Below are positions 1 through 64,000 of a stretch of DNA of 64,000 bases, piece by piece. Location of the stretch: contig NZ_JAKRMY010000001.1 of assembly GCF_022346005.1 (NCBI RefSeq), positions 62,001 to 126,000 of the forward strand, given 5' to 3'. Each line of letters begins with the position of its first letter. Position 1 is the stretch's first letter. Under the pieces are notes generated by a model. It worked only from the letters and a program-made list of their open reading frames with translations, did no database searches and was not told the origin of the DNA. A program made the translations under genes and the position numbers. The stretch comes from Corynebacterium sp. ACRPS (GTDB taxonomy: Bacteria; Actinomycetota; Actinomycetes; Mycobacteriales; Mycobacteriaceae).

Positions 1-2
1 GC

Positions 3-176
3 CGGTGGCTTTTCGCCGGCGGTGCCATTGCCGCCAGCTTTACGTGGTTTCCCGTCATTGGCTTTGGCGCTGCCCGCTTCTCCCACGTCCTCTCCCGCCC
101 CGAGGTATGGCGCTGGATCAACGTTGGCATCGGCGTCATCATGGTTGGCCTGACCCTCAAGCTCCTCCTGCTGTAA
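3..176 (+). CDS. lysE: LysE-family basic amino acid exporter, C-terminal part
   Basis: Only the last 57 residues are present; the 5' part lies outside the window. Reading frame 3 gives an aromatic/hydrophobic segment containing SFTWFPVIGFGAARFS, then RPEVWRWINVGIGVIM and a short hydrophobic tail ending at TAA 174-176. This matches the C-terminus of the LysE/ArgO exporter family, in particular corynebacterial LysE, which exports lysine and arginine across the membrane. The family assignment rests on this tail only. A strong hairpin follows at 241-266. The longer overlapping frame (5-235) is Arg/Pro-rich and is a shadow. Confidence 0.75.
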   Translation, partial: RWLFAGGAIAASFTWFPVIGFGAARFSHVLSRPEVWRWINVGIGVIMVGLTLKLLLL

Positions 177-240
177 TCCCTTGGCCAGCTCCAGCCCTAA
201 GCGTTAAAAGGGGCATCGGCAAGCACAAGGCATAGAAAAT

Positions 241-266
241 CCCTCCCCGGGAAATCCTGGGGAGGG
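241..266. terminator. Bidirectional terminator between lysE and the YkvI-type gene
   Basis: Perfect 8-bp stem CCCTCCCC (241-248) / GGGGAGGG (259-266) with a 10-nt loop, between two converging genes. On the minus strand it is followed by ATTTTC, on the plus strand by AAATTTATT, so it can serve both. Confidence 0.6.
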
Positions 267-289
267 AAATTTATTGCTCTAAGGCGAGA

Positions 290-1720
290 TTACTTCTGGG
301 AGCTTTCCGCTTCGGAAGACTCATCGTCTTCCTCTGGGTCACCGATAGCACCGGTTTCTTCGATCCACTTTTCAATCTCTTCCGGCGAGCGGTCGTGCTC
401 TACGCCCTCGCGCTCGATGTAGTAGGTGTGATCGTCCTGGTTTTGCTTCTCAAATTCTTCCTTATCAAAGTCCACATCGTCATCACCGTCAAGCTTTTCC
501 GTCACCTCGGTCACGAGCTCTTCATAGAGGGATTCGCTATCCATATTGGAATCCTCGAGGTGCTGGCCAATCTCGTCGTCGTAGCGATCTGCGTCGTATT
601 CCTTGTTCGGGTTCAGCTTCAGGTGCATCAGCGAACGCACGCGCTCGCGGCGCAGCGCCTCGTCCTGAATCTTGGACTGGCTGCGGAACCATGCGAAGAC
701 CAAGACGGCCACCATCGCGATGCCCATGTAGCCGATGACCGGGTAGACGTACTGCATCAAGGTCTTGAAGCCGAAGAAGGAGACGCCGAAACCTGCGAAA
801 CAGCCGGCGATGAAGATAACGCGGAACTTTGCCTCATTGCCCGCGGAAAGGCGCTTACCCAATGCGTAGAACATACCAATGGCGGTATTGAAAATCATCA
901 GGTAAATAATGATGGCCATGATTGCGCCCAAGACTGGGTTGACGCTATCGACCAAGGACAGCATCGGGATATCGGAGCCCTCAATCTCCTCGGCGTTCAT
1001 CAGCAGGGAGAAGCCTGCCAGGCCCATCATGACGGAGTAGACGATGCCGCCTACGATGCCGCCCCAACCGGCCTCACGGGGGCTAATGTTATCGCCGCCG
1101 ATAACCAGCGACATCGAAACCGCCAGCATCAAAGCTAGGCCGTTGTAGTTCAGCGCGGAGACCAACCAGTTGCCGATCGGGGTATCGATTTGGCTGGAGG
1201 CTTCCATTGCCGCACCGATATCGTCCGGCATATTGAACATGGTGTAGATGGCCACACCAATGACGGCAATAATGATGGACGGCGTGAGCATACCGATGAC
1301 CTTGGACACCTTATCGACGTCCATCATACCGACGGCAATCACGAGCCCCAACATCAGCGTCGAGCCGATCCAAGCCTGCCAGCCAAATTGCTGCTCCATA
1401 TTGGAACCGGCACCGGCCAGCATCACGAAGCCGATGGCGAAGAGCGTGATGATAACGGCGACGTCCAATAGCTTAGACACGATAGGGTGGGTGACCTTGC
1501 GGAATACCGTGTTGTGCTCAGTGGCGTGGAAATAGCTGCCCAATTGCAAGAACACGGTGCCCGCCAGCGTCATAATGGCCGCTGCGACCACAATGCCGGC
1601 AATACCCCAGGTGCCGAAGGCGGTGAAATATTGCACGACCTCTTGGCCCGTAGCAAAGCCCGCGCCTACCAGCAGGCCCACGAAGGACATAGCCATGGCG
1701 AGAATATTTTTATAAGACAC
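290..1720 (-). CDS. YkvI-family membrane transporter
   Basis: 476 residues. The first ~350 form about ten hydrophobic segments, beginning with an N-terminal segment containing GLLVGAGFATGQEVVQYF, the glycine-rich helix-1 signature of YkvI-type proteins distantly related to the APC/NSS transporter fold. Residues ~355-476 are a long, very acidic cytoplasmic tail rich in Glu/Asp. The substrate is not known. The start is GTG (1718-1720). The ~200-nt region upstream is structured on the minus strand (see the separate entry). The gene converges on lysE and shares a terminator with it. The family call is fairly secure; the function is not. Confidence 0.7.
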   Translation of the reverse strand: MSYKNILAMAMSFVGLLVGAGFATGQEVVQYFTAFGTWGIAGIVVAAAIMTLAGTVFLQLGSYFHATEHNTVFRKVTHPIVSKLLDVAVIITLFAIGFVMLAGAGSNMEQQFGWQAWIGSTLMLGLVIAVGMMDVDKVSKVIGMLTPSIIIAVIGVAIYTMFNMPDDIGAAMEASSQIDTPIGNWLVSALNYNGLALMLAVSMSLVIGGDNISPREAGWGGIVGGIVYSVMMGLAGFSLLMNAEEIEGSDIPMLSLVDSVNPVLGAIMAIIIYLMIFNTAIGMFYALGKRLSAGNEAKFRVIFIAGCFAGFGVSFFGFKTLMQYVYPVIGYMGIAMVAVLVFAWFRSQSKIQDEALRRERVRSLMHLKLNPNKEYDADRYDDEIGQHLEDSNMDSESLYEELVTEVTEKLDGDDDVDFDKEEFEKQNQDDHTYYIEREGVEHDRSPEEIEKWIEETGAIGDPEEDDESSEAESSQK

Positions 1721-1787
1721 AGTTGCCTAACTTTTGTAGCGGATAATTTTCACACACCAGTGCGCGCGTCCTAGGCCCCCTCCTTAT

Positions 1788-1831
1788 CCCCCGACGCGTG
1801 CGGGGAGGCGCGGCGCAGGAGTGTGCTCCTG
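1788..1831 (-). other. Structured leader upstream of the YkvI-type gene
   Basis: Two adjacent stem-loops lie in the probable 5' leader. One is CAGGAG (1816-1821) / CTCCTG (1826-1831) with a 4-nt loop. The other is CCCCG (1789-1793) / CGGGG (1801-1805) with a 7-nt loop, extendable by neighbouring CC/GG pairs. I recognise no known riboswitch class. They may be control elements or chance GC-rich structure. Confidence 0.3.
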
Positions 1832-1922
1832 TGCACATGGTACGTAACCCAATAACGAAATCCTACTTGCACGTGCGTGAAATACAATACATCATCTTTT
1901 GTCGATGAAGTAGCTTACATAC

Positions 1923-2975
1923 TTAATCCGCGAAAGTTTCCGTATCGATGACAAAACGGAACTTCACATCACCGGCAACAACCCGCTCATAGGCTGCGTC
2001 AACGTCATCAACGCCCACCTTTTCGATGACCGCGCCGATGCCGTGTTCTGCACAAAAGTCCAGCATCTCTTGGGTTTCGGCAATGCCGCCAATATTGTTT
2101 CCGGTCAATACTTTACCGCCACCAACGAGGTTGCCCATCGTGATTCCCAGTTCCTCCGGCGGCAGGCCGACCACAGACATGATCCCCCGCGGCTTCAACA
2201 GCTGCAGGTAGTCATTGAGGGAATAGGAGGCGGAAATAGTAGACAAAATCAGGTCAAACTCGCCCTTGTGGTTGGCAAAGAAGTCGGGGGCCTCACCCGT
2301 TGCCAACACCCGCTGCGCGCCGAGCTTGTAGGCTTCTTGTTCCTTGCGCAAGGAGCGGGAAATGACGGTGACCTCAGCGCCCTTGGCGGCGGCGATCTGC
2401 ACGCCCATGTGGCCCAGACCGCCAAGGCCAACGACGGCTACCTTATCGCCTTCCTTGACCTGCCACCGGGCCAAGGGCGAGTAGGTGGTAATTCCGGCGC
2501 ACAAGAGCGGGGCGGCAACATCAAAGTCGAGGCCTTCCGGAATCGTCAACACAAAATTCTCATTGACCACGACCTTTTGCGCATAGCCGCCCTGGGTAAT
2601 GGTCCCATCGACGTCTTCAGAGTTATAGGTTCCCACCGAGCCGTTCAGGCAGCTTTGCTCCTGCCCATTGCGGCACTGCTCGCACACCCCGCAAGAGTTG
2701 ACCAAGCAGCCCACACCCACGCGGTCGCCTACCTTAAACTTGGTGACCTTGTCCCCTACCGCTTCGACCACGCCAGCGATCTCGTGGCCCACCGTCAGCG
2801 GGAAGTGGGCCTCGCCCCACTCATTGCGAATGGTGTGAATATCCGAGTGGCAAATGCCTGCCGCCTTGATATCGATGACGACGTCATCTTCGCGCGGATC
2901 GCGCCGTTCGATTTCTACGGTGCGAAAAGGTGCATCTGGGCTCGTTTTTTGCAGAACTTTAGATTTAATTGGCAT
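1923..2975 (-). CDS. Zinc-dependent NAD(P) alcohol dehydrogenase (YahK/CAD type)
   Basis: 350 residues, the full length of medium-chain zinc dehydrogenases. Visible motifs are the catalytic zinc site GICHSDIH and GHEIAGVV near residues 40-70, the four-cysteine structural zinc loop C-x2-C-x2-C-x7-C at ~93-107, and a Rossmann dinucleotide site VVGLGGLGHMG near 182. It should oxidise or reduce alcohols and aldehydes with NADP(H); by similarity it belongs to the cinnamyl-alcohol dehydrogenase-like subgroup. It is monocistronic. The ATG at 2975 is preceded by TAGACT with a 7-nt gap and no Shine-Dalgarno, so a leaderless mRNA is likely. The physiological substrate cannot be read from the sequence. 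Confidence 0.85.
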   Translation of the reverse strand: MPIKSKVLQKTSPDAPFRTVEIERRDPREDDVVIDIKAAGICHSDIHTIRNEWGEAHFPLTVGHEIAGVVEAVGDKVTKFKVGDRVGVGCLVNSCGVCEQCRNGQEQSCLNGSVGTYNSEDVDGTITQGGYAQKVVVNENFVLTIPEGLDFDVAAPLLCAGITTYSPLARWQVKEGDKVAVVGLGGLGHMGVQIAAAKGAEVTVISRSLRKEQEAYKLGAQRVLATGEAPDFFANHKGEFDLILSTISASYSLNDYLQLLKPRGIMSVVGLPPEELGITMGNLVGGGKVLTGNNIGGIAETQEMLDFCAEHGIGAVIEKVGVDDVDAAYERVVAGDVKFRFVIDTETFAD

Positions 2976-2982
2976 GTCACAT

Positions 2983-2988
2983 AGTCTA
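2983..2988 (-). promoter_or_regulatory. -10 element of a leaderless adh transcript
   Basis: TAGACT with exactly 7 nt to the ATG at 2975, placing the transcription start at or next to the A of the start codon. Confidence 0.55.
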
Positions 2989-3045
2989 CGCTTTGCCGTC
3001 CTGACCTGCCCAAATGAAAACTATGGTCAATTTAAAAACCACGAA

Positions 3046-3088
3046 AGCCAGCCTCCGCCCCTTGTGGAAGCAGGGACGAAGACTGGCT
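3046..3088 (-). terminator. Possible gatB terminator
   Basis: Stem AGCCAG (3046-3051) / CTGGCT (3083-3088) just past the gatB stop, followed on the minus strand by a T-rich stretch (GGTTTTTAAATT) a few bases later. The loop is long, so the call is tentative. Confidence 0.35.
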
Positions 3089-3102
3089 AGATTAGTGGCG
3101 TA

Positions 3103-4608
3103 TTAGCTCAGCTTTTCCGCGATCAGCTTATTAACCTGACCCGGATCCGCCTTGCCTTGCGTCGCCTTCATCACGGCACCGACGATCGCGCCGGTGACCT
3201 TCTTATTGCCGGCGCGGTACTTCTCCACGATGTCCGGGTTTGCGGCCAAGGCATCATCCACGGCCTTTTCGATGGCCCCATCATCGCGCACGACCTCGAG
3301 ACCGCGCTTGGCGACGACCTCATCAACATCGCCCTCGCCCGCCAGTACGCCATCGACGGCTTGGCGCGCCAGCTTGGTGGTCAGCTTGCCTTCCTTGACC
3401 AAGGCGATGACGCGGGCGATGTGGGCCGGGGTGATATCCAGCTCAGCCAGGGTCTTGTCCTGCTCATTGGCCTTACCTGCAAGATAAGACACCCACCAGG
3501 AACGAGCCTCGTCCGGCTTCGCGCCGACTTCGACCGTCTCCACGATGAGATCCAGCGCGCCCGCGTTGACTAGGTCGCGCATCTCCTCGTCCTTAATGCC
3601 CCACTCCTTTTGGATGCGGGCGCGGCGGACCCACGGCAGCTCCGGAAGGGTTGCGCGCAGCTCTTCTACCCACTCGCGCGGGGCGATGACCGGCGGCAAA
3701 TCCGGGTCATTGAAGTAGCGGTAATCTTCCGCGGTCTCCTTCGGGCGGCCCTTAGAGGTAGAGCCATCGGTTTCTTGGTAGTGGCGGGTCTCCTGCTCGA
3801 TGCTGCCGCCATCTTCTAATACCTGTGCCTGGCGCTGCATCTCAAAGCGTACGGCCTGTTCGACCGAGCGCATGGAGTTGATGTTCTTCGTCTCGGTACG
3901 GGTACCGAATTCTTCTTGGCCGATAGGGCGCAAGGAAAGGTTGGAGTCTACGCGCATGGAGCCTTGATCCATGCGGGCATCGGACACGCCCAACGCAGCG
4001 ACGAGCTCGCGCAGCGCCGAGACATAGGCCTTTGCCACCTCGGGGGCGCGCTCGCCGGCGCCGATGATGGGCTTGGTGACGATCTCAATGAGCGGAATGC
4101 CCGCGCGGTTGCAGTCCACCAGGGATGCGGTAGCGCCGTGGATGCGGCCATCGGCGCCGCCCAGGTGGGTCAGCTTACCGGTGTCTTCTTCCATGTGGGC
4201 GCGCTCGATTTCCACGCGCCATTCCGTGCCGCCTTCCAGTACGACGTCGAGGTAGCCGTCATAGGCAATCGGCTCATCGTACTGGGAAATCTGGTAGTTC
4301 TTTGGCTGGTCCGGGTAGAAATAATTCTTGCGGGCAAAGCGCGAGGACTCCGCGATGGAGCAATTAAGCGCCAGGCCAATCTTGATTGCACCCTCCACGC
4401 CCTTGGAGTTAACCACGGGAAGAGCCCCGGGAAGGCCCAGCGATACCGGATCGGTATTGGAGTTAGGGGCTGCGCTGAAGTTCGTGGCGGATGTGGAAAA
4501 CATCTTGGTTTCCGTATCCAGCTCCACGTGGACTTCCATGCCCATTACCGGTTCATACTTGTCGAGGACCTCGTCGAAGTCCATCAGGTCATACATCGCA
4601 GCAGTCAT
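3103..4608 (-). CDS. gatB: Asp-tRNA(Asn)/Glu-tRNA(Gln) amidotransferase subunit B
   Basis: 501 residues from ATG 4608. GatB is the tRNA-binding subunit of GatCAB, which amidates Glu-tRNA(Gln) and Asp-tRNA(Asn) using ammonia from GatA. Recognised by the N-terminal [16 protein letters not shown], by [12 protein letters not shown] and by the C-terminal YqeY-like helical domain ending in [11 protein letters not shown]. Upstream in-frame starts exist (to 4635), but this ATG is chosen because corynebacterial GatB begins MTAA and because TAAGAT lies exactly 7 nt before it, indicating a leaderless mRNA. gatCA are ~5 kb away at 9988-11772, so the subunits are not co-transcribed with gatB. Confidence 0.95.
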
Positions 4609-4615
4609 GCGTGCC

Positions 4616-4621
4616 ATCTTA
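4616..4621 (-). promoter_or_regulatory. -10 element of a leaderless gatB transcript
   Basis: TAAGAT with a 7-nt gap to the ATG at 4608. No Shine-Dalgarno is visible. Confidence 0.5.
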
Positions 4622-4652
4622 ATACGTCCGTGCACTCTCGCGCGCTAGCCCC

Positions 4653-4658
4653 TAGGGT
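4653..4658 (+). promoter_or_regulatory. -10 element of a leaderless transcript of the DUF4261 gene
   Basis: TAGGGT followed by 7 nt and the ATG at 4666. It is divergent from the equivalent gatB element only 32 nt away. Confidence 0.5.
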
Positions 4659-4665
4659 GACTGTC

Positions 4666-5451
4666 ATGACGACTCCACATACAGTAGACACTTCGCTTGT
4701 CGATGCCCCACTCATCAACATCGCGGTCTTTTCCACCGCCCCTACTACCGATGAGATCAAAGACGCCGTCAGCGGCATCTTTTCTGCGCGCGTCGGCGAA
4801 ATCACTCCCGGCAAGAACCCAGGCAGCCTTGTAGTTCCTATCGATGGCGCGTTTCTCTTGCATTACCAGACCATTGATTCTGCACCCACCCCAGATAGTT
4901 ACGGCCTCCACCCCATTTTGAGCGCCGATGCCTGCGACCTCAACACTGCGGGATCCCAGGTGCTCGTCTCGGTCCTTCCTGATAACAAGGAACACGACCT
5001 TTCCCATCAATTTCGCGAGCCGCGCCGCGAGCACCTCGATCTGCTGTCCCAGGCGACGTCCGCCGTAGCCCAGCACCCCAATTGCCTCATCATCCACAAC
5101 CCGCGCGGGAACGTCTCCATCTCCCCGGCGATGTTTAATGACGCCGTGCGCAATAACCTCGCACCCATGCACATTGCACCGGTGTGGATTACCCAATCGG
5201 GCGGCGAGCTCCGCGGCTACTCCATGGGCCTAGTCCAAGCGGGTCACCCGGAAATCCAGGCACGCACCAGCTCGATGGATCCCACGGACCTCTATTACAA
5301 GCTGGCAAATATCGCCGACCACATCCTGCAAGGCGCCACCGTCAAAGGCGGCGATACCTTAGCCTTCGAGGAAGGCCAACCCCCGCTCACCATTACGGAA
5401 GAGCCCTGGTTCGTAGACCAGGACTTCCCCGCTGTCACCATTAATTTTTAG
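4666..5451 (+). CDS. DUF4261 domain-containing protein
   Basis: 261 residues, soluble, with no signal peptide. The C-terminal ~80 residues have the DUF4261 pattern: a helix with LYYKLANIADHILQGATVKGGDTL, then TITEEPWFVDQDFPAVTINF at the extreme end. The molecular role of this family is unknown to me. The start is ATG 4666, supported by the leaderless -10 element; GTG 4657 is an in-frame alternative. The frame runs open much further upstream (to 3916), but that part is antisense to gatB. It converges with the BASS transporter gene, overlapping it by 4 nt at the stop codons. Confidence 0.7.
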   Translation: MTTPHTVDTSLVDAPLINIAVFSTAPTTDEIKDAVSGIFSARVGEITPGKNPGSLVVPIDGAFLLHYQTIDSAPTPDSYGLHPILSADACDLNTAGSQVLVSVLPDNKEHDLSHQFREPRREHLDLLSQATSAVAQHPNCLIIHNPRGNVSISPAMFNDAVRNNLAPMHIAPVWITQSGGELRGYSMGLVQAGHPEIQARTSSMDPTDLYYKLANIADHILQGATVKGGDTLAFEEGQPPLTITEEPWFVDQDFPAVTINF

Positions 5452-6413
5452 CTGACTGCACCCTTGCGGGCATCGCTAAAGCGGCACAGCGCTGCCAAAA
5501 TCGCGCCGGACAGGTTGTGCCACACGGAAAAGACGGCGCCGGGCAAGGCGGCCAGTGGGCTCATGTAGGAAGAGGCAAGGCTGGTAGCTAGCCCGGAATT
5601 TTGCATTCCCACCTCCACGGCCATGGTGCGGCGCACCGGAACCGGCTGGCGGGTAAAAAGGCCCGCGAGATAGCCCAGCCCATAGCCGCACGCATTGTGA
5701 ATAACCACGGCGGCAAAGACCAGCGCACCGGCGGTGGCTATATTGTCCTGCGCGCCGCCGACCACGATGCACACGATCAAGGCAATCGCGGTAACGGAAA
5801 TCCACGGCAAAGCCGCCTGAATCTTTGCCACGAGCCGGGGAAGCAGCATGCCGATGACGATGCCCGCGATGACCGGAACGAGGACCACCTTCACGATGGA
5901 CCACGCCATCGATGCCGCGGAGACCGGCATGTATTCGCCCGCCAACCACAAGGTCAATAGCGGGGTGAGGATGGGCGCCAAAAGCGTAGAGATAGAGGTC
6001 ATGGTCACTGAAAGCGCGACATCGCCGCGCGCTAAGTAGGACACCACGTTAGAGCTCGTGCCGCCCGGGGCGCAGCCGACCAAAATCACGCCAGCCGCAA
6101 CCGCCTCTGGCAGATCCATTACTGCCACCACGGCGAGCGCGATAAGCGGCATAATGACGAACTGCGCCACCACGCCGAGCACCACCGGGAGCGGCCGGCG
6201 CGCCACGAGTGCAAAATCTACGGGCTTGAGGGTAAGCCCCATGCCGAACATGACGATGCCCAGCAACGGCGTTACCTGTGGGGCAAAGGATGCCGCGGTG
6301 CCAGGGGCGATATAGCCAATAATGCCGCCGATGATTACGAGTATGGGAAAACCCAGCGCCGCGATGAGCGCTTGCCGTTCTTCCTGTTTTTCTGTAGCGC
6401 TATCGGTACTCAT
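5448..6413 (-). CDS. Bile acid:sodium symporter (BASS) family transporter
   Basis: 321 residues with about ten hydrophobic helices. It has the BASS-family patterns FGMGLTLKPVDF near residue 60, GCAPGGTSSNVVSYLARGD near 115-135, and VGMQNSGLATSLA near 265. The family contains sodium-coupled carriers of organic anions (bile acids in animals; pantoate, pyruvate or sulfur compounds in others); the substrate here is unknown. ATG 6413 is chosen over the upstream TTG 6419 because TACTCT lies exactly 7 nt before it. It lies downstream of pfkA on the same strand, but the apparent own promoter argues for separate transcription. Confidence 0.85.
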   Translation of the reverse strand: MSTDSATEKQEERQALIAALGFPILVIIGGIIGYIAPGTAASFAPQVTPLLGIVMFGMGLTLKPVDFALVARRPLPVVLGVVAQFVIMPLIALAVVAVMDLPEAVAAGVILVGCAPGGTSSNVVSYLARGDVALSVTMTSISTLLAPILTPLLTLWLAGEYMPVSAASMAWSIVKVVLVPVIAGIVIGMLLPRLVAKIQAALPWISVTAIALIVCIVVGGAQDNIATAGALVFAAVVIHNACGYGLGYLAGLFTRQPVPVRRTMAVEVGMQNSGLATSLASSYMSPLAALPGAVFSVWHNLSGAILAALCRFSDARKGAVS

Positions 6414-6420
6414 ATACAAA

Positions 6421-6426
6421 AGAGTA
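6421..6426 (-). promoter_or_regulatory. -10 element of a leaderless BASS transporter transcript
   Basis: TACTCT, 7 nt before ATG 6413. Confidence 0.5.
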
Positions 6427-6486
6427 CCCTCCCACCATGTGAGAGGACGATCTTAATATTCGAGACGACGGGGAGCTAAAAAGGCT

Positions 6487-7518
6487 TTAGCCGAAGAGCG
6501 CTTGCGCATTGCGGTAGCGGGCATCGGGCACCGTCTTCAGTGTGCCCACGGCCTCTTCTAGTCGCACGAGGTCGATGTCTTCGCCGTGCAGGGCAACACA
6601 CATTCCCGAATCCCCGTTGTGCGCCGCGCGGGCGGCGTGCACACCGTAGCGGGTTGCTAGGACGCGGTCATACGCAGTGGGCGTGCCGCCGCGCTGGATG
6701 TGCCCCAAGACGGTAGTGCGCACGTCATAGCCGGTGCGCTTATTGATTTCATCCCCAATGACCTGGCCAATCCCGTTGAAGGTTTGGTGGCCAAATTGGT
6801 CGACGCCGCCGGGTTCGAACTCCATGGTGCCCTCCTTCGGCAGGGCGCCTTCGGCCACGCAAATGATGCCGTACTTCTCGCCCATCTGGAAGCGGCGTTC
6901 CATCGCCTTGGTGATTTCCGCGATATCGAAGGGCTCTTCTGGGATCACCGTGTAGTGTGCGCCGCCGGCCATGCCGGCATGCAGAGCAATCCAGCCTACG
7001 TGGCGGCCCATGACCTCCACGATGAGGATGCGGTTGTGCGACTCCGCCGTCGTGTGCAGGCGGTCGATCGCATCAGTTGCCACCGATACCGCAGTATCAA
7101 AGCCGAAGGTATAGTCCGTGGCATTGACGTCATTATCAATGGTCTTCGGCACGCCCACGACGGGGATGCCATTATCGTTAAGCCACTTAGCGCCCTTGAG
7201 CGTGCCTTCGCCACCGATGGCAACGAGGGCATCGACCTCGGCCTCGCGCATATTCGTCTTGATCTGCTCCAAGCCGGCCTTGAATTTATCGGGGTGCAAC
7301 CGGCCGGTGCCCAAAATGGTGCCGCCACGCAAGAGAATCCGGTCGATGCTGGCATCGTCGTAGAGATCGCGCCGGCGATCTTCTAAAAGGCCAACCCACC
7401 CGTCTTCGTAGCCCACGACGGTATCGCCAAATTCGTTGGATGCGGTTCGCACAACCGCACGGATTACAGCATTCAGGCCGGGGCAATCGCCACCGGAAGT
7501 CAGTACAGCTAGACGCAT
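6487..7518 (-). CDS. pfkA: 6-phosphofructokinase
   Basis: 343 residues, the length of group III actinobacterial PFKs. It phosphorylates fructose 6-phosphate in glycolysis. Motifs: [16 protein letters not shown] at the N-terminus, GGEGTLKGA (nucleotide loop; the Gly after Glu corresponds to Gly104, typical of ATP users), PKTIDND with catalytic Asp, EVMGRHVGW, and GHIQRGGTP. The Lys in PKTIDND is the group III feature shared with PPi-dependent enzymes, so the phosphoryl donor is probably but not certainly ATP. ATG 7518 is preferred to TTG 7527 because TAAATT lies 7 nt upstream of it; GGGGAT next to it might instead act as a close ribosome-binding site. Confidence 0.93.
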
Positions 7519-7525
7519 GATCCCC

Positions 7526-7531
7526 AATTTA
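7526..7531 (-). promoter_or_regulatory. -10 element upstream of pfkA
   Basis: TAAATT, 7 nt before ATG 7518; consistent with a leaderless mRNA. Confidence 0.45.
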
Positions 7532-7542
7532 GCGCAGGATTT

Positions 7543-8919
7543 TTATCCATGCAGCGTGTCCACGTAGCGCAGTGAGGAGATAAGTCCCACCACCAGCGCG
7601 ATAACAATCACGAGAATCGAATTGATGATCGCCGTAGTCGGATTACCCGTTTGCATTACGGCGGAGACTAGAGCCACGCCTACCACGGATCCCACCTGGC
7701 GGGAGGTGTTATACGCCCCCGACGCCGCGCCCATGTGGTGAGGTGAAATATCGCGCAGCGTCGTTGCCGCGTTGGAGCCCCAGATAAAGGACTGGCCGAT
7801 TCCTAGAACGGCGATGGGCAGGGACAACCACCACGGGTTGGCGTCGGCATGCATGACCCACCAGGCCAAACACAGCGAGGCGATCATAAGGCTAAATCCC
7901 ACCAGCCCCATCAGGCGCGGATTCACCACGTCCGTGAGGATGCCGGCGATGGGTGACATCAGCATGGAGACCAGCGCCATGGGAGCCACGATGATGCCGG
8001 CCTCACCGGCGGATAGCCCCTTGACCGATTGCAGCCACAACATCACCGGCAGCATGACCGAAGCCGCCATAAAGCCCATGGTTAATATGCCCACGTCGCC
8101 GGCCGCATAGTTGCGGTTGTGGAAGAGCTCCACCGGAAAGAGAGGCGTGGAACCGCGGTCCTGCGCGCTAACCTGCAAGCGCACGAACGCGATGCTTGCG
8201 ACTATGCCGATGGCAAGCACCACCAGCACCCGCCAGTCCCAATCCAGCTCTGGGCCTTGTTGAATGCCAAAGACGATGGACCCTAGCGCAATGAGCGAGA
8301 CTATGGCCGAGGGCTTATCGATGTCCTGGGCCGTGGTCGGCAGCTTCGGTATCCACAGCAGGGCCAGCACGATGGCGGCGATAACAAATGGAATATGCAC
8401 CCAGAAGGCCGCCTGCCAGCCAAAAGAAGCCACGAGGAACCCGCCGAGCAGCGGCCCAGCCAAGGATGCCACCGAACCGATAATCCCCCATACCCCCAGC
8501 GCGCGCCCACGGCGCTCGCGGGCGAATACCCGGTTAATAACGGACATCGTCTGTGGCATCTCCAGCGATGCTCCGAGACCCTGCACGATGCGCGCGACGA
8601 TGAGCACTTCTATCGACGGCGCCAGCGCACACGCTACTGCGCCGATCCCAAACAGCGCCACGCCGATGCAAAACAGGGCGCGCTGACCGAGGACATCGCC
8701 AAGCCGCCCCGTAAAAAGCAGCGGCACTACGACGGCAAGCAAAAAGGCGGCCGAAACCCACATGATTTCATTGACCGTGGCGCCCAAATCCGCCTGAATC
8801 TCCGGCAAGGCGATGGCTACCATCGATTGGTCCAACAGGGATACAAAGAAACCGAGGGATAGGGCAAACATGGCGAGCCATGCTTGGCGCTCCGATGGCA
8901 GGTTAGTCTCCGCAATCAT
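7543..8919 (-). CDS. MFS transporter, DHA2 drug-efflux type
   Basis: 458 residues with a many-helix membrane profile. Typical DHA2 (EmrB/QacA) signatures are FFVSLLDQSMVAIALPEIQ in helix 1, GRLGDVLGQR in loop 2-3, ARIVQGLGASLEMP in helix 4 and GVWGIIGSVASLAGPLLGG in helix 5 (motif C of drug:H+ antiporters). It is likely a proton-coupled exporter of small molecules or drugs; the substrate is unknown. ATG 8919 is supported by TAGAAT 7 nt upstream. It is divergent from the 107-aa membrane protein gene, with back-to-back leaderless promoters. Confidence 0.85.
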   Translation of the reverse strand: MIAETNLPSERQAWLAMFALSLGFFVSLLDQSMVAIALPEIQADLGATVNEIMWVSAAFLLAVVVPLLFTGRLGDVLGQRALFCIGVALFGIGAVACALAPSIEVLIVARIVQGLGASLEMPQTMSVINRVFARERRGRALGVWGIIGSVASLAGPLLGGFLVASFGWQAAFWVHIPFVIAAIVLALLWIPKLPTTAQDIDKPSAIVSLIALGSIVFGIQQGPELDWDWRVLVVLAIGIVASIAFVRLQVSAQDRGSTPLFPVELFHNRNYAAGDVGILTMGFMAASVMLPVMLWLQSVKGLSAGEAGIIVAPMALVSMLMSPIAGILTDVVNPRLMGLVGFSLMIASLCLAWWVMHADANPWWLSLPIAVLGIGQSFIWGSNAATTLRDISPHHMGAASGAYNTSRQVGSVVGVALVSAVMQTGNPTTAIINSILVIVIALVVGLISSLRYVDTLHG

Positions 8920-8926
8920 GGCAGGA

Positions 8927-8932
8927 ATTCTA
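8927..8932 (-). promoter_or_regulatory. -10 element of a leaderless MFS gene transcript
   Basis: TAGAAT, exactly 7 nt before ATG 8919. Confidence 0.5.
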
Positions 8933-8953
8933 GCGGGGCACACAAATCAGGCC

Positions 8954-8959
8954 TAGACT
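8954..8959 (+). promoter_or_regulatory. -10 element of a leaderless transcript
   Basis: TAGACT, exactly 7 nt before ATG 8967; divergent from the MFS promoter. Confidence 0.5.
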
Positions 8960-8966
8960 GGCCACC

Positions 8967-9290
8967 ATGTCCATGATTGATATCAAGAAACCGCAAGACG
9001 TATCCACCGCCACCACCGTTACCCTCGGCCTTATCGGTGGTTGGGTCACCGCCCGCGAGACCGGCATTCGCCCGCTCGGCGGCGTCATCCTCGGCGCAGC
9101 GGGCCTATGGGCCGGCCGTTCTTGGGCCAAGAAGACCAACCCCGCCACGACCGCAGGCCTGTCCGCCCTGTATGTCGGCGCGTTCGGCGCCTCCCACCCA
9201 TTGGCAAAGAAGATTGGTTCCTGGCCAGCAGTCCTCGCCGTGACGGCCGCCTCCGCAGGCGCTGCCTACGCGCTTTCCGATGCCAAGTAG
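8967..9290 (+). CDS. Small conserved membrane protein
   Basis: 107 residues. It has three or four short Ala/Gly-rich hydrophobic segments (roughly residues 18-50, 62-78 and 84-103) separated by basic patches (GRSWAKKTNP, HPLAKKIG), suggesting a small inner-membrane protein. I do not recognise a characterised family. A second in-frame ATG lies at 8973, but the -10 spacing favours 8967. A strong terminator follows. Confidence 0.6.
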   Translation: MSMIDIKKPQDVSTATTVTLGLIGGWVTARETGIRPLGGVILGAAGLWAGRSWAKKTNPATTAGLSALYVGAFGASHPLAKKIGSWPAVLAVTAASAGAAYALSDAK

Positions 9291-9311
9291 TCCACCCCGC
9301 CACATACACAA

Positions 9312-9350
9312 CAGCACCATGGTCCCCCGCCAAGGAGGATCATGGTGCTG
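9312..9350. terminator. Terminator between converging genes
   Basis: Perfect 10-bp stem CAGCACCATG (9312-9321) / CATGGTGCTG (9341-9350), then AATGGTTTTG on the plus strand. It ends the 107-aa gene and may also serve the META-domain gene. Confidence 0.6.
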
Positions 9351-9367
9351 AATGGTTTTGTGAGTAT

Positions 9368-9883
9368 TTACTCCACAACGTTGAAGACAACGGCGTTGTC
9401 CTCAGTGCCCAGTGCGGCCTGGCCGTCAGGCAGAGCATAGAAGGAAGGCTCGGACTCGAGGACGTCACGCAGGGAATCAGAAAGTGCCTGGGTGTGGTCA
9501 TCACACGCCACCTTGGTGGAGACGAAGTCACCTACGTGAATGGTGCCATCCTTATCCACATCGTAGGAGGTGGTGTAGGTATTGCAGCCATCATCGAGAA
9601 CCAGGGACTGATCCTTGTCGAACTGCACGGTGAACTGACCGTCTTCCTTAACGGAGTGCAGCTCACCGGTGATGGTCTGGCCCTCGATGTTGGGCACCAG
9701 CTTGTCAGCGTCTGCCGGCAGGGATTCCACCAGGTCGCTCTTGGCGGTGGTGTCTGCCACCTCGGTGCCGGGCTCAGCCGGTGCCGGGTTTGCTGCGGGT
9801 TCCTCAGCGTTTGCTACGCCCATGGTCATGAGCGCAGCTGCGGAGACGGACATCGTCGCGGTTGCAATCTTTTTCAAAGTCAT
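9368..9883 (-). CDS. Secreted META-domain-like protein
   Basis: 171 residues. A Sec signal peptide is clear: basic MTLKKIA, a hydrophobic Ala/Met-rich core, then GVANAEE with cleavage likely after ANA. A Pro/Ala/Glu-rich linker follows. Residues ~90-171 carry the META (HslJ-like) pattern: CNTY near the start, STKVACDDHTQALSDSL, and a final L-G-x-N-A-V-V-F strand. The two cysteines (in DDGCN and VACDD) could form a disulfide. The role is unknown; META proteins are cell-envelope associated. ATG 9883 rather than 9889 is supported by TAGATT 7 nt upstream. Confidence 0.6.
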   Translation of the reverse strand: MTLKKIATATMSVSAAALMTMGVANAEEPAANPAPAEPGTEVADTTAKSDLVESLPADADKLVPNIEGQTITGELHSVKEDGQFTVQFDKDQSLVLDDGCNTYTTSYDVDKDGTIHVGDFVSTKVACDDHTQALSDSLRDVLESEPSFYALPDGQAALGTEDNAVVFNVVE

Positions 9884-9890
9884 ACCCATT

Positions 9891-9896
9891 AATCTA
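9891..9896 (-). promoter_or_regulatory. -10 element of a leaderless transcript (META-domain gene)
   Basis: TAGATT, 7 nt before ATG 9883. Confidence 0.5.
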
Positions 9897-9987
9897 CCCC
9901 TGCCGGATGGGCATCCAACAGGGGTGTAAACGAATCGTTATCTAATCCGCAGCTATTTCACAGTGACAACGATTTTAGATAGCGCGG

Positions 9988-11475
9988 CTAGCTTTGGCGC
10001 TTAGCTTCATAGGCTGCACCCACCTTGTACAGGCGGTCATCCTGGAAAGCCGGTGCCATGATCTGCAAACCGGTAGGCAAGTTGGTATCGGCGGCCAGGC
10101 CGGAAGGCACGGACATGCCGCACAGGCCGGCCAGGTTTAGCGGCAAGGTGCACAGGTCGAAGTTGTACATCGCCATGGGGTCTTCGGCCTTCTCCCCCAG
10201 CTTGAACGCGGTGGTTGGGGTGGTCGGCGAGACTAGTACGTCAGCCTGCTCAAAGGCGCGGGCAAAGTCCTGGGCCACGAGGGTGCGCACGCGCTGCGCC
10301 TGCAGGTAGTAGGCATCGTAGTAGCCCACGGACAGCGCATACGTGCCCAGCATGATGCGGCGCTTGACCTCGGGGCCGAAGCCCTCTGCGCGCGACTGGG
10401 ACATGACCTGCTCCGCGGAGTGGGATCCGTCATCGCCAGCGCGCAGGCCGTAGCGCATGCCATCGAAGCGGGCCAGGTTGGACGAGACCTCACACGGCAT
10501 GATCAGGTAGTAGGCAGCCAAGGCCTCGTCGAAGTGCGGGCAGTCCACCTCGACGATTTCCGCGCCCTGCTCGCGCAGCTGTTCCACGGCGGCGTGGTAG
10601 TTCTCCATCACGCCGTCCTGCCAGCCATCGCGCTCGAATTGCTTAATGAGGCCTACCTTGACGCCGCTCAGATCACCCTTCGCGCCTTCGCGGGCGGCCT
10701 CCACCACGGGGGCAACAGGCCTGTCCACAGACGTGGCGTCGAAGGCATCGTGGCCGGCAATAACCTCGTGCAAGAGCGCGGTATCCAGGACGGTACGGCC
10801 ACAGGGACCCGCCTGGTCCAGCGAGGACGCGGCTGCAATCAGGCCGTAGCGAGATACCGTGCCGTAGGTGGGCTTTACGCCCACGGTATTGGTCAGCGCC
10901 GACGGCTGGCGAATGGATCCGCCGGTATCGGTACCAATACCTAATGGAGCTTGCCCCGAAGCCAGCGCCGCTGCAGTGCCGCCACCGGAACCGCCCGGGG
11001 TGCGCTCGGTGTCATACGGGTTGTGAACCGGGCCAAATGCGGAGTTCTCATTGGACGAACCCATCGCAAACTCATCCAGGTTCGTCTTGCCAAGGATCGG
11101 GATGCCGGCCTCGCGCAGGCGCTTGGTCACCGTCGCATCATACGGAGACATGTAGCCTTCGAGCATCTTGGATGCGGCGGTAGTGGGGGCATCGGTAGTA
11201 ACCAGCAGGTCTTTTAGAGCCAGCGGCACACCGGCCAGTGCCGATGCGGGCTTTTCGCCGGCGTCGAGGGCCTTATCCACGACATCGGCAGCCGCCAATG
11301 CTTCCTCCTGCCCCACGTGCAGGAAGGAGTTGAGTTCCGGGTTGGTTTCCGCAATGCGATCCAAAAAGGCCTGGGTGACCTCGCGGGAGGTCACCTCGCG
11401 CGCGTGAATCTTGTCCGCCAGCTCGGCGGCGGTCAAAGAGGTCAGCCCCTCCGCAGGTACGACAACGTTGGTCAT
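9988..11475 (-). CDS. gatA: Asp-tRNA(Asn)/Glu-tRNA(Gln) amidotransferase subunit A
   Basis: 495 residues, the usual GatA length. GatA is the amidase that releases ammonia from glutamine for transamidation of mischarged tRNA. The amidase signature is visible: ALKDLLVT (catalytic Lys), [20 protein letters not shown], and the Ser-rich [14 protein letters not shown] leading to [14 protein letters not shown] with the cis-Ser and nucleophilic Ser. The start ATG directly abuts the gatC stop (TAAATG), with the ribosome-binding GGAGG inside the end of gatC, so the two are translationally coupled. Confidence 0.96.
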
Positions 11476-11772
11476 TTACTCTCCTCCCAAAATCTGCGGC
11501 ACGACGAATCGCTCATCTTCCACGGCCGGCGCTTGGTCCAAGGCCTGCTCGGCGGTAAGGGTGCGCACGATGACGTCTTCGCGCATCGGTGCATCCACGG
11601 AGTGCGGGTGGCTCATCGGTTCCACGCCTTCAGTGTCCACGTTCCTTACTGCGGAAACGGAATCAACAATTTCATCAATCTGGCTTGCGAATTGGGCTAG
11701 CTCTTCATCGCTTAATGCCAGGCGGGAAAGCTTGGCAAGGTGGGCTACCTCATCACGCGAAATCTCAGACAC
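11476..11772 (-). CDS. gatC: Asp-tRNA(Asn)/Glu-tRNA(Gln) amidotransferase subunit C
   Basis: 98 residues. GatC is the small belt subunit stabilising GatA-GatB. The N-terminus [21 protein letters not shown] and the C-terminal LRED-like stretch (PMREDVIV), followed by [18 protein letters not shown], match the family. It starts with GTG 11772 after a GGAG Shine-Dalgarno (AAAGGATGGAG), unlike the leaderless genes nearby. It is first in the gatC-gatA operon; gatB is separate at 3103-4608. Confidence 0.93.
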
Positions 11773-11943
11773 GCGAACTCCATCCTTTTTCCATAATCGA
11801 CGCGCAGGTGAAAATTATTTTCCCGCGCGTACTATGTAAATTGCTAAGGCTCCATGATACTGCACCAACCCGCGCGGTTGCCGAGTCACCCCGAATTATT
11901 GCCCCTTGAACGTCGCACTGTGACCCAGGTATCGTTATTGGAA

Positions 11944-11960
11944 CTATAAGCTTATAAGCT
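11944..11960 (+). promoter_or_regulatory. Promoter region of the ACT gene with an AT-rich palindrome
   Basis: Overlapping repeats TATAAGCT-TATAAGCT, including the palindrome ATAAGCTTAT, lie 20-36 nt before ATG 11980. TAAGCT or TATAAG may be the -10 element; the palindrome could be an operator. Confidence 0.35.
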
Positions 11961-11979
11961 ACTGAAAGCGTGCGACTTA

Positions 11980-12642
11980 ATGTCTTACCTAATCCGTGTC
12001 CTGCTTCCCGATACCCCTGGTAGTTTGGGCCAGCTTTCGGAGGCCTTCGGACTGGTTGACGGCAATATCCAATCCGTTGACATCGTAGAATCCTTCCCGG
12101 ATGGCACCGTCATGGATGACATCGTCATTGAACTTCCCGCAGACGCTATGGCCGATGCCTTAATTACCGCCGCCGCCTCTGTTCATGGCGTGGAAGTAGA
12201 TTCCATTCGGCCCTTCAGCGGCCGCGTGGACCGGCGCGGGCAGATCGAGTTATTAGCGCGCGTTGCCGCCAATGCCTCCAATGTCACGGCAGCGATGGAG
12301 GAAGTCGTCGCGGCTATTCCGAAGGCGGCGACCTCCACGTGGGCCATCGTCATTGACAATAATGAGCCCATTCACCGCGTCGCTTCCTCAAACGCGGCCC
12401 CTGCCGATGACGATACGATTCCGGTCGATCTCAACATCGACAGCGCGCGCACCTTGCACCCCGATAAGGACGAATGGGTGCCAGAAAGCTGGGCGCTGCT
12501 CGATTCCGCCCTGGCCGCGGCTCCCCTGGGAGATACCGGGATGGTCATCGCCATGGGTCGCACCGGCGGGCCGGAATACCTGGCCTCTGAAGTCGAGCAC
12601 CTCGGCCACATCGGCACGATTTTGGGCGCCTTCCTCAAATAA
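11980..12642 (+). CDS. ACT domain-containing protein
   Basis: 220 residues. Residues 1-70 form an ACT domain: a beta strand (SYLIRVLLPD), the PGSLGQLSEAFG ligand loop, then NIQSVDIVESF and DDIVIELP. ACT domains bind amino acids or other small ligands and regulate enzymes. The rest of the protein is not a recognised catalytic domain; it contains a helical region at ~95-125 and an acidic central stretch. Homologues are known to me only as conserved actinobacterial proteins. It is divergent from gatCA and convergent with ligA (17-nt gap). Confidence 0.7.
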   Translation: MSYLIRVLLPDTPGSLGQLSEAFGLVDGNIQSVDIVESFPDGTVMDDIVIELPADAMADALITAAASVHGVEVDSIRPFSGRVDRRGQIELLARVAANASNVTAAMEEVVAAIPKAATSTWAIVIDNNEPIHRVASSNAAPADDDTIPVDLNIDSARTLHPDKDEWVPESWALLDSALAAAPLGDTGMVIAMGRTGGPEYLASEVEHLGHIGTILGAFLK

Positions 12643-12659
12643 GCCCCAGCCCGGCGCGC

Positions 12660-14753
<2,094 letters not shown>

Positions 14754-14761
14754 CTAGCTAC

Positions 14762-14767
14762 TAAGGT
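14762..14767 (+). promoter_or_regulatory. -10 element of a leaderless transcript (DnaQ-like gene)
   Basis: TAAGGT, exactly 7 nt before ATG 14775. Confidence 0.5.
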
Positions 14768-14774
14768 ATGGACC

Positions 14775-15446
14775 ATGAACTTCGACGCCTCCCGCATGCT
14801 CGCCTTCGACCTTGAGACCACCTCCGCCAACCCCAAAGACGCCCGCATCGTTACCTCTGCCCTAGTCCGCATTGACGGCCACGATGTCCAGAAGGTGGAG
14901 CACCTTGCGGATCCTGGCATCGAGATCCCCCAAGCCGCCACCGACGTGCATGGGATCACAACGGAAAAGGCCCAGGCAGAAGGCCGCCCGCACGAGGAGG
15001 TCCTCAAGGACACGGTTGATGCCATCAAGGCTGCGTGGGACGACGGCCTGACACTCATCGTGTATAACGCGCCTTTTGATCTTACTGTGCTGCGCAGCCT
15101 CACTGGCGATTTCACGGTCACCGGCCCTGTCTTCGATCCGTACGTCATTGACCGCGTGAGCGATAAGTGGCGCAAGGGAAAGCGCACCCTCGGAGCGGTG
15201 TGCGAGCACTACGGCGTGGAATTGGGCAATGCGCACGAGGCTACTGCCGATGCCCTCGCTGCCGCTCGCGTGGCCTGGAAGCAGGTGCGCCAGCACTACC
15301 CCAACCTCGCGCAGATGGACGAAAACGAGCTCATGGAATTCCAAGCAGTCAAGTGGTACGAGGACCGCGTCGCCTTCAAGAAGTACCTAGAAGGCAAGGG
15401 CCGCGATGCCTCCGATGTCTCGACGGCGTGGCCGCTCATTTCCTAA
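14775..15446 (+). CDS. 3'-5' exonuclease, DnaQ (DEDD) family
   Basis: 223 residues, a stand-alone DEDDh nuclease. Motif ExoI is FDLETTSANP near residue 9, ExoII is YNAPFDLTVL near 98, and ExoIII is H-E-A-T-A-D-A near 153, giving the four acidic metal ligands and the catalytic His. It resembles DNA polymerase III epsilon-type exonucleases but lacks a polymerase-binding tail that I can identify, so it could be a proofreading or general DNA/RNA 3'-exonuclease. The start is set by the -10 spacing. It is divergent from ligA by ~50 nt, and the ArsR-type operon follows 40 nt downstream. Confidence 0.83.
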   Translation: MNFDASRMLAFDLETTSANPKDARIVTSALVRIDGHDVQKVEHLADPGIEIPQAATDVHGITTEKAQAEGRPHEEVLKDTVDAIKAAWDDGLTLIVYNAPFDLTVLRSLTGDFTVTGPVFDPYVIDRVSDKWRKGKRTLGAVCEHYGVELGNAHEATADALAAARVAWKQVRQHYPNLAQMDENELMEFQAVKWYEDRVAFKKYLEGKGRDASDVSTAWPLIS

Positions 15447-15454
15447 TCCCCTTG

Positions 15455-15490
15455 CCATATTTCTAGTGTTTTGGAATTCTAGAAATATGG
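15455..15490 (+). promoter_or_regulatory. Inverted-repeat operator overlapping the regulator start codon
   Basis: A perfect 12-bp inverted repeat CCATATTTCTAG (15455-15466) and CTAGAAATATGG (15479-15490) with a 12-nt spacer. The ATG of the ArsR-type gene (15487-15489) lies inside the right arm, and a candidate -10 element, TAGTGT (15464-15469), overlaps the left arm. The arrangement fits autorepression by the downstream winged-helix protein. It lacks a T-tract, so it is not an obvious terminator for the upstream gene. Confidence 0.6.
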
Positions 15491-15984
15491 ATTCCTTAGA
15501 ATCGCGCATTGCCCGTCTCGAGGCTCGCGTCACACAACTCGAAAACCCCGACCCTGACCCCGTCGAATCATCCGCGGGAGAGTCCACCATGTGGCTCGCG
15601 GATGCGCTTGAACCTTCTGACCAGCTTCCTGAAGGGTCCGTCATTTTTGGCGGCAACATCACCACCGGCCTAGGTTCCTATGTCTACCAATGGCAGCGCC
15701 CAACAAACACGGTGACCGCTGGAGATTGGTCCGACAATCTCGACCGCCTCGCCGCATTGGCGCACCCCGTGCGCGGTGAAATTCTGCGCCGCCTCCTTAG
15801 CGCACCAGCCACCGCCACAGAACTGGTGGAAGAGGAAATCGTCACCTCCACCGGCACCGCCTATCACCACCTCAGTGCGCTTACTAACGGTGGCTGGACC
15901 ACCAAGACACACGGGCAATACTCAATCCGTGCGGCCCGCGTCATCCCCCTGCTCACGATCATTACCGCAAGCGAGGATCACTAA
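15487..15984 (+). CDS. ArsR-type winged-helix transcriptional regulator
   Basis: 165 residues. Residues 1-20 are a heptad-like coiled coil (LESRIARLEARVTQLE). Residues ~85-150 are a winged helix of ArsR type: LAALAHPVRGEILRRLL (helices 1-2), ATELVEEE, the recognition-helix region TSTGTAYHHLSALTNGGW, and the wing TKTHGQYSIRA. No metal-binding CxC motif of classical ArsR sensors is present. Its stop overlaps the ATG of the serine hydrolase (TAATG), and a perfect 12-bp inverted repeat covers its own start, so it probably represses its own three-gene operon. The inducer is unknown. The frame stays open to 15406, but the operator and family length favour 15487. Confidence 0.75.
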   Translation: MDSLESRIARLEARVTQLENPDPDPVESSAGESTMWLADALEPSDQLPEGSVIFGGNITTGLGSYVYQWQRPTNTVTAGDWSDNLDRLAALAHPVRGEILRRLLSAPATATELVEEEIVTSTGTAYHHLSALTNGGWTTKTHGQYSIRAARVIPLLTIITASEDH

Positions 15985-16982
15985 TGCGAAAGCGAAAAAT
16001 GGCGCTAGCCATCACCGTCACCATCATGTCAGCAGCCCTCCTGCTCGTGATTGGGCCGCGGCGGATCGCTGTGGCCACCACGGAAACCGGCAATGCCGAA
16101 CTTTCCGCCACACTGCGCAAACACACCGAACCGGGTTTCAATAATCTCACCGCCTTCACGCTGCACGAAGGGAAAGCCACCTTCGCAGGGCTCGGCGCGG
16201 ATGAACACACAGAGGTAGAAATCGGTTCGGTGACCAAGATGTTCACCGGAGAAATAGCTCACCAGCTTGTAGAAGAAGGAAAAATAGGCCTTGATACCAC
16301 CGTGGGCGATGTCCTAGACGTTGGCCAAGCACCCATTTCCGAGGTCACAGTACAAGAGTTGCTCAACCACACCTCAGGATTACCCCGGCTAGCACAAGGG
16401 AATTTTTTCGCTGATGCAATATCGGCCGTTACTGGTGTTAATCCCTACGCAGGTGAGACCACCCAAGATATCCTCGATGCCGCCACCGAAGCGGATCTTA
16501 AAGATCGTGGAACGGAGACTTATTCCAATATGGGGTATGGACTGCTTGGCCACCTCCTGGAAACGGCAGCCGATTCAGACTATGAAGACCTGCTCCAGGA
16601 GAGAATCTTCCAACCCGCCGGAATGACGGAGTCCTACCTCATGACCCCAGGATCTGTCCCCGATGATGCCCCACGGGGCCTTACTGCCACCGGCCGGGAG
16701 GCCGATCCATGGGAGATGGGAGGCGGCAATGCCGCAGCGGGCGCACTACGATCAACCGCACATGACATGGCAGCTTTCGCCGAGTGGATTATGGATAACG
16801 GCGATATGGCCTATGGCTGGCAAAAAAGTGAAGACAACCAAAGCTTCTGGCACGACGGCGGAACGGGTGGCTACTCGACGATGCTCATCATAGATCCCGA
16901 AAATAAGCGCGCAGCCTTCGCCAATAATGACACCCCGGCGTGGACTAGTGACCTCGCCCAAGCGCTATTCGATGAGATTTAA
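15984..16982 (+). CDS. Serine hydrolase, beta-lactamase class C / penicillin-binding family
   Basis: 332 residues. An N-terminal basic stretch and hydrophobic segment (residues ~7-25) form a signal anchor or signal peptide. The catalytic SxxK is SVTK within EIGSVTKMFTG (~residue 81), the YxN motif is YSNMGYGLLG, and the third motif is HDGGTGGYSTM (HxGxTGG). This is the class C beta-lactamase / DD-peptidase / esterase fold, acting outside the membrane. Its true activity (beta-lactamase, peptidase or esterase) cannot be decided. It is translationally coupled to the regulator (1-nt overlap) and followed 9 nt later by a small membrane protein gene. Confidence 0.82.
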   Translation: MRKRKMALAITVTIMSAALLLVIGPRRIAVATTETGNAELSATLRKHTEPGFNNLTAFTLHEGKATFAGLGADEHTEVEIGSVTKMFTGEIAHQLVEEGKIGLDTTVGDVLDVGQAPISEVTVQELLNHTSGLPRLAQGNFFADAISAVTGVNPYAGETTQDILDAATEADLKDRGTETYSNMGYGLLGHLLETAADSDYEDLLQERIFQPAGMTESYLMTPGSVPDDAPRGLTATGREADPWEMGGGNAAAGALRSTAHDMAAFAEWIMDNGDMAYGWQKSEDNQSFWHDGGTGGYSTMLIIDPENKRAAFANNDTPAWTSDLAQALFDEI

Positions 16983-16991
16983 GGAATTAAA

Positions 16992-17282
16992 ATGATTACC
17001 ACCCTAATCTTTGCCGCCATCACAGCATCCGAAATCTGGGGAACGTGGAAAGCGCTCAAGAAACCACCTTCCTCGGGGATGCTTATCACGTCGGCGATTG
17101 TCAGCATCGCCATGATCGCCTTCGTTGGTAACGCCGCTCCGTGGTACAGCCTAGTCAATTATGGCTGGTGGTATGTCCTCGTAACCGCTTGCTCCCTACA
17201 CATGGGCGCCGTCGCCTGGTGTATATACACAGACCGCAGTGAAAAGTCTCCGAAGACAGATAGCCTTGGGCGAGCTGCTTAA
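16992..17282 (+). CDS. Small membrane protein of the ArsR/hydrolase operon
   Basis: 96 residues with three hydrophobic segments (about 1-17, 30-48 and 60-79) and a polar Ser/Lys-rich C-terminal tail, so probably a three-helix inner-membrane protein. I recognise no family. It follows the serine hydrolase by 9 nt with GGAATTAAA before the ATG, so co-expression is very likely. Its stop overlaps that of the convergent MetE-like gene by 4 nt. Confidence 0.65.
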   Translation: MITTLIFAAITASEIWGTWKALKKPPSSGMLITSAIVSIAMIAFVGNAAPWYSLVNYGWWYVLVTACSLHMGAVAWCIYTDRSEKSPKTDSLGRAA

Positions 17283-18196
17283 AGGTCGCCCGCATCGCGG
17301 GTGAGGATCGCGGCGGTCTCGGTTACAGAGTGCAATGAGCTTGCCGATGCCCGAGCCGGAAACACATCAAAGTGGTCCACGAGCAGCTCACGCGGCATGC
17401 CAATGCGGTCCAGGTGGCGGGCAAGCGAAATCGCCTCGTCCTGCGCGTTGGTGCCGGAAAGTGGAACGCCGACTCGGCGGCCTTCGGACAGGTGCTCGCC
17501 CATCCCATCGAAATGCTCCGGGGTAGATAGACGGTCGCGGTAGCGCGCATCAACGAGGAATGTCTTCACGGCCCCAGCCACCGACCACAGCGGCGGAGCA
17601 TGGAGATAATCCGCCTCAAACCGCAGGAGGGTCTCGAGTGCCGCCTCATCAGGGACGGCGGGGATCGAATCAAAGTCGGTGGTTCCTGGAATGCGGCCGG
17701 CGATGACATCGGCAAGCAGCGGCTCATCCAGTTGCACCACGACCTCGCCGTGGAAGCGGCGTGCGACGTCGGCGGCGTGGGTGCGGATGCCGTGCAGCAG
17801 GGCATCGGAAAGCTCTGCAAAGGCACCGGGATCGGTGAGGACGCGGTGGCCATCGGCAAGCTCGATGCTGGCCGCCAGCGACCATGGGCCAAGCGCCTGC
17901 ACCTTGATGCGAGGGACGGTCTCACCCCAGACCTGCTGCACCTCATCGAGGTCGCGCTCGAGGCGATCCCACGCGCGTCGGGTAAGCAGCTGGGGCCGAG
18001 CCGTCATGCGCCAGGAACGGGGCCCGCGGTCAATGGTGATGGCCTCGAGCATGCTGGCGGTGCGCCCTACCGAATCGGAGCCCAGCCCGCGTTCCGGCAG
18101 CTGCGGGATGGCGGGGAGCTCGGTCTCGCCAATGATGATGTCCGCTGCCTCCGCCATGGACGTGCCGGGCATGGGGCCGAGTGCGAATCCGGTCAT
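17279..18196 (-). CDS. MetE-like (B12-independent methionine synthase C-terminal domain) protein
   Basis: 305 residues, resembling the C-terminal TIM-barrel half of MetE but without the N-terminal half. It starts with FALGPMPGTSMAEAADII and contains RIKVQALGPWSLAAS and VVVQLDEPLLADVIAG. The zinc ligands typical of MetE (His-x-Cys and a distal Cys) are not evident; there is no cysteine in the protein. It is therefore unlikely to be a normal zinc methyltransferase. The same gene neighbours mnmA and ligA in mycobacteria. Here it starts immediately at the mnmA stop (TAAATG), so the two are coupled. Function unknown. Confidence 0.7.
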   Translation of the reverse strand: MTGFALGPMPGTSMAEAADIIIGETELPAIPQLPERGLGSDSVGRTASMLEAITIDRGPRSWRMTARPQLLTRRAWDRLERDLDEVQQVWGETVPRIKVQALGPWSLAASIELADGHRVLTDPGAFAELSDALLHGIRTHAADVARRFHGEVVVQLDEPLLADVIAGRIPGTTDFDSIPAVPDEAALETLLRFEADYLHAPPLWSVAGAVKTFLVDARYRDRLSTPEHFDGMGEHLSEGRRVGVPLSGTNAQDEAISLARHLDRIGMPRELLVDHFDVFPARASASSLHSVTETAAILTRDAGDL

Positions 18197-19282
18197 TTAC
18201 ACGGTCTCGCAGATGGTGCCAGAACCGATGACGATATCGCCGAGGTCATCGGGGGAAGGCAGGTACAGCACCGCGGCCTGTCCACGGGCAACGCCGGACA
18301 GCGGCTCCTCGAGCTCCAGGCGCATCGAATCCGCGGCGCGGTCCACGTGGGCGATGCACGGCACGACAGAACCGTGCGCGCGAACCTGCACCTCGCACTC
18401 AAAGTCGCCGTCCATGCCAGGGTGCAGGTACTTCAGGCGATCGGCACGGATGGCGGTGACCGCTAGGTCCTCGCGCGCGCCGACGGTCACCGTGCCCGAT
18501 GCAGCATCGATATCGGTGACGTAGCGCGGGCGGCCATCAGCAGCTGGAGCTTTAATGTCCAAGCCCTTGCGCTGGCCGATGGTGTAGTTCCACGCGCCAT
18601 CATGTTCCTTAAGCTCCGTGCCCTCTTGGTCCACGATCATGCCGGGGCGAAGCCCGATGCGCGATCCCAAGAACTGCTGGGTATTGCCGTCTGGAATGAA
18701 GCAGATGTCGTAAGAATCCGGCTTCTTCGCCGTGGAGAAACCGTGCGCCGCAGCCTCTTCGCGGATCTGCGGCTTGGGGGTGTCACCGATGGGGAAAAAG
18801 CAGTGCTCCAGCTCCTCGGCAGAAATGACGCCGAGCACATAAGACTGGTCCTTATTCTCATCCTTTGAGCGGCGCATATAACCGTCATCATCAAGCGTGG
18901 CGTAGTGTCCGGTCGCAACGGCATCAAAGCCTAGGGCCATGCCCTTTTGCAGCAATGCGCGGAATTTAATCTTCTCATTGCAGCGCAGGCAGGGATTCGG
19001 GGTTTCACCGCGAGCATAAGAATCCACGAAGTCCGTGATGACCTCTTCCTTGAATTCCTCCGAAAAGTCCCAGACATAAAACGGAATGCCCAACTTATCG
19101 CAAATGCGGCGGGCATCGGCGGAATCCTCCAGCGAGCAGCAGCCGCGGGCCTTTTCACGCGTTTGCTGCGCGTCCTTGTGCAGCGCCAGGTGCACGCCGA
19201 CGACATCGTGGCCAGCCTCCACCGCGCGGGCGGCGGCGACAGATGAGTCCACGCCGCCAGACATTGCTACCAATACTCGCAT
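18197..19282 (-). CDS. mnmA: tRNA-specific 2-thiouridylase
   Basis: 361 residues. It thiolates U34 of tRNA(Lys), tRNA(Glu) and tRNA(Gln), taking sulfur from a cysteine desulfurase. The PP-loop is [13 protein letters not shown] at the N-terminus. The catalytic cysteines are in [12 protein letters not shown] (~100) and YDICFIPDG (~195). The sequence GKGxxxR-like [12 protein letters not shown] precedes the C-terminal beta-barrel domain. A Shine-Dalgarno (AAGGGGAA) precedes the ATG, so this mRNA has a leader. A desulfurase gene that could feed it lies at 22742-23857. Confidence 0.95.
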
Positions 19283-19365
19283 TGCATTCCCCTTTTAAAT
19301 ACCTCGACTACAGGCCCGAAAGTGTACTCCCTTGCCCCAACGCAGCTTAAATCGATTCCATTCCC

Positions 19366-19371
19366 TAAGCT
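19366..19371 (+). promoter_or_regulatory. Probable -10 element of the spermidine-synthase-like gene
   Basis: TAAGCT, 8 nt before ATG 19380, with no Shine-Dalgarno; near-leaderless. Confidence 0.4.
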
Positions 19372-19379
19372 TGAACCCC

Positions 19380-20216
19380 ATGGGTAGAAAGCGAGCCGCG
19401 AACAGCTCAAGCATTACCGGCACCTACGAGATCTCCACCGGTACCGCCGAGGTTGTGCCGGATGAATTCCGCGACGGAGCCTATATCCTTAACGTCAATG
19501 GCGTTCCTAGCAGCCATATCGTGCTGGGCGAGCCGCAGGAACTCGACTTTGAATACATGCGTTGGATCGCAGCTGCGGTAGAGCAGCTTAATACGGTCTC
19601 GCCTAATAAGTTGCGTGTTACCCACCTCGGTGGGGCCGGCTGCTCACTCCCGCGCTACTTCGCCGACCTGTGGCCGGACAGCCGCCATACAGTAGTCGAG
19701 CTCGATGCCAAACTGGGCGAATTAGTCCGCGAGCTTTTCGATGTCCCCCGTTCCCCCACCGTCAAAATCCGCCCCGGCGATGCCCGAAAAGAGACCGAAG
19801 GTTTTCTGCCCGCTAGCCGCGATATCATTATCCGCGATGTATTCGCTGGGGATAAAACCCCGAAAAGCCTGACTACGGTGGAGTTTTTCCGCGCGGTGAA
19901 GTCATCTCTTTCAGCCGGCGGCCTCTACGTGGCCAACTGCGGCGATCACTCGGACCTCCAGCTGGCGAAGCAAGAATTAGCCGGGCTCTCTGAGGTCTTC
20001 GACCACCTCGCCGTCATCGCCGACCCACCCATGCTCAAAGGGCGCCGGTATGGAAATATCATCTTGCTGGCCTCAGATACAGAACTGCCAGCTGAGGGCT
20101 CGGTCCAAGCCGCTCAGCTGGCAAAGGCACTCTTAGGTGGGGCCGTTCCCGCACACTTTAAGGATGAAAACTGGACCCGTAAATTCTTTGCAGGAGCTAC
20201 TTCAGCACGCGATTGA
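19380..20216 (+). CDS. Spermidine synthase-like protein
   Basis: 278 residues with a Rossmann-type methyltransferase/aminopropyltransferase core: VTHLGGAGCSLPRYFADLWP (nucleotide loop), HTVVELDAKLGELVRELF with the acidic ribose-binding residue, then IRPGDAR and DIIIRDVFAGDKTP. It resembles the actinobacterial spermidine synthase-like proteins. Real polyamine synthesis is not certain, because corynebacterial members often lack a decarboxylase partner and none is seen nearby. ATG 19380 is supported by the -10 spacing; the frame extends to 19332. The 3' end overlaps the convergent lysozyme gene by 20 nt. Confidence 0.75.
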   Translation: MGRKRAANSSSITGTYEISTGTAEVVPDEFRDGAYILNVNGVPSSHIVLGEPQELDFEYMRWIAAAVEQLNTVSPNKLRVTHLGGAGCSLPRYFADLWPDSRHTVVELDAKLGELVRELFDVPRSPTVKIRPGDARKETEGFLPASRDIIIRDVFAGDKTPKSLTTVEFFRAVKSSLSAGGLYVANCGDHSDLQLAKQELAGLSEVFDHLAVIADPPMLKGRRYGNIILLASDTELPAEGSVQAAQLAKALLGGAVPAHFKDENWTRKFFAGATSARD

Positions 20217-21360
20217 GCAAGTCAGCTACTTGATCAGCATCGAAGTCCGGCACATCAGCACCCGCCTTCTTCGCCGCATCCTTAGCTTCTTCGACTTGAG
20301 AGCCGGAGACCTCGCCCTTGTCGACGCCATTGACATGGCCAGCGTTTTCTAGCAGCATCGCCAAGTCGCCCACGGTGAAGTCACCAACCGCCATCTTGCC
20401 AAGTTGCTTGAGAGGTAGAGCGTCCTCGTCTTCCAAGGTCTTCACAAAATCTGCCAGGCCCTCAGCAGCCTGGGCATCGAGCCCGGCGTCTTTGGCGGCA
20501 TCGGCAAACTGGGGCATTGCGATGAGACCAGCCGCAAGGGCGAAGATTGCACCAATCAGCGGCGTGCTATCGGAGCTCAGGTCCACACCATCGTCGAGGA
20601 CGAGGCTATCGAGCGCGCCGCCAATATCGATGTAATTGCCGCCGCTAAAAGACTCTAGCTGCTGCTTCGAGCCATTAAAGAGGTTCATGTCCACGTCGGT
20701 AGGAATACCAGCGACCTTGCCCGATCCGGATCGCTGCCAGAAGGACAGGTTCTGCCACCCACCCACTGGATCCGGGGCTTCATCCTGGTATGCCGCCAAC
20801 CACAGTGGCATATTGGAGAACTTCTGGGAGTTATTCATCTCGCCCATCCAGAAGTACTTGTAGGTATAAATCATTGGGGTGCGGTTGGTCAGGCGTTTGA
20901 GCTCGGAGGTAAATTCCTCGATCCAGCTCTCCAGCTGGGAGGCCGACTTGCCTTCGGAGACCTCGATATCAAGCACCGGCGGCAACGTCTGGTTCGGCGC
21001 CAACGCAATCTGCGTGGCAAAGTTTGCGGCCTGCGTCTTCGCATCGCCAGCTGGGCGCGCATAGTGGTATGCGCCGGTCTTCAGGCCGTGCACATTGGCG
21101 GCTTGAATATCCTTGACGTAGTGCGGGTTAATCCAGTCTCCACCCTCAGTTGCCTTAACAAAGGCGAAGGACTGGCCGTCAGATTTCACCTTATTCCAGT
21201 CAATAGGCATGCCACCTGGGTGCTGGTGGGCAGCAATATCGATACCTTTTGGTGCGCTGGTTCCCAATGCTGCCTGTGCGGCAGCGGTCCCGCTTACCGT
21301 GACTGCAACTGCAGCGATAACCGCGATGATGCTCTTGCGGAGTGCCCTCATAGTTGTCAT
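20197..21360 (-). CDS. Secreted GH25-family lysozyme-like protein
   Basis: 387 residues. A signal peptide covers residues 1-~30 (MTTMRALRKS, a hydrophobic core, ending AAAQAAL). Residues ~36-235 are a glycoside hydrolase family 25 muramidase domain: KGIDIAAHQ with the catalytic-region Asp, SFAFVKATEGGDWINP, GLKTGAYHYARP, LPPVLDIEV with the Asp-x-Glu pair, and MIYTYKYFW. It should cleave the glycan chain of peptidoglycan. The C-terminal ~150 residues are a low-complexity Ala/Asp-rich helical region with no recognised binding motif. TAGACT lies exactly 7 nt before ATG 21360, arguing for that start and a leaderless mRNA. Confidence 0.85.
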   Translation of the reverse strand: MTTMRALRKSIIAVIAAVAVTVSGTAAAQAALGTSAPKGIDIAAHQHPGGMPIDWNKVKSDGQSFAFVKATEGGDWINPHYVKDIQAANVHGLKTGAYHYARPAGDAKTQAANFATQIALAPNQTLPPVLDIEVSEGKSASQLESWIEEFTSELKRLTNRTPMIYTYKYFWMGEMNNSQKFSNMPLWLAAYQDEAPDPVGGWQNLSFWQRSGSGKVAGIPTDVDMNLFNGSKQQLESFSGGNYIDIGGALDSLVLDDGVDLSSDSTPLIGAIFALAAGLIAMPQFADAAKDAGLDAQAAEGLADFVKTLEDEDALPLKQLGKMAVGDFTVGDLAMLLENAGHVNGVDKGEVSGSQVEEAKDAAKKAGADVPDFDADQVADLLNRVLK

Positions 21361-21367
21361 GCGCGAG

Positions 21368-21373
21368 AGTCTA
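21368..21373 (-). promoter_or_regulatory. -10 element of a leaderless GH25 gene transcript
   Basis: TAGACT, 7 nt before ATG 21360. Confidence 0.5.
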
Positions 21374-21566
21374 ACAATCATTCACACTAACCACATTTGC
21401 AACACACGCACCTTGGAGACAAATTTTTCACTCGCGTAGACAATTTCGTTGAAAATGTACCATCTAGAACAGATATTCGCTTTTCGGCTTGCGGGGGTTG
21501 AGTGGGTGGCTTATGGTGAAGCTATGGAAATTAGAAACTTAGTGCGAAATTCGGGGGATAATCGCC

Positions 21567-22745
21567 GTGGAACCCTACTACCTCATCACTGACCCACACG
21601 ATGACATCGCGGTTAGTGCCACCTGCAATAGAAAGTCCGACTACCGACTCTGGAAGGAAATTAAACCAAGCCTAGAAGACGATTTCGATATCTCGTGCCA
21701 TATCTTAGCGGGTCGCACCGGCTTAAGCGAGCGGCGCACGAGGGATATCACCATGGCCCTGTACCGCTTAGAAGAGTTGCCGCGCACCCAACTGCTGCAG
21801 GAAACCCACTACTTCCTCGACTTCTCTCGGCTTATCACCATCGATGCGGTCTTGAGCAAACTTGGCGAGGTAGACAGCCGCATCCTTCAGCGCATAGACG
21901 CAGAATTAGAAAAGTACCTCACTCCCACAAAGCCGGGCCAAAGTTTTCCATCGAACGCTGCCCTGCGTCGAAAGCTCAATGGGCTCATCACGATGGAATC
22001 CCCGGACTCTACGGGAGACAAGGAGCCCGAGGAAGAGGACGCGCGAAATGAATCCTATTTCATCTACCCCACCGCGGGCGGACGAGCAGGGTTAAACGTA
22101 GAGTTCGACGAAGACGCGCTCATCCTCATTGACGAGGTTGTTCAGCGCACGGCGGAAGAACACGGAATCAGCAAGGCCGATGCCCTAGCCCAGCTGATCC
22201 TCGGAACCGTCGAAGATAAATCTCAGGTGCATCTATATATGTACCGCGCCAGCGATATAAAAGCGGCTCCCGGTTTTATCCAGTGCTATGGATGGGTACA
22301 CCCTGATACCGCAGACCGGCTAACCCCGACTACGACACGGGATATGGACCAGGCGGAAACAAGGGTAAGCCCGGCCTACTCCACGCCGCCGCTCATCGGT
22401 GCCTATGTGGAAGGTCGCGATGGTGTGTGCCGCTGGCCTGGATGCAACCGCCCGGCCTACAGGTGCCAGAAGGACCACCGGATCGATTTCTCAGAGGGAG
22501 GAAAAACAACGGCGGGAAATTTGGCCTCGTTGTGCCAGCACCATCACAATGTAAAAACGGATAAAAGCGCCTTTTACATCATGGATCCGCACAGCGGAGA
22601 CATTATCTGGCTCTTCCAAGACGGGCGGTGGGAATACGACGAACCGCAGGGGCCGCTAGCGGCGAAGAATAAGAACTGGGCGCTCACCGTTGCCCAGGCA
22701 ATCGCCGCGCGGCGCAATGCTGCCAAAGAAAGGGCTGATACCTAA
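21567..22745 (+). CDS. HNH endonuclease domain protein (DUF222/13E12-type)
   Basis: 392 residues, starting with GTG 21567 after a GGGGG ribosome-binding site. The N-terminal ~130 residues are helical and of the DUF222/13E12 repeat type. Residues ~285-335 form an HNH nuclease with zinc-binding cysteines and histidines: CRWPGCNRPAYRCQKDH, then DNL-like GNLASLCQHHHNVKT. Such genes are multicopy in corynebacteria and mycobacteria and are often linked to mobile DNA; the biological role is unsettled. It converges with the desulfurase gene, with the stop codons overlapping by 3 nt. Confidence 0.8.
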   Translation: MEPYYLITDPHDDIAVSATCNRKSDYRLWKEIKPSLEDDFDISCHILAGRTGLSERRTRDITMALYRLEELPRTQLLQETHYFLDFSRLITIDAVLSKLGEVDSRILQRIDAELEKYLTPTKPGQSFPSNAALRRKLNGLITMESPDSTGDKEPEEEDARNESYFIYPTAGGRAGLNVEFDEDALILIDEVVQRTAEEHGISKADALAQLILGTVEDKSQVHLYMYRASDIKAAPGFIQCYGWVHPDTADRLTPTTTRDMDQAETRVSPAYSTPPLIGAYVEGRDGVCRWPGCNRPAYRCQKDHRIDFSEGGKTTAGNLASLCQHHHNVKTDKSAFYIMDPHSGDIIWLFQDGRWEYDEPQGPLAAKNKNWALTVAQAIAARRNAAKERADT

Positions 22746-23857
22746 ACCGTGCGGGCCCGAGCAACAACATCTGGCAAGTGCGCGAGCATGTAATCCACAT
22801 CGTCTTCGGAGGTAAGGCGCCCCAAGGTAAACCGGAGGGATCCAATTCCTTCATCCTCGCTGACACCCATTGCAGAAAGCACGTGGGACATGCGGTTGAC
22901 GCCTGCGCTGCAGGCACTGCCAGTCGATGCCTCAATCTGCAGCGAATCCAGCAGCATGATGAGGCTGTCGCCATCAGTGCCGGGGAAAGAAACGTGTAGG
23001 TGCGACGGCAAGCATGGCTCGGTGGAATTCACCACGACGTTGTCAATGGAAGAAAGGATCCGATCCCGCAGCTTGTTCCGGAGTCCAGCGATGCGCTCGC
23101 CCTCGGCAGCGCTTTCGGCAATCGACTCTTCCAAGGCAGCGGCGAGCGCCGAGGCGCTGGCGACGTCCACGGTGCCTGGGCGTAGTCCACGCTCTTGGCC
23201 GCCGCCATAGGAAATCGGCTGCGGCGCTGGGGTGCGCTTGGCTAATAGCACGCCGATGCCGCGCGGGCCGCCAAACTTGTGGGCGCTGGCGGCGAGCGTT
23301 GTGATGCCCAACTCCGCGAAATTGATGGGCAGCTTGCCCGCTACCTGCACAGCATCCACGTGCATGGGAATACCGGATTGTTGCGCGAGGGAGGCAAGCT
23401 CCTCGATTGGCTGAATCGCCCCGGTTTCGTTATTGGCCCACATGCAGGTGGCAAGATCGGCAGGCTCCGCGAAGGCGCCCCCATCGCTAATATGCCCGCT
23501 GCGGTCCACGGGGAGTAGGTCCACGGTGGCGCCGGCTTGGGCAAGCTTGCCAACGGTATCGCGCACGGCTGGGTGCTCAATATCCGTCGAGATGATGCGG
23601 TTGGTGTTTCCCGCCGCATAAAGGCCCTGGATAGCGATGTTATCCGCCTCGGTGCCAGAGGAGGTAAAGACGACCTCGATGGGTTCGCACCCAAGGAGGG
23701 AGGCGACTTTCTCGCGGGCATCGTCAAGCACGGAGCGTGCCCTGCGGCCAGAGGCGTACTGGGCGCTGGAGTTAAGCGAGCCGGAGGCGGCAACCCATGC
23801 GTCGATGGCGGATTGGCGCATCGGCTGGGTTGCTGCGTAGTCGAAATAGTGCGGCAT
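22742..23857 (-). CDS. Cysteine desulfurase family protein
   Basis: 371 residues, a PLP enzyme of the NifS/IscS class that moves sulfur from cysteine to an enzyme cysteine. Visible: YFDYAATQPM at the N-terminus, FTSSGTEADNIAI, the PLP-binding lysine in SAHKFGGPRGIGVL (~residue 198), RPGTVDV, and the catalytic cysteine loop ASTGSACSAGV. It is coupled to etfA (1-nt TAATG overlap) in the order etfB-etfA-desulfurase. It is a plausible sulfur donor for MnmA and Fe-S assembly. Confidence 0.9.
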   Translation of the reverse strand: MPHYFDYAATQPMRQSAIDAWVAASGSLNSSAQYASGRRARSVLDDAREKVASLLGCEPIEVVFTSSGTEADNIAIQGLYAAGNTNRIISTDIEHPAVRDTVGKLAQAGATVDLLPVDRSGHISDGGAFAEPADLATCMWANNETGAIQPIEELASLAQQSGIPMHVDAVQVAGKLPINFAELGITTLAASAHKFGGPRGIGVLLAKRTPAPQPISYGGGQERGLRPGTVDVASASALAAALEESIAESAAEGERIAGLRNKLRDRILSSIDNVVVNSTEPCLPSHLHVSFPGTDGDSLIMLLDSLQIEASTGSACSAGVNRMSHVLSAMGVSEDEGIGSLRFTLGRLTSEDDVDYMLAHLPDVVARARTV

Positions 23858-24798
23858 TACTGGCGTGCCTTCAATTCCTCGGTCAGGGCTGGGGCAATTT
23901 CGTGCAGGTCGCCGACAACGCCGAGATCTGCGATCTGGAAGAACGGCTCATCCTGGTCCTGGTTGACCACCACGATGGTGCCGGAGGTCTGCATGCCCGA
24001 GGTGTGCTGAATGGCACCGGAAATGCCCAGGCCAATGTAGAGATCTGGCGACACGGTCACGCCAGTCTGGCCCACCTGGTGGGTGGCATCGTAGAAGCCT
24101 TCATCGACGGCGTCGCGGGTGGCACCGACGGCGCCACCGAGGGCATCGGCAAGCGGCTCGACGATCTCGGCGAAGTTATCGCCCACGCCGCGGCCGCCGG
24201 AGACCACGACCTTGGCTGCGGTGAGCTCGGGACGAGCGGACTTCTCAGCGGGAGTAAAGGAATTAACCTTGACATCCTTCTCGGTTGTCGCAGGCAGCGG
24301 CATGGAGGCTGGCTGGGCTTCCACCTGCTGAGGATCCGCCGCAACCGAGCCAGGCTGCAGGGTATAGATCGGGCAGCTGCCGGAAGCCTGCGAGGTGGTC
24401 TCGTAGGTGCCACCGAAAATGGTCATGGTTGCAGAGCCATCCGCCTTGATGGAATCCACATTCGCGAGCGCGCCGGAAGCCAGGCGAGCGGACAGGCGGC
24501 CCGCAATCTCGTTATTCGTCGGGCTGGCGGCCAGGACGATTGGCGCCGGATTGGCTGCGCCCAGGGCGTGCAAGGCATCTACCTCAGGGGTCACCAGGCG
24601 CTGGTCATAATCCTCCGCCGTTGCCTGCACCACCTGGGCGGCGCCGAGGGCGGCTAGCTCGGCATCGAAGGCATCTGCCTGCTTGCCGACGACCACCGCA
24701 GACACCGTCCCCAATTCGCGTGCGGCGGTAATGAGCTCACCGGTAACGGGGAGAATGCTGTCTGCATCGTGTTCAACAAGTACGTAAACGTGAGACAT
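23857..24798 (-). CDS. etfA: Electron transfer flavoprotein alpha subunit
   Basis: 313 residues. With EtfB it forms an FAD-carrying heterodimer that takes electrons from acyl-CoA and related dehydrogenases. The C-terminal FAD domain shows [43 protein letters not shown] and GAIQHTSGM, the classical ETF-alpha signature, followed by [22 protein letters not shown]. It lies 8 nt downstream of etfB and overlaps the desulfurase start. Confidence 0.95.
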
Positions 24799-24806
24799 TT
24801 CTACTC

Positions 24807-25589
24807 CTAAATCAAGTTCTTTGCGGCTAGGAAGTCAGCAATCTTCTTCGCAGCACCCTGCGGCTGCGGCTCAGAGATAACCTCGCCGGCCGTTCGCGGC
24901 GGGCGCTTGGAGGATTCGGTAACGGTCGTGGTGGGCGCAATGGCATCAATGCCCAGGTCCGCCACGCTCAGAGTGGTGATCTCCGCCTTCTTTGCAGCCA
25001 TGAGCCCCTTGAAGTTGGGGAAGCGCGGCTTATCCGCCTTATCGGTGACGGAAATAATCGCAGGAAGGGCGGCCTCGAGCACCCAGGTTCCGCGGGCGTC
25101 CTCGCGGCTACCTTTTACCGCGCCGCCCGAAAGTTCCACCTGTTGCAGCTCGGTCAAGGCGGGCAGCTGGCGGTATTCAGCGAGCAGTCCCGCGAGCGTT
25201 CCGGTCGAGGCATCGGAAGCCTCATTGCCCAAGGTGATCAATTGGACATCCTCTAGCGTGTTAATCGCTGCGTTCAGGGTCCACGCGGTAGACAGTGCAT
25301 CGGCGCCGGCTAGGGCGTCATCGGAAACGAGGACCGCGTCATCTGCACCCATCGCAAGCGCCTTGCGGAGGGCCTCATCTGCTTGTGCGGGGCCCATCGT
25401 TAAAGCCACAACACGGTAGTTTTCATCCGGATTTTCATCGCGCAGGCGCAACGCCTGTTCCACGGAGTATTCATTAATCTCATCAATGATGTTGTCCACG
25501 GAGGTGCGATCCAGGGTATGGTCATCCTCCAAAGATTTGGTGGACCACGTATCCGGTACATGCTTGACCAGAGCCACAATCGTTGGCAT
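24807..25589 (-). CDS. etfB: Electron transfer flavoprotein beta subunit
   Basis: 260 residues from ATG 25589 (GTG 25598 is also possible; related proteins begin near [11 protein letters not shown]). It binds AMP and partners EtfA. The signature elements [52 protein letters not shown] and the recognition-loop region [13 protein letters not shown] are visible. It is the first gene of etfB-etfA-desulfurase. Confidence 0.94.
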
Positions 25590-25615
25590 TGGGGGCACTC
25601 ACCTTTCCGATAGAT

Positions 25616-26749
25616 TTATATTGCGTAATTATCTTCGGACGATAATACTCGGGGTTGGCAAAGCAACGCGATACCCTGTGAGCCAATTCGCGTAATGATG
25701 ACCGCGAAAGACCGCGATCCTTTCAGCTTCATCTGTTTCCTTAGCTGGTCAGGGTCAACATCGACGCCGCGCACAAGGATTTCTAGGATTCCTGCATCAT
25801 AGGCCTTTAGTACAGATTTTAGGCGCTTTAGGGGGACCTTTTCTATGAATGGAAATCCCGACGTCCCCTGCGGAATGCGCTCGCCCGTCAGGTACGCAAT
25901 TCGCGGATCGATCTGCCACAACCCCTCGCGCGCCGCATAGTGCTGCACGAGTCCAGCACGCACCACTGCCCCATCTGGATCAATGAGGTAGGTGCCGATT
26001 GCGCCAGCGTCTGGCAGGTTCTGCTCTTCATCCGTGAGGACGTCAACTGACTCCCCCTGAATCATCACTGCCTGCTTGCCCGTTCCGAGGCCTGGTGTGT
26101 AGAGGCACGCTTCCTTAACTGCCCCATTGACGCTGCTGACGGTGACCAATCCGTCCCAGTCACTAAAATCAAGGCCGGGTGCGCACTTAATGGCCACGTG
26201 TGCGTCCCTGTGCGCGGCGATCAGGTCCGGTAGCGGTGGCAGCAAATCCTCCGGGCGAGAAATCCGCCGCCCCGCCTTCCTACGGGCGGGATCGGCGATA
26301 ATGACGTCCGCGGTAGAGGTGGTGGTGAGTGCATCTGCTTGAAAGAACGCGTTAGAAGCCAAATTATGCCGGGCCATGGCAAGGCGGGAGGCATCGATAT
26401 CGGAACCGAAGTAGTCAAGGCTCGATCCATAGCCTTCGGTACCGATGGAACACGTGACATCGTGGACGGTGCGCATTCCCTGGTGCTGCAGGAATTCTGA
26501 GCGATAGCGCGCAACCGACAGCGGGGTGGCTTGCTGCGCGGAATCGGCATCCATAAGCCAGGTCTCGGGCAGCTTTCCGCCCCGCCGGGCTGTGAGTAGC
26601 TCCATGGCGCAGCGCGCATAATCGCCGTAGGCTGCTTTCAGCTTTTCTAGATCCTTCAGCTGCGAAGCCTTGCTCAGATCCAAGTCCAAGCTAGCCAGTT
26701 CGGCGTTGTGCTCGCTTAAGAAACGGACTTCATCGAGGTTAAAACTCAT
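25616..26749 (-). CDS. Class I SAM methyltransferase with THUMP-like domain
   Basis: 377 residues. The central part has a SAM-binding core: VHDVTCSIGTEG (glycine loop), YFGSDIDASRLAMARHN (acidic ribose contact) and ADVIIADPARRKAGRR, a DPAR variant of the (D/N)PP(Y/F) motif. The C-terminal ~90 residues match the THUMP-like domain, suggesting an RNA substrate. The exact target is unknown. It overlaps the upstream Nudix gene by 4 nt (ATGA), so it is part of the ABC-ATPase / Nudix / methyltransferase operon. Confidence 0.8.
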   Translation of the reverse strand: MSFNLDEVRFLSEHNAELASLDLDLSKASQLKDLEKLKAAYGDYARCAMELLTARRGGKLPETWLMDADSAQQATPLSVARYRSEFLQHQGMRTVHDVTCSIGTEGYGSSLDYFGSDIDASRLAMARHNLASNAFFQADALTTTSTADVIIADPARRKAGRRISRPEDLLPPLPDLIAAHRDAHVAIKCAPGLDFSDWDGLVTVSSVNGAVKEACLYTPGLGTGKQAVMIQGESVDVLTDEEQNLPDAGAIGTYLIDPDGAVVRAGLVQHYAAREGLWQIDPRIAYLTGERIPQGTSGFPFIEKVPLKRLKSVLKAYDAGILEILVRGVDVDPDQLRKQMKLKGSRSFAVIITRIGSQGIALLCQPRVLSSEDNYAI

Positions 26750-27573
26750 ATGCGCTCTGTAGGGGTGGTGGCGAAATATTCCGCATACTGCGGGTCATCG
26801 CGGGGATCGCCGATGACGGGGCGAAGGTCGGACGAGGAGGCATCATCAAGCACCTCTTGGACGGTGGAGTACTTGCATAACCGTTGCATTTGCGCCCATG
26901 TAGGAACTACGAGGCGGACGAGTCCGGCCCGCCAGCCCTCTAGGATGAGCTGCGGCGAAAACCATCCGGCATCATCTGCTTCGTGAGTGTCCCCGTCCGG
27001 CTCCTGCCCGCTCGGAAGCAGGCCAACGAAGAAAAATGTATCGAACCAATGGTTTTTGCTTTGCCCTACCCACCGGGCCCATGGGAGGAGCATATCGGCA
27101 TCGACGCGCATCCCGTTATTACTAAGGAACTCGGTAAAGGAGATGGTGTGGCTTTCTAGGAGCCTGCGCTCGCGGTGATACCGGCGCGCATTAGAAATCG
27201 TGCCGTCATCCCGGATCGCAAACAAGGTACCGGATTCCTCGAAGAGCTCGCGGGCCGCGGCGAAGACGAGGGCGTGGGCTTTGTACTTGGTCACGCCCAT
27301 CCGCCGAGCCATAGCCACAACGGACTTTCCAGCCCACAAATCACCGGAATCCCACGAACGCGGTGGGAAATCGCGCGGGTCTACCCCACCGCCAGGGAAT
27401 ACGGCATGGCCCGGGTAGTTACGCATGGTGCTCACGCGTTCTTGGACCCAGACCTCGAGCCCGTCGTGGCCATCGCGAAGCAAGAGCACGGTCGCCGCCA
27501 TGCGCCCACCGTTAAACCCGGTGGTATCGCTGGCGTCGATCGCATCGAGCCGGTCATGAATCTGGTTGTTCAT
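26746..27573 (-). CDS. NUDIX hydrolase with interrupted Nudix box
   Basis: 275 residues. Starting GRMAATVLLLRDG, it has VFPGGGVDPRDFPP and then, after an insert of about 35 residues, AARELFEESGTLF, the catalytic REUxEExGU half. Such an insertion within the Nudix box, together with the overall length, is like NUDT19/NUDT7-type (CoA-active) members rather than MutT. The substrate is not proven. It is coupled on both sides: a 1-nt overlap with the ABC ATPase gene and 4 nt with the methyltransferase. Confidence 0.83.
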   Translation of the reverse strand: MNNQIHDRLDAIDASDTTGFNGGRMAATVLLLRDGHDGLEVWVQERVSTMRNYPGHAVFPGGGVDPRDFPPRSWDSGDLWAGKSVVAMARRMGVTKYKAHALVFAAARELFEESGTLFAIRDDGTISNARRYHRERRLLESHTISFTEFLSNNGMRVDADMLLPWARWVGQSKNHWFDTFFFVGLLPSGQEPDGDTHEADDAGWFSPQLILEGWRAGLVRLVVPTWAQMQRLCKYSTVQEVLDDASSSDLRPVIGDPRDDPQYAEYFATTPTERI

Positions 27574-28391
27574 TAAGATATCCGGCGGGCAAAGTATCGC
27601 TGCCCAATACGATCTACCTGAATGGGTTGGTGGAAGGCCTGGGATAGGTTCTCCGAGGTCAGCACGGAGTTAATGAGACCTTTTGCTACCACTTTTCCTT
27701 CATCCAGAAGCATCGCGTGGGTAAAGCCGTACGGGATTTCTTCCACGTGGTGGGTAATCATGACGATGGCCGGGGCATCCGGATCCATCGCGAGATCGCC
27801 CAAGTATCCCACGAGATCTTCGCGCCCGCCAAGGTCCATGCCAGCAGAAGGCTCATCCAAGATGAGCAGCTCCGGGTTGGACATCAAGGCGCGGGCGAGG
27901 ATGACGCGCTTCTTCTCACCTTCCGAAAGCGTCGTCCACGTACGGTCCTTTAAGTGGCTAGCGCCAACCTGGGCCAAGATGTCATCGGCGCGGGAAAAGT
28001 CCATGTCTTGGTATTCTTCGCGCCACCGGCCCAAGACCGCGTAACCGGCAGAAATGACGAGGTCATAGACCCGCTCATCCGCGGGAATGCGCGATTGCAC
28101 GGCGGCGGAGGACAGACCAATCAGCGCGCGCAGGTCACGCATATCGGTCTTGCCAATTTGCTCGCCCATCAAAAAGGCCGTGCCCTTGGAGGGAAATTCC
28201 TCCGCGGCCGCCATGCGCACCAAGGAGGTCTTTCCGGCGCCATTCGGCCCGATGATGACCCAGCGTTCATCGAGCTCGACCTGCCAGTCCACGGGCCCTA
28301 CCAAGTGCTTGCCACCGCGGCGAAGCTCCACGCCACGGAAGTCGATGAGCCAGTCTTGATCAGTTGGGGTTACGTCGTTCACGCCTTCCAT
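27573..28391 (-). CDS. ABC transporter ATP-binding protein without linked permease
   Basis: 272 residues, a single ABC cassette: Walker A IIGPNGAGKTSL (~residue 50), Q-loop region ALIGLSSAAVQSR, signature TLSEGEKKRVILARALM, Walker B LLILDEPSAGMDLGG, and switch His in MITHHVEEI. No permease or binding protein is encoded nearby; it sits with Nudix and methyltransferase genes, so the partner is unknown. It resembles the lone ATPases of the YlmA/ModF type. ATG 28391 is preferred to 28412 because TAGATC lies 7 nt upstream, although the last base deviates from the -10 consensus. Confidence 0.83.
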   Translation of the reverse strand: MEGVNDVTPTDQDWLIDFRGVELRRGGKHLVGPVDWQVELDERWVIIGPNGAGKTSLVRMAAAEEFPSKGTAFLMGEQIGKTDMRDLRALIGLSSAAVQSRIPADERVYDLVISAGYAVLGRWREEYQDMDFSRADDILAQVGASHLKDRTWTTLSEGEKKRVILARALMSNPELLILDEPSAGMDLGGREDLVGYLGDLAMDPDAPAIVMITHHVEEIPYGFTHAMLLDEGKVVAKGLINSVLTSENLSQAFHQPIQVDRIGQRYFARRIS

Positions 28392-28441
28392 TGTGACTGA
28401 TCTATTCACCACCCGCAGTAATTGACACAGCTCCGCCGACT

Positions 28442-29359
28442 TTAATACAGCGCGCTTGCCAGCTTCGTGCGCGCTTCAAGAACGCGCGGGTCATTACCTG
28501 CAAAAAGGCCAAAGAGCTCAAGTAAGCGTTCCCTGAGCTGGGCCTTCTCATCGCCGGCGGTAACCTTCATGGCCTCGATGAGGCGGTCGAAGGCCTTTTC
28601 TGGGGCACCTGCGACGACTTCGGCATCGGCGGCACGCATCTGCTTGTCGATGTCCCCCTTATCCCCATCCGCAGCAGCAATCGGGTCCTCGGTTTGGTTT
28701 GCCGGATCCAACCGCTTGAGAAGCTTCGTTGTGTCCCGCGCCTGCTTAATCTGCGTATTATCCGGTTCCGCTTCCAAGATGGATTCGTAGACCTTAATCG
28801 CGCCGTCGAAATCGCCGGAGTTCAGGAAGGATTCTGCCTCTTGCAGGCGAGGGTCGTCCTCTTCTTCCTCCTCCGCTGCGGCCGGTGCGGGCTCAAGCCC
28901 CTTAAGCTGCGGTCCGACGTTTTCTACCAAGCTATCCAGCCACTGCTTAAGGGCCTCCTTCGGTTGGGCTCCCTCGAAATTGGTCAGCGGTTGGCCTGCG
29001 CCAATGGCTACCACGGTAGGCAGGTTCTTCACGCCGAAGGCCTGCGCGACCTGTGGAGTGGCGTCCGCATCCACGTAGCCTACGAGGAAGCTAAGGTTTC
29101 CCGCCGCGGCTAATTCCTGCAGGTCCTGCTTCAGCTGGTCGGACTGGGTAGAGCGCGAGGTGCCAATGAGGACAACTACTGGAACCTCGGTGGAGCGGCG
29201 CACCACCTCGGTCTCGAAATTCGCCTCGGTGACGGTAAAAAATGGCTGGACTCCGTTAGACTGTGGCTGCTCTTGCGCCTGCTGGCGGGCTTCCGCACGC
29301 GCCTTGACCTGGCTGAGATCGAGGGCACCGCCTACATAAGCATTATTCGCAGAAGTCAT
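28442..29359 (-). CDS. ybbN: YbbN-type co-chaperone (thioredoxin fold plus TPR)
   Basis: 305 residues. The N-terminus is polar and Gln/Ala-rich (~1-40). Residues ~42-150 form a thioredoxin fold (FFTVTEANFETEVVRRS...VPVVVLIG) in which the active-site CxxC is replaced by TSRSTQSD, so it is not redox-active. The C-terminal half has TPR-like helices (LQEAESFLNSGDFDGAIKVY). This matches CnoX/YbbN-like co-chaperones, which hold proteins and hand them to DnaK/GroEL. Its start overlaps the stop of the thiamine-binding-like gene (TAATG). Confidence 0.83.
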   Translation of the reverse strand: MTSANNAYVGGALDLSQVKARAEARQQAQEQPQSNGVQPFFTVTEANFETEVVRRSTEVPVVVLIGTSRSTQSDQLKQDLQELAAAGNLSFLVGYVDADATPQVAQAFGVKNLPTVVAIGAGQPLTNFEGAQPKEALKQWLDSLVENVGPQLKGLEPAPAAAEEEEEDDPRLQEAESFLNSGDFDGAIKVYESILEAEPDNTQIKQARDTTKLLKRLDPANQTEDPIAAADGDKGDIDKQMRAADAEVVAGAPEKAFDRLIEAMKVTAGDEKAQLRERLLELFGLFAGNDPRVLEARTKLASALY

Positions 29360-29667
29360 TAATCCTCCTTAGCTAAACGACGATTCACGGCGTCTACTTT
29401 ATCTGTCAATTGATTCGTCACGCCTTCGCGGATATCGGCCTTAATAACCAATGAGGTGCGCGGTGATACCGCACGCACGGCTTCGGTGGCTTTCTTAATA
29501 GTGCCGAAAACCTCGTCCCACTCGCCTTCTACAAGGGTAAACATGGCGTTGGTTTCATTGGGCAGGCCGGATTCCCGCACCACGCGGACCGCCTCCGCCA
29601 CGGCATCAGCCATCTCGCCGGAGTCATTATCCACCACTGCGGGTGCTACTGAAAATGCAACAATCAT
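29359..29667 (-). CDS. MTH1187/YqgV-family thiamine-binding-like protein
   Basis: 102 residues: MIVAFSVAPAVV, then a ferredoxin-like alpha/beta pattern with SGLPNETNAMFTLVEGEWDEVFGTIKKA and TSLVIKADIREG. This is the MTH1187/YkoF-related family annotated as thiamine-binding. The frame runs open to 29895 upstream, but that part is Arg-rich antisense-like sequence; ATG 29667 is fixed by homologous length and by TAGACT 7 nt upstream. It is coupled to ybbN. Confidence 0.78.
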   Translation of the reverse strand: MIVAFSVAPAVVDNDSGEMADAVAEAVRVVRESGLPNETNAMFTLVEGEWDEVFGTIKKATEAVRAVSPRTSLVIKADIREGVTNQLTDKVDAVNRRLAKED

Positions 29668-29674
29668 GCCCGCA

Positions 29675-29680
29675 AGTCTA
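29675..29680 (-). promoter_or_regulatory. -10 element of a leaderless transcript (MTH1187-type gene)
   Basis: TAGACT, 7 nt before ATG 29667. It lies inside the last codons of the upstream 94-aa gene. Confidence 0.45.
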
Positions 29681-29962
29681 CCTTCGCTCCCAGCAATGCC
29701 GGTGCCAATGGCGGCGGTCATCGCCCTGCCTGCCGGTATCGCGCGGCCAGGCGACGATGTGGGCAACCCCAGGCGGAATATTTTGGTTACACCCCGGGCA
29801 AAGATAGAACTTCTGCGCCCGCGCGGACCCGATGTGCCGCATGATATACGGCTCCCCGTGCGTCCAGCTGGGGCCCTCGACCGTCTGCGAGCCAAAGAAG
29901 GTGGAGCCGTCCTTGGGCAGTGGCCGGAATTCCTGTGGTTTTCGCCTATTTCGCCGTGGCAT
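29678..29962 (-). CDS. Small conserved actinobacterial Cys/His protein
   Basis: 94 residues, basic N-terminus ([16 protein letters not shown]). The second half has a putative zinc site: FYLCPGCNQNIPPG (CxxC) followed by HIVAWP and a His-rich end RRHWHRHCWE. Similar actinobacterial proteins are often labelled ATP/GTP-binding without evidence; the arrangement looks more like a degenerate HNH/zinc-ribbon. It overlaps the nucS stop by 1 nt, so it is co-transcribed with nucS, which hints at a nucleic-acid role. Confidence 0.65.
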   Translation of the reverse strand: MPRRNRRKPQEFRPLPKDGSTFFGSQTVEGPSWTHGEPYIMRHIGSARAQKFYLCPGCNQNIPPGVAHIVAWPRDTGRQGDDRRHWHRHCWERR

Positions 29963-30654
29963 TAAAACAACCGCAATTCTTTCGACTCGAGTCCGCGCAG
30001 CTCCTGGTAATCCAAAACCACGCAGCGGATGCCGCGGTCTTCGGCAAGCGTTCGGGCCTGTGGTTTGATCTCTTGCGCCGCAAAGATGCCGGATACAGGC
30101 GCGATTAATTCATCGCGGTTCAATAGCTCAAGGTAGCGGGTTAATTGTTCTACTCCGTCGATGCCACCGCGGCGCTTGACCTCCACGGCAACGTTCCGGT
30201 TATCGGCATCTTTAGCCATAATGTCTACTGGGCCAATAGCCGTGGGATACTCGCGGCGCACGAGGGTGAAATTGGAGCCCAGGGTGTCGATCTTTTCGGC
30301 CAAAAGCTCCTGTAGGTGCGCCTCCACGCCGTCCTTGACCAGGCCTGGGTCTTCGCCCATCTCGTAGGAGATATCCTCGTGGATTTCCGCAATTGTAATG
30401 CGCAATTGCTCGCCCTTCGGATTTTCAACTAGCCACAACACCTCGCCGGTGTCATTGCCATCCACGTCCTCGATGACGGATTCACTCACCGTACACGGCG
30501 GCGTCATCCAATTGAGGGGCTTATACGCGCGGTCATCGGCATGCACCGATACCGAGCCATCTGCTTTGACGATGAGCAGGCGGTCCGCCAAGGGCAGGTG
30601 GGCGTCGAGCCGTCCCACGTAATCAACTGAACAACGGGCGATTACTAAGCGCAT
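29962..30654 (-). CDS. nucS: Mismatch-specific endonuclease NucS/EndoMS
   Basis: 230 residues. NucS cuts both strands at base mismatches and replaces MutS/MutL repair in actinobacteria. The N-terminal dimer/DNA-binding domain starts [21 protein letters not shown]; the C-terminal RecB-like nuclease domain shows [24 protein letters not shown] (D-x-n-E-x-K catalytic core) and [10 protein letters not shown]. The extreme C-terminus, KELRLF, matches a beta-clamp-binding motif. TAGGGT lies 7 nt before the ATG, so a leaderless mRNA is likely. The next gene overlaps by 1 nt. Confidence 0.94.
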
Positions 30655-30661
30655 GGGTACT

Positions 30662-30667
30662 ACCCTA
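30662..30667 (-). promoter_or_regulatory. -10 element of a leaderless nucS transcript
   Basis: TAGGGT, 7 nt before ATG 30654. Confidence 0.5.
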
Positions 30668-30675
30668 GCCTGTTG

Positions 30676-31164
30676 CTATTGGCGCTTGGACTGCCGGGTG
30701 GCGCGTTCCCGCAACTGCTTGTAATCAAAGCGCTGTTGCCGCTTAGACGGCGCCGCCTCTACCCAGGCCTCGAAGGCCATGATTCCGCGGGCATCGGAAG
30801 CCAGCTCATATTCCGCGTCCCCGGTGCTAAAGTGCACCACCTCGGTGGCATCAGACATAAAAGAAGCCTCGTCATCATCCAAAGAACGAGAGTTCAAAAT
30901 GGTGATGTCGAGGCGGTTAAACCACAGGTTATAGCGCGGGAATACGGAGCGCAGTTTGAAGTATTCAACAACTTCTCCGGTATAGCGCAGCACGCCATGG
31001 CGCCAAGAAAAGCTATCCTTTGCCGGCATTGAGCGCAACAACACCGCGGTTCCGCGCGAGCGCAGAGTAAAAAATCGCAGGGCTGCCAGCAAGACCACCA
31101 GCAGTACCACCAACGCTAAGGCCCACAGGACCACCGAGATAACCGTTGAATTCATGGGCTCCAC
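30676..31164 (-). CDS. DUF2550 membrane-anchored protein
   Basis: 162 residues: one N-terminal transmembrane helix (~residues 10-32), then a cytoplasmic domain with SWRHGVLRYTGEVVEYFKLRS and WFNRLDITILNSR, and a basic C-terminal tail. DUF2550 is found next to atpC in mycobacteria and corynebacteria; its function is unknown. It starts at GTG 31164 with AAGGA 6 nt upstream; ATG 31155 is an alternative. The atp terminator separates it from atpC, so it is probably transcribed on its own. Confidence 0.78.
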   Translation of the reverse strand: MEPMNSTVISVVLWALALVVLLVVLLAALRFFTLRSRGTAVLLRSMPAKDSFSWRHGVLRYTGEVVEYFKLRSVFPRYNLWFNRLDITILNSRSLDDDEASFMSDATEVVHFSTGDAEYELASDARGIMAFEAWVEAAPSKRQQRFDYKQLRERATRQSKRQ

Positions 31165-31255
31165 ACGCCATCCTTGGTTAGTGAAAGAACAATTATTTGG
31201 ATTGTAGCGCCTGATTCCGCCTCCGCGCCAATAAGAAAAGGCAAAGAAAACGTGA

Positions 31256-31288
31256 AAAAGCGCACCGGATAAATTCCAGTGCGCTTTT
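31256..31288 (-). terminator. Terminator of the ATP synthase operon
   Basis: 10-bp stem AAAAGCGCAC (31256-31265) / GTGCGCTTTT (31279-31288), followed on the minus strand by TTTTTCACGTTTTC. It lies 50 nt past the atpC stop. Confidence 0.8.
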
Positions 31289-31338
31289 CTGAGAGCAGGA
31301 AGGGCGGCTATTGCTGCCCTCTCCTACCAATCCAAGGT

Positions 31339-31713
31339 TTATTCAGCCTTTGCTGCGCGGCGAAGTGCACGCAATGCAGCCTCACCGCGGGACTTGGTGA
31401 GCTCATGAGCCGAAGAGGAATCCTCTTCCGCCTGGGCCTCATCCACCTCATCGGACCAGATGGCCCAATCAGCGAGGACGGTAATCTTGTCCTGGGTAAC
31501 GGAGAGGAAGCCACCCTGGACGGCGGCAACGCGCCGCGCGCCATCAACTGGGTGGATGGTCACTACGCCATTGTCGATCAACTGACCGATCACAGGCTCG
31601 TGACCGGGAAGCACGCCGATCTCACCCTCGGTGGTCTCAGCCGTCACTATGGAGGCCTGACCAGACCACAATGAGCGCTCGACGGAAACCAATTCGGCGG
31701 TGATGTCAGCCAT
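31339..31713 (-). CDS. atpC: ATP synthase F1 epsilon subunit
   Basis: 124 residues. Central-stalk subunit that couples rotation and can inhibit ATP hydrolysis. The N-terminal beta-sandwich shows [19 protein letters not shown] and [16 protein letters not shown]; the C-terminal helical part is short, as in actinobacteria (ends at the [13 protein letters not shown] helix). It is the last gene of atpBEFHAGDC, 10 nt after atpD. Confidence 0.95.
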
Positions 31714-31723
31714 GTGCCTCTCC

Positions 31724-33172
<1,449 letters not shown>

Positions 33173-34162
33173 CTAGTCACTTTCTGCGCTGTCAGATAGC
33201 GCGCCAGCGCCACCGACGATCTCTGAAATTTCCTGGGTAATCTGCGCCTGACGGGCCTGGTTGGCCACGCGAGACAGGTCATTGACCATCTCGGTTGCAT
33301 TGTCAGTAGCAGATTTCATAGCTGTACGGCGTGCAGCGGACTCGGAAGCCGAAGCCTCCAAGAACATAGCAAACAGGATACGCGAGACGTACTGCGGAAG
33401 CAGCGCTTCCATCAGGGTATCCGCGTCCGGTTCGAACTCGAAGTCCGCGGAAATGTTTTCCGTCGGCTCCGGATCCTCCAGTGCGGAGTCACCCATCTCG
33501 TACTCCTCGCCCTGCACTACCGGCTCAACAGGCAAAAGCTGCTGCGCACGCGCGGTTTGAGTCAACATGGACTCAAACTCGGTGTAGACCACGTGCACCT
33601 GGTCGAAGCCGGTAACACCTGCGCCTTCACCTTCCGCGTGCAAGCCCTCGCGGCCCTTGGTAGTGCCCTTCGAACCAGCAACGAAGCCATCGATCATGTG
33701 GCGACGCACATCGTGGGTGCCCTCCCAGGTTGGATCCTGAGAGAAACCATCCCAGCTGCCCGCTACCTCTTCCTCGCGGAAGTTGTAGTGGCTGATGCCC
33801 TTGCTGCCGGTGACGTAGCGAACTACCTCGTAGCCTTTGCTTTCGAGGAGGGCCTTGAGCTGGGCTGCCTTCTTGAAGACGTTGTTGTTGTAGCCACCGC
33901 ACATGCCTCGATCAGAGGTGATTACGAGAATCGCGGCGACGTTGCCGTCTTCACGCTCGCGCAGCATAGGGTGCTCTAACGTCGACGCTGCAGCCAACCT
34001 GTTCATAACATTGGTCAGCTCAGTCGCGTACGGCTGAGAGGCTTCCACCCGAGCCTGCGCTTTGGTAATGCGCGAGGTAGCAATGAGCTCCTGGGCTTTA
34101 GTGATCTTCTTAGTCGAGTTCACGGACCGGATGCGGTCGCGCAATTCGCGAAGATTAGCCAT
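33173..34162 (-). CDS. atpG: ATP synthase F1 gamma subunit
   Basis: 329 residues. Rotor shaft of F1. The N-terminal helix has LRDRIRSVNSTKKITKAQELIATS; the middle has ILVITSDRGMCGGYNNNVFKKA; the C-terminal helix has ASESAARRTAMKSATDNATEMV. It is ~40 residues longer than E. coli gamma owing to acidic central segments (around 160-240, including YEMGDSALEDPEPTEN), a feature of actinobacterial gamma subunits. Confidence 0.95.
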   Translation of the reverse strand: MANLRELRDRIRSVNSTKKITKAQELIATSRITKAQARVEASQPYATELTNVMNRLAAASTLEHPMLREREDGNVAAILVITSDRGMCGGYNNNVFKKAAQLKALLESKGYEVVRYVTGSKGISHYNFREEEVAGSWDGFSQDPTWEGTHDVRRHMIDGFVAGSKGTTKGREGLHAEGEGAGVTGFDQVHVVYTEFESMLTQTARAQQLLPVEPVVQGEEYEMGDSALEDPEPTENISADFEFEPDADTLMEALLPQYVSRILFAMFLEASASESAARRTAMKSATDNATEMVNDLSRVANQARQAQITQEISEIVGGAGALSDSAESD

Positions 34163-34212
34163 CGTTTCTCCTCCCTTCTTTCATATAGACGGTTAATTGC
34201 GAGAGCTGAACT

Positions 34213-35853
34213 CTACTTAGCCGTCTTCCGGGAGACGTTGAGCTCGGTGCTTTTCACGTCATTTTCGTCCAAAGGATCTACAGGCTCTTCGGTGCCCAAG
34301 TTGTGGCCCTCGGAGGTGCGGAACGTAGGAGCGAACTCCTTGGCTGCAGCCTCGAGTGCTTCCTTGGACTCATCGCTCAGCGCCTTGCCGCCGGCGATCT
34401 GCTCAAAGACCTCTGGAGTATTGGCGTTGAGGTACTCGTGCACCTCGGCCTCGAAGCGGCGAACGTCTTCGACGGGAACGACGTCGAAGATGCCTGCCTC
34501 GGCGAGGTAGATGGATACCATCTGGTATTCCACCGGCTGCGGCGAGGACTCGGACTGCTTCAGCAGCTCGACCAAGCGGGAGCCGCGCTCCAGCTGTGCC
34601 TTGGAGGCAGCGTCCAGGTCGGATGCGAAGGCAGCGAATGCCTGCAGGTCGCGGTATGCAGCAAGGTCAAGACGGAGGTTACCGGCAACCTTCTTCATAC
34701 CCTTGGTCTGTGCCGCACCACCAACACGGGAGACGGACACACCGACGTTAATAGCCGGGCGCACACCCTGGTTGAACAGGTCGGACTCCAAGAAGACCTG
34801 ACCGTCAGTAATGGAAATGACGTTGGTCGGAATGAAGGCACTGACGTCGTTCGCCTTCGTTTCGATGATGGGCAGTGCGGTCATAGAGCCGGCACCCATG
34901 TCATCGGAAAGCTTGGCAGCGCGCTCCAGCAAACGGGAGTGCAGGTAGAAGACGTCACCTGGGTAGGCCTCACGTCCCGGCGGGCGGCGCAGCAACAGCG
35001 AAATTGCGCGATAAGCCTCAGCCTGCTTGGTCAAGTCATCGTAGATGACCAGGACGTGGTTGCCCTGGTACATCCACTGCTGACCCAATGCAGCGCCGGA
35101 GAATGGTGCCAGCCACTTGTAGCCGGCGGAATCAGAAGCCGGGGCCGCCACGATGGTGGTGTAATCCAGCGCGCCATGCTCCTCAAGAGTGCGGCGCACG
35201 CTGGCGATGGTCGAGCCCTTCTGGCCGATGGCGACGTAAATACAACGGACCTGCTTGTCCTTGTCGCCGGACTCCCAGTTGGCCTTCTGGTTCAAAATGG
35301 TATCGATGGTAACCGCAGTCTTACCGGTCTTACGGTCACCAATGATCAGCTGACGCTGACCACGGCCGATCGGGGTCATCGCATCGATAGCCTTGATGCC
35401 GGTCTGCATTGGCTCTTCAACCGGCTGGCGCTGCAGCACCGAAGGTGCCTGCAACTCGAGGACGCGCTCCTCTTCGCTTTCGATTGGGCCCAAGCCGTCA
35501 ATGGGCTGGCCCAGTGGGTTAATAACGCGGCCGAGGAAGTCCTCGCCCACGGGGATGGAAAGGACCTCTCCGGTCCTCTTAACCTCGTCGCCCTCCTTGA
35601 GGGACTCGTAGTTACCCAGGACCACGACACCGATGGAGTTGGTGTCAAGGTTCTGTGCGACGCCAATTACGCCGCCGGGGAACTCGAGCAGCTCATTCGC
35701 CATAACGGATGGCAGGCCAGAAACCTGCGCAATACCGTCAGCTGCCGAAATGACCACGCCGACCTCCTCACGGGAGGCCTCCGCGGAGTAGCTCGAGGTG
35801 TAGTTCGCAATCGCACTACGGATCTCGTCGGAGGAGATCGTCAGCTCCGCCAT
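34213..35853 (-). CDS. atpA: ATP synthase F1 alpha subunit
   Basis: 546 residues from ATG 35853 ([15 protein letters not shown]), with AGGAAG just upstream; the frame extends to 35886 but the family starts here. Non-catalytic nucleotide-binding subunit with P-loop [14 protein letters not shown] (~residue 176) and the conserved [21 protein letters not shown] stretch. A C-terminal extension of ~35 polar residues beyond the E. coli length (ending [10 protein letters not shown]) is typical of corynebacteria and mycobacteria, where it limits ATP hydrolysis. Confidence 0.97.
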
Positions 35854-35913
35854 GTTCTTCCTGCTCTCGGTAGTATCTTCCAGCACTTACTTAAATCGTT
35901 TCTGTCGTTTCGG

Positions 35914-36729
35914 CTACACCATCTGGGCACGGAAGCGGGCAATCTTGCCTGCCGTCGAGCCGTCAATGATTTCATCGCCGACGCGGATGCGCATGCCACC
36001 GAGGAGGCTGGTGTCAACCTCAGAGTGAATGGACATCGCACGACCATAAATTTTGCCCAGCTTCTCAGCGAGTACTGCCTGCTGGCCTTCATTCAATTCA
36101 CCCGCAGCGACAACGCGCGCGATGGTGCGATCCTGCAGGGCTGCTGCAGTATCGGCCAATCCGGCTACGTCATCAATCGGGTTCTGCTCTGGGCGGCTGA
36201 TGGCCTGCAGCGCGAGCGCCTCAGTAAACATCGTCACCTTGCCGTAGAGCACGTTTGCCAGCAATCCGCGCTTGCGTGCGGATTCAGCAGTTCGATCGGA
36301 AAGCAGCTGGGTAAGCTCGCCCTCGCGGTCCAGAATCTGGGCCAAGCGGAAAAGCTCGTCTTCGACCTGGCCCAATTGGCCCTGCGCCTCGGCTGCGCGC
36401 AGCAATGCGCGGCGGCCCAAGGATACAAGCCCGTTGACGAAGTCCTTCGGCGAAGACCATTGGTTCGCCGCAGCTTCCTGCAGGATGCTCAGTGCACCGG
36501 CAGAAATCTTGGAGCCAAAGAGATTCTCGGCCAAGGACTTGCGTGCTTCAGCCGGGGCTGCAACGTCGATGAAGGACACGCGCAATTCGCGGTCCCCATC
36601 CAAAACGTCGGCGACCTCAAAGATATCCAGGCCCGCTTGGACTGCACTAGCGACGTTCTTATCGCCAGCGAGGATTTCATCCACACGGGATTGTGAGTTC
36701 GCGAGTGCTTCGCGGCTAGCTGCCTTCAT
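35914..36729 (-). CDS. atpH: ATP synthase F1 delta subunit
   Basis: 271 residues. Peripheral-stalk cap linking F1 to subunit b. ASREALANSQSRVDEIL opens the N-terminal helical domain and the C-terminal domain shows VDTSLLGGMRIRVGDEIIDGSTAGKI. It is longer than the ~178 residues of E. coli delta, in line with actinobacterial delta. It is not fused to b, unlike the mycobacterial b-delta protein. It lies 6 nt after atpF. Confidence 0.92.
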   Translation of the reverse strand: MKAASREALANSQSRVDEILAGDKNVASAVQAGLDIFEVADVLDGDRELRVSFIDVAAPAEARKSLAENLFGSKISAGALSILQEAAANQWSSPKDFVNGLVSLGRRALLRAAEAQGQLGQVEDELFRLAQILDREGELTQLLSDRTAESARKRGLLANVLYGKVTMFTEALALQAISRPEQNPIDDVAGLADTAAALQDRTIARVVAAGELNEGQQAVLAEKLGKIYGRAMSIHSEVDTSLLGGMRIRVGDEIIDGSTAGKIARFRAQMV

Positions 36730-36735
36730 AGTTGC

Positions 36736-37305
36736 CTACTTTCCGGCCGGTGCCACAGAGTCGAGCTCGGACAAAAAGCCATCGATGGTAGAGGACTTCT
36801 TGGAGGCGTCAGAAAGCTCGCCGCCCAGAATCTTTTCTGCCAAGTTGATGGAGTTCTGTCCCATTTCGGAACGCAGCTCAGTAACAACCTGCGCACGAGA
36901 AGCTTCCAACTGCTTTTCGCCATTGGCGACGATGCGGCGGGATTCCTCTTCCGCTTGGCTCTTCGCGTCAGCCTCGATCTGCTTGCCGCGCTCGCGCGCC
37001 TGCTCGCGGATCTCGGCTGCCTCTGCGCGGGCATCAGCCAGCTGAGCATTGTACTTTTCTAGAGCAGCCTTGGCCTCGGCCTGCTGGGCCTCAGCGCGCT
37101 TCATGCCGCCCTCAATCCGGTCTTCACGCTCTTCGAGCAACTTGGTGTAACGAGGAAGCACGAACTTCCAGAACAACCAGAGAATTACGATGAAGCACAG
37201 CAAAGACCAGAAAATGTCATAGTTCTTGGGCAGAAGAACGGAGAAGCTACCCGAACCTGGGTTCTCCTCGCCCTCTGCTGCAAGCATATAAACGACGTTA
37301 TTCAT
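36736..37305 (-). CDS. atpF: ATP synthase Fo b subunit
   Basis: 189 residues. Membrane-anchored peripheral stalk. After a polar N-terminus, one transmembrane helix (~residues 31-50, [21 protein letters not shown]), then a long Ala/Glu/Arg-rich coiled coil ([20 protein letters not shown] onward) and an end that contacts delta. A Shine-Dalgarno (GGGAG) precedes the ATG. Confidence 0.94.
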
Positions 37306-37348
37306 AGGTCTCCCGTCTTAAAAGTTTCGGTTTGGAAAACTCGTACTT

Positions 37349-37618
<270 letters not shown>

Positions 37619-37692
37619 TCAGTCCGAACCGGACCGAATGTCAGTGTTGTGTAATTAGGTGGATTACTCGGTCGCGCTCGTCGACCTCGTCC

Positions 37693-38493
37693 TTAGTGCG
37701 AATCAGCGTGCAAGGACAACTCGATGTACACCGCCGTCAACAAAGCGAAGATGTACGCCTGCAAGAAGATAACCAGAATCTCGAACAGGCTCATAGCCAA
37801 GCCCAAGACCACGGTTAGCCCAGACAGGACGGTCCAACCATTTAGCTGCCAGAAGAAGAAGTTCGTAGCAGAGAAGAGAAGAACCAGGATGATGTGTCCA
37901 GCAAGGAAGTTCGCCATGAGACGAATTGCAAGGGTAACCGGTCGCAGAATGAACGTAGAGAAGAACTCAATCGGTACCACCAAGAGGTGCAATGCCGGTG
38001 GCAAGTTCGGAATCACTACGGAGGAGCGAATGAACTTACCAAAGCCGTAACGCTTGGCGCCGGCGTAAATCATGACGATGTACGAAACGGCTGCCAACAC
38101 AATTGGCATACCAATACGACCGTTGGGCGAGACGTTAAGTCCCGGAATAACGGTCGCGACGTTCATAAACAGAACCGCGAAGAAGATGCTAGCGATAATT
38201 GGCAGGAATCGCTTTCCCTCCTTCTTACCCAAAATGTCCTCGGCGATGTGGACGCGGACGAAGTCGACCGCGTTCTCGCCCACATTCTGAATGCCAGAAG
38301 GAACCAACTTAGGGTTCTTAAAGGCAGCCCAGAAAAGGATCACCACAATTAGCGTCATCAAAATGCGAATCAGCATCAGGCGATCAAGCGCGAACCATCC
38401 GTCGGCGAAGTCACCGAAAAACAGATGGTCGGCATCAATTTGCCCCGGGAAGAATTCTTCACCTAGATCGGGCGTATGGAAGTGCCCTTTCAT
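37693..38493 (-). CDS. atpB: ATP synthase Fo a subunit
   Basis: 266 residues from ATG 38493 (MKGHFHTPDL, as in other corynebacterial AtpB). It forms the proton half-channels. Multiple transmembrane helices are present; the essential arginine lies in the LAIRLMANFLAGH helix (~residue 185). The upstream in-frame extension to 38625 is not family-like. No Shine-Dalgarno is visible; TACAAC 7 nt upstream could be a degenerate internal -10. It is the first gene of the atp operon. Confidence 0.94.
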   Translation of the reverse strand: MKGHFHTPDLGEEFFPGQIDADHLFFGDFADGWFALDRLMLIRILMTLIVVILFWAAFKNPKLVPSGIQNVGENAVDFVRVHIAEDILGKKEGKRFLPIIASIFFAVLFMNVATVIPGLNVSPNGRIGMPIVLAAVSYIVMIYAGAKRYGFGKFIRSSVVIPNLPPALHLLVVPIEFFSTFILRPVTLAIRLMANFLAGHIILVLLFSATNFFFWQLNGWTVLSGLTVVLGLAMSLFEILVIFLQAYIFALLTAVYIELSLHADSH

Positions 38494-38686
38494 AGCCAAT
38501 GTTGTAACGCTCAGCGTTCTCTCCCGTGTTCGGGCCACACAGCCAATAGCTGGCTTCTGTGGTGCGATGGACGTCTCAAACTCTCTGCCTTGAACACGGA
38601 CTCCGTCGCACATCAGCGTGAACAAGACAGGGATTTACCGTGCAGGATAAAAGCGCAACACTTAACCCCGCGGTAACCCGAAGCAA

Positions 38687-38692
38687 ATCGTA
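38687..38692 (-). promoter_or_regulatory. Candidate -10 element of the atp operon
   Basis: TACGAT on the minus strand, ~190 nt upstream of atpB. The -35 region is weak, so this is a guess at the operon promoter. Confidence 0.3.
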
Positions 38693-38801
38693 TCAGCTGG
38701 ATCGACAGTTTTCGCACGTGGGGGCCCCATAAGCCACACCCGATACCGCCATATCCGTCTTTTGGCAGACAAAACCGCGCTATTCCTGCCTAATTCACAA
38801 A

Positions 38802-38817
38802 CGTGCATTTGATCACA
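38802..38817. promoter_or_regulatory. GlxR/CRP-like site upstream of atpB
   Basis: CGTGCATTTGATCACA; one half (TCACA) is perfect against TGTGA-N6-TCACA and the other (CGTGC) matches three of five. It lies ~110 nt upstream of the candidate -10 element. In C. glutamicum GlxR is, to my knowledge, linked to atp operon control. Confidence 0.35.
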
Positions 38818-38879
38818 CCCCCAAGCCAACACACCTCCTCGGGGGTGGCGGCCTGCCATTAATGCCAGCATGCAGGCAT

Positions 38880-38916
38880 AAAAAGGCCGCCGCGCACCAC
38901 CCCAGTGCGCGACGGC
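38880..38916 (-). terminator. Terminator after atpI
   Basis: 12-bp stem GCCGCCGCGCAC (38886-38897) / GTGCGCGACGGC (38905-38916) with one G-U pair in the RNA, followed on the minus strand by CTTTTTA. It ends the rho-to-atpI transcript before atpB. Confidence 0.8.
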
Positions 38917-38938
38917 TAAGCCCTAATGTGGGCGCGGG

Positions 38939-39370
38939 TTAGGACACGTAGGTGACCCGAGAGGTAACCACGGCCCAGACTTCGGAGCCTAAGGTAACGA
39001 TGAGTGCGACGACGACAGTAAGAAAAAGCGCCCAGGTGTCATAGAAATCCATGTCCCGGATAATGGCCAGCACGCCGATAAGCACGATCAGCTTGATAAG
39101 CCAGCCGCCCAATACCACCGCGATGGTGGTTGAGGGCGTCGAGTTCGCGGTAAAAAGGACCGATAAAGCGGTAAACAAGACAAAGCCGCCGCCGAGGGCA
39201 GCGCCGACGATAACGCCCCAGAGCCCGGCGACACCTTGTGCCCCGCCCCAGACGGCGAGGGAAATGATGGTAAAGATGCCGAGGGCGGTAGCCCCCTTCT
39301 TTACGGCGCGCTGCAGCGGCACGCGCGGGTCATCGAAATTAACATTTTCCGTTGTGTCACTCACGGACAT
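38939..39370 (-). CDS. atpI: AtpI-like membrane protein
   Basis: 143 residues (141 if the GTG at 39364 is used) with four hydrophobic segments: ~30-50, 54-76, 84-104 and 112-132. Position directly upstream of atpB and size match the AtpI-like proteins of actinobacteria, proposed to help c-ring assembly; sequence identity to classical AtpI is low. TAGGGT lies 8 nt before GTG 39364, favouring VSDTTEN as the N-terminus. A strong terminator separates it from atpB. Confidence 0.7.
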   Translation of the reverse strand: MSVSDTTENVNFDDPRVPLQRAVKKGATALGIFTIISLAVWGGAQGVAGLWGVIVGAALGGGFVLFTALSVLFTANSTPSTTIAVVLGGWLIKLIVLIGVLAIIRDMDFYDTWALFLTVVVALIVTLGSEVWAVVTSRVTYVS

Positions 39371-39372
39371 TC

Positions 39373-39378
39373 ACCCTA
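39373..39378 (-). promoter_or_regulatory. Possible -10 element of atpI
   Basis: TAGGGT, 8 nt before GTG 39364; too close to ATG 39370 to serve it. Confidence 0.35.
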
Positions 39379-39380
39379 CA

Positions 39381-40556
39381 TCACGCGCTCGGAGAGTCAT
39401 GCAATACGCAATCATCCGATGACCGGAGGCCAATCTTGCCCTGCCGCAGTGGGATCAAGGTCGCACCAAAGGCAACCAATAATGCCGTGATGGACAGGCC
39501 GATCGCTACTGGAGCCGGCACGATGGAAAAAGACACCGCACCGAAGGCCACCGCGGATACCCAGAGGTACAACACGAGCACAGTGCGCCGGTGCGTATGC
39601 CCCAACGACAACAAGCGATGGTGGATATGCGCCTTATCCGCAGAAAATGGCGAACGGCCCTGAGACAGGCGACGAATAACCGCCCAGACAAGGTCTAGGA
39701 CTGGAATAAACACCGCTGCGATCACCACGAGGATGGGTGACATAAGCGCCACCATGTCCACGGTGCCGTAGAGCGACATATTGATCTTGCCCGAGGCCGA
39801 AGTAGAAGCCGCGGCGAGCAAGAGCCCGATGAGCATGGAGCCGGAATCGCCCATAAAGATTCGCGAGGGTTCAAAGTTATGGGGCAAAAAGCCCGCACAC
39901 ATCCCCACCAACGCAGCGCTGATGATAGCGGGTGGATACGCCGATACCGCCCCGCCCTGGTCATGCAGAACGGTGAGCGAAAAGACCAAGATGGCGCCAC
40001 CGGCGATAAGCCCAAGTCCTGCTGCGAGGCCATCGAGGCCGTCGACGAAGTTGATGGCATTGATAAGGAGCACGGTGAAAAACGCGGTAAGCAGGGTGCT
40101 TTGAATCTGGTCGAGCACTACCGTGGTCCCGCCACCGAAGGGGATGAAAAGCAACGTCCACGTCAGGCCCAGGCCACTCATGAGCGCGGCGGCAAAGAGC
40201 TGCCCAAAAAGCTTGATGAGGGCGCCGAGCTCTAGGTAGTCATCGGCAACGCCAACAAGCACGATGGCCAGCGCCGCCCACATCACCGCGCTCATTTCCG
40301 GGGTGACGGGCATGAACCCGCGAGTCAAGGCTGGAAGCTGGGCTGCGAGGAATATCGCCGCGCCGAAGCCGGTAAACATGGCGAGCCCGCCCATGCGGGG
40401 CGTGGGCTGAGAGTGGGAATCGCGCAGGCGAATTTCTGCCACCCGGCCTGTGCGGACCAAAAAGGATCGCACCACGCCGGTGGTCAGGTAGGTAAATGTC
40501 GCTGCAACGAGGATGACCAAGGCCAACTCGCGCAGCGGTACGCCAGTGCCGCTCAC
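39381..40556 (-). CDS. wecA: Polyprenyl-phosphate GlcNAc-1-phosphate transferase (WecA/Rfe)
   Basis: 391 residues, about 11 transmembrane helices. It transfers GlcNAc-1-P to decaprenyl phosphate, the first step of the linker joining arabinogalactan to peptidoglycan in mycolic-acid bacteria. MraY/WecA-family motifs: RDSHSQPTPRMGGLAMF, VGVADDYLELGALIK (DD motif), NAINFVDGLDGLAAGL, and FMGDSGSMLIG, with the His-rich HIHHRLLSLGHTHRR loop. GTG start at 40556 with AAGGAG upstream, 14 nt after tsaC. Confidence 0.9.
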   Translation of the reverse strand: MSGTGVPLRELALVILVAATFTYLTTGVVRSFLVRTGRVAEIRLRDSHSQPTPRMGGLAMFTGFGAAIFLAAQLPALTRGFMPVTPEMSAVMWAALAIVLVGVADDYLELGALIKLFGQLFAAALMSGLGLTWTLLFIPFGGGTTVVLDQIQSTLLTAFFTVLLINAINFVDGLDGLAAGLGLIAGGAILVFSLTVLHDQGGAVSAYPPAIISAALVGMCAGFLPHNFEPSRIFMGDSGSMLIGLLLAAASTSASGKINMSLYGTVDMVALMSPILVVIAAVFIPVLDLVWAVIRRLSQGRSPFSADKAHIHHRLLSLGHTHRRTVLVLYLWVSAVAFGAVSFSIVPAPVAIGLSITALLVAFGATLIPLRQGKIGLRSSDDCVLHDSPSA

Positions 40557-40570
40557 GCGAAATGCTCCTT

Positions 40571-41239
40571 CTATCCTTGGGGCCGGGTGCGCAACGAGTC
40601 AGCCGAGACGCCGAGGACCTCACCGATCTCCTCTGCGGATAATGCACCCTCCCGCAGCAGGTATGGATGGTCACCGGCGAGGTCAATGATGGTCGAGGGC
40701 TTGCCGATGTCCGTTTCTCCCCCGTCCAAATACACGGTGACGGCCTTGCCCAGTTGAGCCTTGGCCATTTGCGCGGTCGTCGGCGGTTGGTGTCCAGAAA
40801 TATTGGCAGAAGAGACCGCCATCGGCCCCACCTCGCGCAAAAGCTCGATGGCAATCGGGTGAAGGGGCATCCGCAGCATGACGGTACCGCGGGTATCACC
40901 TAAGTTCCACGGCAGGGACGGGGCCTGCGGCACGACGATGGATAGTCCGCCTGGCCAAAAGGCTTCAACGAGGTCACGGGTGGAATCGGGATACGAGGCG
41001 ACGAGGCCGCGAACGGTGTTCCAGGAGCCGACGAGCACGGGAACCGGCATATCCGGCCCACGCTGCTTAGTGGCAAGTAGATTGGCTACCGCGTCATTAT
41101 CGAAGGCATCGCAGCCCAAACCGTACAGCGTATCGGTGGGCATGACCACGAGCCGCCCAGACTTGGCGGCCTTGGTGGCGATGCTCACGCCTTCCTCACG
41201 CTCGGTGTCATCGGCGCAATTATAAATTTTTCCTTGCAT
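40571..41239 (-). CDS. tsaC: L-threonylcarbamoyladenylate synthase
   Basis: 222 residues. It makes threonylcarbamoyl-AMP for the t6A37 modification of ANN-decoding tRNAs. The Sua5/YciO/YrdC fold is shown by GRLVVMPTDTLYGLGCDAFD (substrate-entry Pro-Thr-Asp-Thr), KQRGPDMPVPVLVGS and VSSANISGHQPPTTA. No C-terminal Sua5 domain is present. ATG 41239 is used, with GGGGAT as ribosome-binding site; TTG 41242 is adjacent. It lies in the rho-prfA-prmC-tsaC-wecA run. Confidence 0.92.
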   Translation of the reverse strand: MQGKIYNCADDTEREEGVSIATKAAKSGRLVVMPTDTLYGLGCDAFDNDAVANLLATKQRGPDMPVPVLVGSWNTVRGLVASYPDSTRDLVEAFWPGGLSIVVPQAPSLPWNLGDTRGTVMLRMPLHPIAIELLREVGPMAVSSANISGHQPPTTAQMAKAQLGKAVTVYLDGGETDIGKPSTIIDLAGDHPYLLREGALSAEEIGEVLGVSADSLRTRPQG

Positions 41240-41271
41240 CAATTATCCCCTTCTTGCCCGACGGTGATGCC

Positions 41272-42105
41272 TTAGTCTACCGCGCGCTGTGCGGTAATAA
41301 AGCGCGGCGTGCCTGTTAAGTCCTTAAGCGGAGCGATATGGGAAAAGCCGCCGTGGTCACCCACCGCATCGCGCACGGCATCGCCAGTCGTATCGTCGTG
41401 TTCAATCGCCATGACCCCACCGGGCCGCAATAGCCTGGCGATGGTGGGAATCAACCCGCGGATTACTCCCATGCCGTCATCGCCGCCGAAGACGGCCACG
41501 TGCGGATCGTGATATACCTCCGGTTGCAGGTTCGGATCTTCCGGAACGTATGGCGGGTTGCTCACCACGAGATCGACCGTGCCATCCCAGTCCGCCAGAG
41601 TCTGGCTGTCGGTCGCGTCCGCCTGCACCACCTCTATCCCGGTGCCGAGAGTATTGGCGCGGGTGAACTCGAGGGCGGCATCGGAAAGCTCTACTGCCTT
41701 AACCTCCGCCTGTGGTACGTAATGCTGCAGGTAGAGCGCCAGCGCGCCCGAGCCCGAGCACAAATCCACCATGCGCGGGCCGGGGGCGTGGTGGACCGCC
41801 CAGTCCGCCATCACCTCCGTTTCCGGGCGCGGGATGAATACGCCTGGGCCCACCTTCAATTCCAAGGGCCCAAACCACGCCGTACCCAGCACGTATTGCA
41901 GCGGCTCGCGCTGTTCCCGCCTGCGCAATAGCGCCTGGAAGGCTATGTCAAAGCCGGGCATGGGCGGCTCATGCAGCGGAATATCCAAATGCCCACAGTG
42001 AATGAGGTGGGAGATGAGGATCCGCGTATCCCACTCGGGGCTTCCTACTCCAGCAACGCGAAGGCGCTGCACCCCATGGCGCAGCGCCTCACCGTACGAT
42101 TTCAT
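41272..42105 (-). CDS. prmC: Release factor glutamine methyltransferase
   Basis: 277 residues. It methylates the Gln of the GGQ motif in RF1/RF2. The catalytic NPPY motif is in LVVSNPPYVPEDPNLQ (~residue 185), the SAM loop is MVDLCSGSGALALYL, and the N-terminal five-helix domain contains EPLQYVLGTAWFGPLELKVG and VFIPRPETEVMADW. Its substrate gene prfA is immediately upstream (9-nt gap). Confidence 0.95.
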   Translation of the reverse strand: MKSYGEALRHGVQRLRVAGVGSPEWDTRILISHLIHCGHLDIPLHEPPMPGFDIAFQALLRRREQREPLQYVLGTAWFGPLELKVGPGVFIPRPETEVMADWAVHHAPGPRMVDLCSGSGALALYLQHYVPQAEVKAVELSDAALEFTRANTLGTGIEVVQADATDSQTLADWDGTVDLVVSNPPYVPEDPNLQPEVYHDPHVAVFGGDDGMGVIRGLIPTIARLLRPGGVMAIEHDDTTGDAVRDAVGDHGGFSHIAPLKDLTGTPRFITAQRAVD

Positions 42106-42114
42106 CGACCGCGA

Positions 42115-43191
42115 TTACCCCTCGGCCTCAAGGCGCTCGGCGCGCTCTTGGTCCTGCAGGGCCTTGATGAGATCCTGCATATCGCCGTTCAACACGGAAT
42201 CCAGGTTATTGGCCTTGTAGCCAATGCGGTGATCCGTGATGCGGTTTTCGGGCCAGTTGTAGGTGCGCACGCGCTCGGAGCGGTCCATGGTGCGCACCTG
42301 GGAGGCGCGCTGCTCGCCAGCCTCGGCCTCGCGGGCCTCGCGTTCCATCTGGTCCAGGCGGGCCTGCAGCACCTGCAGGGCGCGGGCCTTGTTCTGGATC
42401 TGCGAACGTTCCTTCTGGCAGGTAACGATGAGCCCCGTGGGCAGGTGGGTAATGCGCACCGCGGAGTCGGTGGTGTTCACACCCTGACCACCCTTACCGG
42501 AGGAGCGGTACACATCGACGCGGATATCCTTGTCATCGATATTGACCGATTCCACCTCTTCCGGCTCTGGGTACACCAGCACGCCAGCGGCAGAAGTCTG
42601 AATGCGGCCCTGCGATTCCGTGACCGGCACGCGCTGCACGCGGTGCACGCCGCCTTCAAACTTGAAGACGGACCACGCGCCATCGCGCGTCGGAGACTTA
42701 GCGCGGAAGGAAATGGTCATGTCCTTCACGCCGCCCAAATCGGACTCGTTAAGGCCCAAGACCTCCCACTTAAAGTCGATCTTATCGGCAAAACGCTCAT
42801 ACATGCGGGCCAAGTCGCCGGCAAAGAGCGCGGCCTCTTCACCGCCGGCGCCGGCCTTGATCTCCATGATGATGTCTTCCGAGTCCTGCTCATCGCGCGG
42901 GGCGAGCAGGTCTGCCAGCTTTTCTTCCAGCTCTTCCACGGACGCTGCTAGGCGGTCCGCTTCTTCCTGGAAGTCGTGGTCTTCATAAGCCATCTCCTTG
43001 GCGTCCGCGAGATCCTCGCGCGCCTGGGTCAGCTCCTCGTTGACCTTGATGATGGGGCGCAGCTCCGCGTACCGCTTGGATAGCTTGCGAAAAGCCTGCT
43101 GATCGCCGGCGATTTCTGGGTCACCCATCTGCATTTCAATACCCTGGTATTCCGACACAATGTCATCAACCATGGAAACTTGATTAGACAT
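42115..43191 (-). CDS. prfA: Peptide chain release factor 1
   Basis: 358 residues from ATG 43191. It terminates translation at UAA and UAG. GGQ is in [20 protein letters not shown], methylated by PrmC; the codon-recognition region contains [13 protein letters not shown] (PxT motif). The longer frame to 43257 lies inside rho. The ATG overlaps the rho stop by 8 nt (ATGTCTAA), so the two are translationally coupled. No rpmE gene lies between rho and prfA, unlike in M. tuberculosis. Confidence 0.95.
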
Positions 43192-45061
43192 AGTCTTCCT
43201 CGTCCTTATCCGCAGCCATTGGTGCAGAAGAAGCCACCTGCATGAGGAACTCGCCATTCGAGCGGGTCTTCTTAAGCTGCTTGATCAACAGGTCAATTGC
43301 CTGGTGGGAATCCAGGGCCGACAGGATGCGGCGCAGTTTGGTCATAATGCGCGCCTCCTCAGGCACCAGCAGGAGCTCGTCCTTGCGGGTACCAGAGGGG
43401 TTGACATCCACCGCCGGGAATACGCGGCGTTCCGAGATCCCGCGGTCCAGCTTCAGCTCTGCGTTGCCCGTACCCTTGAATTCCTCGAAGATGACGGTAT
43501 CGCCAGTAGAACCGGTCTCCACCATCGCGGTGGCGATGATGGTCAGCGAACCGCCCTCTTCGATATTGCGGGCAGCGCCCAAGAAGCGCTTTGGCGGGTA
43601 GAGCGCATTGGAGTCCACACCACCGGACAGGATGCGGCCCGATGCCGGGGAGGAGTTGTTGTAGGCGCGGCCCAGGCGAGTAATGGAATCCAGCAGCACC
43701 ACGACGTCCTTGCCCTGCTCCACCAAGCGCTTGGCGCGCTCGATGGCCAGCTCGGAGACGGAGGTGTGCTCTGAGGGCGGGCGGTCAAAGGTGGAAGAAA
43801 TGACCTCGCCCTTCACCGAGCGCTGCATATCCGTGACCTCTTCGGGGCGCTCATCCACCAGCACGACCATGAGGTAGCACTCGGGGTTATTGGTGGCAAT
43901 CGCATTCGCGATATTTTGCAAAATCGTGGTCTTACCGGCCTTCGGCGGCGAGACGATGAGCGCGCGCTGGCCCTTACCAATCGGCATGATCAGGTCGATG
44001 ACGCGGGTGGTCAGGATCTTCGGATCCGTTTCCAAGCGCAGTCGCTGGTTGGGATACAGCGGTGTCAGCTTATTAAAGTGCGGGCGCTGCTTAGCCTCTT
44101 CAGGATCGATCCCATTGACGGTATCGACCTGCACCAACTGGTTGTACTTGCGGCGGTTGCGGCCATTGCCGTGGGTGTGGGTAGGCCCAGCCACCTTGAC
44201 CTGACCGGTAATAGCATCACCAGAGCGCAAGCCCAGCCGGCGCACGATGTTTTTATTAACAAAGACATCCGCGTCGCCCGCGCGGTACCCAGTGGTGCGC
44301 AGGAAGGCGACGTTATTGTCTACGACATCCAAGATGCCGCCGACTGCCTGTAGCTCATCGCCCTCGCGCACCTGCAGGTCATTGCCGCCGCCGTGGTTAT
44401 CATTATTGCCCCGGCCACCCCGGCGGTTCCGGCGGTTGCGGCGGCCACGGCGGTTGCCGCGGTCAAAATTATTATCGTCATTGCGATTATTACGGTGATT
44501 ATTATCGCCGTTCTTCTCGCCCTGCTTGTCTCTCTGGTTATCGGAGCCATCCTGGGAGTCATCGCGGCGATCCTGGTGACGATTCTGGTTCTGTCCCTCG
44601 CCCCGGTTGTTGTCACTCCGGTTATTCTCGCCGCGGTTATTATCGTCCTGCTCTTGACGCTCCTGGCGGCGGGCGCGGTTGCGGCGGGCACGACGGGCCT
44701 GCGACCGCGATTCATAGCGTTGGTCGTCGCCGTTGTCCTTGCGGTCTTTGTCGCGATTGTCCTGCTGGTCGCTGGACTTGCCGTTATCGCTCTCGCCGCG
44801 ATCGTCTTTCTTAGACGGCTTATCTTTCTGCTTGGCAGGCGCCGCATCCTTAGCGGGTTTCTCGGCCTTCTCGGCCTTTTCTGCCTGCTCTATTTTTGCC
44901 TTCGCCTTTGGGGGAACCTGACCGGTCTTAATAGCGGTGATGAGATCCCCTTTGCGCAGGGCAGAGACGCCGCGAAGGCCGCGCTCAGCGGCCATTTTGC
45001 GCAATTCCGGCAGCTTCAGGGATGCGAGATCCTGTGCCGCGGTGTTGTCCGTATCGCTCAC
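43184..45061 (-). CDS. rho: Transcription termination factor Rho with large disordered insert
   Basis: 625 residues from GTG 45061 (after AAAGGA). RNA-dependent ATPase hexamer that ends transcription. An N-terminal Rho_N helix bundle ([18 protein letters not shown]...LRKGDLI, ~12-48) is followed by a ~175-residue low-complexity insert (~50-228) rich in Asp, Asn, Arg and Gln with RGG-like repeats near its end. Then the cold-shock RNA-binding domain ([20 protein letters not shown]) and the ATPase domain with P-loop [12 protein letters not shown] and [11 protein letters not shown]. The frame is open a further 111 codons upstream, but the SD and Rho_N start support 45061. Confidence 0.95.
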
Positions 45062-45382
45062 GGATATCCTTTCGTTGCTTGACCAGGTCCATAGTTGGGA
45101 TCCGCCCTCCCCCATTTCGGGGAAGCTTGGGCGGGTGCACTGGAAGCCGATGTGTATTTTTCTTATCTTCTCGCCCTCGTGCCAAGGTGCGAGCGCACCC
45201 TGCCGGGCAATAAGCATGAGGCCTCTTCCGGTTACCGTATGGGAATTCCCCCTTGTAGCTCGTACGCGGGGGCGGAAGAATTCAAGAAACGACTGTGGGC
45301 AATGTTTAACAATGGGACCTGTCACTGGGCCCGATTGCATAGGACTGGGAAGATTTTCCCGCTTTCCTATCAGTCGAAAGCA

Positions 45383-45388
45383 AGTATA
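45383..45388 (-). promoter_or_regulatory. Candidate -10 element of rho
   Basis: TATACT on the minus strand, ~322 nt upstream of the rho GTG, predicting a ~315-nt leader as expected for an autoregulated rho. Confidence 0.4.
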
Positions 45389-45423
45389 GCGCATTAGCTA
45401 CACCGTGAGTACTTGGACACCGC

Positions 45424-45429
45424 TACAGT
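45424..45429 (+). promoter_or_regulatory. -10 element of the acyl-CoA ligase gene
   Basis: TACAGT, 6 nt before ATG 45436; consistent with a leaderless mRNA. An imperfect palindrome GTGGAA-N7-TTCCAC (about 45428-45446) covers the start codon. Confidence 0.4.
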
Positions 45430-45435
45430 GGAAGC

Positions 45436-47223
45436 ATGCTTTCCACGATGATGGATATTCCCCTGTCTCTAACCCGTATTTTGGAATACGGCGCGTCAGT
45501 GCACGGCAATACCACTGTTACCACCTGGCACGGCGAGGGCACCGGATCCGAGTTTGGCCCCGCAGAAAAGGTCACCTTCCGCGATATCGCCGCCCGCGCG
45601 GCCGCCTTTGCCCATGTTTTGCACGATGACCTCGGTATTACCGGCGATCAGCGGGTGGGCAGCTTTATGTGGAATTGCGCCGAACACCTCGAGGTCATGT
45701 TTGGTTCCGCCTGCAAGGGTGCGGTTTTCACCCCACTGAATAAGCAGCTGATGAATGACCAGATCCGGCACATCATTAGCCACGCTGAGGTCTCCGTCAT
45801 CGTGTGCGATCCCCGGCTCGCCCCGCAGTTGGGCACGGTTTTAAACGGCGCGCCTTCCGTGCATTCGGTTATTTTTACCGGCTCCCAATCGCCGCAGCGC
45901 TTTGCCCATCATTTCCCGCGCGGCATCGAGTTTTATTCCTACGAGGCGCTGCTGGATGGCCGCTCCACCATCTACGATTGGCCCGAGCTCGATGAACGCA
46001 CCGCCGCCGCACTGTGCTATTCCACCGGCACCACCGGCGCGCCGAAGGGCGTTTTATACGCCCACCGCTCGCTCTACCTCGAGGCCATGCAGCTGCGTTC
46101 CTCGGATTCGCTGTGCATTACCCACGGTGAGACCTTCCTGTGCTGCATTCCCATCTATCACGTGCTGAGCTGGGGCGTTCCCTTTACCTGTTTCATGACG
46201 GGTACCCCGCTCGTGCTTCCCGATGCCGATGTCTCCGCCCCCACCCTTGCCAAGGTCATCGCGGCCACGTCGCCCCGCGTGGCCCACGGCGTGCCCACCA
46301 TCTGGATCCAGCTCTTCGTGCACTACATGCACAATCCGCCTGAGCGCATGACGCTGACGGAAATTTACGCCGGCGGCTCACCTGTGCCGCCGCAGCTTAT
46401 CAAGATGTGGGAGGAGCATTACGGTGTCGACGTCGTCCACGTCTGGGGCATGGTCGAAACCTCGACGGTCGGCAGCGTCGCCCGCCCGCCGCAGGGTGCC
46501 TCCGGCGATACCCGCTGGGCATATCGCATCTCCCAGGGCAAGATTGCCGCATCGCTGCAGTACCGCGTGGTCAATGATGGCCAAGTGGTATCCAAGACCG
46601 ACCGAAATGCCGGTGAGCTCCAGGTGCGCGGCAACCTCGTGACCGGTTCTTATTATCATTCTCCCACCGCCGAGCCGGGCGAGGTGGCTTCCGAGTTTCG
46701 CGGCAAGCCGGTCGAGGCCGCGGAATCCAAGTTCACCGCGGATGGCTGGTTGCGCACCGGCGATGTCGGTTCCGTGACGAAGGACGGCTTCCTCACCGTT
46801 GAGGACCGCGCCCGCGATGTCATCCGCTCCGGCGGCGAGTGGATCTACTCGGTGCAGCTGGAAAACCTCATCATGGCCAATTCCGATGTGGTGGAGGCCG
46901 CGGTGATCGGCTACCCCGATAAGCAATGGGTGGAACGCCCCCTTGCCGTCACCGTCTTGGGCGAGCAGGCCTCGCCCACCATCGAGACCGCCGAAAAGTT
47001 GCGCCAGAGCCTGCGCAAGGAATTGCCCAGCTGGATGCTGCCGGAGTACTGGACCTTCGTAAAATCCATCGATAAGACGTCAGTGGGCAAGTTCGATAAG
47101 AAGGATTTGCGCGCCCACTTGGCCGAAGGCGATTACAACATCATCCGCCTCAAGGGCCCGGGTGAAGCCCAGCGCCTTGACGATATCGACGAAAGCGATT
47201 TTAACCGGGAAAACGAGGAATAA
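45436..47223 (+). CDS. fadD: Long-chain fatty acid-CoA ligase (AMP-binding family)
   Basis: 595 residues. It adenylates a carboxylic acid and transfers it to CoA. AMP-binding P-loop YSTGTTGAPKGVLYAH (~residue 196), the acyl-binding gate region IPIYHVLSWGVPF, A5 motif HVWGMVETSTVGS, A7/A8 TADGWLRTGDVGSVTKDGFLTVEDRARD, and A10 Lys in KTSVGKFDKKDLR. It is similar to AlkK/FadD-type medium- and long-chain ligases. ATGs at 45448/45451 are alternative starts. Divergent from rho; moaA follows 61 nt later but has its own -10 element. Confidence 0.85.
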   Translation: MLSTMMDIPLSLTRILEYGASVHGNTTVTTWHGEGTGSEFGPAEKVTFRDIAARAAAFAHVLHDDLGITGDQRVGSFMWNCAEHLEVMFGSACKGAVFTPLNKQLMNDQIRHIISHAEVSVIVCDPRLAPQLGTVLNGAPSVHSVIFTGSQSPQRFAHHFPRGIEFYSYEALLDGRSTIYDWPELDERTAAALCYSTGTTGAPKGVLYAHRSLYLEAMQLRSSDSLCITHGETFLCCIPIYHVLSWGVPFTCFMTGTPLVLPDADVSAPTLAKVIAATSPRVAHGVPTIWIQLFVHYMHNPPERMTLTEIYAGGSPVPPQLIKMWEEHYGVDVVHVWGMVETSTVGSVARPPQGASGDTRWAYRISQGKIAASLQYRVVNDGQVVSKTDRNAGELQVRGNLVTGSYYHSPTAEPGEVASEFRGKPVEAAESKFTADGWLRTGDVGSVTKDGFLTVEDRARDVIRSGGEWIYSVQLENLIMANSDVVEAAVIGYPDKQWVERPLAVTVLGEQASPTIETAEKLRQSLRKELPSWMLPEYWTFVKSIDKTSVGKFDKKDLRAHLAEGDYNIIRLKGPGEAQRLDDIDESDFNRENEE

Positions 47224-47271
47224 TCCCCGGCCAGGTGGCGTTGTAGCTTGGTGTACCTTGTTCCCCACTCT

Positions 47272-47277
47272 TAAACT
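47272..47277 (+). promoter_or_regulatory. -10 element of a leaderless moaA transcript
   Basis: TAAACT, exactly 7 nt before ATG 47285, with TTGGTG (47248-47253) as a possible -35. It separates the moa genes from the acyl-CoA ligase gene. Confidence 0.55.
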
Positions 47278-47284
47278 GGCAGCA

Positions 47285-48400
47285 ATGACTTCACCAACGC
47301 CTTCTTCTTCAGCGGTCTCCCTGCCCCTGCCCACCGTGGGCCGGTCGCAGCCGCCGGAGGACTTACCTGCCGCCGCAAGCGACGGCACCCGCGCCTTGGT
47401 TGATCGCTACGGCCGCAGGGCCCGCGACCTGCGCGTGTCGCTTACGGATCGCTGCAACCTGCGCTGCACGTACTGCATGCCGGCCGAAGGCTTAGAGTGG
47501 ATGCCCACGCAGCAAACGCTGTCCGATGATGAAATCATCCGGCTTATCCGCCTCGGCGTGGAAAAGCTCGGCATCCGCCAGGTGCGCTTTACCGGCGGCG
47601 AACCGCTGCTGCGCAAATCCTTGGCGGATATCATCGCCGCCACCAAGGAACTCACAACGGATGAAGGCATCGCACCGTCCACGGCACTGACCACCAATGG
47701 GTTGGGCTTGGAAAAGCGCGCTGCAAAGCTCGCTGACGCTGGGCTCGACCGCATCAATATCTCGCTGGATACCATCGATCCTCAGCGCTATGCCGCACTC
47801 ACCCGCCGAGACCGCCTATCCCACGTGCTCGAGGCCATCGCCGCCGCAGCGGATGCCGGATTAAATCCCGTCAAGATCAATGCCGTGGTCATGCCCGGCG
47901 TCAATGAGGAAGATATCGTCCCGCTGGCGGACTATGCCCTGCACCAGGGTGCCCAGCTGCGCTTTATCGAGCAGATGCCACTCGGCCCGCGCGAAAAATG
48001 GCGCCGCGAAGACATGGTCACCGCCGATGATATTTTGCTCAGGCTCCAAGACCACTTTTCCATGCGCCCTGCGCGTGAGCCGCGCGGATCGGCCCCGGCC
48101 GCGTTATGGGATACTATCGCCCCCGATGGCACCGTCGGCAAGCTGGGCATTATCGCCTCCGTGACCCATCCCTTCTGTGGCGACTGCGACCGCACCCGGC
48201 TTACCACCGATGGCGCCGTGCGCAACTGCCTCTTTGGCAATTCCGAAACCCAATTGCGGGATCTCATGCGCTCCGGCGCCAGCGATGAGGAGTTGATGGA
48301 GGCATGGGCCGGGGAAATGTGGACGAAGAAACCGGGCCACGGCATTGATGATGAAGGCTTTTTGCAGCCGGATCGTCCCATGTCTGCCATTGGCGGCTAA
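47285..48400 (+). CDS. moaA: GTP 3',8-cyclase
   Basis: 371 residues from ATG 47285. Radical SAM enzyme that starts molybdenum cofactor synthesis by cyclising GTP. The first [4Fe-4S] site is CNLRCTYCMP (Cx3Cx2C), preceded by RDLRVSLTD; the second is CGDCDRTRLTTDGAVRNC (Cx2Cx13C). The C-terminus ends in the required Gly-Gly (SAIGG). Residues 1-40 are a Pro/Ser-rich actinobacterial extension. It is followed by moeA, moaC and mobA in one direction, supplying cofactor for the nar genes. Confidence 0.96.
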   Translation: MTSPTPSSSAVSLPLPTVGRSQPPEDLPAAASDGTRALVDRYGRRARDLRVSLTDRCNLRCTYCMPAEGLEWMPTQQTLSDDEIIRLIRLGVEKLGIRQVRFTGGEPLLRKSLADIIAATKELTTDEGIAPSTALTTNGLGLEKRAAKLADAGLDRINISLDTIDPQRYAALTRRDRLSHVLEAIAAAADAGLNPVKINAVVMPGVNEEDIVPLADYALHQGAQLRFIEQMPLGPREKWRREDMVTADDILLRLQDHFSMRPAREPRGSAPAALWDTIAPDGTVGKLGIIASVTHPFCGDCDRTRLTTDGAVRNCLFGNSETQLRDLMRSGASDEELMEAWAGEMWTKKPGHGIDDEGFLQPDRPMSAIGG

Positions 48401-48403
48401 TCT
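48398..48403 (+). promoter_or_regulatory. Possible internal -10 element before moeA
   Basis: TAATCT overlaps the moaA stop and lies 8 nt before the moeA ATG. No Shine-Dalgarno precedes moeA. Confidence 0.3.
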
Positions 48404-48411
48404 AATAATTT

Positions 48412-49617
48412 ATGTCCGCATCGCGTTCCATTTCTGAGCACCTTTCCGCGGTTCTGGCGCTGGCGCCGGCCCCGCGCGCAGAGTCCGTTCCCGTGGGCCC
48501 AGCGCTGCGCGGCCGGGTATTGGCGGAGGATGCCACCGCGCGTTTTCCCGTCCCGCCGTTTGCCAATTCCGCGATGGATGGCTTCCTCGTCCGCGCCACT
48601 GATATTTCGGGCACGGGCCCAGGCCCGTGGACGCTGCCGGTAGCAGGCGATGTCCCCGCTGGGGCTACCGCCCAAGAAGTTCCCGCCGGCCAGGCCGTTC
48701 GCATCATGACCGGCGCGCCGGTGGGTGATGCCACTGGCTTAATCGTCGTCCCAGTAGAAGACACCACCGTCCCGCCTGGGCCCACACAGTTGCCGAGCGA
48801 GGTCACCATCACCGCCGCGCCCACAAAATCGCATATCCGCACCGCAGGCGAAGATATACAGCCAGGCATCATCGTTGCTACGGCTGGGATCACCGCGAAT
48901 GCCGCCGTGATCGCAGCGCTTATTTCCACCGGAATCTATTCCGTGGAGGCTTACCGGCGCCCGCGCATCGCGGTGATTTCTTCCGGCAATGAGCTATCCC
49001 CGTATCCGGACGAGCTTTCCCCAGGGCGCCTGCCGGATTCCAATGGACCGATGCTCGCCTCCCTTGCCTACACGGAGTCCTACTCCCACGTCGGCGACGA
49101 CCCCGCGGAGTTATCCCGGCTGCTTGATGAGCTCACCGAATCCCACGATCTCATCATTACCTCCGGCGGGGTATCGACCGGCGCCTTTGACGTGGTGCAC
49201 GGGGTGCTGGGCACGGGCGATGATTCGTGGTTCGGGCACGTTCATCAGCGGCCGGGCGCGCCGCAGGGCATCGGCACGTGGCGGGGCGTTCCGGTGCTCT
49301 CGCTGCCGGGCAATCCGGTGGCGGCGTTCGTCGGTTTCCAGCTCTATGCCCGCCCGCTTATCGCCGCCTTATCGGGCCAGCCGCACCCGCGGGAGGCCGT
49401 CCAACTGCGCGCGGAGGTCGCGGTACCGCTGCCACCTGCACACACGCGCCCCTGTATCGTTCCGGTCACCGTCAGCTTTGCGGGAAAACCCAGGATTACT
49501 GGCGCGTTAAGCCGCGGCAGCCACCGGGTGGTCTCGCTGGCAGGTACGAATGGGTATTGCATCATCGATGGACCTGCCCCCGCCGCGGGCGAAGAGACCA
49601 CCGTCTATCTGTATTAA
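48412..49617 (+). CDS. moeA: Molybdopterin molybdotransferase
   Basis: 401 residues. It inserts molybdate into adenylylated molybdopterin. Domain I/II features: FPVPPFANSAMDGFLVRA, GQAVRIMTGAPVGDAT. The MPT-binding domain III shows VISSGNELSPY, LPDSNGPMLASL and ITSGGVSTGAFD with DVVHG; then LPGNPVAAFVGFQLY. C-terminal domain IV is present. 11 nt after moaA. Confidence 0.93.
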   Translation: MSASRSISEHLSAVLALAPAPRAESVPVGPALRGRVLAEDATARFPVPPFANSAMDGFLVRATDISGTGPGPWTLPVAGDVPAGATAQEVPAGQAVRIMTGAPVGDATGLIVVPVEDTTVPPGPTQLPSEVTITAAPTKSHIRTAGEDIQPGIIVATAGITANAAVIAALISTGIYSVEAYRRPRIAVISSGNELSPYPDELSPGRLPDSNGPMLASLAYTESYSHVGDDPAELSRLLDELTESHDLIITSGGVSTGAFDVVHGVLGTGDDSWFGHVHQRPGAPQGIGTWRGVPVLSLPGNPVAAFVGFQLYARPLIAALSGQPHPREAVQLRAEVAVPLPPAHTRPCIVPVTVSFAGKPRITGALSRGSHRVVSLAGTNGYCIIDGPAPAAGEETTVYLY

Positions 49618-49632
49618 AGAGGAGAATTTTCT

Positions 49633-50112
49633 ATGGAGTTTACCCACCTCAATTCCGCCGGCACCGCCTACATGGTCGATGTGACCGAGAAGCAGCCAAC
49701 CGTGCGCACCGCCACCGCCGAGGGCGAGGTCGCCTGTTCCCCGGAGGTCATGACCGCGCTGCGCGAGGGCACCGTACCCAAGGGCGACGTGCTGGCGGTC
49801 GCGCGCATCGCCGGCATTTCCGCGGCAAAGAAGGTTCCAGAACTCCTGCCACTCGCCCACACCATTGGCGTGCACGGCTGCGCGGTAGATCTTGAGCTTG
49901 CCGATACCCACGTGAAGATCACCGCCACCGTGCGCACCGCCGACCGCACCGGCGTGGAAATGGAGGCGCTGACCGCGGTCAACGTTGCCGCCTTAGCGCT
50001 CATTGACATGGTCAAGGGCGTTGATCGCTCCGCCTTTATCCGCCGGTGCGGCATCGTGGCGAAATCGGGCGGCCGCTCCGGCGATTGGTCTAGGACCCTC
50101 CCGGAGGCTTAA
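49633..50112 (+). CDS. moaC: Cyclic pyranopterin monophosphate synthase
   Basis: 159 residues, full length. It converts the MoaA product to cyclic pyranopterin monophosphate. The family start FTHLNSAGTAYMVDVTEKQPT, the active-site LPLAHTIGVHG (usually LCHPL in E. coli-type; here a His is retained), VRTADRTGVEMEALTAV and the Lys in DMVKGVD are visible. GAGGAG precedes the ATG, and the stop overlaps mobA by 1 nt. Confidence 0.95.
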   Translation: MEFTHLNSAGTAYMVDVTEKQPTVRTATAEGEVACSPEVMTALREGTVPKGDVLAVARIAGISAAKKVPELLPLAHTIGVHGCAVDLELADTHVKITATVRTADRTGVEMEALTAVNVAALALIDMVKGVDRSAFIRRCGIVAKSGGRSGDWSRTLPEA

Positions 50113-50687
50113 TGGACGGCGCGATCATTCTGGCCGGCGGGCAATCGCGCCGCATGGGCGGGGCCGATAAGGCACAGGTGCGCGCCTTTGGCCTGCGCCT
50201 GGTGGATCGCCTGCGGCACCAGCTTCCCTATGGCATGCCGTCTATTGTTATCTCCCCGTATTACCTCGGCCTGCCGCAGGTGTGCGAGTCCCCACTTTTC
50301 GGCGGCCCCGTCGCCGGCATCGAGACCGGGGCGCGCGCACTCTCCCAGTGCGACCGCCTGGCGCTCTTCGCGGTGGATGCGCCCGATTCCCCACAGCTGC
50401 TGCCATGCCTTGATAACGCCTTAAACGCCGCGCCCACCGCCGGTGCCGCGATTACCCGCGCCGCGGATGGGTACTTACAACCGCTGTGTTCGTTGTGGCA
50501 TACCGCTGCGCTCTTTGAGCGCTTGGGCGCGCTGGAGTCGACCCGCAATGTCTCCGTGCGCAGGCTTATCCGCGGCGCCGATTTCGTCGAGGTGGCCGGC
50601 ACCGGCGCCGAGCGCGATTACGATACCCCTGCCGAATTGCAGGCCATTCCGCCACACCCCGCCCTTCGCGCTCACCGGCGCGGCTAA
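50112..50687 (+). CDS. mobA: Molybdenum cofactor guanylyltransferase-like protein
   Basis: 191 residues. Nucleotidyltransferase fold with the GTP-binding start IILAGGQSRRMGGADKAQV; it would attach GMP to molybdopterin to give the bis-MGD needed by NarG. FGGPVAGIETG and FAVDAPDSPQL correspond to the later family motifs, although the usual DMP is DAP here. The last ~10 residues (PALRAHRRG) are encoded by a palindromic repeat (50658-50728), so the natural C-terminus may have been replaced. Confidence 0.87.
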   Translation: MDGAIILAGGQSRRMGGADKAQVRAFGLRLVDRLRHQLPYGMPSIVISPYYLGLPQVCESPLFGGPVAGIETGARALSQCDRLALFAVDAPDSPQLLPCLDNALNAAPTAGAAITRAADGYLQPLCSLWHTAALFERLGALESTRNVSVRRLIRGADFVEVAGTGAERDYDTPAELQAIPPHPALRAHRRG

Positions 50688-50728
50688 TCTAGCCACACTC
50701 CACCCACCCCGTGAGCGCGAAGGGCGGG
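50658..50728. repeat. Palindromic repeat element, copy 4 (mobA-moaB)
   Basis: Perfect 18-bp arms CCCGCCCTTCGCGCTCAC (50658-50675) and GTGAGCGCGAAGGGCGGG (50711-50728) with a 35-nt centre. The core arms match the three copies at 59879-60113. It lies between converging genes and overlaps the mobA 3' end. Confidence 0.75.
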
Positions 50729-50750
50729 TTACGGGGAGGGGTGAGAGAGA

Positions 50751-51230
50751 TTATTCGCCGCGGGAGCGGAAGACATCGGCAAGCAGCGGCGCAATAACCC
50801 CAAGGGCATCTGCGACGGCGCCGGTGGATGAGGCGCAATTGATGATGAGGCTGCCGCCGCCGTGGTCGGTCATGCCAATGATCCCGCGGGAGAGGCCCGC
50901 CTTGGGCGAGGACCCGAGCCCGCGCAGGAGCACCTGGGTCTCCAGGCCGTAGAGGCGGGCCTTGATATAGCGCTCGGTGACCTCTGGGGTCAGGTTCGTC
51001 GCCCCGATGCCAGTGCCGCCGATGACCACGACGATATCGGTGCCGGTATCCACGGCGGTGCGCAGCGCGTCGTCGACTGGCGTATAGCCCTCCGGCACGA
51101 TGCTCGGTGGCGCGACATCGATGTCGTGGGTGCGCAGGATTTCTGCCGCTTTCTCCCCGGCGCGGTTCGGTTTTTCCCCGGACAAAATGCGGTCCGAGCT
51201 GACGATTATCTGTGCCTTCCTTTGGGGCAT
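50751..51230 (-). CDS. moaB: MoaB/Mog-type molybdopterin-binding protein
   Basis: 159 residues from ATG 51230. MogA/MoaB proteins adenylylate molybdopterin before molybdate insertion by MoeA. Sequence: AQIIVSSDRILSGEKPNRAG at the start, VVVIGGTGIGATNLTPEV (MPT-binding loop, GGTG), and IIGMTDHGGGSLIINCASST. GGGAAAGGA lies 9 nt upstream of this ATG; ATG 51239 would be too close to it. Divergent from narK across a region with a GlxR-like site. Confidence 0.9.
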   Translation of the reverse strand: MPQRKAQIIVSSDRILSGEKPNRAGEKAAEILRTHDIDVAPPSIVPEGYTPVDDALRTAVDTGTDIVVVIGGTGIGATNLTPEVTERYIKARLYGLETQVLLRGLGSSPKAGLSRGIIGMTDHGGGSLIINCASSTGAVADALGVIAPLLADVFRSRGE

Positions 51231-51257
51231 AAGTCTCATTCCTTTCCCATTGTGGAG

Positions 51258-51273
51258 TGTGGTTAATATCACA
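51258..51273. promoter_or_regulatory. GlxR (CRP-family) binding site between moaB and narK
   Basis: TGTGGTTAATATCACA matches TGTGA-N6-TCACA at nine of ten conserved bases, with TA in the central position. It lies 28 nt from the moaB start and 186 nt from narK. GlxR is the cAMP-sensing global regulator of corynebacteria and is known to act on respiration genes. Confidence 0.6.
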
Positions 51274-51360
51274 TTATTCAGTTTTCGATACCAACACACT
51301 TGGGACATGGGGCTAACCTGCGATATCGGAATCGATCAAGAATTACGCAACATTTGTATG

Positions 51361-51376
51361 CCGTAATTAGATACGG
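51361..51376. promoter_or_regulatory. Short inverted repeat upstream of narK
   Basis: CCGTA-N6-TACGG, 83-98 nt before the narK ATG in AT-rich DNA; a possible operator for a nitrate or oxygen regulator such as ArnR. The identity of the regulator is a guess. Confidence 0.3.
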
Positions 51377-51458
51377 ATTTTACCGTTTTTATTTACCTGT
51401 TCGAGCATAGTCGCCGGTAAATTGAGGAGTCGAACGACCTACTACCTGTGAGGAAATC

Positions 51459-52784
51459 ATGACTGCTCTTGATACCTCAGGCAAAGTCATCCAAGGTTGG
51501 GATCCAGAAGATTCTGACCACTGGGACTCTAAAATTGCCTGGCGCACGCTGTGGATCTCCACATTTGTCCTTATCATTGGCTTTGCCACCTGGTACCTCG
51601 TATCGGCAATTGCCCCACAGTTGAACCAGATCGGTTTCGACTTATCCCGCAGCCAGCTCTACTGGCTGACCGCCATCCCCGGATTGGCCTGCGGTATCTT
51701 CCGCCTCATCTTCATGTTCTTGCCGCCCATCCTGGGCACGCGCAAGCTCGTCTTCAGCTCGTCGCTGCTATTTATCATCCCCATGCTGGGTTGGTTCTTC
51801 GCGGTGCAAGACTCCTCCACCCCATACTGGTGGCTGCTGACCCTCGCCTTCCTCTCCGGCATCGGTGGCGGCGTGTTCTCCGGATTCATGCCCTCGACCG
51901 GTTACTTCTTCCCCAAACGCCTGTCCGGTACCGCGCTGGGTATCCAGGCCGGCATCGGTAACTTCGGTATCTCCTTTATCCAGCTGGTCGCCCCATGGCT
52001 CATGGGCTTTACCCTGCTGGGCGTGGGCTTTGTCGCCCCGCAGCGCACCGATGACGGCGAAATCTTTGTCCACAACCCCGCCATCTTCCTGGTGCCGTGG
52101 GCCATCGTCGGCGCATTCCTCGCGTGGACCCTGCTCAAGGACGTTCCCGTGAAGGCGAATTTCCGCCAACAGATGGACATCTTTGGCAATAAGAACACCT
52201 GGATTCTTACCGTCGTCTACTTCATGACCTTTGGCGCATTTTCCGGCTTCGCGGCGCAAACCGCGCTGCTTATTAACCAGATTTTCGGCGAAGGCTCCGA
52301 ATTTGCCGGCACCTACGATAACCTCCCTGCCGGCGCGAGCTACGCCTTCCTGGGACCACTCATCGGCGCGCTCGTCCGCGCGCTGTGGGGCCCGCTGTGC
52401 GATAAGTTCGGCGGCGCCATCTGGACCTTCATTGGCTGCCTGGGCATGACCATCTTTACCGTCGTGGCCACCTTCTTCCTCACCCCGGACGAGCCGGATG
52501 AGGTCTGGTGGTTCCTGGGCACCATGCTCATTTTCTTCTTCTTCACTGGCCTGGGCAATGCCGGCACGTTTAAGCAGATGCCCATGATTTTGCCCAAGCG
52601 CCAAGCAGGCGGTGTCATCGGTTGGACCGGTGCCATCGGCGCCTTCGGCCCGTTTGTCGCGGGTGTCTTGCTCTCCATGATGTCTGCACCGACGTTCTTC
52701 TGGGGCTGCGCCGTCTACTTCGCCATCACCACCGTGCTGGTGTGGATCTACTACGCCCGCCCCAACGCCCCTTTCCCCGGATAA
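51459..52784 (+). CDS. narK: Nitrate/nitrite transporter
   Basis: 441 residues, 12 transmembrane helices, MFS fold. Nitrate/nitrite-porter motifs: RLIFMFLPPILGTRK in loop 2-3 and the first glycine-rich signature GIGGGVFSGFMPSTGYFFPK; the second lies in FTGLGNAGTFKQMPMILPKR. It brings nitrate in and exports nitrite for NarGHI. It has a Shine-Dalgarno (GTGAGGAAATC) and begins the narKGHJI operon, 19 nt before narG. Confidence 0.95.
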   Translation: MTALDTSGKVIQGWDPEDSDHWDSKIAWRTLWISTFVLIIGFATWYLVSAIAPQLNQIGFDLSRSQLYWLTAIPGLACGIFRLIFMFLPPILGTRKLVFSSSLLFIIPMLGWFFAVQDSSTPYWWLLTLAFLSGIGGGVFSGFMPSTGYFFPKRLSGTALGIQAGIGNFGISFIQLVAPWLMGFTLLGVGFVAPQRTDDGEIFVHNPAIFLVPWAIVGAFLAWTLLKDVPVKANFRQQMDIFGNKNTWILTVVYFMTFGAFSGFAAQTALLINQIFGEGSEFAGTYDNLPAGASYAFLGPLIGALVRALWGPLCDKFGGAIWTFIGCLGMTIFTVVATFFLTPDEPDEVWWFLGTMLIFFFFTGLGNAGTFKQMPMILPKRQAGGVIGWTGAIGAFGPFVAGVLLSMMSAPTFFWGCAVYFAITTVLVWIYYARPNAPFPG

Positions 52785-52803
52785 TTAGGAGCTTTCATTC
52801 CCC

Positions 52804-55800
52804 ATGACTGCATACTTCGCGCCCGAAAAAGGCAACTCAAATCCACTCTTTAAGCTCGGTGCCTACCTGCGCAAAGGCGAAGCTACCGATTCTGGTCAGC
52901 AGCTTTTCTTAAAGGGCGGCCGCCAGGCAGACGTCTTCTACCGCAACCGCTGGGCCTTCGACAAGATGGTGCGCTCCACCCACGGCGTGAACTGCACCGG
53001 TTCATGCTCGTGGAAGGTTTACGTCAAAGACGGCGTCATCACCTGGGAGTCCCAGGCGGTGGATTACCCCACCACCGGCAATGACATGCCGGAATACGAG
53101 CCCCGCGGCTGCCCGCGCGGCGCCTCCTTTTCCTGGTACACCTACTCTCCTACCCGCGTGCGCTACCCGTATGCCCGCGGCGTGCTGGTGGATATGTTCC
53201 GCGAGGAAAAGGCAAAGCACGGCGATTCCGTCCTGGCATGGCGCGCCATCCAGGAGGACCCAGAAAAGCGCAAGGCGTATATCTCCCAGCGCGGCAAGGG
53301 CGGGCTTATCCGCATCTCTTATGAAGAGGCCATCGATATCGCCTCGGCCGCGCACGTCTACACCATCCGCAAGTACGGGCCGGACCGCATCAACGGCTTT
53401 ACCGTGATCCCGGCCATGTCCCAGATCTCCTATGGCGCGGGCATGCGCTTCCTGCAGACCATCGGCGGCGTCGCGCTCTCCTTCTACGACTGGTACGCCG
53501 ACCTGCCCCCGGCATCGCCGCAGACCTTCGGCGACCAGACCGACGTCCCCGAATCCGGCGACTGGTACAACTCTTCCTACCTCATGATGTGGGGCTCGAA
53601 TATCCCGGTCACCCGTACCCCGGACGCCCACTTCATGGTGGAATCGCGCTACAAGGGCACCAAGGTCGTCGTGGTCTCGCCCGACTTTGCCGATAACACC
53701 AAGTTCGCCGATGAGTGGGCTCGCATCGAGCCGGGCACGGATGCCGCCCTCGCCTTTGCCATGGGCCACGTGATCTTGAAGACCTTCCACGTAGACCGCC
53801 AGGAACCGTACTTCCTGAACTACATGCGCAAATACACCGACTCACCCTTCCTGGTATCCCTGGAAGACCGCGGCGACGGCACCTACACCCCGGGCAAGTT
53901 CCTCACCGCCTCGCAGCTTGCCGATGCCACCTTGAATTCCTCCCCCAACGCCACCCACCGTGGCCTGGTGATGGAGGAAGACGGGTGCATCGTTGACCCA
54001 GGCGGCACCGTGGCAGACCGCTGGGATAACGAAAGCGCCAAGTGGAACCTGGCGCTAGATAACGCCGATCCGGTCATGTCCATCGCAGAAACCGATAGCT
54101 TTGATACCGCCGAGGTGCTCTTCCCGCGCTTCGACCTGGATACCAACCCAGAGGACGTGGGAACCGATAAGCCCATTGGCGCGGGCATCGTCCACCGCGG
54201 CGTGCCAGTCCGCGAGGTCGACGGCAAGCTGGTTACCACCGTCTTCGACATCATGCTCGCCCACTACGGCGTCAACCGCGAGGATCTCCACCTGCCGGGT
54301 AGCTGGCCGAAGGACTTCCACGATTCCAGCGAAGTCGGCACCCCCGCCTGGCAGGAAGAGCTCACAGGCGTGGCCGCCGATACCGCTATCCGCATCGGCC
54401 GCGAATTCGCGCAAAACGCCGCGGATTCTAAGGGCCGTTCGCAGATCATCATGGGCGCTGGCGTCAACCACTACTTCCACGCCGATAATATCTACCGCAC
54501 CTTCTTGGCACTGACCTCCATGTGCGGTACCCAGGGCGTCAATGGCGGCGGTTGGGCGCACTACGTGGGCCAGGAAAAACTTCGCCCGATCAACGGCTGG
54601 ACCCAGTGGGCCATGGCCGCCGACTGGCAGCGCCCGCCGCGCCACATGATTTCCACCGGCTTCTACTACTTCGCCACCGAGCAGTATCGCTACGATAATT
54701 CGCGCGCCTCCCACTTGGGATCGCCGCTTGCTAGCCACGGTTCCATTGGGGACAAGATGGTCTCCGATACCATGGCAGAATCCATGCGCCGTGGCTGGAT
54801 GCCGGCCTACCCGCAGTTCAACCGCAACTCCCTCTTCCTTGCCGATGAAGCCGATGAGGCCGGCATGGACATCAACGACTACGTGGTCCAAGAGCTAGAA
54901 AACGGCCGCCTGGAATTCTCCTATGACAACCCGTCTGCCGAGGAGAACTGGCCGCGCATCCTGCTCAACTGGCGCACCAACCTGCTCGGCTCGTCCGCCA
55001 AGGGCACCGAGTTCTTCCTGCGCCACCTGCTGGGCATCGACTCGGACGCCACCGCGGAAGAACTAGCCCCCGAAGACCGCCCACGCAGCATTAAGTGGGT
55101 GGATGAGGCACCGGAGGGCAAGTTGGATCTGATGATGACCACGGACTTCCGCAATACCTCCACCACGCTGGTCTCGGATCTCATCTTCCCGGCCGCTACC
55201 TGGTACGAAAAGCACGATATGTCCTCTACCGACATGCACCCGTACCTGCACTCGTTTAACGCGGCGATTAACCCGCCGTGGGAGGCACGCTCGGACTATG
55301 AGGTCTTCCGGGACCTGGCCGCGGCACTCTCTGATAAAGCCACCAAGTGGCTTGGCGTGCAACGCGATGTCATTACCCAGCCGAGCCACCACGACAGCCC
55401 AGACGAGCTCGGCATGCCCAATGGCATCGTCCCCGACCCCGAAGAACAGGGCCTTATCCCTGGGGTCACGATGCCGAAGCTGCATGTGGTCGAGCGCGAT
55501 TACACCAAGGTCTACGAAAAGTGGGCCCACCTGGGCCCGCTTCCCGCCAAGGCCGGCACCGGCGTGCACGGCACCAAGTTCAACGTGGAAAAGCAGGTCA
55601 AAGAGCTCGAGCTTATCTGTGGCACCACGGAGACCTCGATGGGCGAGCTGGTGGACCTATCCAAGGACACCAAGGTCATCGACGCCATCCTGCACCTTTC
55701 CGGTGTCTCCAACGGCGAGCTAGCCAAGCAAGGCTTTGAGTTCCTATCCTCGCGCACCGGCAAGGATCTCACCCCGCTGGGCGCTCCCGATGAAGACGTA

Positions 55801-56541
55801 CGCATCACGTGGGACGACATCAAGGAACGCCCGAAGGAGGTCATCACCTCCCCGGAGTGGACCGCCGATAAGCGCAATAAGCGCCGCTACACCGCCTTTT
55901 CCATCAACGTCGAGTTCGACAAGCCCTGGCACACGCTGACCGGCCGTATGCAGTACTACATCGACCACGACTGGTTCATGGACTACGGCGAAGCGCTGCC
56001 GATCTTCCGCCCACCGCTCGACCACGTCCACATGCACGGCGAATTCGCGCCGGGCACGGAATTGACCAATGACCGGGGCGAGGCCGAGGTCACCCTGCGT
56101 TACTTGACCACGCACAATAAGTGGTCCATCCATTCGCAGTACTTTGACAACCTGCACGTGCTCTCCATCTCGCGCGGTGGCCAGGTGGTCTGGATGTCCA
56201 ATAAGGACGCCGAGAAAATCGGCGTGACGGACAATGACTGGGTCGAGGTATATAACCGCAACGGCGTCGTCTCCGCCCGCGCCATTGTTTCCCACCGCAT
56301 TCCGGAGGGAACCATGCTGTGCAACCACGCACAGGAGCGCACCGTGGGCACACCTATCAACGAGCACACCGGCCGCCGCGGCGGCACGCACAACTCGCTG
56401 ACCCGCATTTCCATCAAACCGGTGCACATCGCTGGCGGCTATGGCCAGCTGACCTACCACTTCAACTACATCGGCCCTACCGGTAATAACCGCGATGAAG
56501 TCACCCGCGTTCGCCGCCGTTCCCAGGAGGTATCCTACTAA
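52804..56541 (+). CDS. narG: Respiratory nitrate reductase alpha subunit
   Basis: 1245 residues. Cytoplasm-facing catalytic subunit with bis-MGD and an FS0 [4Fe-4S] cluster; it reduces nitrate to nitrite. His60-x3-Cys64-x3-Cys68-x34-Cys103 is the FS0 ligand set of NarG. NSSYLMMWGSNIPVTRTPDAHF and the ending PTGNNRDEVTRVRR belong to the family. No twin-arginine leader is seen; the sequence begins directly before the mature domain, as in cytoplasmic Nar. Its stop overlaps the narH start by 1 nt. Confidence 0.97.
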   Translation: MTAYFAPEKGNSNPLFKLGAYLRKGEATDSGQQLFLKGGRQADVFYRNRWAFDKMVRSTHGVNCTGSCSWKVYVKDGVITWESQAVDYPTTGNDMPEYEPRGCPRGASFSWYTYSPTRVRYPYARGVLVDMFREEKAKHGDSVLAWRAIQEDPEKRKAYISQRGKGGLIRISYEEAIDIASAAHVYTIRKYGPDRINGFTVIPAMSQISYGAGMRFLQTIGGVALSFYDWYADLPPASPQTFGDQTDVPESGDWYNSSYLMMWGSNIPVTRTPDAHFMVESRYKGTKVVVVSPDFADNTKFADEWARIEPGTDAALAFAMGHVILKTFHVDRQEPYFLNYMRKYTDSPFLVSLEDRGDGTYTPGKFLTASQLADATLNSSPNATHRGLVMEEDGCIVDPGGTVADRWDNESAKWNLALDNADPVMSIAETDSFDTAEVLFPRFDLDTNPEDVGTDKPIGAGIVHRGVPVREVDGKLVTTVFDIMLAHYGVNREDLHLPGSWPKDFHDSSEVGTPAWQEELTGVAADTAIRIGREFAQNAADSKGRSQIIMGAGVNHYFHADNIYRTFLALTSMCGTQGVNGGGWAHYVGQEKLRPINGWTQWAMAADWQRPPRHMISTGFYYFATEQYRYDNSRASHLGSPLASHGSIGDKMVSDTMAESMRRGWMPAYPQFNRNSLFLADEADEAGMDINDYVVQELENGRLEFSYDNPSAEENWPRILLNWRTNLLGSSAKGTEFFLRHLLGIDSDATAEELAPEDRPRSIKWVDEAPEGKLDLMMTTDFRNTSTTLVSDLIFPAATWYEKHDMSSTDMHPYLHSFNAAINPPWEARSDYEVFRDLAAALSDKATKWLGVQRDVITQPSHHDSPDELGMPNGIVPDPEEQGLIPGVTMPKLHVVERDYTKVYEKWAHLGPLPAKAGTGVHGTKFNVEKQVKELELICGTTETSMGELVDLSKDTKVIDAILHLSGVSNGELAKQGFEFLSSRTGKDLTPLGAPDEDVRITWDDIKERPKEVITSPEWTADKRNKRRYTAFSINVEFDKPWHTLTGRMQYYIDHDWFMDYGEALPIFRPPLDHVHMHGEFAPGTELTNDRGEAEVTLRYLTTHNKWSIHSQYFDNLHVLSISRGGQVVWMSNKDAEKIGVTDNDWVEVYNRNGVVSARAIVSHRIPEGTMLCNHAQERTVGTPINEHTGRRGGTHNSLTRISIKPVHIAGGYGQLTYHFNYIGPTGNNRDEVTRVRRRSQEVSY

Positions 56542-58133
56542 TGAAAGTCATGGCCCAAATCTCCATGATCATGAACTTGGACAAGTGCATTGGCTGCCAC
56601 ACCTGTTCAGTTACCTGTAAACAGGCATGGACCAACCGCGAAGGCACCGAGTACATCTGGTTCAATAACGTCGAAACCCGCCCCGGCCTCGGCTACCCGC
56701 GCACCTGGGAAGACCAGGAAAAGTGGAAGGGCGGCTGGGAGCGCACGGCGTCCGGCAAGATCAAGCCCAAGGCCGGCGGGCGCCTCAAGAAACTGGCTAC
56801 CCTCTTCCACAACCCCAACCTGCCCACCATCCAGGATTACTACGAGCCCTGGACCTACCAGTACGAGGACCTGATGGGCGCCGAGGCGGGCCAGAAGACC
56901 CAGCCGACCGCCAAGCCGGTCTCCCAGATCGACGGACGGGACATCGGCAAGATTGAATGGTCCTCCAACTGGGACGATAACCTGGGTGGCTCTACTGCCA
57001 CGCTTGACGATGACCCCGTTCTCCACAACATGAACCTCGAGGTCAAGAAGGAAATCGAGGACTCGTTCATGTTCTACCTGCCGCGCATTTGCGAGCACTG
57101 CATGAACCCGACCTGCGTATCCTCCTGCCCCTCCGGTGCGATGTACAAGCGCACCGAAGACGGCATCGTCTTGGTGGACCAGGACCGCTGCCGCGGCTGG
57201 CGCATGTGCGTATCCGGTTGCCCGTATAAGAAGGTCTACTTCAACCACAAGACCGGTAAGGCCGAAAAGTGCACGCTGTGCTACCCGCGCCTCGAGGTGG
57301 GCCAGCCCACGGTGTGCTCCGAGACCTGCGTGGGCCGCCTACGCTACTTGGGCGTTATCCTCTACGATGCCGACCGCGTCGCCGAGGCCGCCTCCACCGA
57401 GAATGAGCAGGACCTTTTCGAGGCACAAAAGTCGATCATGCTCGACCCCCACGACCCAGAGGTAGTCCGCGCGGCCCAGGCGGAGGGCATCCCGCACTCC
57501 TGGATCGATGCCGCGCAGCAGTCGCCGATCTACGACCTCATCTTCAAGTACGGCGTCGCTCTGCCGCTCCACCCGGAGTACCGCACGCTGCCGATGGTCT
57601 GGTACATCCCGCCGCTGTCGCCCATCGTTGACAAGGTGACCGCAACCGGCAACGACGGTGAGGACCACAAGATCCTTTTCTCGGCGCTATCGAATATGCG
57701 CATTCCGCTGGAATACTTGGCGGGCCTATTTACCGCCGGCGATACCGTCCCGGTGGAAAAGTCGCTGCGCCGGCTCGTCGCCATGCGTTCGTATATGCGC
57801 GATATCAACCTGGGCAACGAGCCGCAGGAGGAAATCGCCCAGGCAGTCGGCATGACGGGCAGGGATATGGAAGGCATGTACCGCCTGTTGTCCATCGCTA
57901 AATACGATGACCGCTACGTTATCCCCACCGCCTCGCCGGAATCCCCGCGCGGCATTACCGATTTGGATCCGTTCGGCGATGTGGACCCGGCCAAGGCCTC
58001 CGAGGACGTCTTCCACGACCTTGGCATGGGCGCGCCCGAAGCTTGCACCCACGGCGCCGAACCGCAAGGTAAGGTCTCGCTGCTCTCCTGGAGCGGCGAC
58101 CGCCCCGATGCCATGTTCCCGCCGCGGAAGTAG
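56541..58133 (+). CDS. narH: Respiratory nitrate reductase beta subunit
   Basis: 530 residues. Electron-transfer subunit with four Fe-S clusters: CIGCHTCSVTC (residues 16-26), CEHCMNPTCVSSCPSG, CRGWRMCVSGCP (the Trp replaces a Cys, marking the [3Fe-4S] cluster), and CTLCYPRLEVGQPTVCSETC. It passes electrons from NarI hemes to NarG. Confidence 0.97.
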   Translation: MKVMAQISMIMNLDKCIGCHTCSVTCKQAWTNREGTEYIWFNNVETRPGLGYPRTWEDQEKWKGGWERTASGKIKPKAGGRLKKLATLFHNPNLPTIQDYYEPWTYQYEDLMGAEAGQKTQPTAKPVSQIDGRDIGKIEWSSNWDDNLGGSTATLDDDPVLHNMNLEVKKEIEDSFMFYLPRICEHCMNPTCVSSCPSGAMYKRTEDGIVLVDQDRCRGWRMCVSGCPYKKVYFNHKTGKAEKCTLCYPRLEVGQPTVCSETCVGRLRYLGVILYDADRVAEAASTENEQDLFEAQKSIMLDPHDPEVVRAAQAEGIPHSWIDAAQQSPIYDLIFKYGVALPLHPEYRTLPMVWYIPPLSPIVDKVTATGNDGEDHKILFSALSNMRIPLEYLAGLFTAGDTVPVEKSLRRLVAMRSYMRDINLGNEPQEEIAQAVGMTGRDMEGMYRLLSIAKYDDRYVIPTASPESPRGITDLDPFGDVDPAKASEDVFHDLGMGAPEACTHGAEPQGKVSLLSWSGDRPDAMFPPRK

Positions 58134-58140
58134 GTTAGCC

Positions 58141-58968
58141 GTGAATATCTTCGATAAACTCCGCAAGCGCCAGGAATCCCTGCAGCGGCAATCTGCCCCG
58201 CAGGGTGCCGATGCCCCCGTGGCCGGGTTCGGAACTCCCGCCGGCATCGGTTCCATGGGCGGTGCCAAGGACGTCGAAAAGACGCTGCGCACCCACACCG
58301 GTCAAGTCCCGCGCGAATTCGTCACGCCTGTCGAGGTCACCGAAGACCAGCGGCGGATAGTCGCCATGGCCGTGTCCGTGCTGCTTAATTACCCAGGCGA
58401 AGACATCTTTGACCGCCTCTCCGTGGTCGAAGACCAGGTAGATGACCTGCCGCTGGCCATTGCCACCGACTTCATCAACTTCGCCGAATGGGCCCGCAGT
58501 ATCGGCCCGCGCGGCTTGGAAGAGCACTACGTCGAGACCTTTGATCAACGCCGCCGCTGCGCGCTGTACCTGTCCTACTTCGCCGTCGGCGATACCCGCC
58601 AGCGCGGAATGGCCATCTTGTCCTTCCGCCAGCAATTGGAATCGCTCGGCTTCGAAATTTCGGATGAAGAACTACCCGATCACCTCTGCGTCGTCCTCGA
58701 AGCCCTCGCCATGAGCGAGGGGGACACGCACGAGCGCGCCGTCGAATTGGTAGCCAGCTACCGCGAGGGAATCGAGGTGCTGCGCGCGGCCCTCGCCCAC
58801 GAGCGCTCGCCGTACGTCAGCTTGATCGTGGCGCTGTGCAAGGCCCTTCCAGAAGTCGATTCTGATACCGCGCAAAAGTACGTCGATCTCATCCGCACCG
58901 GCCCACCCGCCGAGATGGTCGGCATTGCAGACCTTCCCTTCCCCACTACCCAACCAGACCTCGTCTAG
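58141..58968 (+). CDS. narJ: Nitrate reductase molybdenum cofactor assembly chaperone
   Basis: 275 residues from GTG 58141, 7 nt after narH. Chaperone that binds apo-NarG and assists cofactor insertion; not part of the mature enzyme. All-helical: VAMAVSVLLNYPGEDIFDRL, YVETFDQRRRCALYLSYFAVGDTRQRGMAIL and LPDHLCVVLEAL are typical NarJ stretches. The N-terminal ~65 residues are a Gln/Pro/Gly-rich extension not found in E. coli NarJ. Confidence 0.93.
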   Translation: MNIFDKLRKRQESLQRQSAPQGADAPVAGFGTPAGIGSMGGAKDVEKTLRTHTGQVPREFVTPVEVTEDQRRIVAMAVSVLLNYPGEDIFDRLSVVEDQVDDLPLAIATDFINFAEWARSIGPRGLEEHYVETFDQRRRCALYLSYFAVGDTRQRGMAILSFRQQLESLGFEISDEELPDHLCVVLEALAMSEGDTHERAVELVASYREGIEVLRAALAHERSPYVSLIVALCKALPEVDSDTAQKYVDLIRTGPPAEMVGIADLPFPTTQPDLV

Positions 58969-58978
58969 GAGCCACATC

Positions 58979-59758
58979 ATGTTTGATAACTTCCTCTGGG
59001 GTGCCTTCCCGTGGTTAGCCATCGCGGCATTCTTCGTGGGCATCTTCTGGCGGTGGCGATCCGACCAATTCGGCTGGACCACCCACTCCTCCCAAATCTA
59101 TGAATCCAAGCTGCTGCGTTTATCCTCGCCGCTCTTCCACTGGGGCATGGTTTTCGTGGTCATCGGCCACCTGATGGGCTTGGCATTCCCCAAGTCCTGG
59201 ACCCAGGCCGTTGGCATCAGCGACCACGCCTACCACCTCCTGGCCACCATCCCCGGCTCCATCGCCGCACTGGCGGTCCTGCTGGGCTTTGCCGGATTGC
59301 TGTACCGCAGGCTAAAGAACCGCTCCGTATTCTTGTCCACCTCCACCTCGGACAAGGTCATGTACGCGCTGCTCGGCCTCGCGCTGGTATCGGGCTCGTT
59401 TGCCACCTTTACCCTGCAGCTTTTTGACCTCGCTGGCACCGGCGGATACGACTACCGCGAGACCATTTCCCCATGGCTGCGCCAGCTGTTGATTTTCAAC
59501 ATTCAGCCCGACCTCATGGCCAGCGCCCCGTGGCAATTTAAGGTCCACGTCCTCTGCGGTTTCACCATCATCGCAGTATGGCCCTTTACCCGCCTCGTCC
59601 ACGCATTCTCGGCACCGGTTGGCTACGTCACCCGCCCCTACGTGGTGTACCGCTCCCGCGATGAACGCACCACCCCGATGCGCTCCAATACCGCGTGGGA
59701 GCCTATCCGCTCCAACCGGAAGCAATTGGAGGGAGAAACCCCTGGCCACGGTGCCTAG
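58979..59758 (+). CDS. narI: Respiratory nitrate reductase gamma subunit
   Basis: 259 residues. Five-helix membrane cytochrome b that oxidises quinol and holds two hemes. N-terminus FLWGAFPWLAIAAFFVGIFWRWR; heme-ligand candidates are His in HWGMVFVVIGHLMGLAFP (helix 2) and in FKVHVLCGFTIIAVWPFTRLVHAFSAP (helix 5). GAGCC precedes the ATG and the gap to narJ is 10 nt. A terminator follows. Confidence 0.95.
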   Translation: MFDNFLWGAFPWLAIAAFFVGIFWRWRSDQFGWTTHSSQIYESKLLRLSSPLFHWGMVFVVIGHLMGLAFPKSWTQAVGISDHAYHLLATIPGSIAALAVLLGFAGLLYRRLKNRSVFLSTSTSDKVMYALLGLALVSGSFATFTLQLFDLAGTGGYDYRETISPWLRQLLIFNIQPDLMASAPWQFKVHVLCGFTIIAVWPFTRLVHAFSAPVGYVTRPYVVYRSRDERTTPMRSNTAWEPIRSNRKQLEGETPGHGA

Positions 59759-59779
59759 GTAGTTCCTCGGTCCTTTTCA

Positions 59780-59825
59780 CCACCGCGCGTCGTCCAGTAT
59801 TTGGATGGCCCGCGGCGGTTTCCTT
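59780..59825 (+). terminator. Terminator of the narKGHJI operon
   Basis: Long hairpin with arms starting CCACCGCG (59780-59787) and ending CGCGGCGG (59811-59818), with inner pairing GTCGTCCA / TGGATGGC; followed by TTTCCTTATG. 21 nt past the narI stop. Confidence 0.65.
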
Positions 59826-59878
59826 ATGTCTGAATCTACTCCGACGCTACCCACGCGCCCACCCCGCGCCCCCACTCG

Positions 59879-59940
59879 CCCTTCGCGCTCACCGGCAAAG
59901 CGGCGCGGCCGTGAAATCACCACCCGGTGAGCGCCAAGGG
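59879..59940. repeat. Palindromic repeat element, copy 1
   Basis: Arms CCCTTCGCGCTCAC (59879-59892) / GTGAGCGCCAAGGG (59927-59940), 13 of 14 pairs, 34-nt centre containing AAAGCGGCGCGGCCGT, shared with copy 2. Confidence 0.75.
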
Positions 59941-59962
59941 AAGGTGCCGATCAACCCCCGCA

Positions 59963-60025
59963 CCCTTCGCGCTCACGAGGAAAGCGGCGCGGCCGTAGAT
60001 ACTTCCGCCCTGTGAGCGCCAAGGG
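59963..60025. repeat. Palindromic repeat element, copy 2
   Basis: Arms CCCTTCGCGCTCAC (59963-59976) / GTGAGCGCCAAGGG (60012-60025). The centre shares AAAGCGGCGCGGCCGT with copy 1. It starts 84 nt after copy 1. Confidence 0.75.
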
Positions 60026-60050
60026 GGAGGCTGCGATCAAAGGACCCCCG

Positions 60051-60113
60051 CCCTTTGCGCTCACGAGGAGAGGTGGATCTATCTCTCTACAGTGCCCTGG
60101 TGAGCGCCAAGGG
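60051..60113. repeat. Palindromic repeat element, copy 3
   Basis: Arms CCCTTTGCGCTCAC (60051-60064) / GTGAGCGCCAAGGG (60100-60113); the centre has diverged. It starts 88 nt after copy 2; the inter-copy spacers also resemble one another (TGCCGATCAA / TGCGATCAAA). Confidence 0.75.
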
Positions 60114-60161
60114 CGGGGGAACGAAGTGCGCGGGAACGAAGGGCGGGGAACTAAGGCCGCT

Positions 60162-61544
60162 TTATTCGGTGACGACGAACTTGCCGTGCTGTCCCTTTTC
60201 CGCGTTAGTCATGATGTGGTTGACAAAGGAATACGTTCCAGGCTCGTTGAAGGTCATCTCCACGAACCCGCCTTGTGCGGGGAGCAGGTCGAGGGCTTGC
60301 GAACCGGTCTTATCCTCGTCCTTGATGAGGTAAGCACCTTCCTTATAGGCAGTATCGAATTGCTCGCCCACCACGTGGAAGCTAAGCGGCTGATCGGGGC
60401 CCACGTTCAGGATCCACAACCGGACGGTATCGCCCACCTTGGCCTTGATGGGGTCGACGTCGTACTGGCTGGGGTAGTAATTAAAGGCCATGAGGTCGAA
60501 GTCGCCATCGGCCACGCGCTGGGCGTCGGCGCCGGTCTTTTCCTCACCGAGGAATACATCGTTGGCGATGAAGTTGTACTCGGCATCTACGTCCTTGAGA
60601 TCTGGTGGATCGATGATGACGTTACCGGCCATGCCGTTGGCGATGTGCAGGGACATCGGGGCGGTTGAGCAGTGATACATCCAAATGCCGGAGCGATTCG
60701 CGGTGAATTCGTAGGTTAGTTCTTCCCCGGGCTGGATGGACTTCATGTTTTCATCCGGGTTGACCTCACCGGCGTGGAAGTCGATGGAATGGGCCATGCT
60801 GCCCTCGTTCTTGATGGTGATCTTGAACTTATCGCCCACCTTGCCGCGCAGCGTCGGCCCTGGCGCCTGGCCATTAAAAAGCCATTGCATCTGCTTAACT
60901 CCTGGGGCTACCTCAACGATTTCCTCGGTCATCGACCAGGTTTCTTCGTGCGTGGTGGTATTAGCCGCCGGCGCCAGGGAGGCGTCATAGGCGCTAAAAC
61001 CTTCGCGGGAGGCACCGAGTTCGGCGGCGCTCGGAACATCAACGTGCGGGTTGGATGCCCCTGCCACGGCGTGGTGGTGATCGTGCCCGCCGGTGCTTGG
61101 CGCGGAATCGTCCACGTTGACGTCAAAGGTCATACCTTGCAGGCGGTGACCGGCAATGGTGCAGTAGCCTTCGATGCTGGATTCGATGACACCGGCATCG
61201 AGCTGCACGGTATCGCCGGGATCGACGCGGCCGGTTTCGGCATCACCAATCTTTAGATCGTGGACTTGGTCCCCGGTATTGGTGAAGTTAACCACCAAGT
61301 GGGTGCCGGGATCGATATCAACGTGGTTGGGGACGAAGGCCATACCATCGACTTCTACGTCAATGGTGTGGGTTTCACCTTCGGCAACAGAGCCCGCCGG
61401 TTGAGAGTCCTTAGAGATGGTATTGACTAGGGCGAGCGCGATCACCGCGGCCAGCGCGATACCGATAAGTAACCACGAGGCCCATTGGGAGTTACCGGAC
61501 TCCGGCGGCTTATCCTGTGGCTGTGGGGAAGAAACACTAAGCAT
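60162..61544 (-). CDS. nirK: Membrane-anchored copper nitrite reductase with extra cupredoxin domain
   Basis: 460 residues. It should reduce nitrite to NO outside the membrane. Residues ~22-42 form a transmembrane anchor. An N-terminal cupredoxin (~55-145) has a full type-1 copper set: His95, Cys128, His133, Met138. After a His-rich linker (HDHHH, 154-158) comes the two-cupredoxin NirK core: type-1 ligands His252, Cys292, His300, Met305; type-2 ligands His257, His291, His443; catalytic Asp255 and His390. All positions expected of NirK are kept. The start abuts the upstream stop (TAAATG), so it is coupled to the membrane-protein gene. Annotation as a generic multicopper oxidase is the alternative. 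Confidence 0.88.
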   Translation of the reverse strand: MLSVSSPQPQDKPPESGNSQWASWLLIGIALAAVIALALVNTISKDSQPAGSVAEGETHTIDVEVDGMAFVPNHVDIDPGTHLVVNFTNTGDQVHDLKIGDAETGRVDPGDTVQLDAGVIESSIEGYCTIAGHRLQGMTFDVNVDDSAPSTGGHDHHHAVAGASNPHVDVPSAAELGASREGFSAYDASLAPAANTTTHEETWSMTEEIVEVAPGVKQMQWLFNGQAPGPTLRGKVGDKFKITIKNEGSMAHSIDFHAGEVNPDENMKSIQPGEELTYEFTANRSGIWMYHCSTAPMSLHIANGMAGNVIIDPPDLKDVDAEYNFIANDVFLGEEKTGADAQRVADGDFDLMAFNYYPSQYDVDPIKAKVGDTVRLWILNVGPDQPLSFHVVGEQFDTAYKEGAYLIKDEDKTGSQALDLLPAQGGFVEMTFNEPGTYSFVNHIMTNAEKGQHGKFVVTE

Positions 61545-62744
61545 TTAATTCTCCAGATTCTGTTGTTGGTAGACGGCGCGTCCCACGGCAAGCACGTTTA
61601 ATGCTAAGCCTATCCCCATGAGGATAAGCCCAGCAGAAAGGGCGTTGACAAGGCTCAGCAGGGCGCCGAGGTTGATGAGGACGAGTCGGGCAAAACCGGC
61701 GCGGTCCGCGGTATCCCGGCCGTGGTGCACCTTGGCAGGACCGCCTCCCACCAGCGTGGGCAAGAGATGGTGCAAGACGCCGGTGACCAGCTGCAAAATG
61801 CCGCCGCCGATGAAGGCCGGAACCACAAACAGCGTGATGACGCGCGGGTAAGCGCCGAGCGCTGCGGCGACGGCATCGCCGGCGCACAGGGCCACCATCC
61901 ACAGCAGTCCTGCGATAACGGATACCGATGCTGTGGTGAGCCGGGGGTTGCACCCCAGCACAGTGGCCAGTACCGGTTGGATGATCATAATTGCAGCTAG
62001 CACGACAAGCAGCTGGGCGATGCCCGCCGCGCGCGTCCACCCCACCGCGCCACAGACCATGGTCAGTATTAGCCCGGTGCAGTGGACGATGAGCCCGCGT
62101 GTGCACCGCATCCGCGCGGTGGGCGAAATCGCGGTATTAGACAAGGTGGGAAGCAGCGTCACGATGGTGCCCACGATGGTCAGCCACGCAAACCCCCAGA
62201 CCATGCCGCGCGAGTGCGCTGCCACTAGGAAGGAATAGTTACCCACGCCATTGCCGCTTAAGATCACGAGCACCACGGAGGCGATCATGAAGATGGATGC
62301 GGCCGCATAAAACGGCACCGTCACCGCAAAGGATCCGGAAAGCGAGCCGCGCAAACGCGTATAGGTGAATACGAGCTGCCAGGCAAGGGCGGCGATGATG
62401 AGGAGGGAGGCGGCATCGGCAAGCAGGCCCCAGTCATAGCCCGCGCGATCGATCATGAGCAGGATGAGGCCCACCTGGATGAGCGCCACGCGCGCGCCCA
62501 CGCCGCGGTAACCATTATTGGCGGTGCGGGTGAGCGCCTCGGTGAAATGGGTGGAAAATACGATGATGGCGGTGGTCAGCGCGCCAATGGTCAGCGGGTG
62601 GATGAGTTCCCACCACACCACGGGGGCGCCCAGGTGGCCCGCCACGTTGATGCCGATGCCGATGAGTACCCACGCGCCGATAAGCGCGGCGGTAAGGATA
62701 TGCCAGCGGCTGCGGGCGGCCAGGGAGATGTCATTAATGCGCAC
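61545..62744 (-). CDS. Polytopic membrane protein linked to nirK
   Basis: 399 residues, about 12 hydrophobic helices. It resembles the N-terminal membrane module that in some actinobacteria is fused to a multicopper oxidase/nitrite reductase. Two related blocks occur: HSRGMVWGFAWLTIVGTIVTLLPT (~170-200) and GILQLVTGVLHHLLPTLVGGG (~315-335), with conserved His that could bind heme or copper. A role in passing electrons from quinol to NirK, or in its assembly, is inference from context. Starts at GTG 62744 with AAGGAGG, overlapping the upstream stop by 11 nt. Confidence 0.7.
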   Translation of the reverse strand: MRINDISLAARSRWHILTAALIGAWVLIGIGINVAGHLGAPVVWWELIHPLTIGALTTAIIVFSTHFTEALTRTANNGYRGVGARVALIQVGLILLMIDRAGYDWGLLADAASLLIIAALAWQLVFTYTRLRGSLSGSFAVTVPFYAAASIFMIASVVLVILSGNGVGNYSFLVAAHSRGMVWGFAWLTIVGTIVTLLPTLSNTAISPTARMRCTRGLIVHCTGLILTMVCGAVGWTRAAGIAQLLVVLAAIMIIQPVLATVLGCNPRLTTASVSVIAGLLWMVALCAGDAVAAALGAYPRVITLFVVPAFIGGGILQLVTGVLHHLLPTLVGGGPAKVHHGRDTADRAGFARLVLINLGALLSLVNALSAGLILMGIGLALNVLAVGRAVYQQQNLEN

Positions 62745-63810
62745 GGTGGGCCTCCTTCACCGTCAACGTAATGCCGCAGGCGAGGAATACCAAGACGGCG
62801 GCGATGGTGGTCAGGCCACCTACCTGGTAGGCAACGGTGTGGCGGGCGACATCGGCAAGAATGCGCAGCGCCAGCCCGCCGTGCAGGACCGCTACGGGGA
62901 GAAAAAGCACCGGATGGTAGGGCAAGTGGCGGCGGATGACGGAGGTAATGATGATGGGGGCATGGGCAAAAATCATGGACATGACAAAGCCTAAAAAGAT
63001 GGCGTGCACCGAGGCGTCGTAGGCAAAGCCCGAGCTTTCGCCATAAAGCAGCCAGAAATATCCGCCCAGGGCCAGCCAAAAATACCCGGCGAGCATGCAG
63101 GCTGCGGAATAGCGCGGCAGCCCGCGCGAGCGCACTAGGTTCTTCGCCACATCCACGCGCACGGTAGAAACCGCAACGCCGATAAGCGCCGCACCCATCG
63201 CGCGGTAGCCCACGGCCGGGGAAAGGATATAGACCACGCTGAGCGCCGCCAACCCCAAAACCCACAGGGTAATGCGCTTTTCCGCCTGGGTGCCGGCCAT
63301 GGTGATGCGGGCAAGCTCCATGCGCTCGCCGATGATCGTCGCTACCACGTAGAGCACGCACAGCGGCATCGCCGTAGAAAAGGCCGGCTCCATGGCCCAC
63401 AGCAGTGCCGCTGCTACCCCACCGATGACGCCGGTGGCCTGCACAATGATGGGCAGGGCCGGCTGGCGCCGGTGGATGGTGGCATAGATCAACCCCAGCA
63501 CGATGAAGCCGGCGGCGAAGCACAAGGCCGGGACCTGCCGCGGTAAGCCTGCCACGATGCCCACGAAACCGGCTACGTGGAAGATGGGTCCTGCCCAGGC
63601 CCACCGCGTGCGCACGGCGACGGCGCGCTCTAGCCCAATGGCGCCGCCGACAAAGCCAAAGACCATCAGCGGGCCGTGATCGGCGGCGACGGAGGCTGCC
63701 GACGAAAATCCCACGCCGAGCAGGGATGCCCCGGCGGCGAGCCCAACCAGCAAGGACAGCCCCGCGCAGGCAAGGAAGAAGAAGCGGTGCGCGAGCCTAT
63801 TATTTATCAC
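62734..63810 (-). CDS. NnrS-like membrane protein
   Basis: 358 residues from GTG 63810, about 12 hydrophobic helices. Conserved NnrS-type features include HGPLMVFGFVGGAIGLERAVA near residue 45 and HAIFLGFVMSMIFAHAPIIITSVI near 280, with histidines likely to bind heme or metal. NnrS proteins are tied to nitric oxide resistance in denitrifiers. The frame extends to 63972, but TACGAT lies exactly 7 nt before the GTG at 63810, so a leaderless start there is likely. It leads the nnrS-like / membrane protein / nirK operon. Confidence 0.75.
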   Translation of the reverse strand: MINNRLAHRFFFLACAGLSLLVGLAAGASLLGVGFSSAASVAADHGPLMVFGFVGGAIGLERAVAVRTRWAWAGPIFHVAGFVGIVAGLPRQVPALCFAAGFIVLGLIYATIHRRQPALPIIVQATGVIGGVAAALLWAMEPAFSTAMPLCVLYVVATIIGERMELARITMAGTQAEKRITLWVLGLAALSVVYILSPAVGYRAMGAALIGVAVSTVRVDVAKNLVRSRGLPRYSAACMLAGYFWLALGGYFWLLYGESSGFAYDASVHAIFLGFVMSMIFAHAPIIITSVIRRHLPYHPVLFLPVAVLHGGLALRILADVARHTVAYQVGGLTTIAAVLVFLACGITLTVKEAHRAH

Positions 63811-63817
63811 GGCTTTA

Positions 63818-63823
63818 ATCGTA
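63818..63823 (-). promoter_or_regulatory. -10 element of the nnrS-like/nirK operon
   Basis: TACGAT, 7 nt before GTG 63810. The 70-nt gap to the divergent DUF2249 gene must hold both promoters. Confidence 0.5.
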
Positions 63824-63880
63824 CTAATATTGGTGGCAAGGTAAAACCCTCGCCCCACCTCCGAAAGGATGATCCTCGCC

Positions 63881-64000
63881 ATGGAACTTCCCATCACCGA
63901 TTCCTCCCAGCAGAACTCCATCCCCACGCTCAACGCCACCGAAATCCCCCACGCCGTGCGCCACGGCGCCATCCACGGCGCTTTGGGTACGCTGAACGTG
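63881..64000 (+). CDS. DUF2249 domain protein, N-terminal part
   Basis: Only the first 40 codons are in the window. After a short polar leader (MELPITDSSQQNS) comes LNATEIPHAVRHGAIHGALGTLNV, the start of the DUF2249 pattern (L-x-x-x-x-[IL]-P-x-x-x-R-H-x-x-I-x-x-x-x-x-x-L). DUF2249 proteins commonly neighbour NO and nitrite metabolism genes. GAAAGGA lies 12 nt upstream of ATG 63881; an in-frame ATG at 63869 directly abuts that site and is less likely. Confidence 0.6.
   Translation, partial: MELPITDSSQQNSIPTLNATEIPHAVRHGAIHGALGTLNV

Follow-up and report, generated by a model that had tools for sequence, protein, structure and literature searches.

Background

Copper nitrite reductases (NirK) with an additional cupredoxin domain at the N-terminus have been published, as have actinobacterial NirK proteins of about 900 aa that are fused to a membrane domain of 400 aa (PMC4770552, PMC5338063). 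Reported examples of the long form are those of Propionibacterium acnes (about 900 aa) and Corynebacterium pseudotuberculosis (882 aa), and for the latter species Nar, NirK, and the NO reductase qNOR have been proposed to constitute an incomplete denitrification pathway (PMC4770552, PMC5338063). Thirteen transmembrane (TM) helices were reported in the fused C. pseudotuberculosis protein (PMC5338063), which is the number expected from twelve helices plus one anchor. In its account of these proteins a survey from 2016 listed the membrane domain as having no known function and the role of the N-terminal cupredoxin as unknown (PMC4770552).

The DNA examined here, referred to as the window, was a stretch of 64,000 nucleotides from Corynebacterium sp. 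ACRPS (GCF_022346005.1, NZ_JAKRMY010000001.1, positions 62,001 to 126,000). In this locus the counterparts of the membrane domain and of NirK were encoded by two separate genes, and modeling of the former gave an identity for the membrane domain of the long NirK proteins that is new: it is predicted to fold like subunit I of the heme-copper oxidases. In the open-licence literature no paper was found that joined NnrS to AlphaFold or to the heme-copper oxidase superfamily, and the oxidase fold may be in print elsewhere.

Organization of the operon

Three coupled genes on the minus strand, adjoining narKGHJI, encoded an NnrS-like protein, a membrane protein of 399 aa, and NirK, which confirmed the arrangement described in the original prediction. 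On that strand the junction between the 399-aa gene and nirK read TAAATG, and the NnrS-like gene overlapped the 399-aa gene by 11 nt (GTGCGCATTAA). The features, in coordinates of the window, were as follows.

51459..52784, plus strand: narK, MFS nitrate/nitrite transporter; best family TIGR00886, under the cut-off
52804..56541, plus strand: narG; TIGR01580 1484.7, cut-off 1084.15
56541..58133, plus strand: narH; TIGR01660 759.4, cut-off 524.05
58210..58968, plus strand: narJ, start unsettled; TIGR00684 99.9, cut-off 59.35
58979..59758, plus strand: narI; TIGR00351 183.3, cut-off 105.55, scanned from 58988
60162..61544, minus strand: nirK, 460 aa; TM helix at about 25-43, cupredoxin with type-1 site, then two-domain NirK core
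61545..62744, minus strand: 399-aa membrane protein, GTG start; predicted heme-copper oxidase subunit I fold, invariant H49 (TM2) and H177 (TM6)
62734..63810, minus strand: NnrS-like 12-TM protein, 358 aa from GTG 63810 (382 aa if from ATG 63882); predicted heme-copper oxidase subunit I fold
63818..63823, minus strand: TACGAT hexamer, 7 nt before the GTG; putative -10 element of a leaderless promoter
63881..64000, plus strand: start of a divergent DUF2249 gene; PF10006 70.6 bits, 86 aa, continuing beyond the window edge (L003 7882-8142)

A leaderless GTG start at 63810 is likelier for the NnrS-like gene than the first ATG at 63882, because that ATG overlapped the ATG of the divergent DUF2249 gene and because the TACGAT hexamer was kept in all 13 of the upstream regions read. 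Residues 1-28 of the longer form were the sole stretch of its model with pLDDT below 50.

The copper nitrite reductase

NirK had been predicted to keep every copper ligand, to carry an extra N-terminal type-1 site, and to have a TM anchor, all of which was borne out. The ligands of the core were H252/C292/H300/M305 (type-1) and H257/H291/H443 (type-2), accompanied by D255 and H390, and the N-terminal cupredoxin had a type-1 site of its own (H95/C128/H133/M138). In an alignment of 53 rows, 52 kept all 13 of these ligand or catalytic positions; with the window sequence, which was present twice, counted once, this is 51 of 52 distinct sequences. A filter at 95% identity left 36 rows. The alignment took in matches that started ahead of residue 60 and extended beyond residue 440, with shorter ones excluded. 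The best hydrophobic 19-mer began at residue 25 (mean 2.62), and this anchor and the first cupredoxin were arranged like oxidase subunit II.

The closest PDB sequences were Geobacillus NirKs (E 1.2e-43, residues 173-460), indicating a two-domain core like that of solved NirKs, and the best 34 of the 60 entries listed were NirKs bar one labelled multicopper oxidase type 1. Pfam multicopper oxidase domains also matched, and the score against the NCBIfam equivalog model TIGR02376 was below its cut-off (137.6 versus 296.3). Judged by its sequence, the protein should be a membrane-tethered NirK that reduces nitrite to NO.

The 399-aa membrane protein

Structure prediction, proposed earlier as a check on the pair of NirK and the membrane protein and done here with AlphaFold for single membrane proteins, gave a confident model (pLDDT 94.7) of oxidase type. 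Foldseek returned 23 matches at E <= 0.001, all of them oxidases or NORs (best E 3.8e-6). In comparisons with VIA, where unrelated helical models typically score about 14, the model reached Z 33.5 (3.1 A over 378 residues) against cbb3 CcoN (3mk7_D) and Z 30.3 against NorB (4xyd_A), and oxidases or NORs filled all of the 50 rows shown. The assignment of a heme-copper oxidase subunit I fold with 12 TM helices is well supported by this model.

Kinship to oxidases was not detected at the sequence level. The family profile (A3) had 0 matches in the PDB at E <= 10, hhalign in global mode gave no alignment to FixN, NorB, or qNOR, and the score of a profile alignment to the same three was equal to the shuffled level. 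A weak ungapped helix scan placed TM6 of the family on the HxH helix TM10 of FixN, NorB, and qNOR (z 5.1, 4.1, and 4.4), with an unrelated pairing also at z 5.1, and did not place TM2 on oxidase TM2.

Of the six canonical oxidase histidines (TM2, TM6, two in TM7, two in TM10), only H49 in TM2 and H177 in TM6 were invariant, in 50/50 rows of A3 and 29/29 phylum-wide rows, and neither TM7 nor TM10 had a conserved histidine in this family. Because most of the canonical histidines are missing, the protein is classed by its fold and not as an oxidase or NOR. Lysine and arginine averaged 17.9 inside and 3.6 outside across the family, consistent with an N-in/C-in topology, which puts H49 and H177 in the outer half of the membrane and allows the NirK anchor to carry its cupredoxin outside. 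These two histidines might serve as ligands of one b-type heme, which is a guess. The ACRPS genome also had a second copy of the family, adjoining msrA- and sodA-like genes (named by eye).

The NnrS-like protein

NnrS holds heme and copper in the membrane. The model of the NnrS-like protein (pLDDT 82.9) aligned by VIA to cbb3 CcoN over 351 residues at 3.6 A (Z 28.5), and Foldseek alone was weak (best E 3.7e-3). On this model the protein, too, is assigned the heme-copper oxidase subunit I fold. Its family profile (A4) had 0 PDB matches at E <= 10, and hhalign of A3 against A4 gave a probability of 2.8, so close kinship of the two families was not detected by sequence. In the 11-row alignment H293 and H307 (TM10) and H334 (TM11) were present in 11/11 rows and H69 (TM2) in 10/11, with one gap; none of the invariant positions in TM7 was a histidine, and the six canonical oxidase histidines were not all found.

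The label NnrS-like rests on a match to PF05940 of 15.9 bits, below the gathering cut-off of 28, with 3/11 members of the family matching at E <= 0.01, which weakens the label. The 399-aa protein scored 19.7-20.1 bits against the same model, and 6/50 members of its family matched at E <= 0.01. The idea that both membrane proteins are bona fide NnrS was dropped on these values.

Nitrate reductase and other nitrogen oxide genes

NarG, NarH, NarJ, and NarI exceeded their NCBIfam cut-offs; NarK scored below that of TIGR00886 (244.3 versus 311.7), yet this was its best family. Together with NirK, narKGHJI supports the potential for the predicted nitrate-to-NO branch in the ACRPS genome. The adjacency of nar and nirK seen here is not general, as 40 of the 85 NirK-bearing Corynebacterium genomes had no NarG match at E <= 1e-50. 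Among the 86 NirK genes found in the genus, 28 had narG at a distance of 3.3-7.8 kb, and every one of these 28 was unfused.

The statement in the original prediction that no NO reductase is visible proved true of the window only. Contig C44 of the same genome encoded a qNOR in one chain of 854 aa, in which an N-terminal cytochrome c-like domain (PF22085, 186.8 bits, cut-off 29) was joined to a NorB-type catalytic domain (PF00115/COX1, 168.7 bits, cut-off 34.8). A qNOR match was absent from 70 of the 85 NirK genomes of the genus. With a flavohaemoglobin model only the reductase half was matched in the ACRPS genome (64.1 bits, model 177-396, cut-off 432). N2O reduction was dropped from consideration, as the Sec-type NosZ model found only the cupredoxin part of NirK, at 20 bits.

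Distribution and gene fusion

The 399-aa family was found in 84 of the 85 NirK-bearing Corynebacterium genomes and in 46 of the 116 others (Fisher p 1.6e-21; these are related species and not independent). Membrane domain, anchor, cupredoxin, and NirK were encoded as a single ORF at eight loci of the genus (L037-L042, L044, and L045) and at others elsewhere in the class (L145-L149 and L152), which supports the earlier suggestion: the polytopic protein corresponds to the membrane portion that other actinobacteria carry in one chain with NirK. The sole exception among the 85, G066, had NirK and the NnrS-like gene and no member of the 399-aa family.

Members of the family also occurred in the absence of NirK, some by themselves and some accompanied by one cupredoxin. 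In three genomes (G087, G192, and G193) the companions were the NnrS-like gene and one lone cupredoxin, with no NirK domains, and at two loci (L098 and L100) the family was found with a lone cupredoxin near a flavohaemoglobin. Outside the class there was no NirK in reach at 17 of the 30 fetched loci, and no shared theme among the neighbors, read by eye, of these distant members.

A possible route of electrons to nitrite

One of the two oxidase-fold proteins probably hands electrons to NirK. For the fuller proposal, a membrane-bound copper nitrite reductase complex in which electrons from menaquinol would travel by way of one heme in an oxidase-like scaffold to the cupredoxin and from there to NirK, the chances appear about even. 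The 399-aa protein would be a subunit I fold that has lost most ligands of the oxygen- or NO-reducing site, with H49 and H177 holding a single b-type heme near the outer face, and the NirK anchor and first cupredoxin would stand in for the cupredoxin subunit II of oxidases. Menaquinol would be oxidized at the 399-aa protein, and the electron would pass through two type-1 coppers, that of the first cupredoxin and next that of the NirK core, before reaching the type-2 copper, where nitrite would be reduced to NO outside the membrane. NarGHI and NarK may supply the nitrite, which relatives that lack Nar may take from their surroundings; the ACRPS qNOR could convert the NO to N2O, and the NnrS-like protein probably binds or handles NO. 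The earlier idea that a polytopic protein and an anchored cupredoxin replace soluble donors is strengthened because the former has a subunit I fold; that the electrons come from quinol we continue to infer. A more specific version, which we hold tentatively and with some doubt, is a menaquinol:nitrite oxidoreductase in one complex, with subunit I as a one-heme menaquinol oxidase without the oxygen/NO site and subunit II as a cupredoxin extended by NirK, in split and fused forms across the actinobacteria and with the NnrS-like oxidase-fold protein alongside.

Several observations count against the feeding of electrons by the 399-aa protein: G066 has NirK without it, the family is found without NirK in some genomes, and it has no sequence-level match to oxidases. 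The absence of qNOR from most NirK genomes and the score of NirK under TIGR02376 were also counted against the proposal, as was the report that the N-terminal copper of Hyphomicrobium NirK is dispensable and lies at too great a distance from the core to pass electrons to it (PMC4770552). NirK might instead be fed from elsewhere, for example from a cytochrome bcc-aa3 branch, with both oxidase-fold proteins serving in NO binding, sensing, or detoxification as proposed for NnrS. The gene content of G066, the weak resemblance of both proteins to PF05940, and the loci that pair the 399-aa family with a lone cupredoxin, with or without the NnrS-like gene or near flavohaemoglobin, favor this explanation, but the many species with a NirK fusion and the co-occurrence in 84/85 genomes point to a role in the NirK reaction itself and the PF05940 matches are under the cut-off, so that we regard it as rather unlikely.

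NORs have their non-heme-iron and heme ligands in TM7 and TM10. That the oxidase-fold protein still reduces NO, and that it and NirK take nitrite to N2O in one complex, would fit the similarity to NorB and the many NirK genomes without qNOR, but conserved histidines are missing from both of these helices in the 399-aa family, whereas HH and HxH motifs were present in the FixN and NorB ORFs of one locus (L133); we give this very little credence. Assignment of the copper protein to multicopper oxidases or copper resistance, with the membrane proteins in a copper pathway, is one of the outcomes that the original prediction had named as its refutation. The Pfam multicopper oxidase matches and the second copy beside msrA- and sodA-like genes agree with it, but it is disfavored by the PDB neighbors of the copper protein, by the presence of all NirK type-2 ligands with the Asp and His, and by the adjoining nar genes, and seems highly improbable. 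A role for the oxidase-fold proteins in loading or protecting copper sites, with no electron carriage, is improbable to a lesser degree: the 399-aa family keeps two histidines and no full heme set, and in the loci read the genes were always membrane proteins beside cupredoxins, but nothing specific to copper transport was found, and a single-chain fusion would be unusual for a loading factor.

The pairing of a subunit I fold with an anchored, subunit-II-like cupredoxin gives the two parts a joint, testable role, and it would explain how NirK is supplied with electrons where a classical periplasm is lacking. A further suggestion is that proteins of the oxidase fold have been put to uses besides O2 or NO reduction. 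Carriers include Corynebacterium of human skin and airways, so the locus bears on a possible source of NO on body surfaces.

Comparison with known systems

The NirK of Hyphomicrobium denitrificans (PDB 2dv6) has three cupredoxin domains, as does that of ACRPS, and the NirK cores align. Unlike the ACRPS protein it is soluble and is not known to have a membrane partner. The NirK lipoprotein of Bacillus azotoformans is likewise held at the membrane of a Gram-positive species, with menaquinol as the suspected donor; as described in the source it has a lipid anchor, lacks the cupredoxin, and has no known membrane partner (PMC3475470), while the ACRPS NirK has a TM anchor and a cupredoxin. NnrS (PF05940) shares with the NnrS-like protein 12 TM helices, a context of NO and denitrification, and a weak profile match, but the latter is under the curated cut-off.

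The subunit I fold of cbb3 CcoN and cNOR NorB is predicted for both ACRPS membrane proteins over nearly their full length; in contrast to CcoN and NorB, the 399-aa family lacks conserved TM7 and TM10 histidines, and the cupredoxin subunit bears a type-1 site and NirK. An oxidase-type subunit I with a cupredoxin-type subunit II also occurs in nitrogen oxide metabolism in eNOR and sNOR, which are described as reducing NO in subunit I (PMC8756737), whereas in ACRPS the catalyst would be NirK on subunit II, with the subunit I site lost. The long actinobacterial NirKs have the same order of membrane domain, cupredoxin, and NirK core with the copper ligands kept, and their published accounts assign neither a fold nor a function to the membrane domain (PMC4770552, PMC5338063); in ACRPS the membrane domain and NirK are instead encoded by two coupled genes, whose lineage is deeply separate, in an operon led by an NnrS-like gene.

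The nirK operon and the rest of the genome

The nirK operon consists of three genes in head-to-tail order, the first two of which overlap by 11 nt, while the second meets nirK at a TAAATG junction. The features of this region are:

51350-51400, 5' of narK: inverted repeat CCGTA-ATTAGA-TACGG, spotted by eye, a possible operator
51459-59758, strand opposite to the nirK operon: narKGHJI
60162-63882, minus strand: NnrS-like membrane protein, 399-aa membrane protein, NirK
63810-63823: TACGAT seven bases 5' of the GTG of the NnrS-like gene

In NirK, an anchor precedes a cupredoxin that carries a type-1 site of its own, and the two-domain NirK core follows. Every one of the nine core residues named in the original prediction was found in this core, and all 13 ligand positions, including those of the cupredoxin site, were kept in 51 of 52 distinct relatives. 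The closest named NirKs were those of Corynebacterium sp. KPL1814 (99%), MSK130 (98%), and C. macginleyi (94%). The TACGAT before the GTG was conserved in all 13 upstream regions compared (the window and 12 related loci), so transcription of the NnrS-like gene probably begins at that GTG and yields a leaderless mRNA. Upstream of the operon, in divergent orientation, were a DUF2249 gene and an ABC transporter called molybdate-type from its binding-protein match and gene order.

The earlier statement that no NO reductase was visible does not hold for the 2.40 Mb Corynebacterium genome as a whole, since an 854-aa ORF with both qNOR domains was found outside the window on contig C44. The genome could therefore, in principle, run nitrate through nitrite and NO as far as N2O. 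Neither a Sec-type NosZ nor a full flavohaemoglobin was found when this genome was searched for them.

Predicted folds and conserved residues

Modelled from a 50-row alignment (pLDDT 94.7), the 399-aa protein matched heme-copper oxidase subunit I almost from end to end (Foldseek E 3.8e-6), with VIA Z scores of 33.5 to CcoN (378 residues, 3.1 A) and 30.3 to NorB. The NnrS-like model (11-row alignment, pLDDT 82.9) was matched to the same fold by VIA (Z 28.5, 351 residues, 3.6 A), Foldseek alone being weak, with a best E of 3.7e-3 and no match at 0.001. For both proteins, the best 50 VIA rows listed were oxidases or NORs throughout, and both obeyed the positive-inside rule with the N terminus inside. 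By sequence, profiles of the two proteins matched nothing in the PDB (E ≤ 10).

The only invariant histidines of the 399-aa family were H49 (TM2) and H177 (TM6), present in 50 of 50 aligned sequences and 29 of 29 in a phylum-wide set; Q318 was present in 48 of 50 and 28 of 29. No histidine was conserved in TM7 or TM10 in either set, which indicates that the family lacks the binuclear site found in oxidases and NORs. The NnrS-like family kept H69 (TM2), H293 and H307 (TM10), and H334. The low-spin heme of oxidases is held at TM2 and TM10, making such a heme plausible in the NnrS-like protein as well.

Modules and lineages of the 399-aa family

The membrane domain was found in four settings: as a separate gene ahead of NirK, in a single ORF with anchor, cupredoxin and NirK, accompanied by one cupredoxin only, and standing alone. 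A quick tree of 59 members placed the window protein within 14 unfused members (SH-aLRT 97), deeply separated from the fused lineage, which argues that the two-gene form is no recent break of a fused gene.

In three genomes (G087, G192, and G193) the NnrS-like gene and the 399-aa-type gene formed an operon with a lone cupredoxin and without NirK domains, and G007 had a similar operon, judged by position; those of G007, G087, and G193 were 2.3-2.8 kb from narG. Across the phylum, the family occurred in 40 of 296 genomes. Among 30 fetched phylum loci, NirK-type sequence was in the same ORF or nearby in 13 (12 at ≤ 1.5 kb, one more using longer flanks) and absent in 17.

The ACRPS genome has a second, lone copy (G000:C46:116172-117368; 9167-10465 of locus L091), near sodA- and msrA-like genes, whose counterpart in other species is a fusion with a single cupredoxin. 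At loci L098 and L100 a lone cupredoxin lay tail to tail with a 399-aa-type gene, with a flavohaemoglobin gene alongside, and at L104, L107, and L110 two family members faced one another, separated in L107 by a cupredoxin. Locus L043 (G045:C1:1029000-1046000) held, at 5640-9353, a second three-gene operon of the same make-up. In its NirK-like protein 11 of the 13 ligand positions were gone, as were the TM2 and TM10 histidines of its NnrS-like protein, while its 399-aa-type protein kept both of its own histidines; could this be a metal-free copy of the complex?

Distribution in Corynebacterium

Of 201 genomes of the genus, 85 had NirK, 70 NarG (E ≤ 1e-50), 18 qNOR, and 40 the NnrS-like gene, which lay at ≤ 3 kb from NirK in 35 of its 40 genomes. 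Co-occurrence is given below; the species are related, so the p values overstate the evidence.

Co-occurrence of NirK with NarG (E ≤ 1e-50) and qNOR in 201 genomes; p values overstate the evidence because species are related
Partner; both; NirK only; partner only; neither; p
NarG; 45; 40; 25; 91; 5.6e-6
qNOR; 15; 70; 3; 113; 2.8e-4

Twenty-eight of the 86 NirK genes were of the fused kind (frames ≥ 830 aa), and another 28, each one unfused, had narG at 3.3-7.8 kb. The C. tuberculostearicum group (G004, G005, G052, G074, G093, G109, and G199) had the operon and no narG match, so NirK there would depend on external nitrite. All NirK genomes but one (84 of 85) had the 399-aa family, as did 46 of the 116 genomes without NirK. 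In the sole exception, G066, NirK directly followed the NnrS-like gene (locus L049) in a genome without any member of the family, a natural test of whether the 399-aa protein is needed.

Proposed electron path and comparison with known systems

Corynebacteria use menaquinol and are not known to have a soluble cytochrome c; a membrane donor is therefore needed. The simplest reading is an outward flow in which electrons would leave the membrane through a putative heme in the 399-aa protein, pass to the cupredoxin, and then enter NirK. The strongest facts against this path are that G066 has NirK without the 399-aa protein, that the family also exists without NirK, and that in Hyphomicrobium NirK the N-terminal copper was reported to be dispensable (PMC4770552).

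Some of this architecture is already in print: PMC4770552 describes a fused NirK of ~900 aa whose 400-aa membrane domain has no known function, and an extra cupredoxin in all the actinobacterial NirKs studied there. C. pseudotuberculosis NirK is given as 882 aa with 13 predicted TM helices, in an incomplete pathway with qNOR (PMC5338063), and N2O is the end product in Intrasporangium calvum, also an actinobacterium, which combines NarG and NirK with qNOR (PMC6349771). No paper on an oxidase fold for the membrane domain or NnrS was found in the open-licence literature, and this predicted fold is the one real structural surprise over published forms of NirK. An oxidase with its subunit II and the nirK operon would be alike in plan, each having an anchored cupredoxin beside a subunit-I fold, but unlike that of subunit II, the cupredoxin here bears a type-1 site and NirK.
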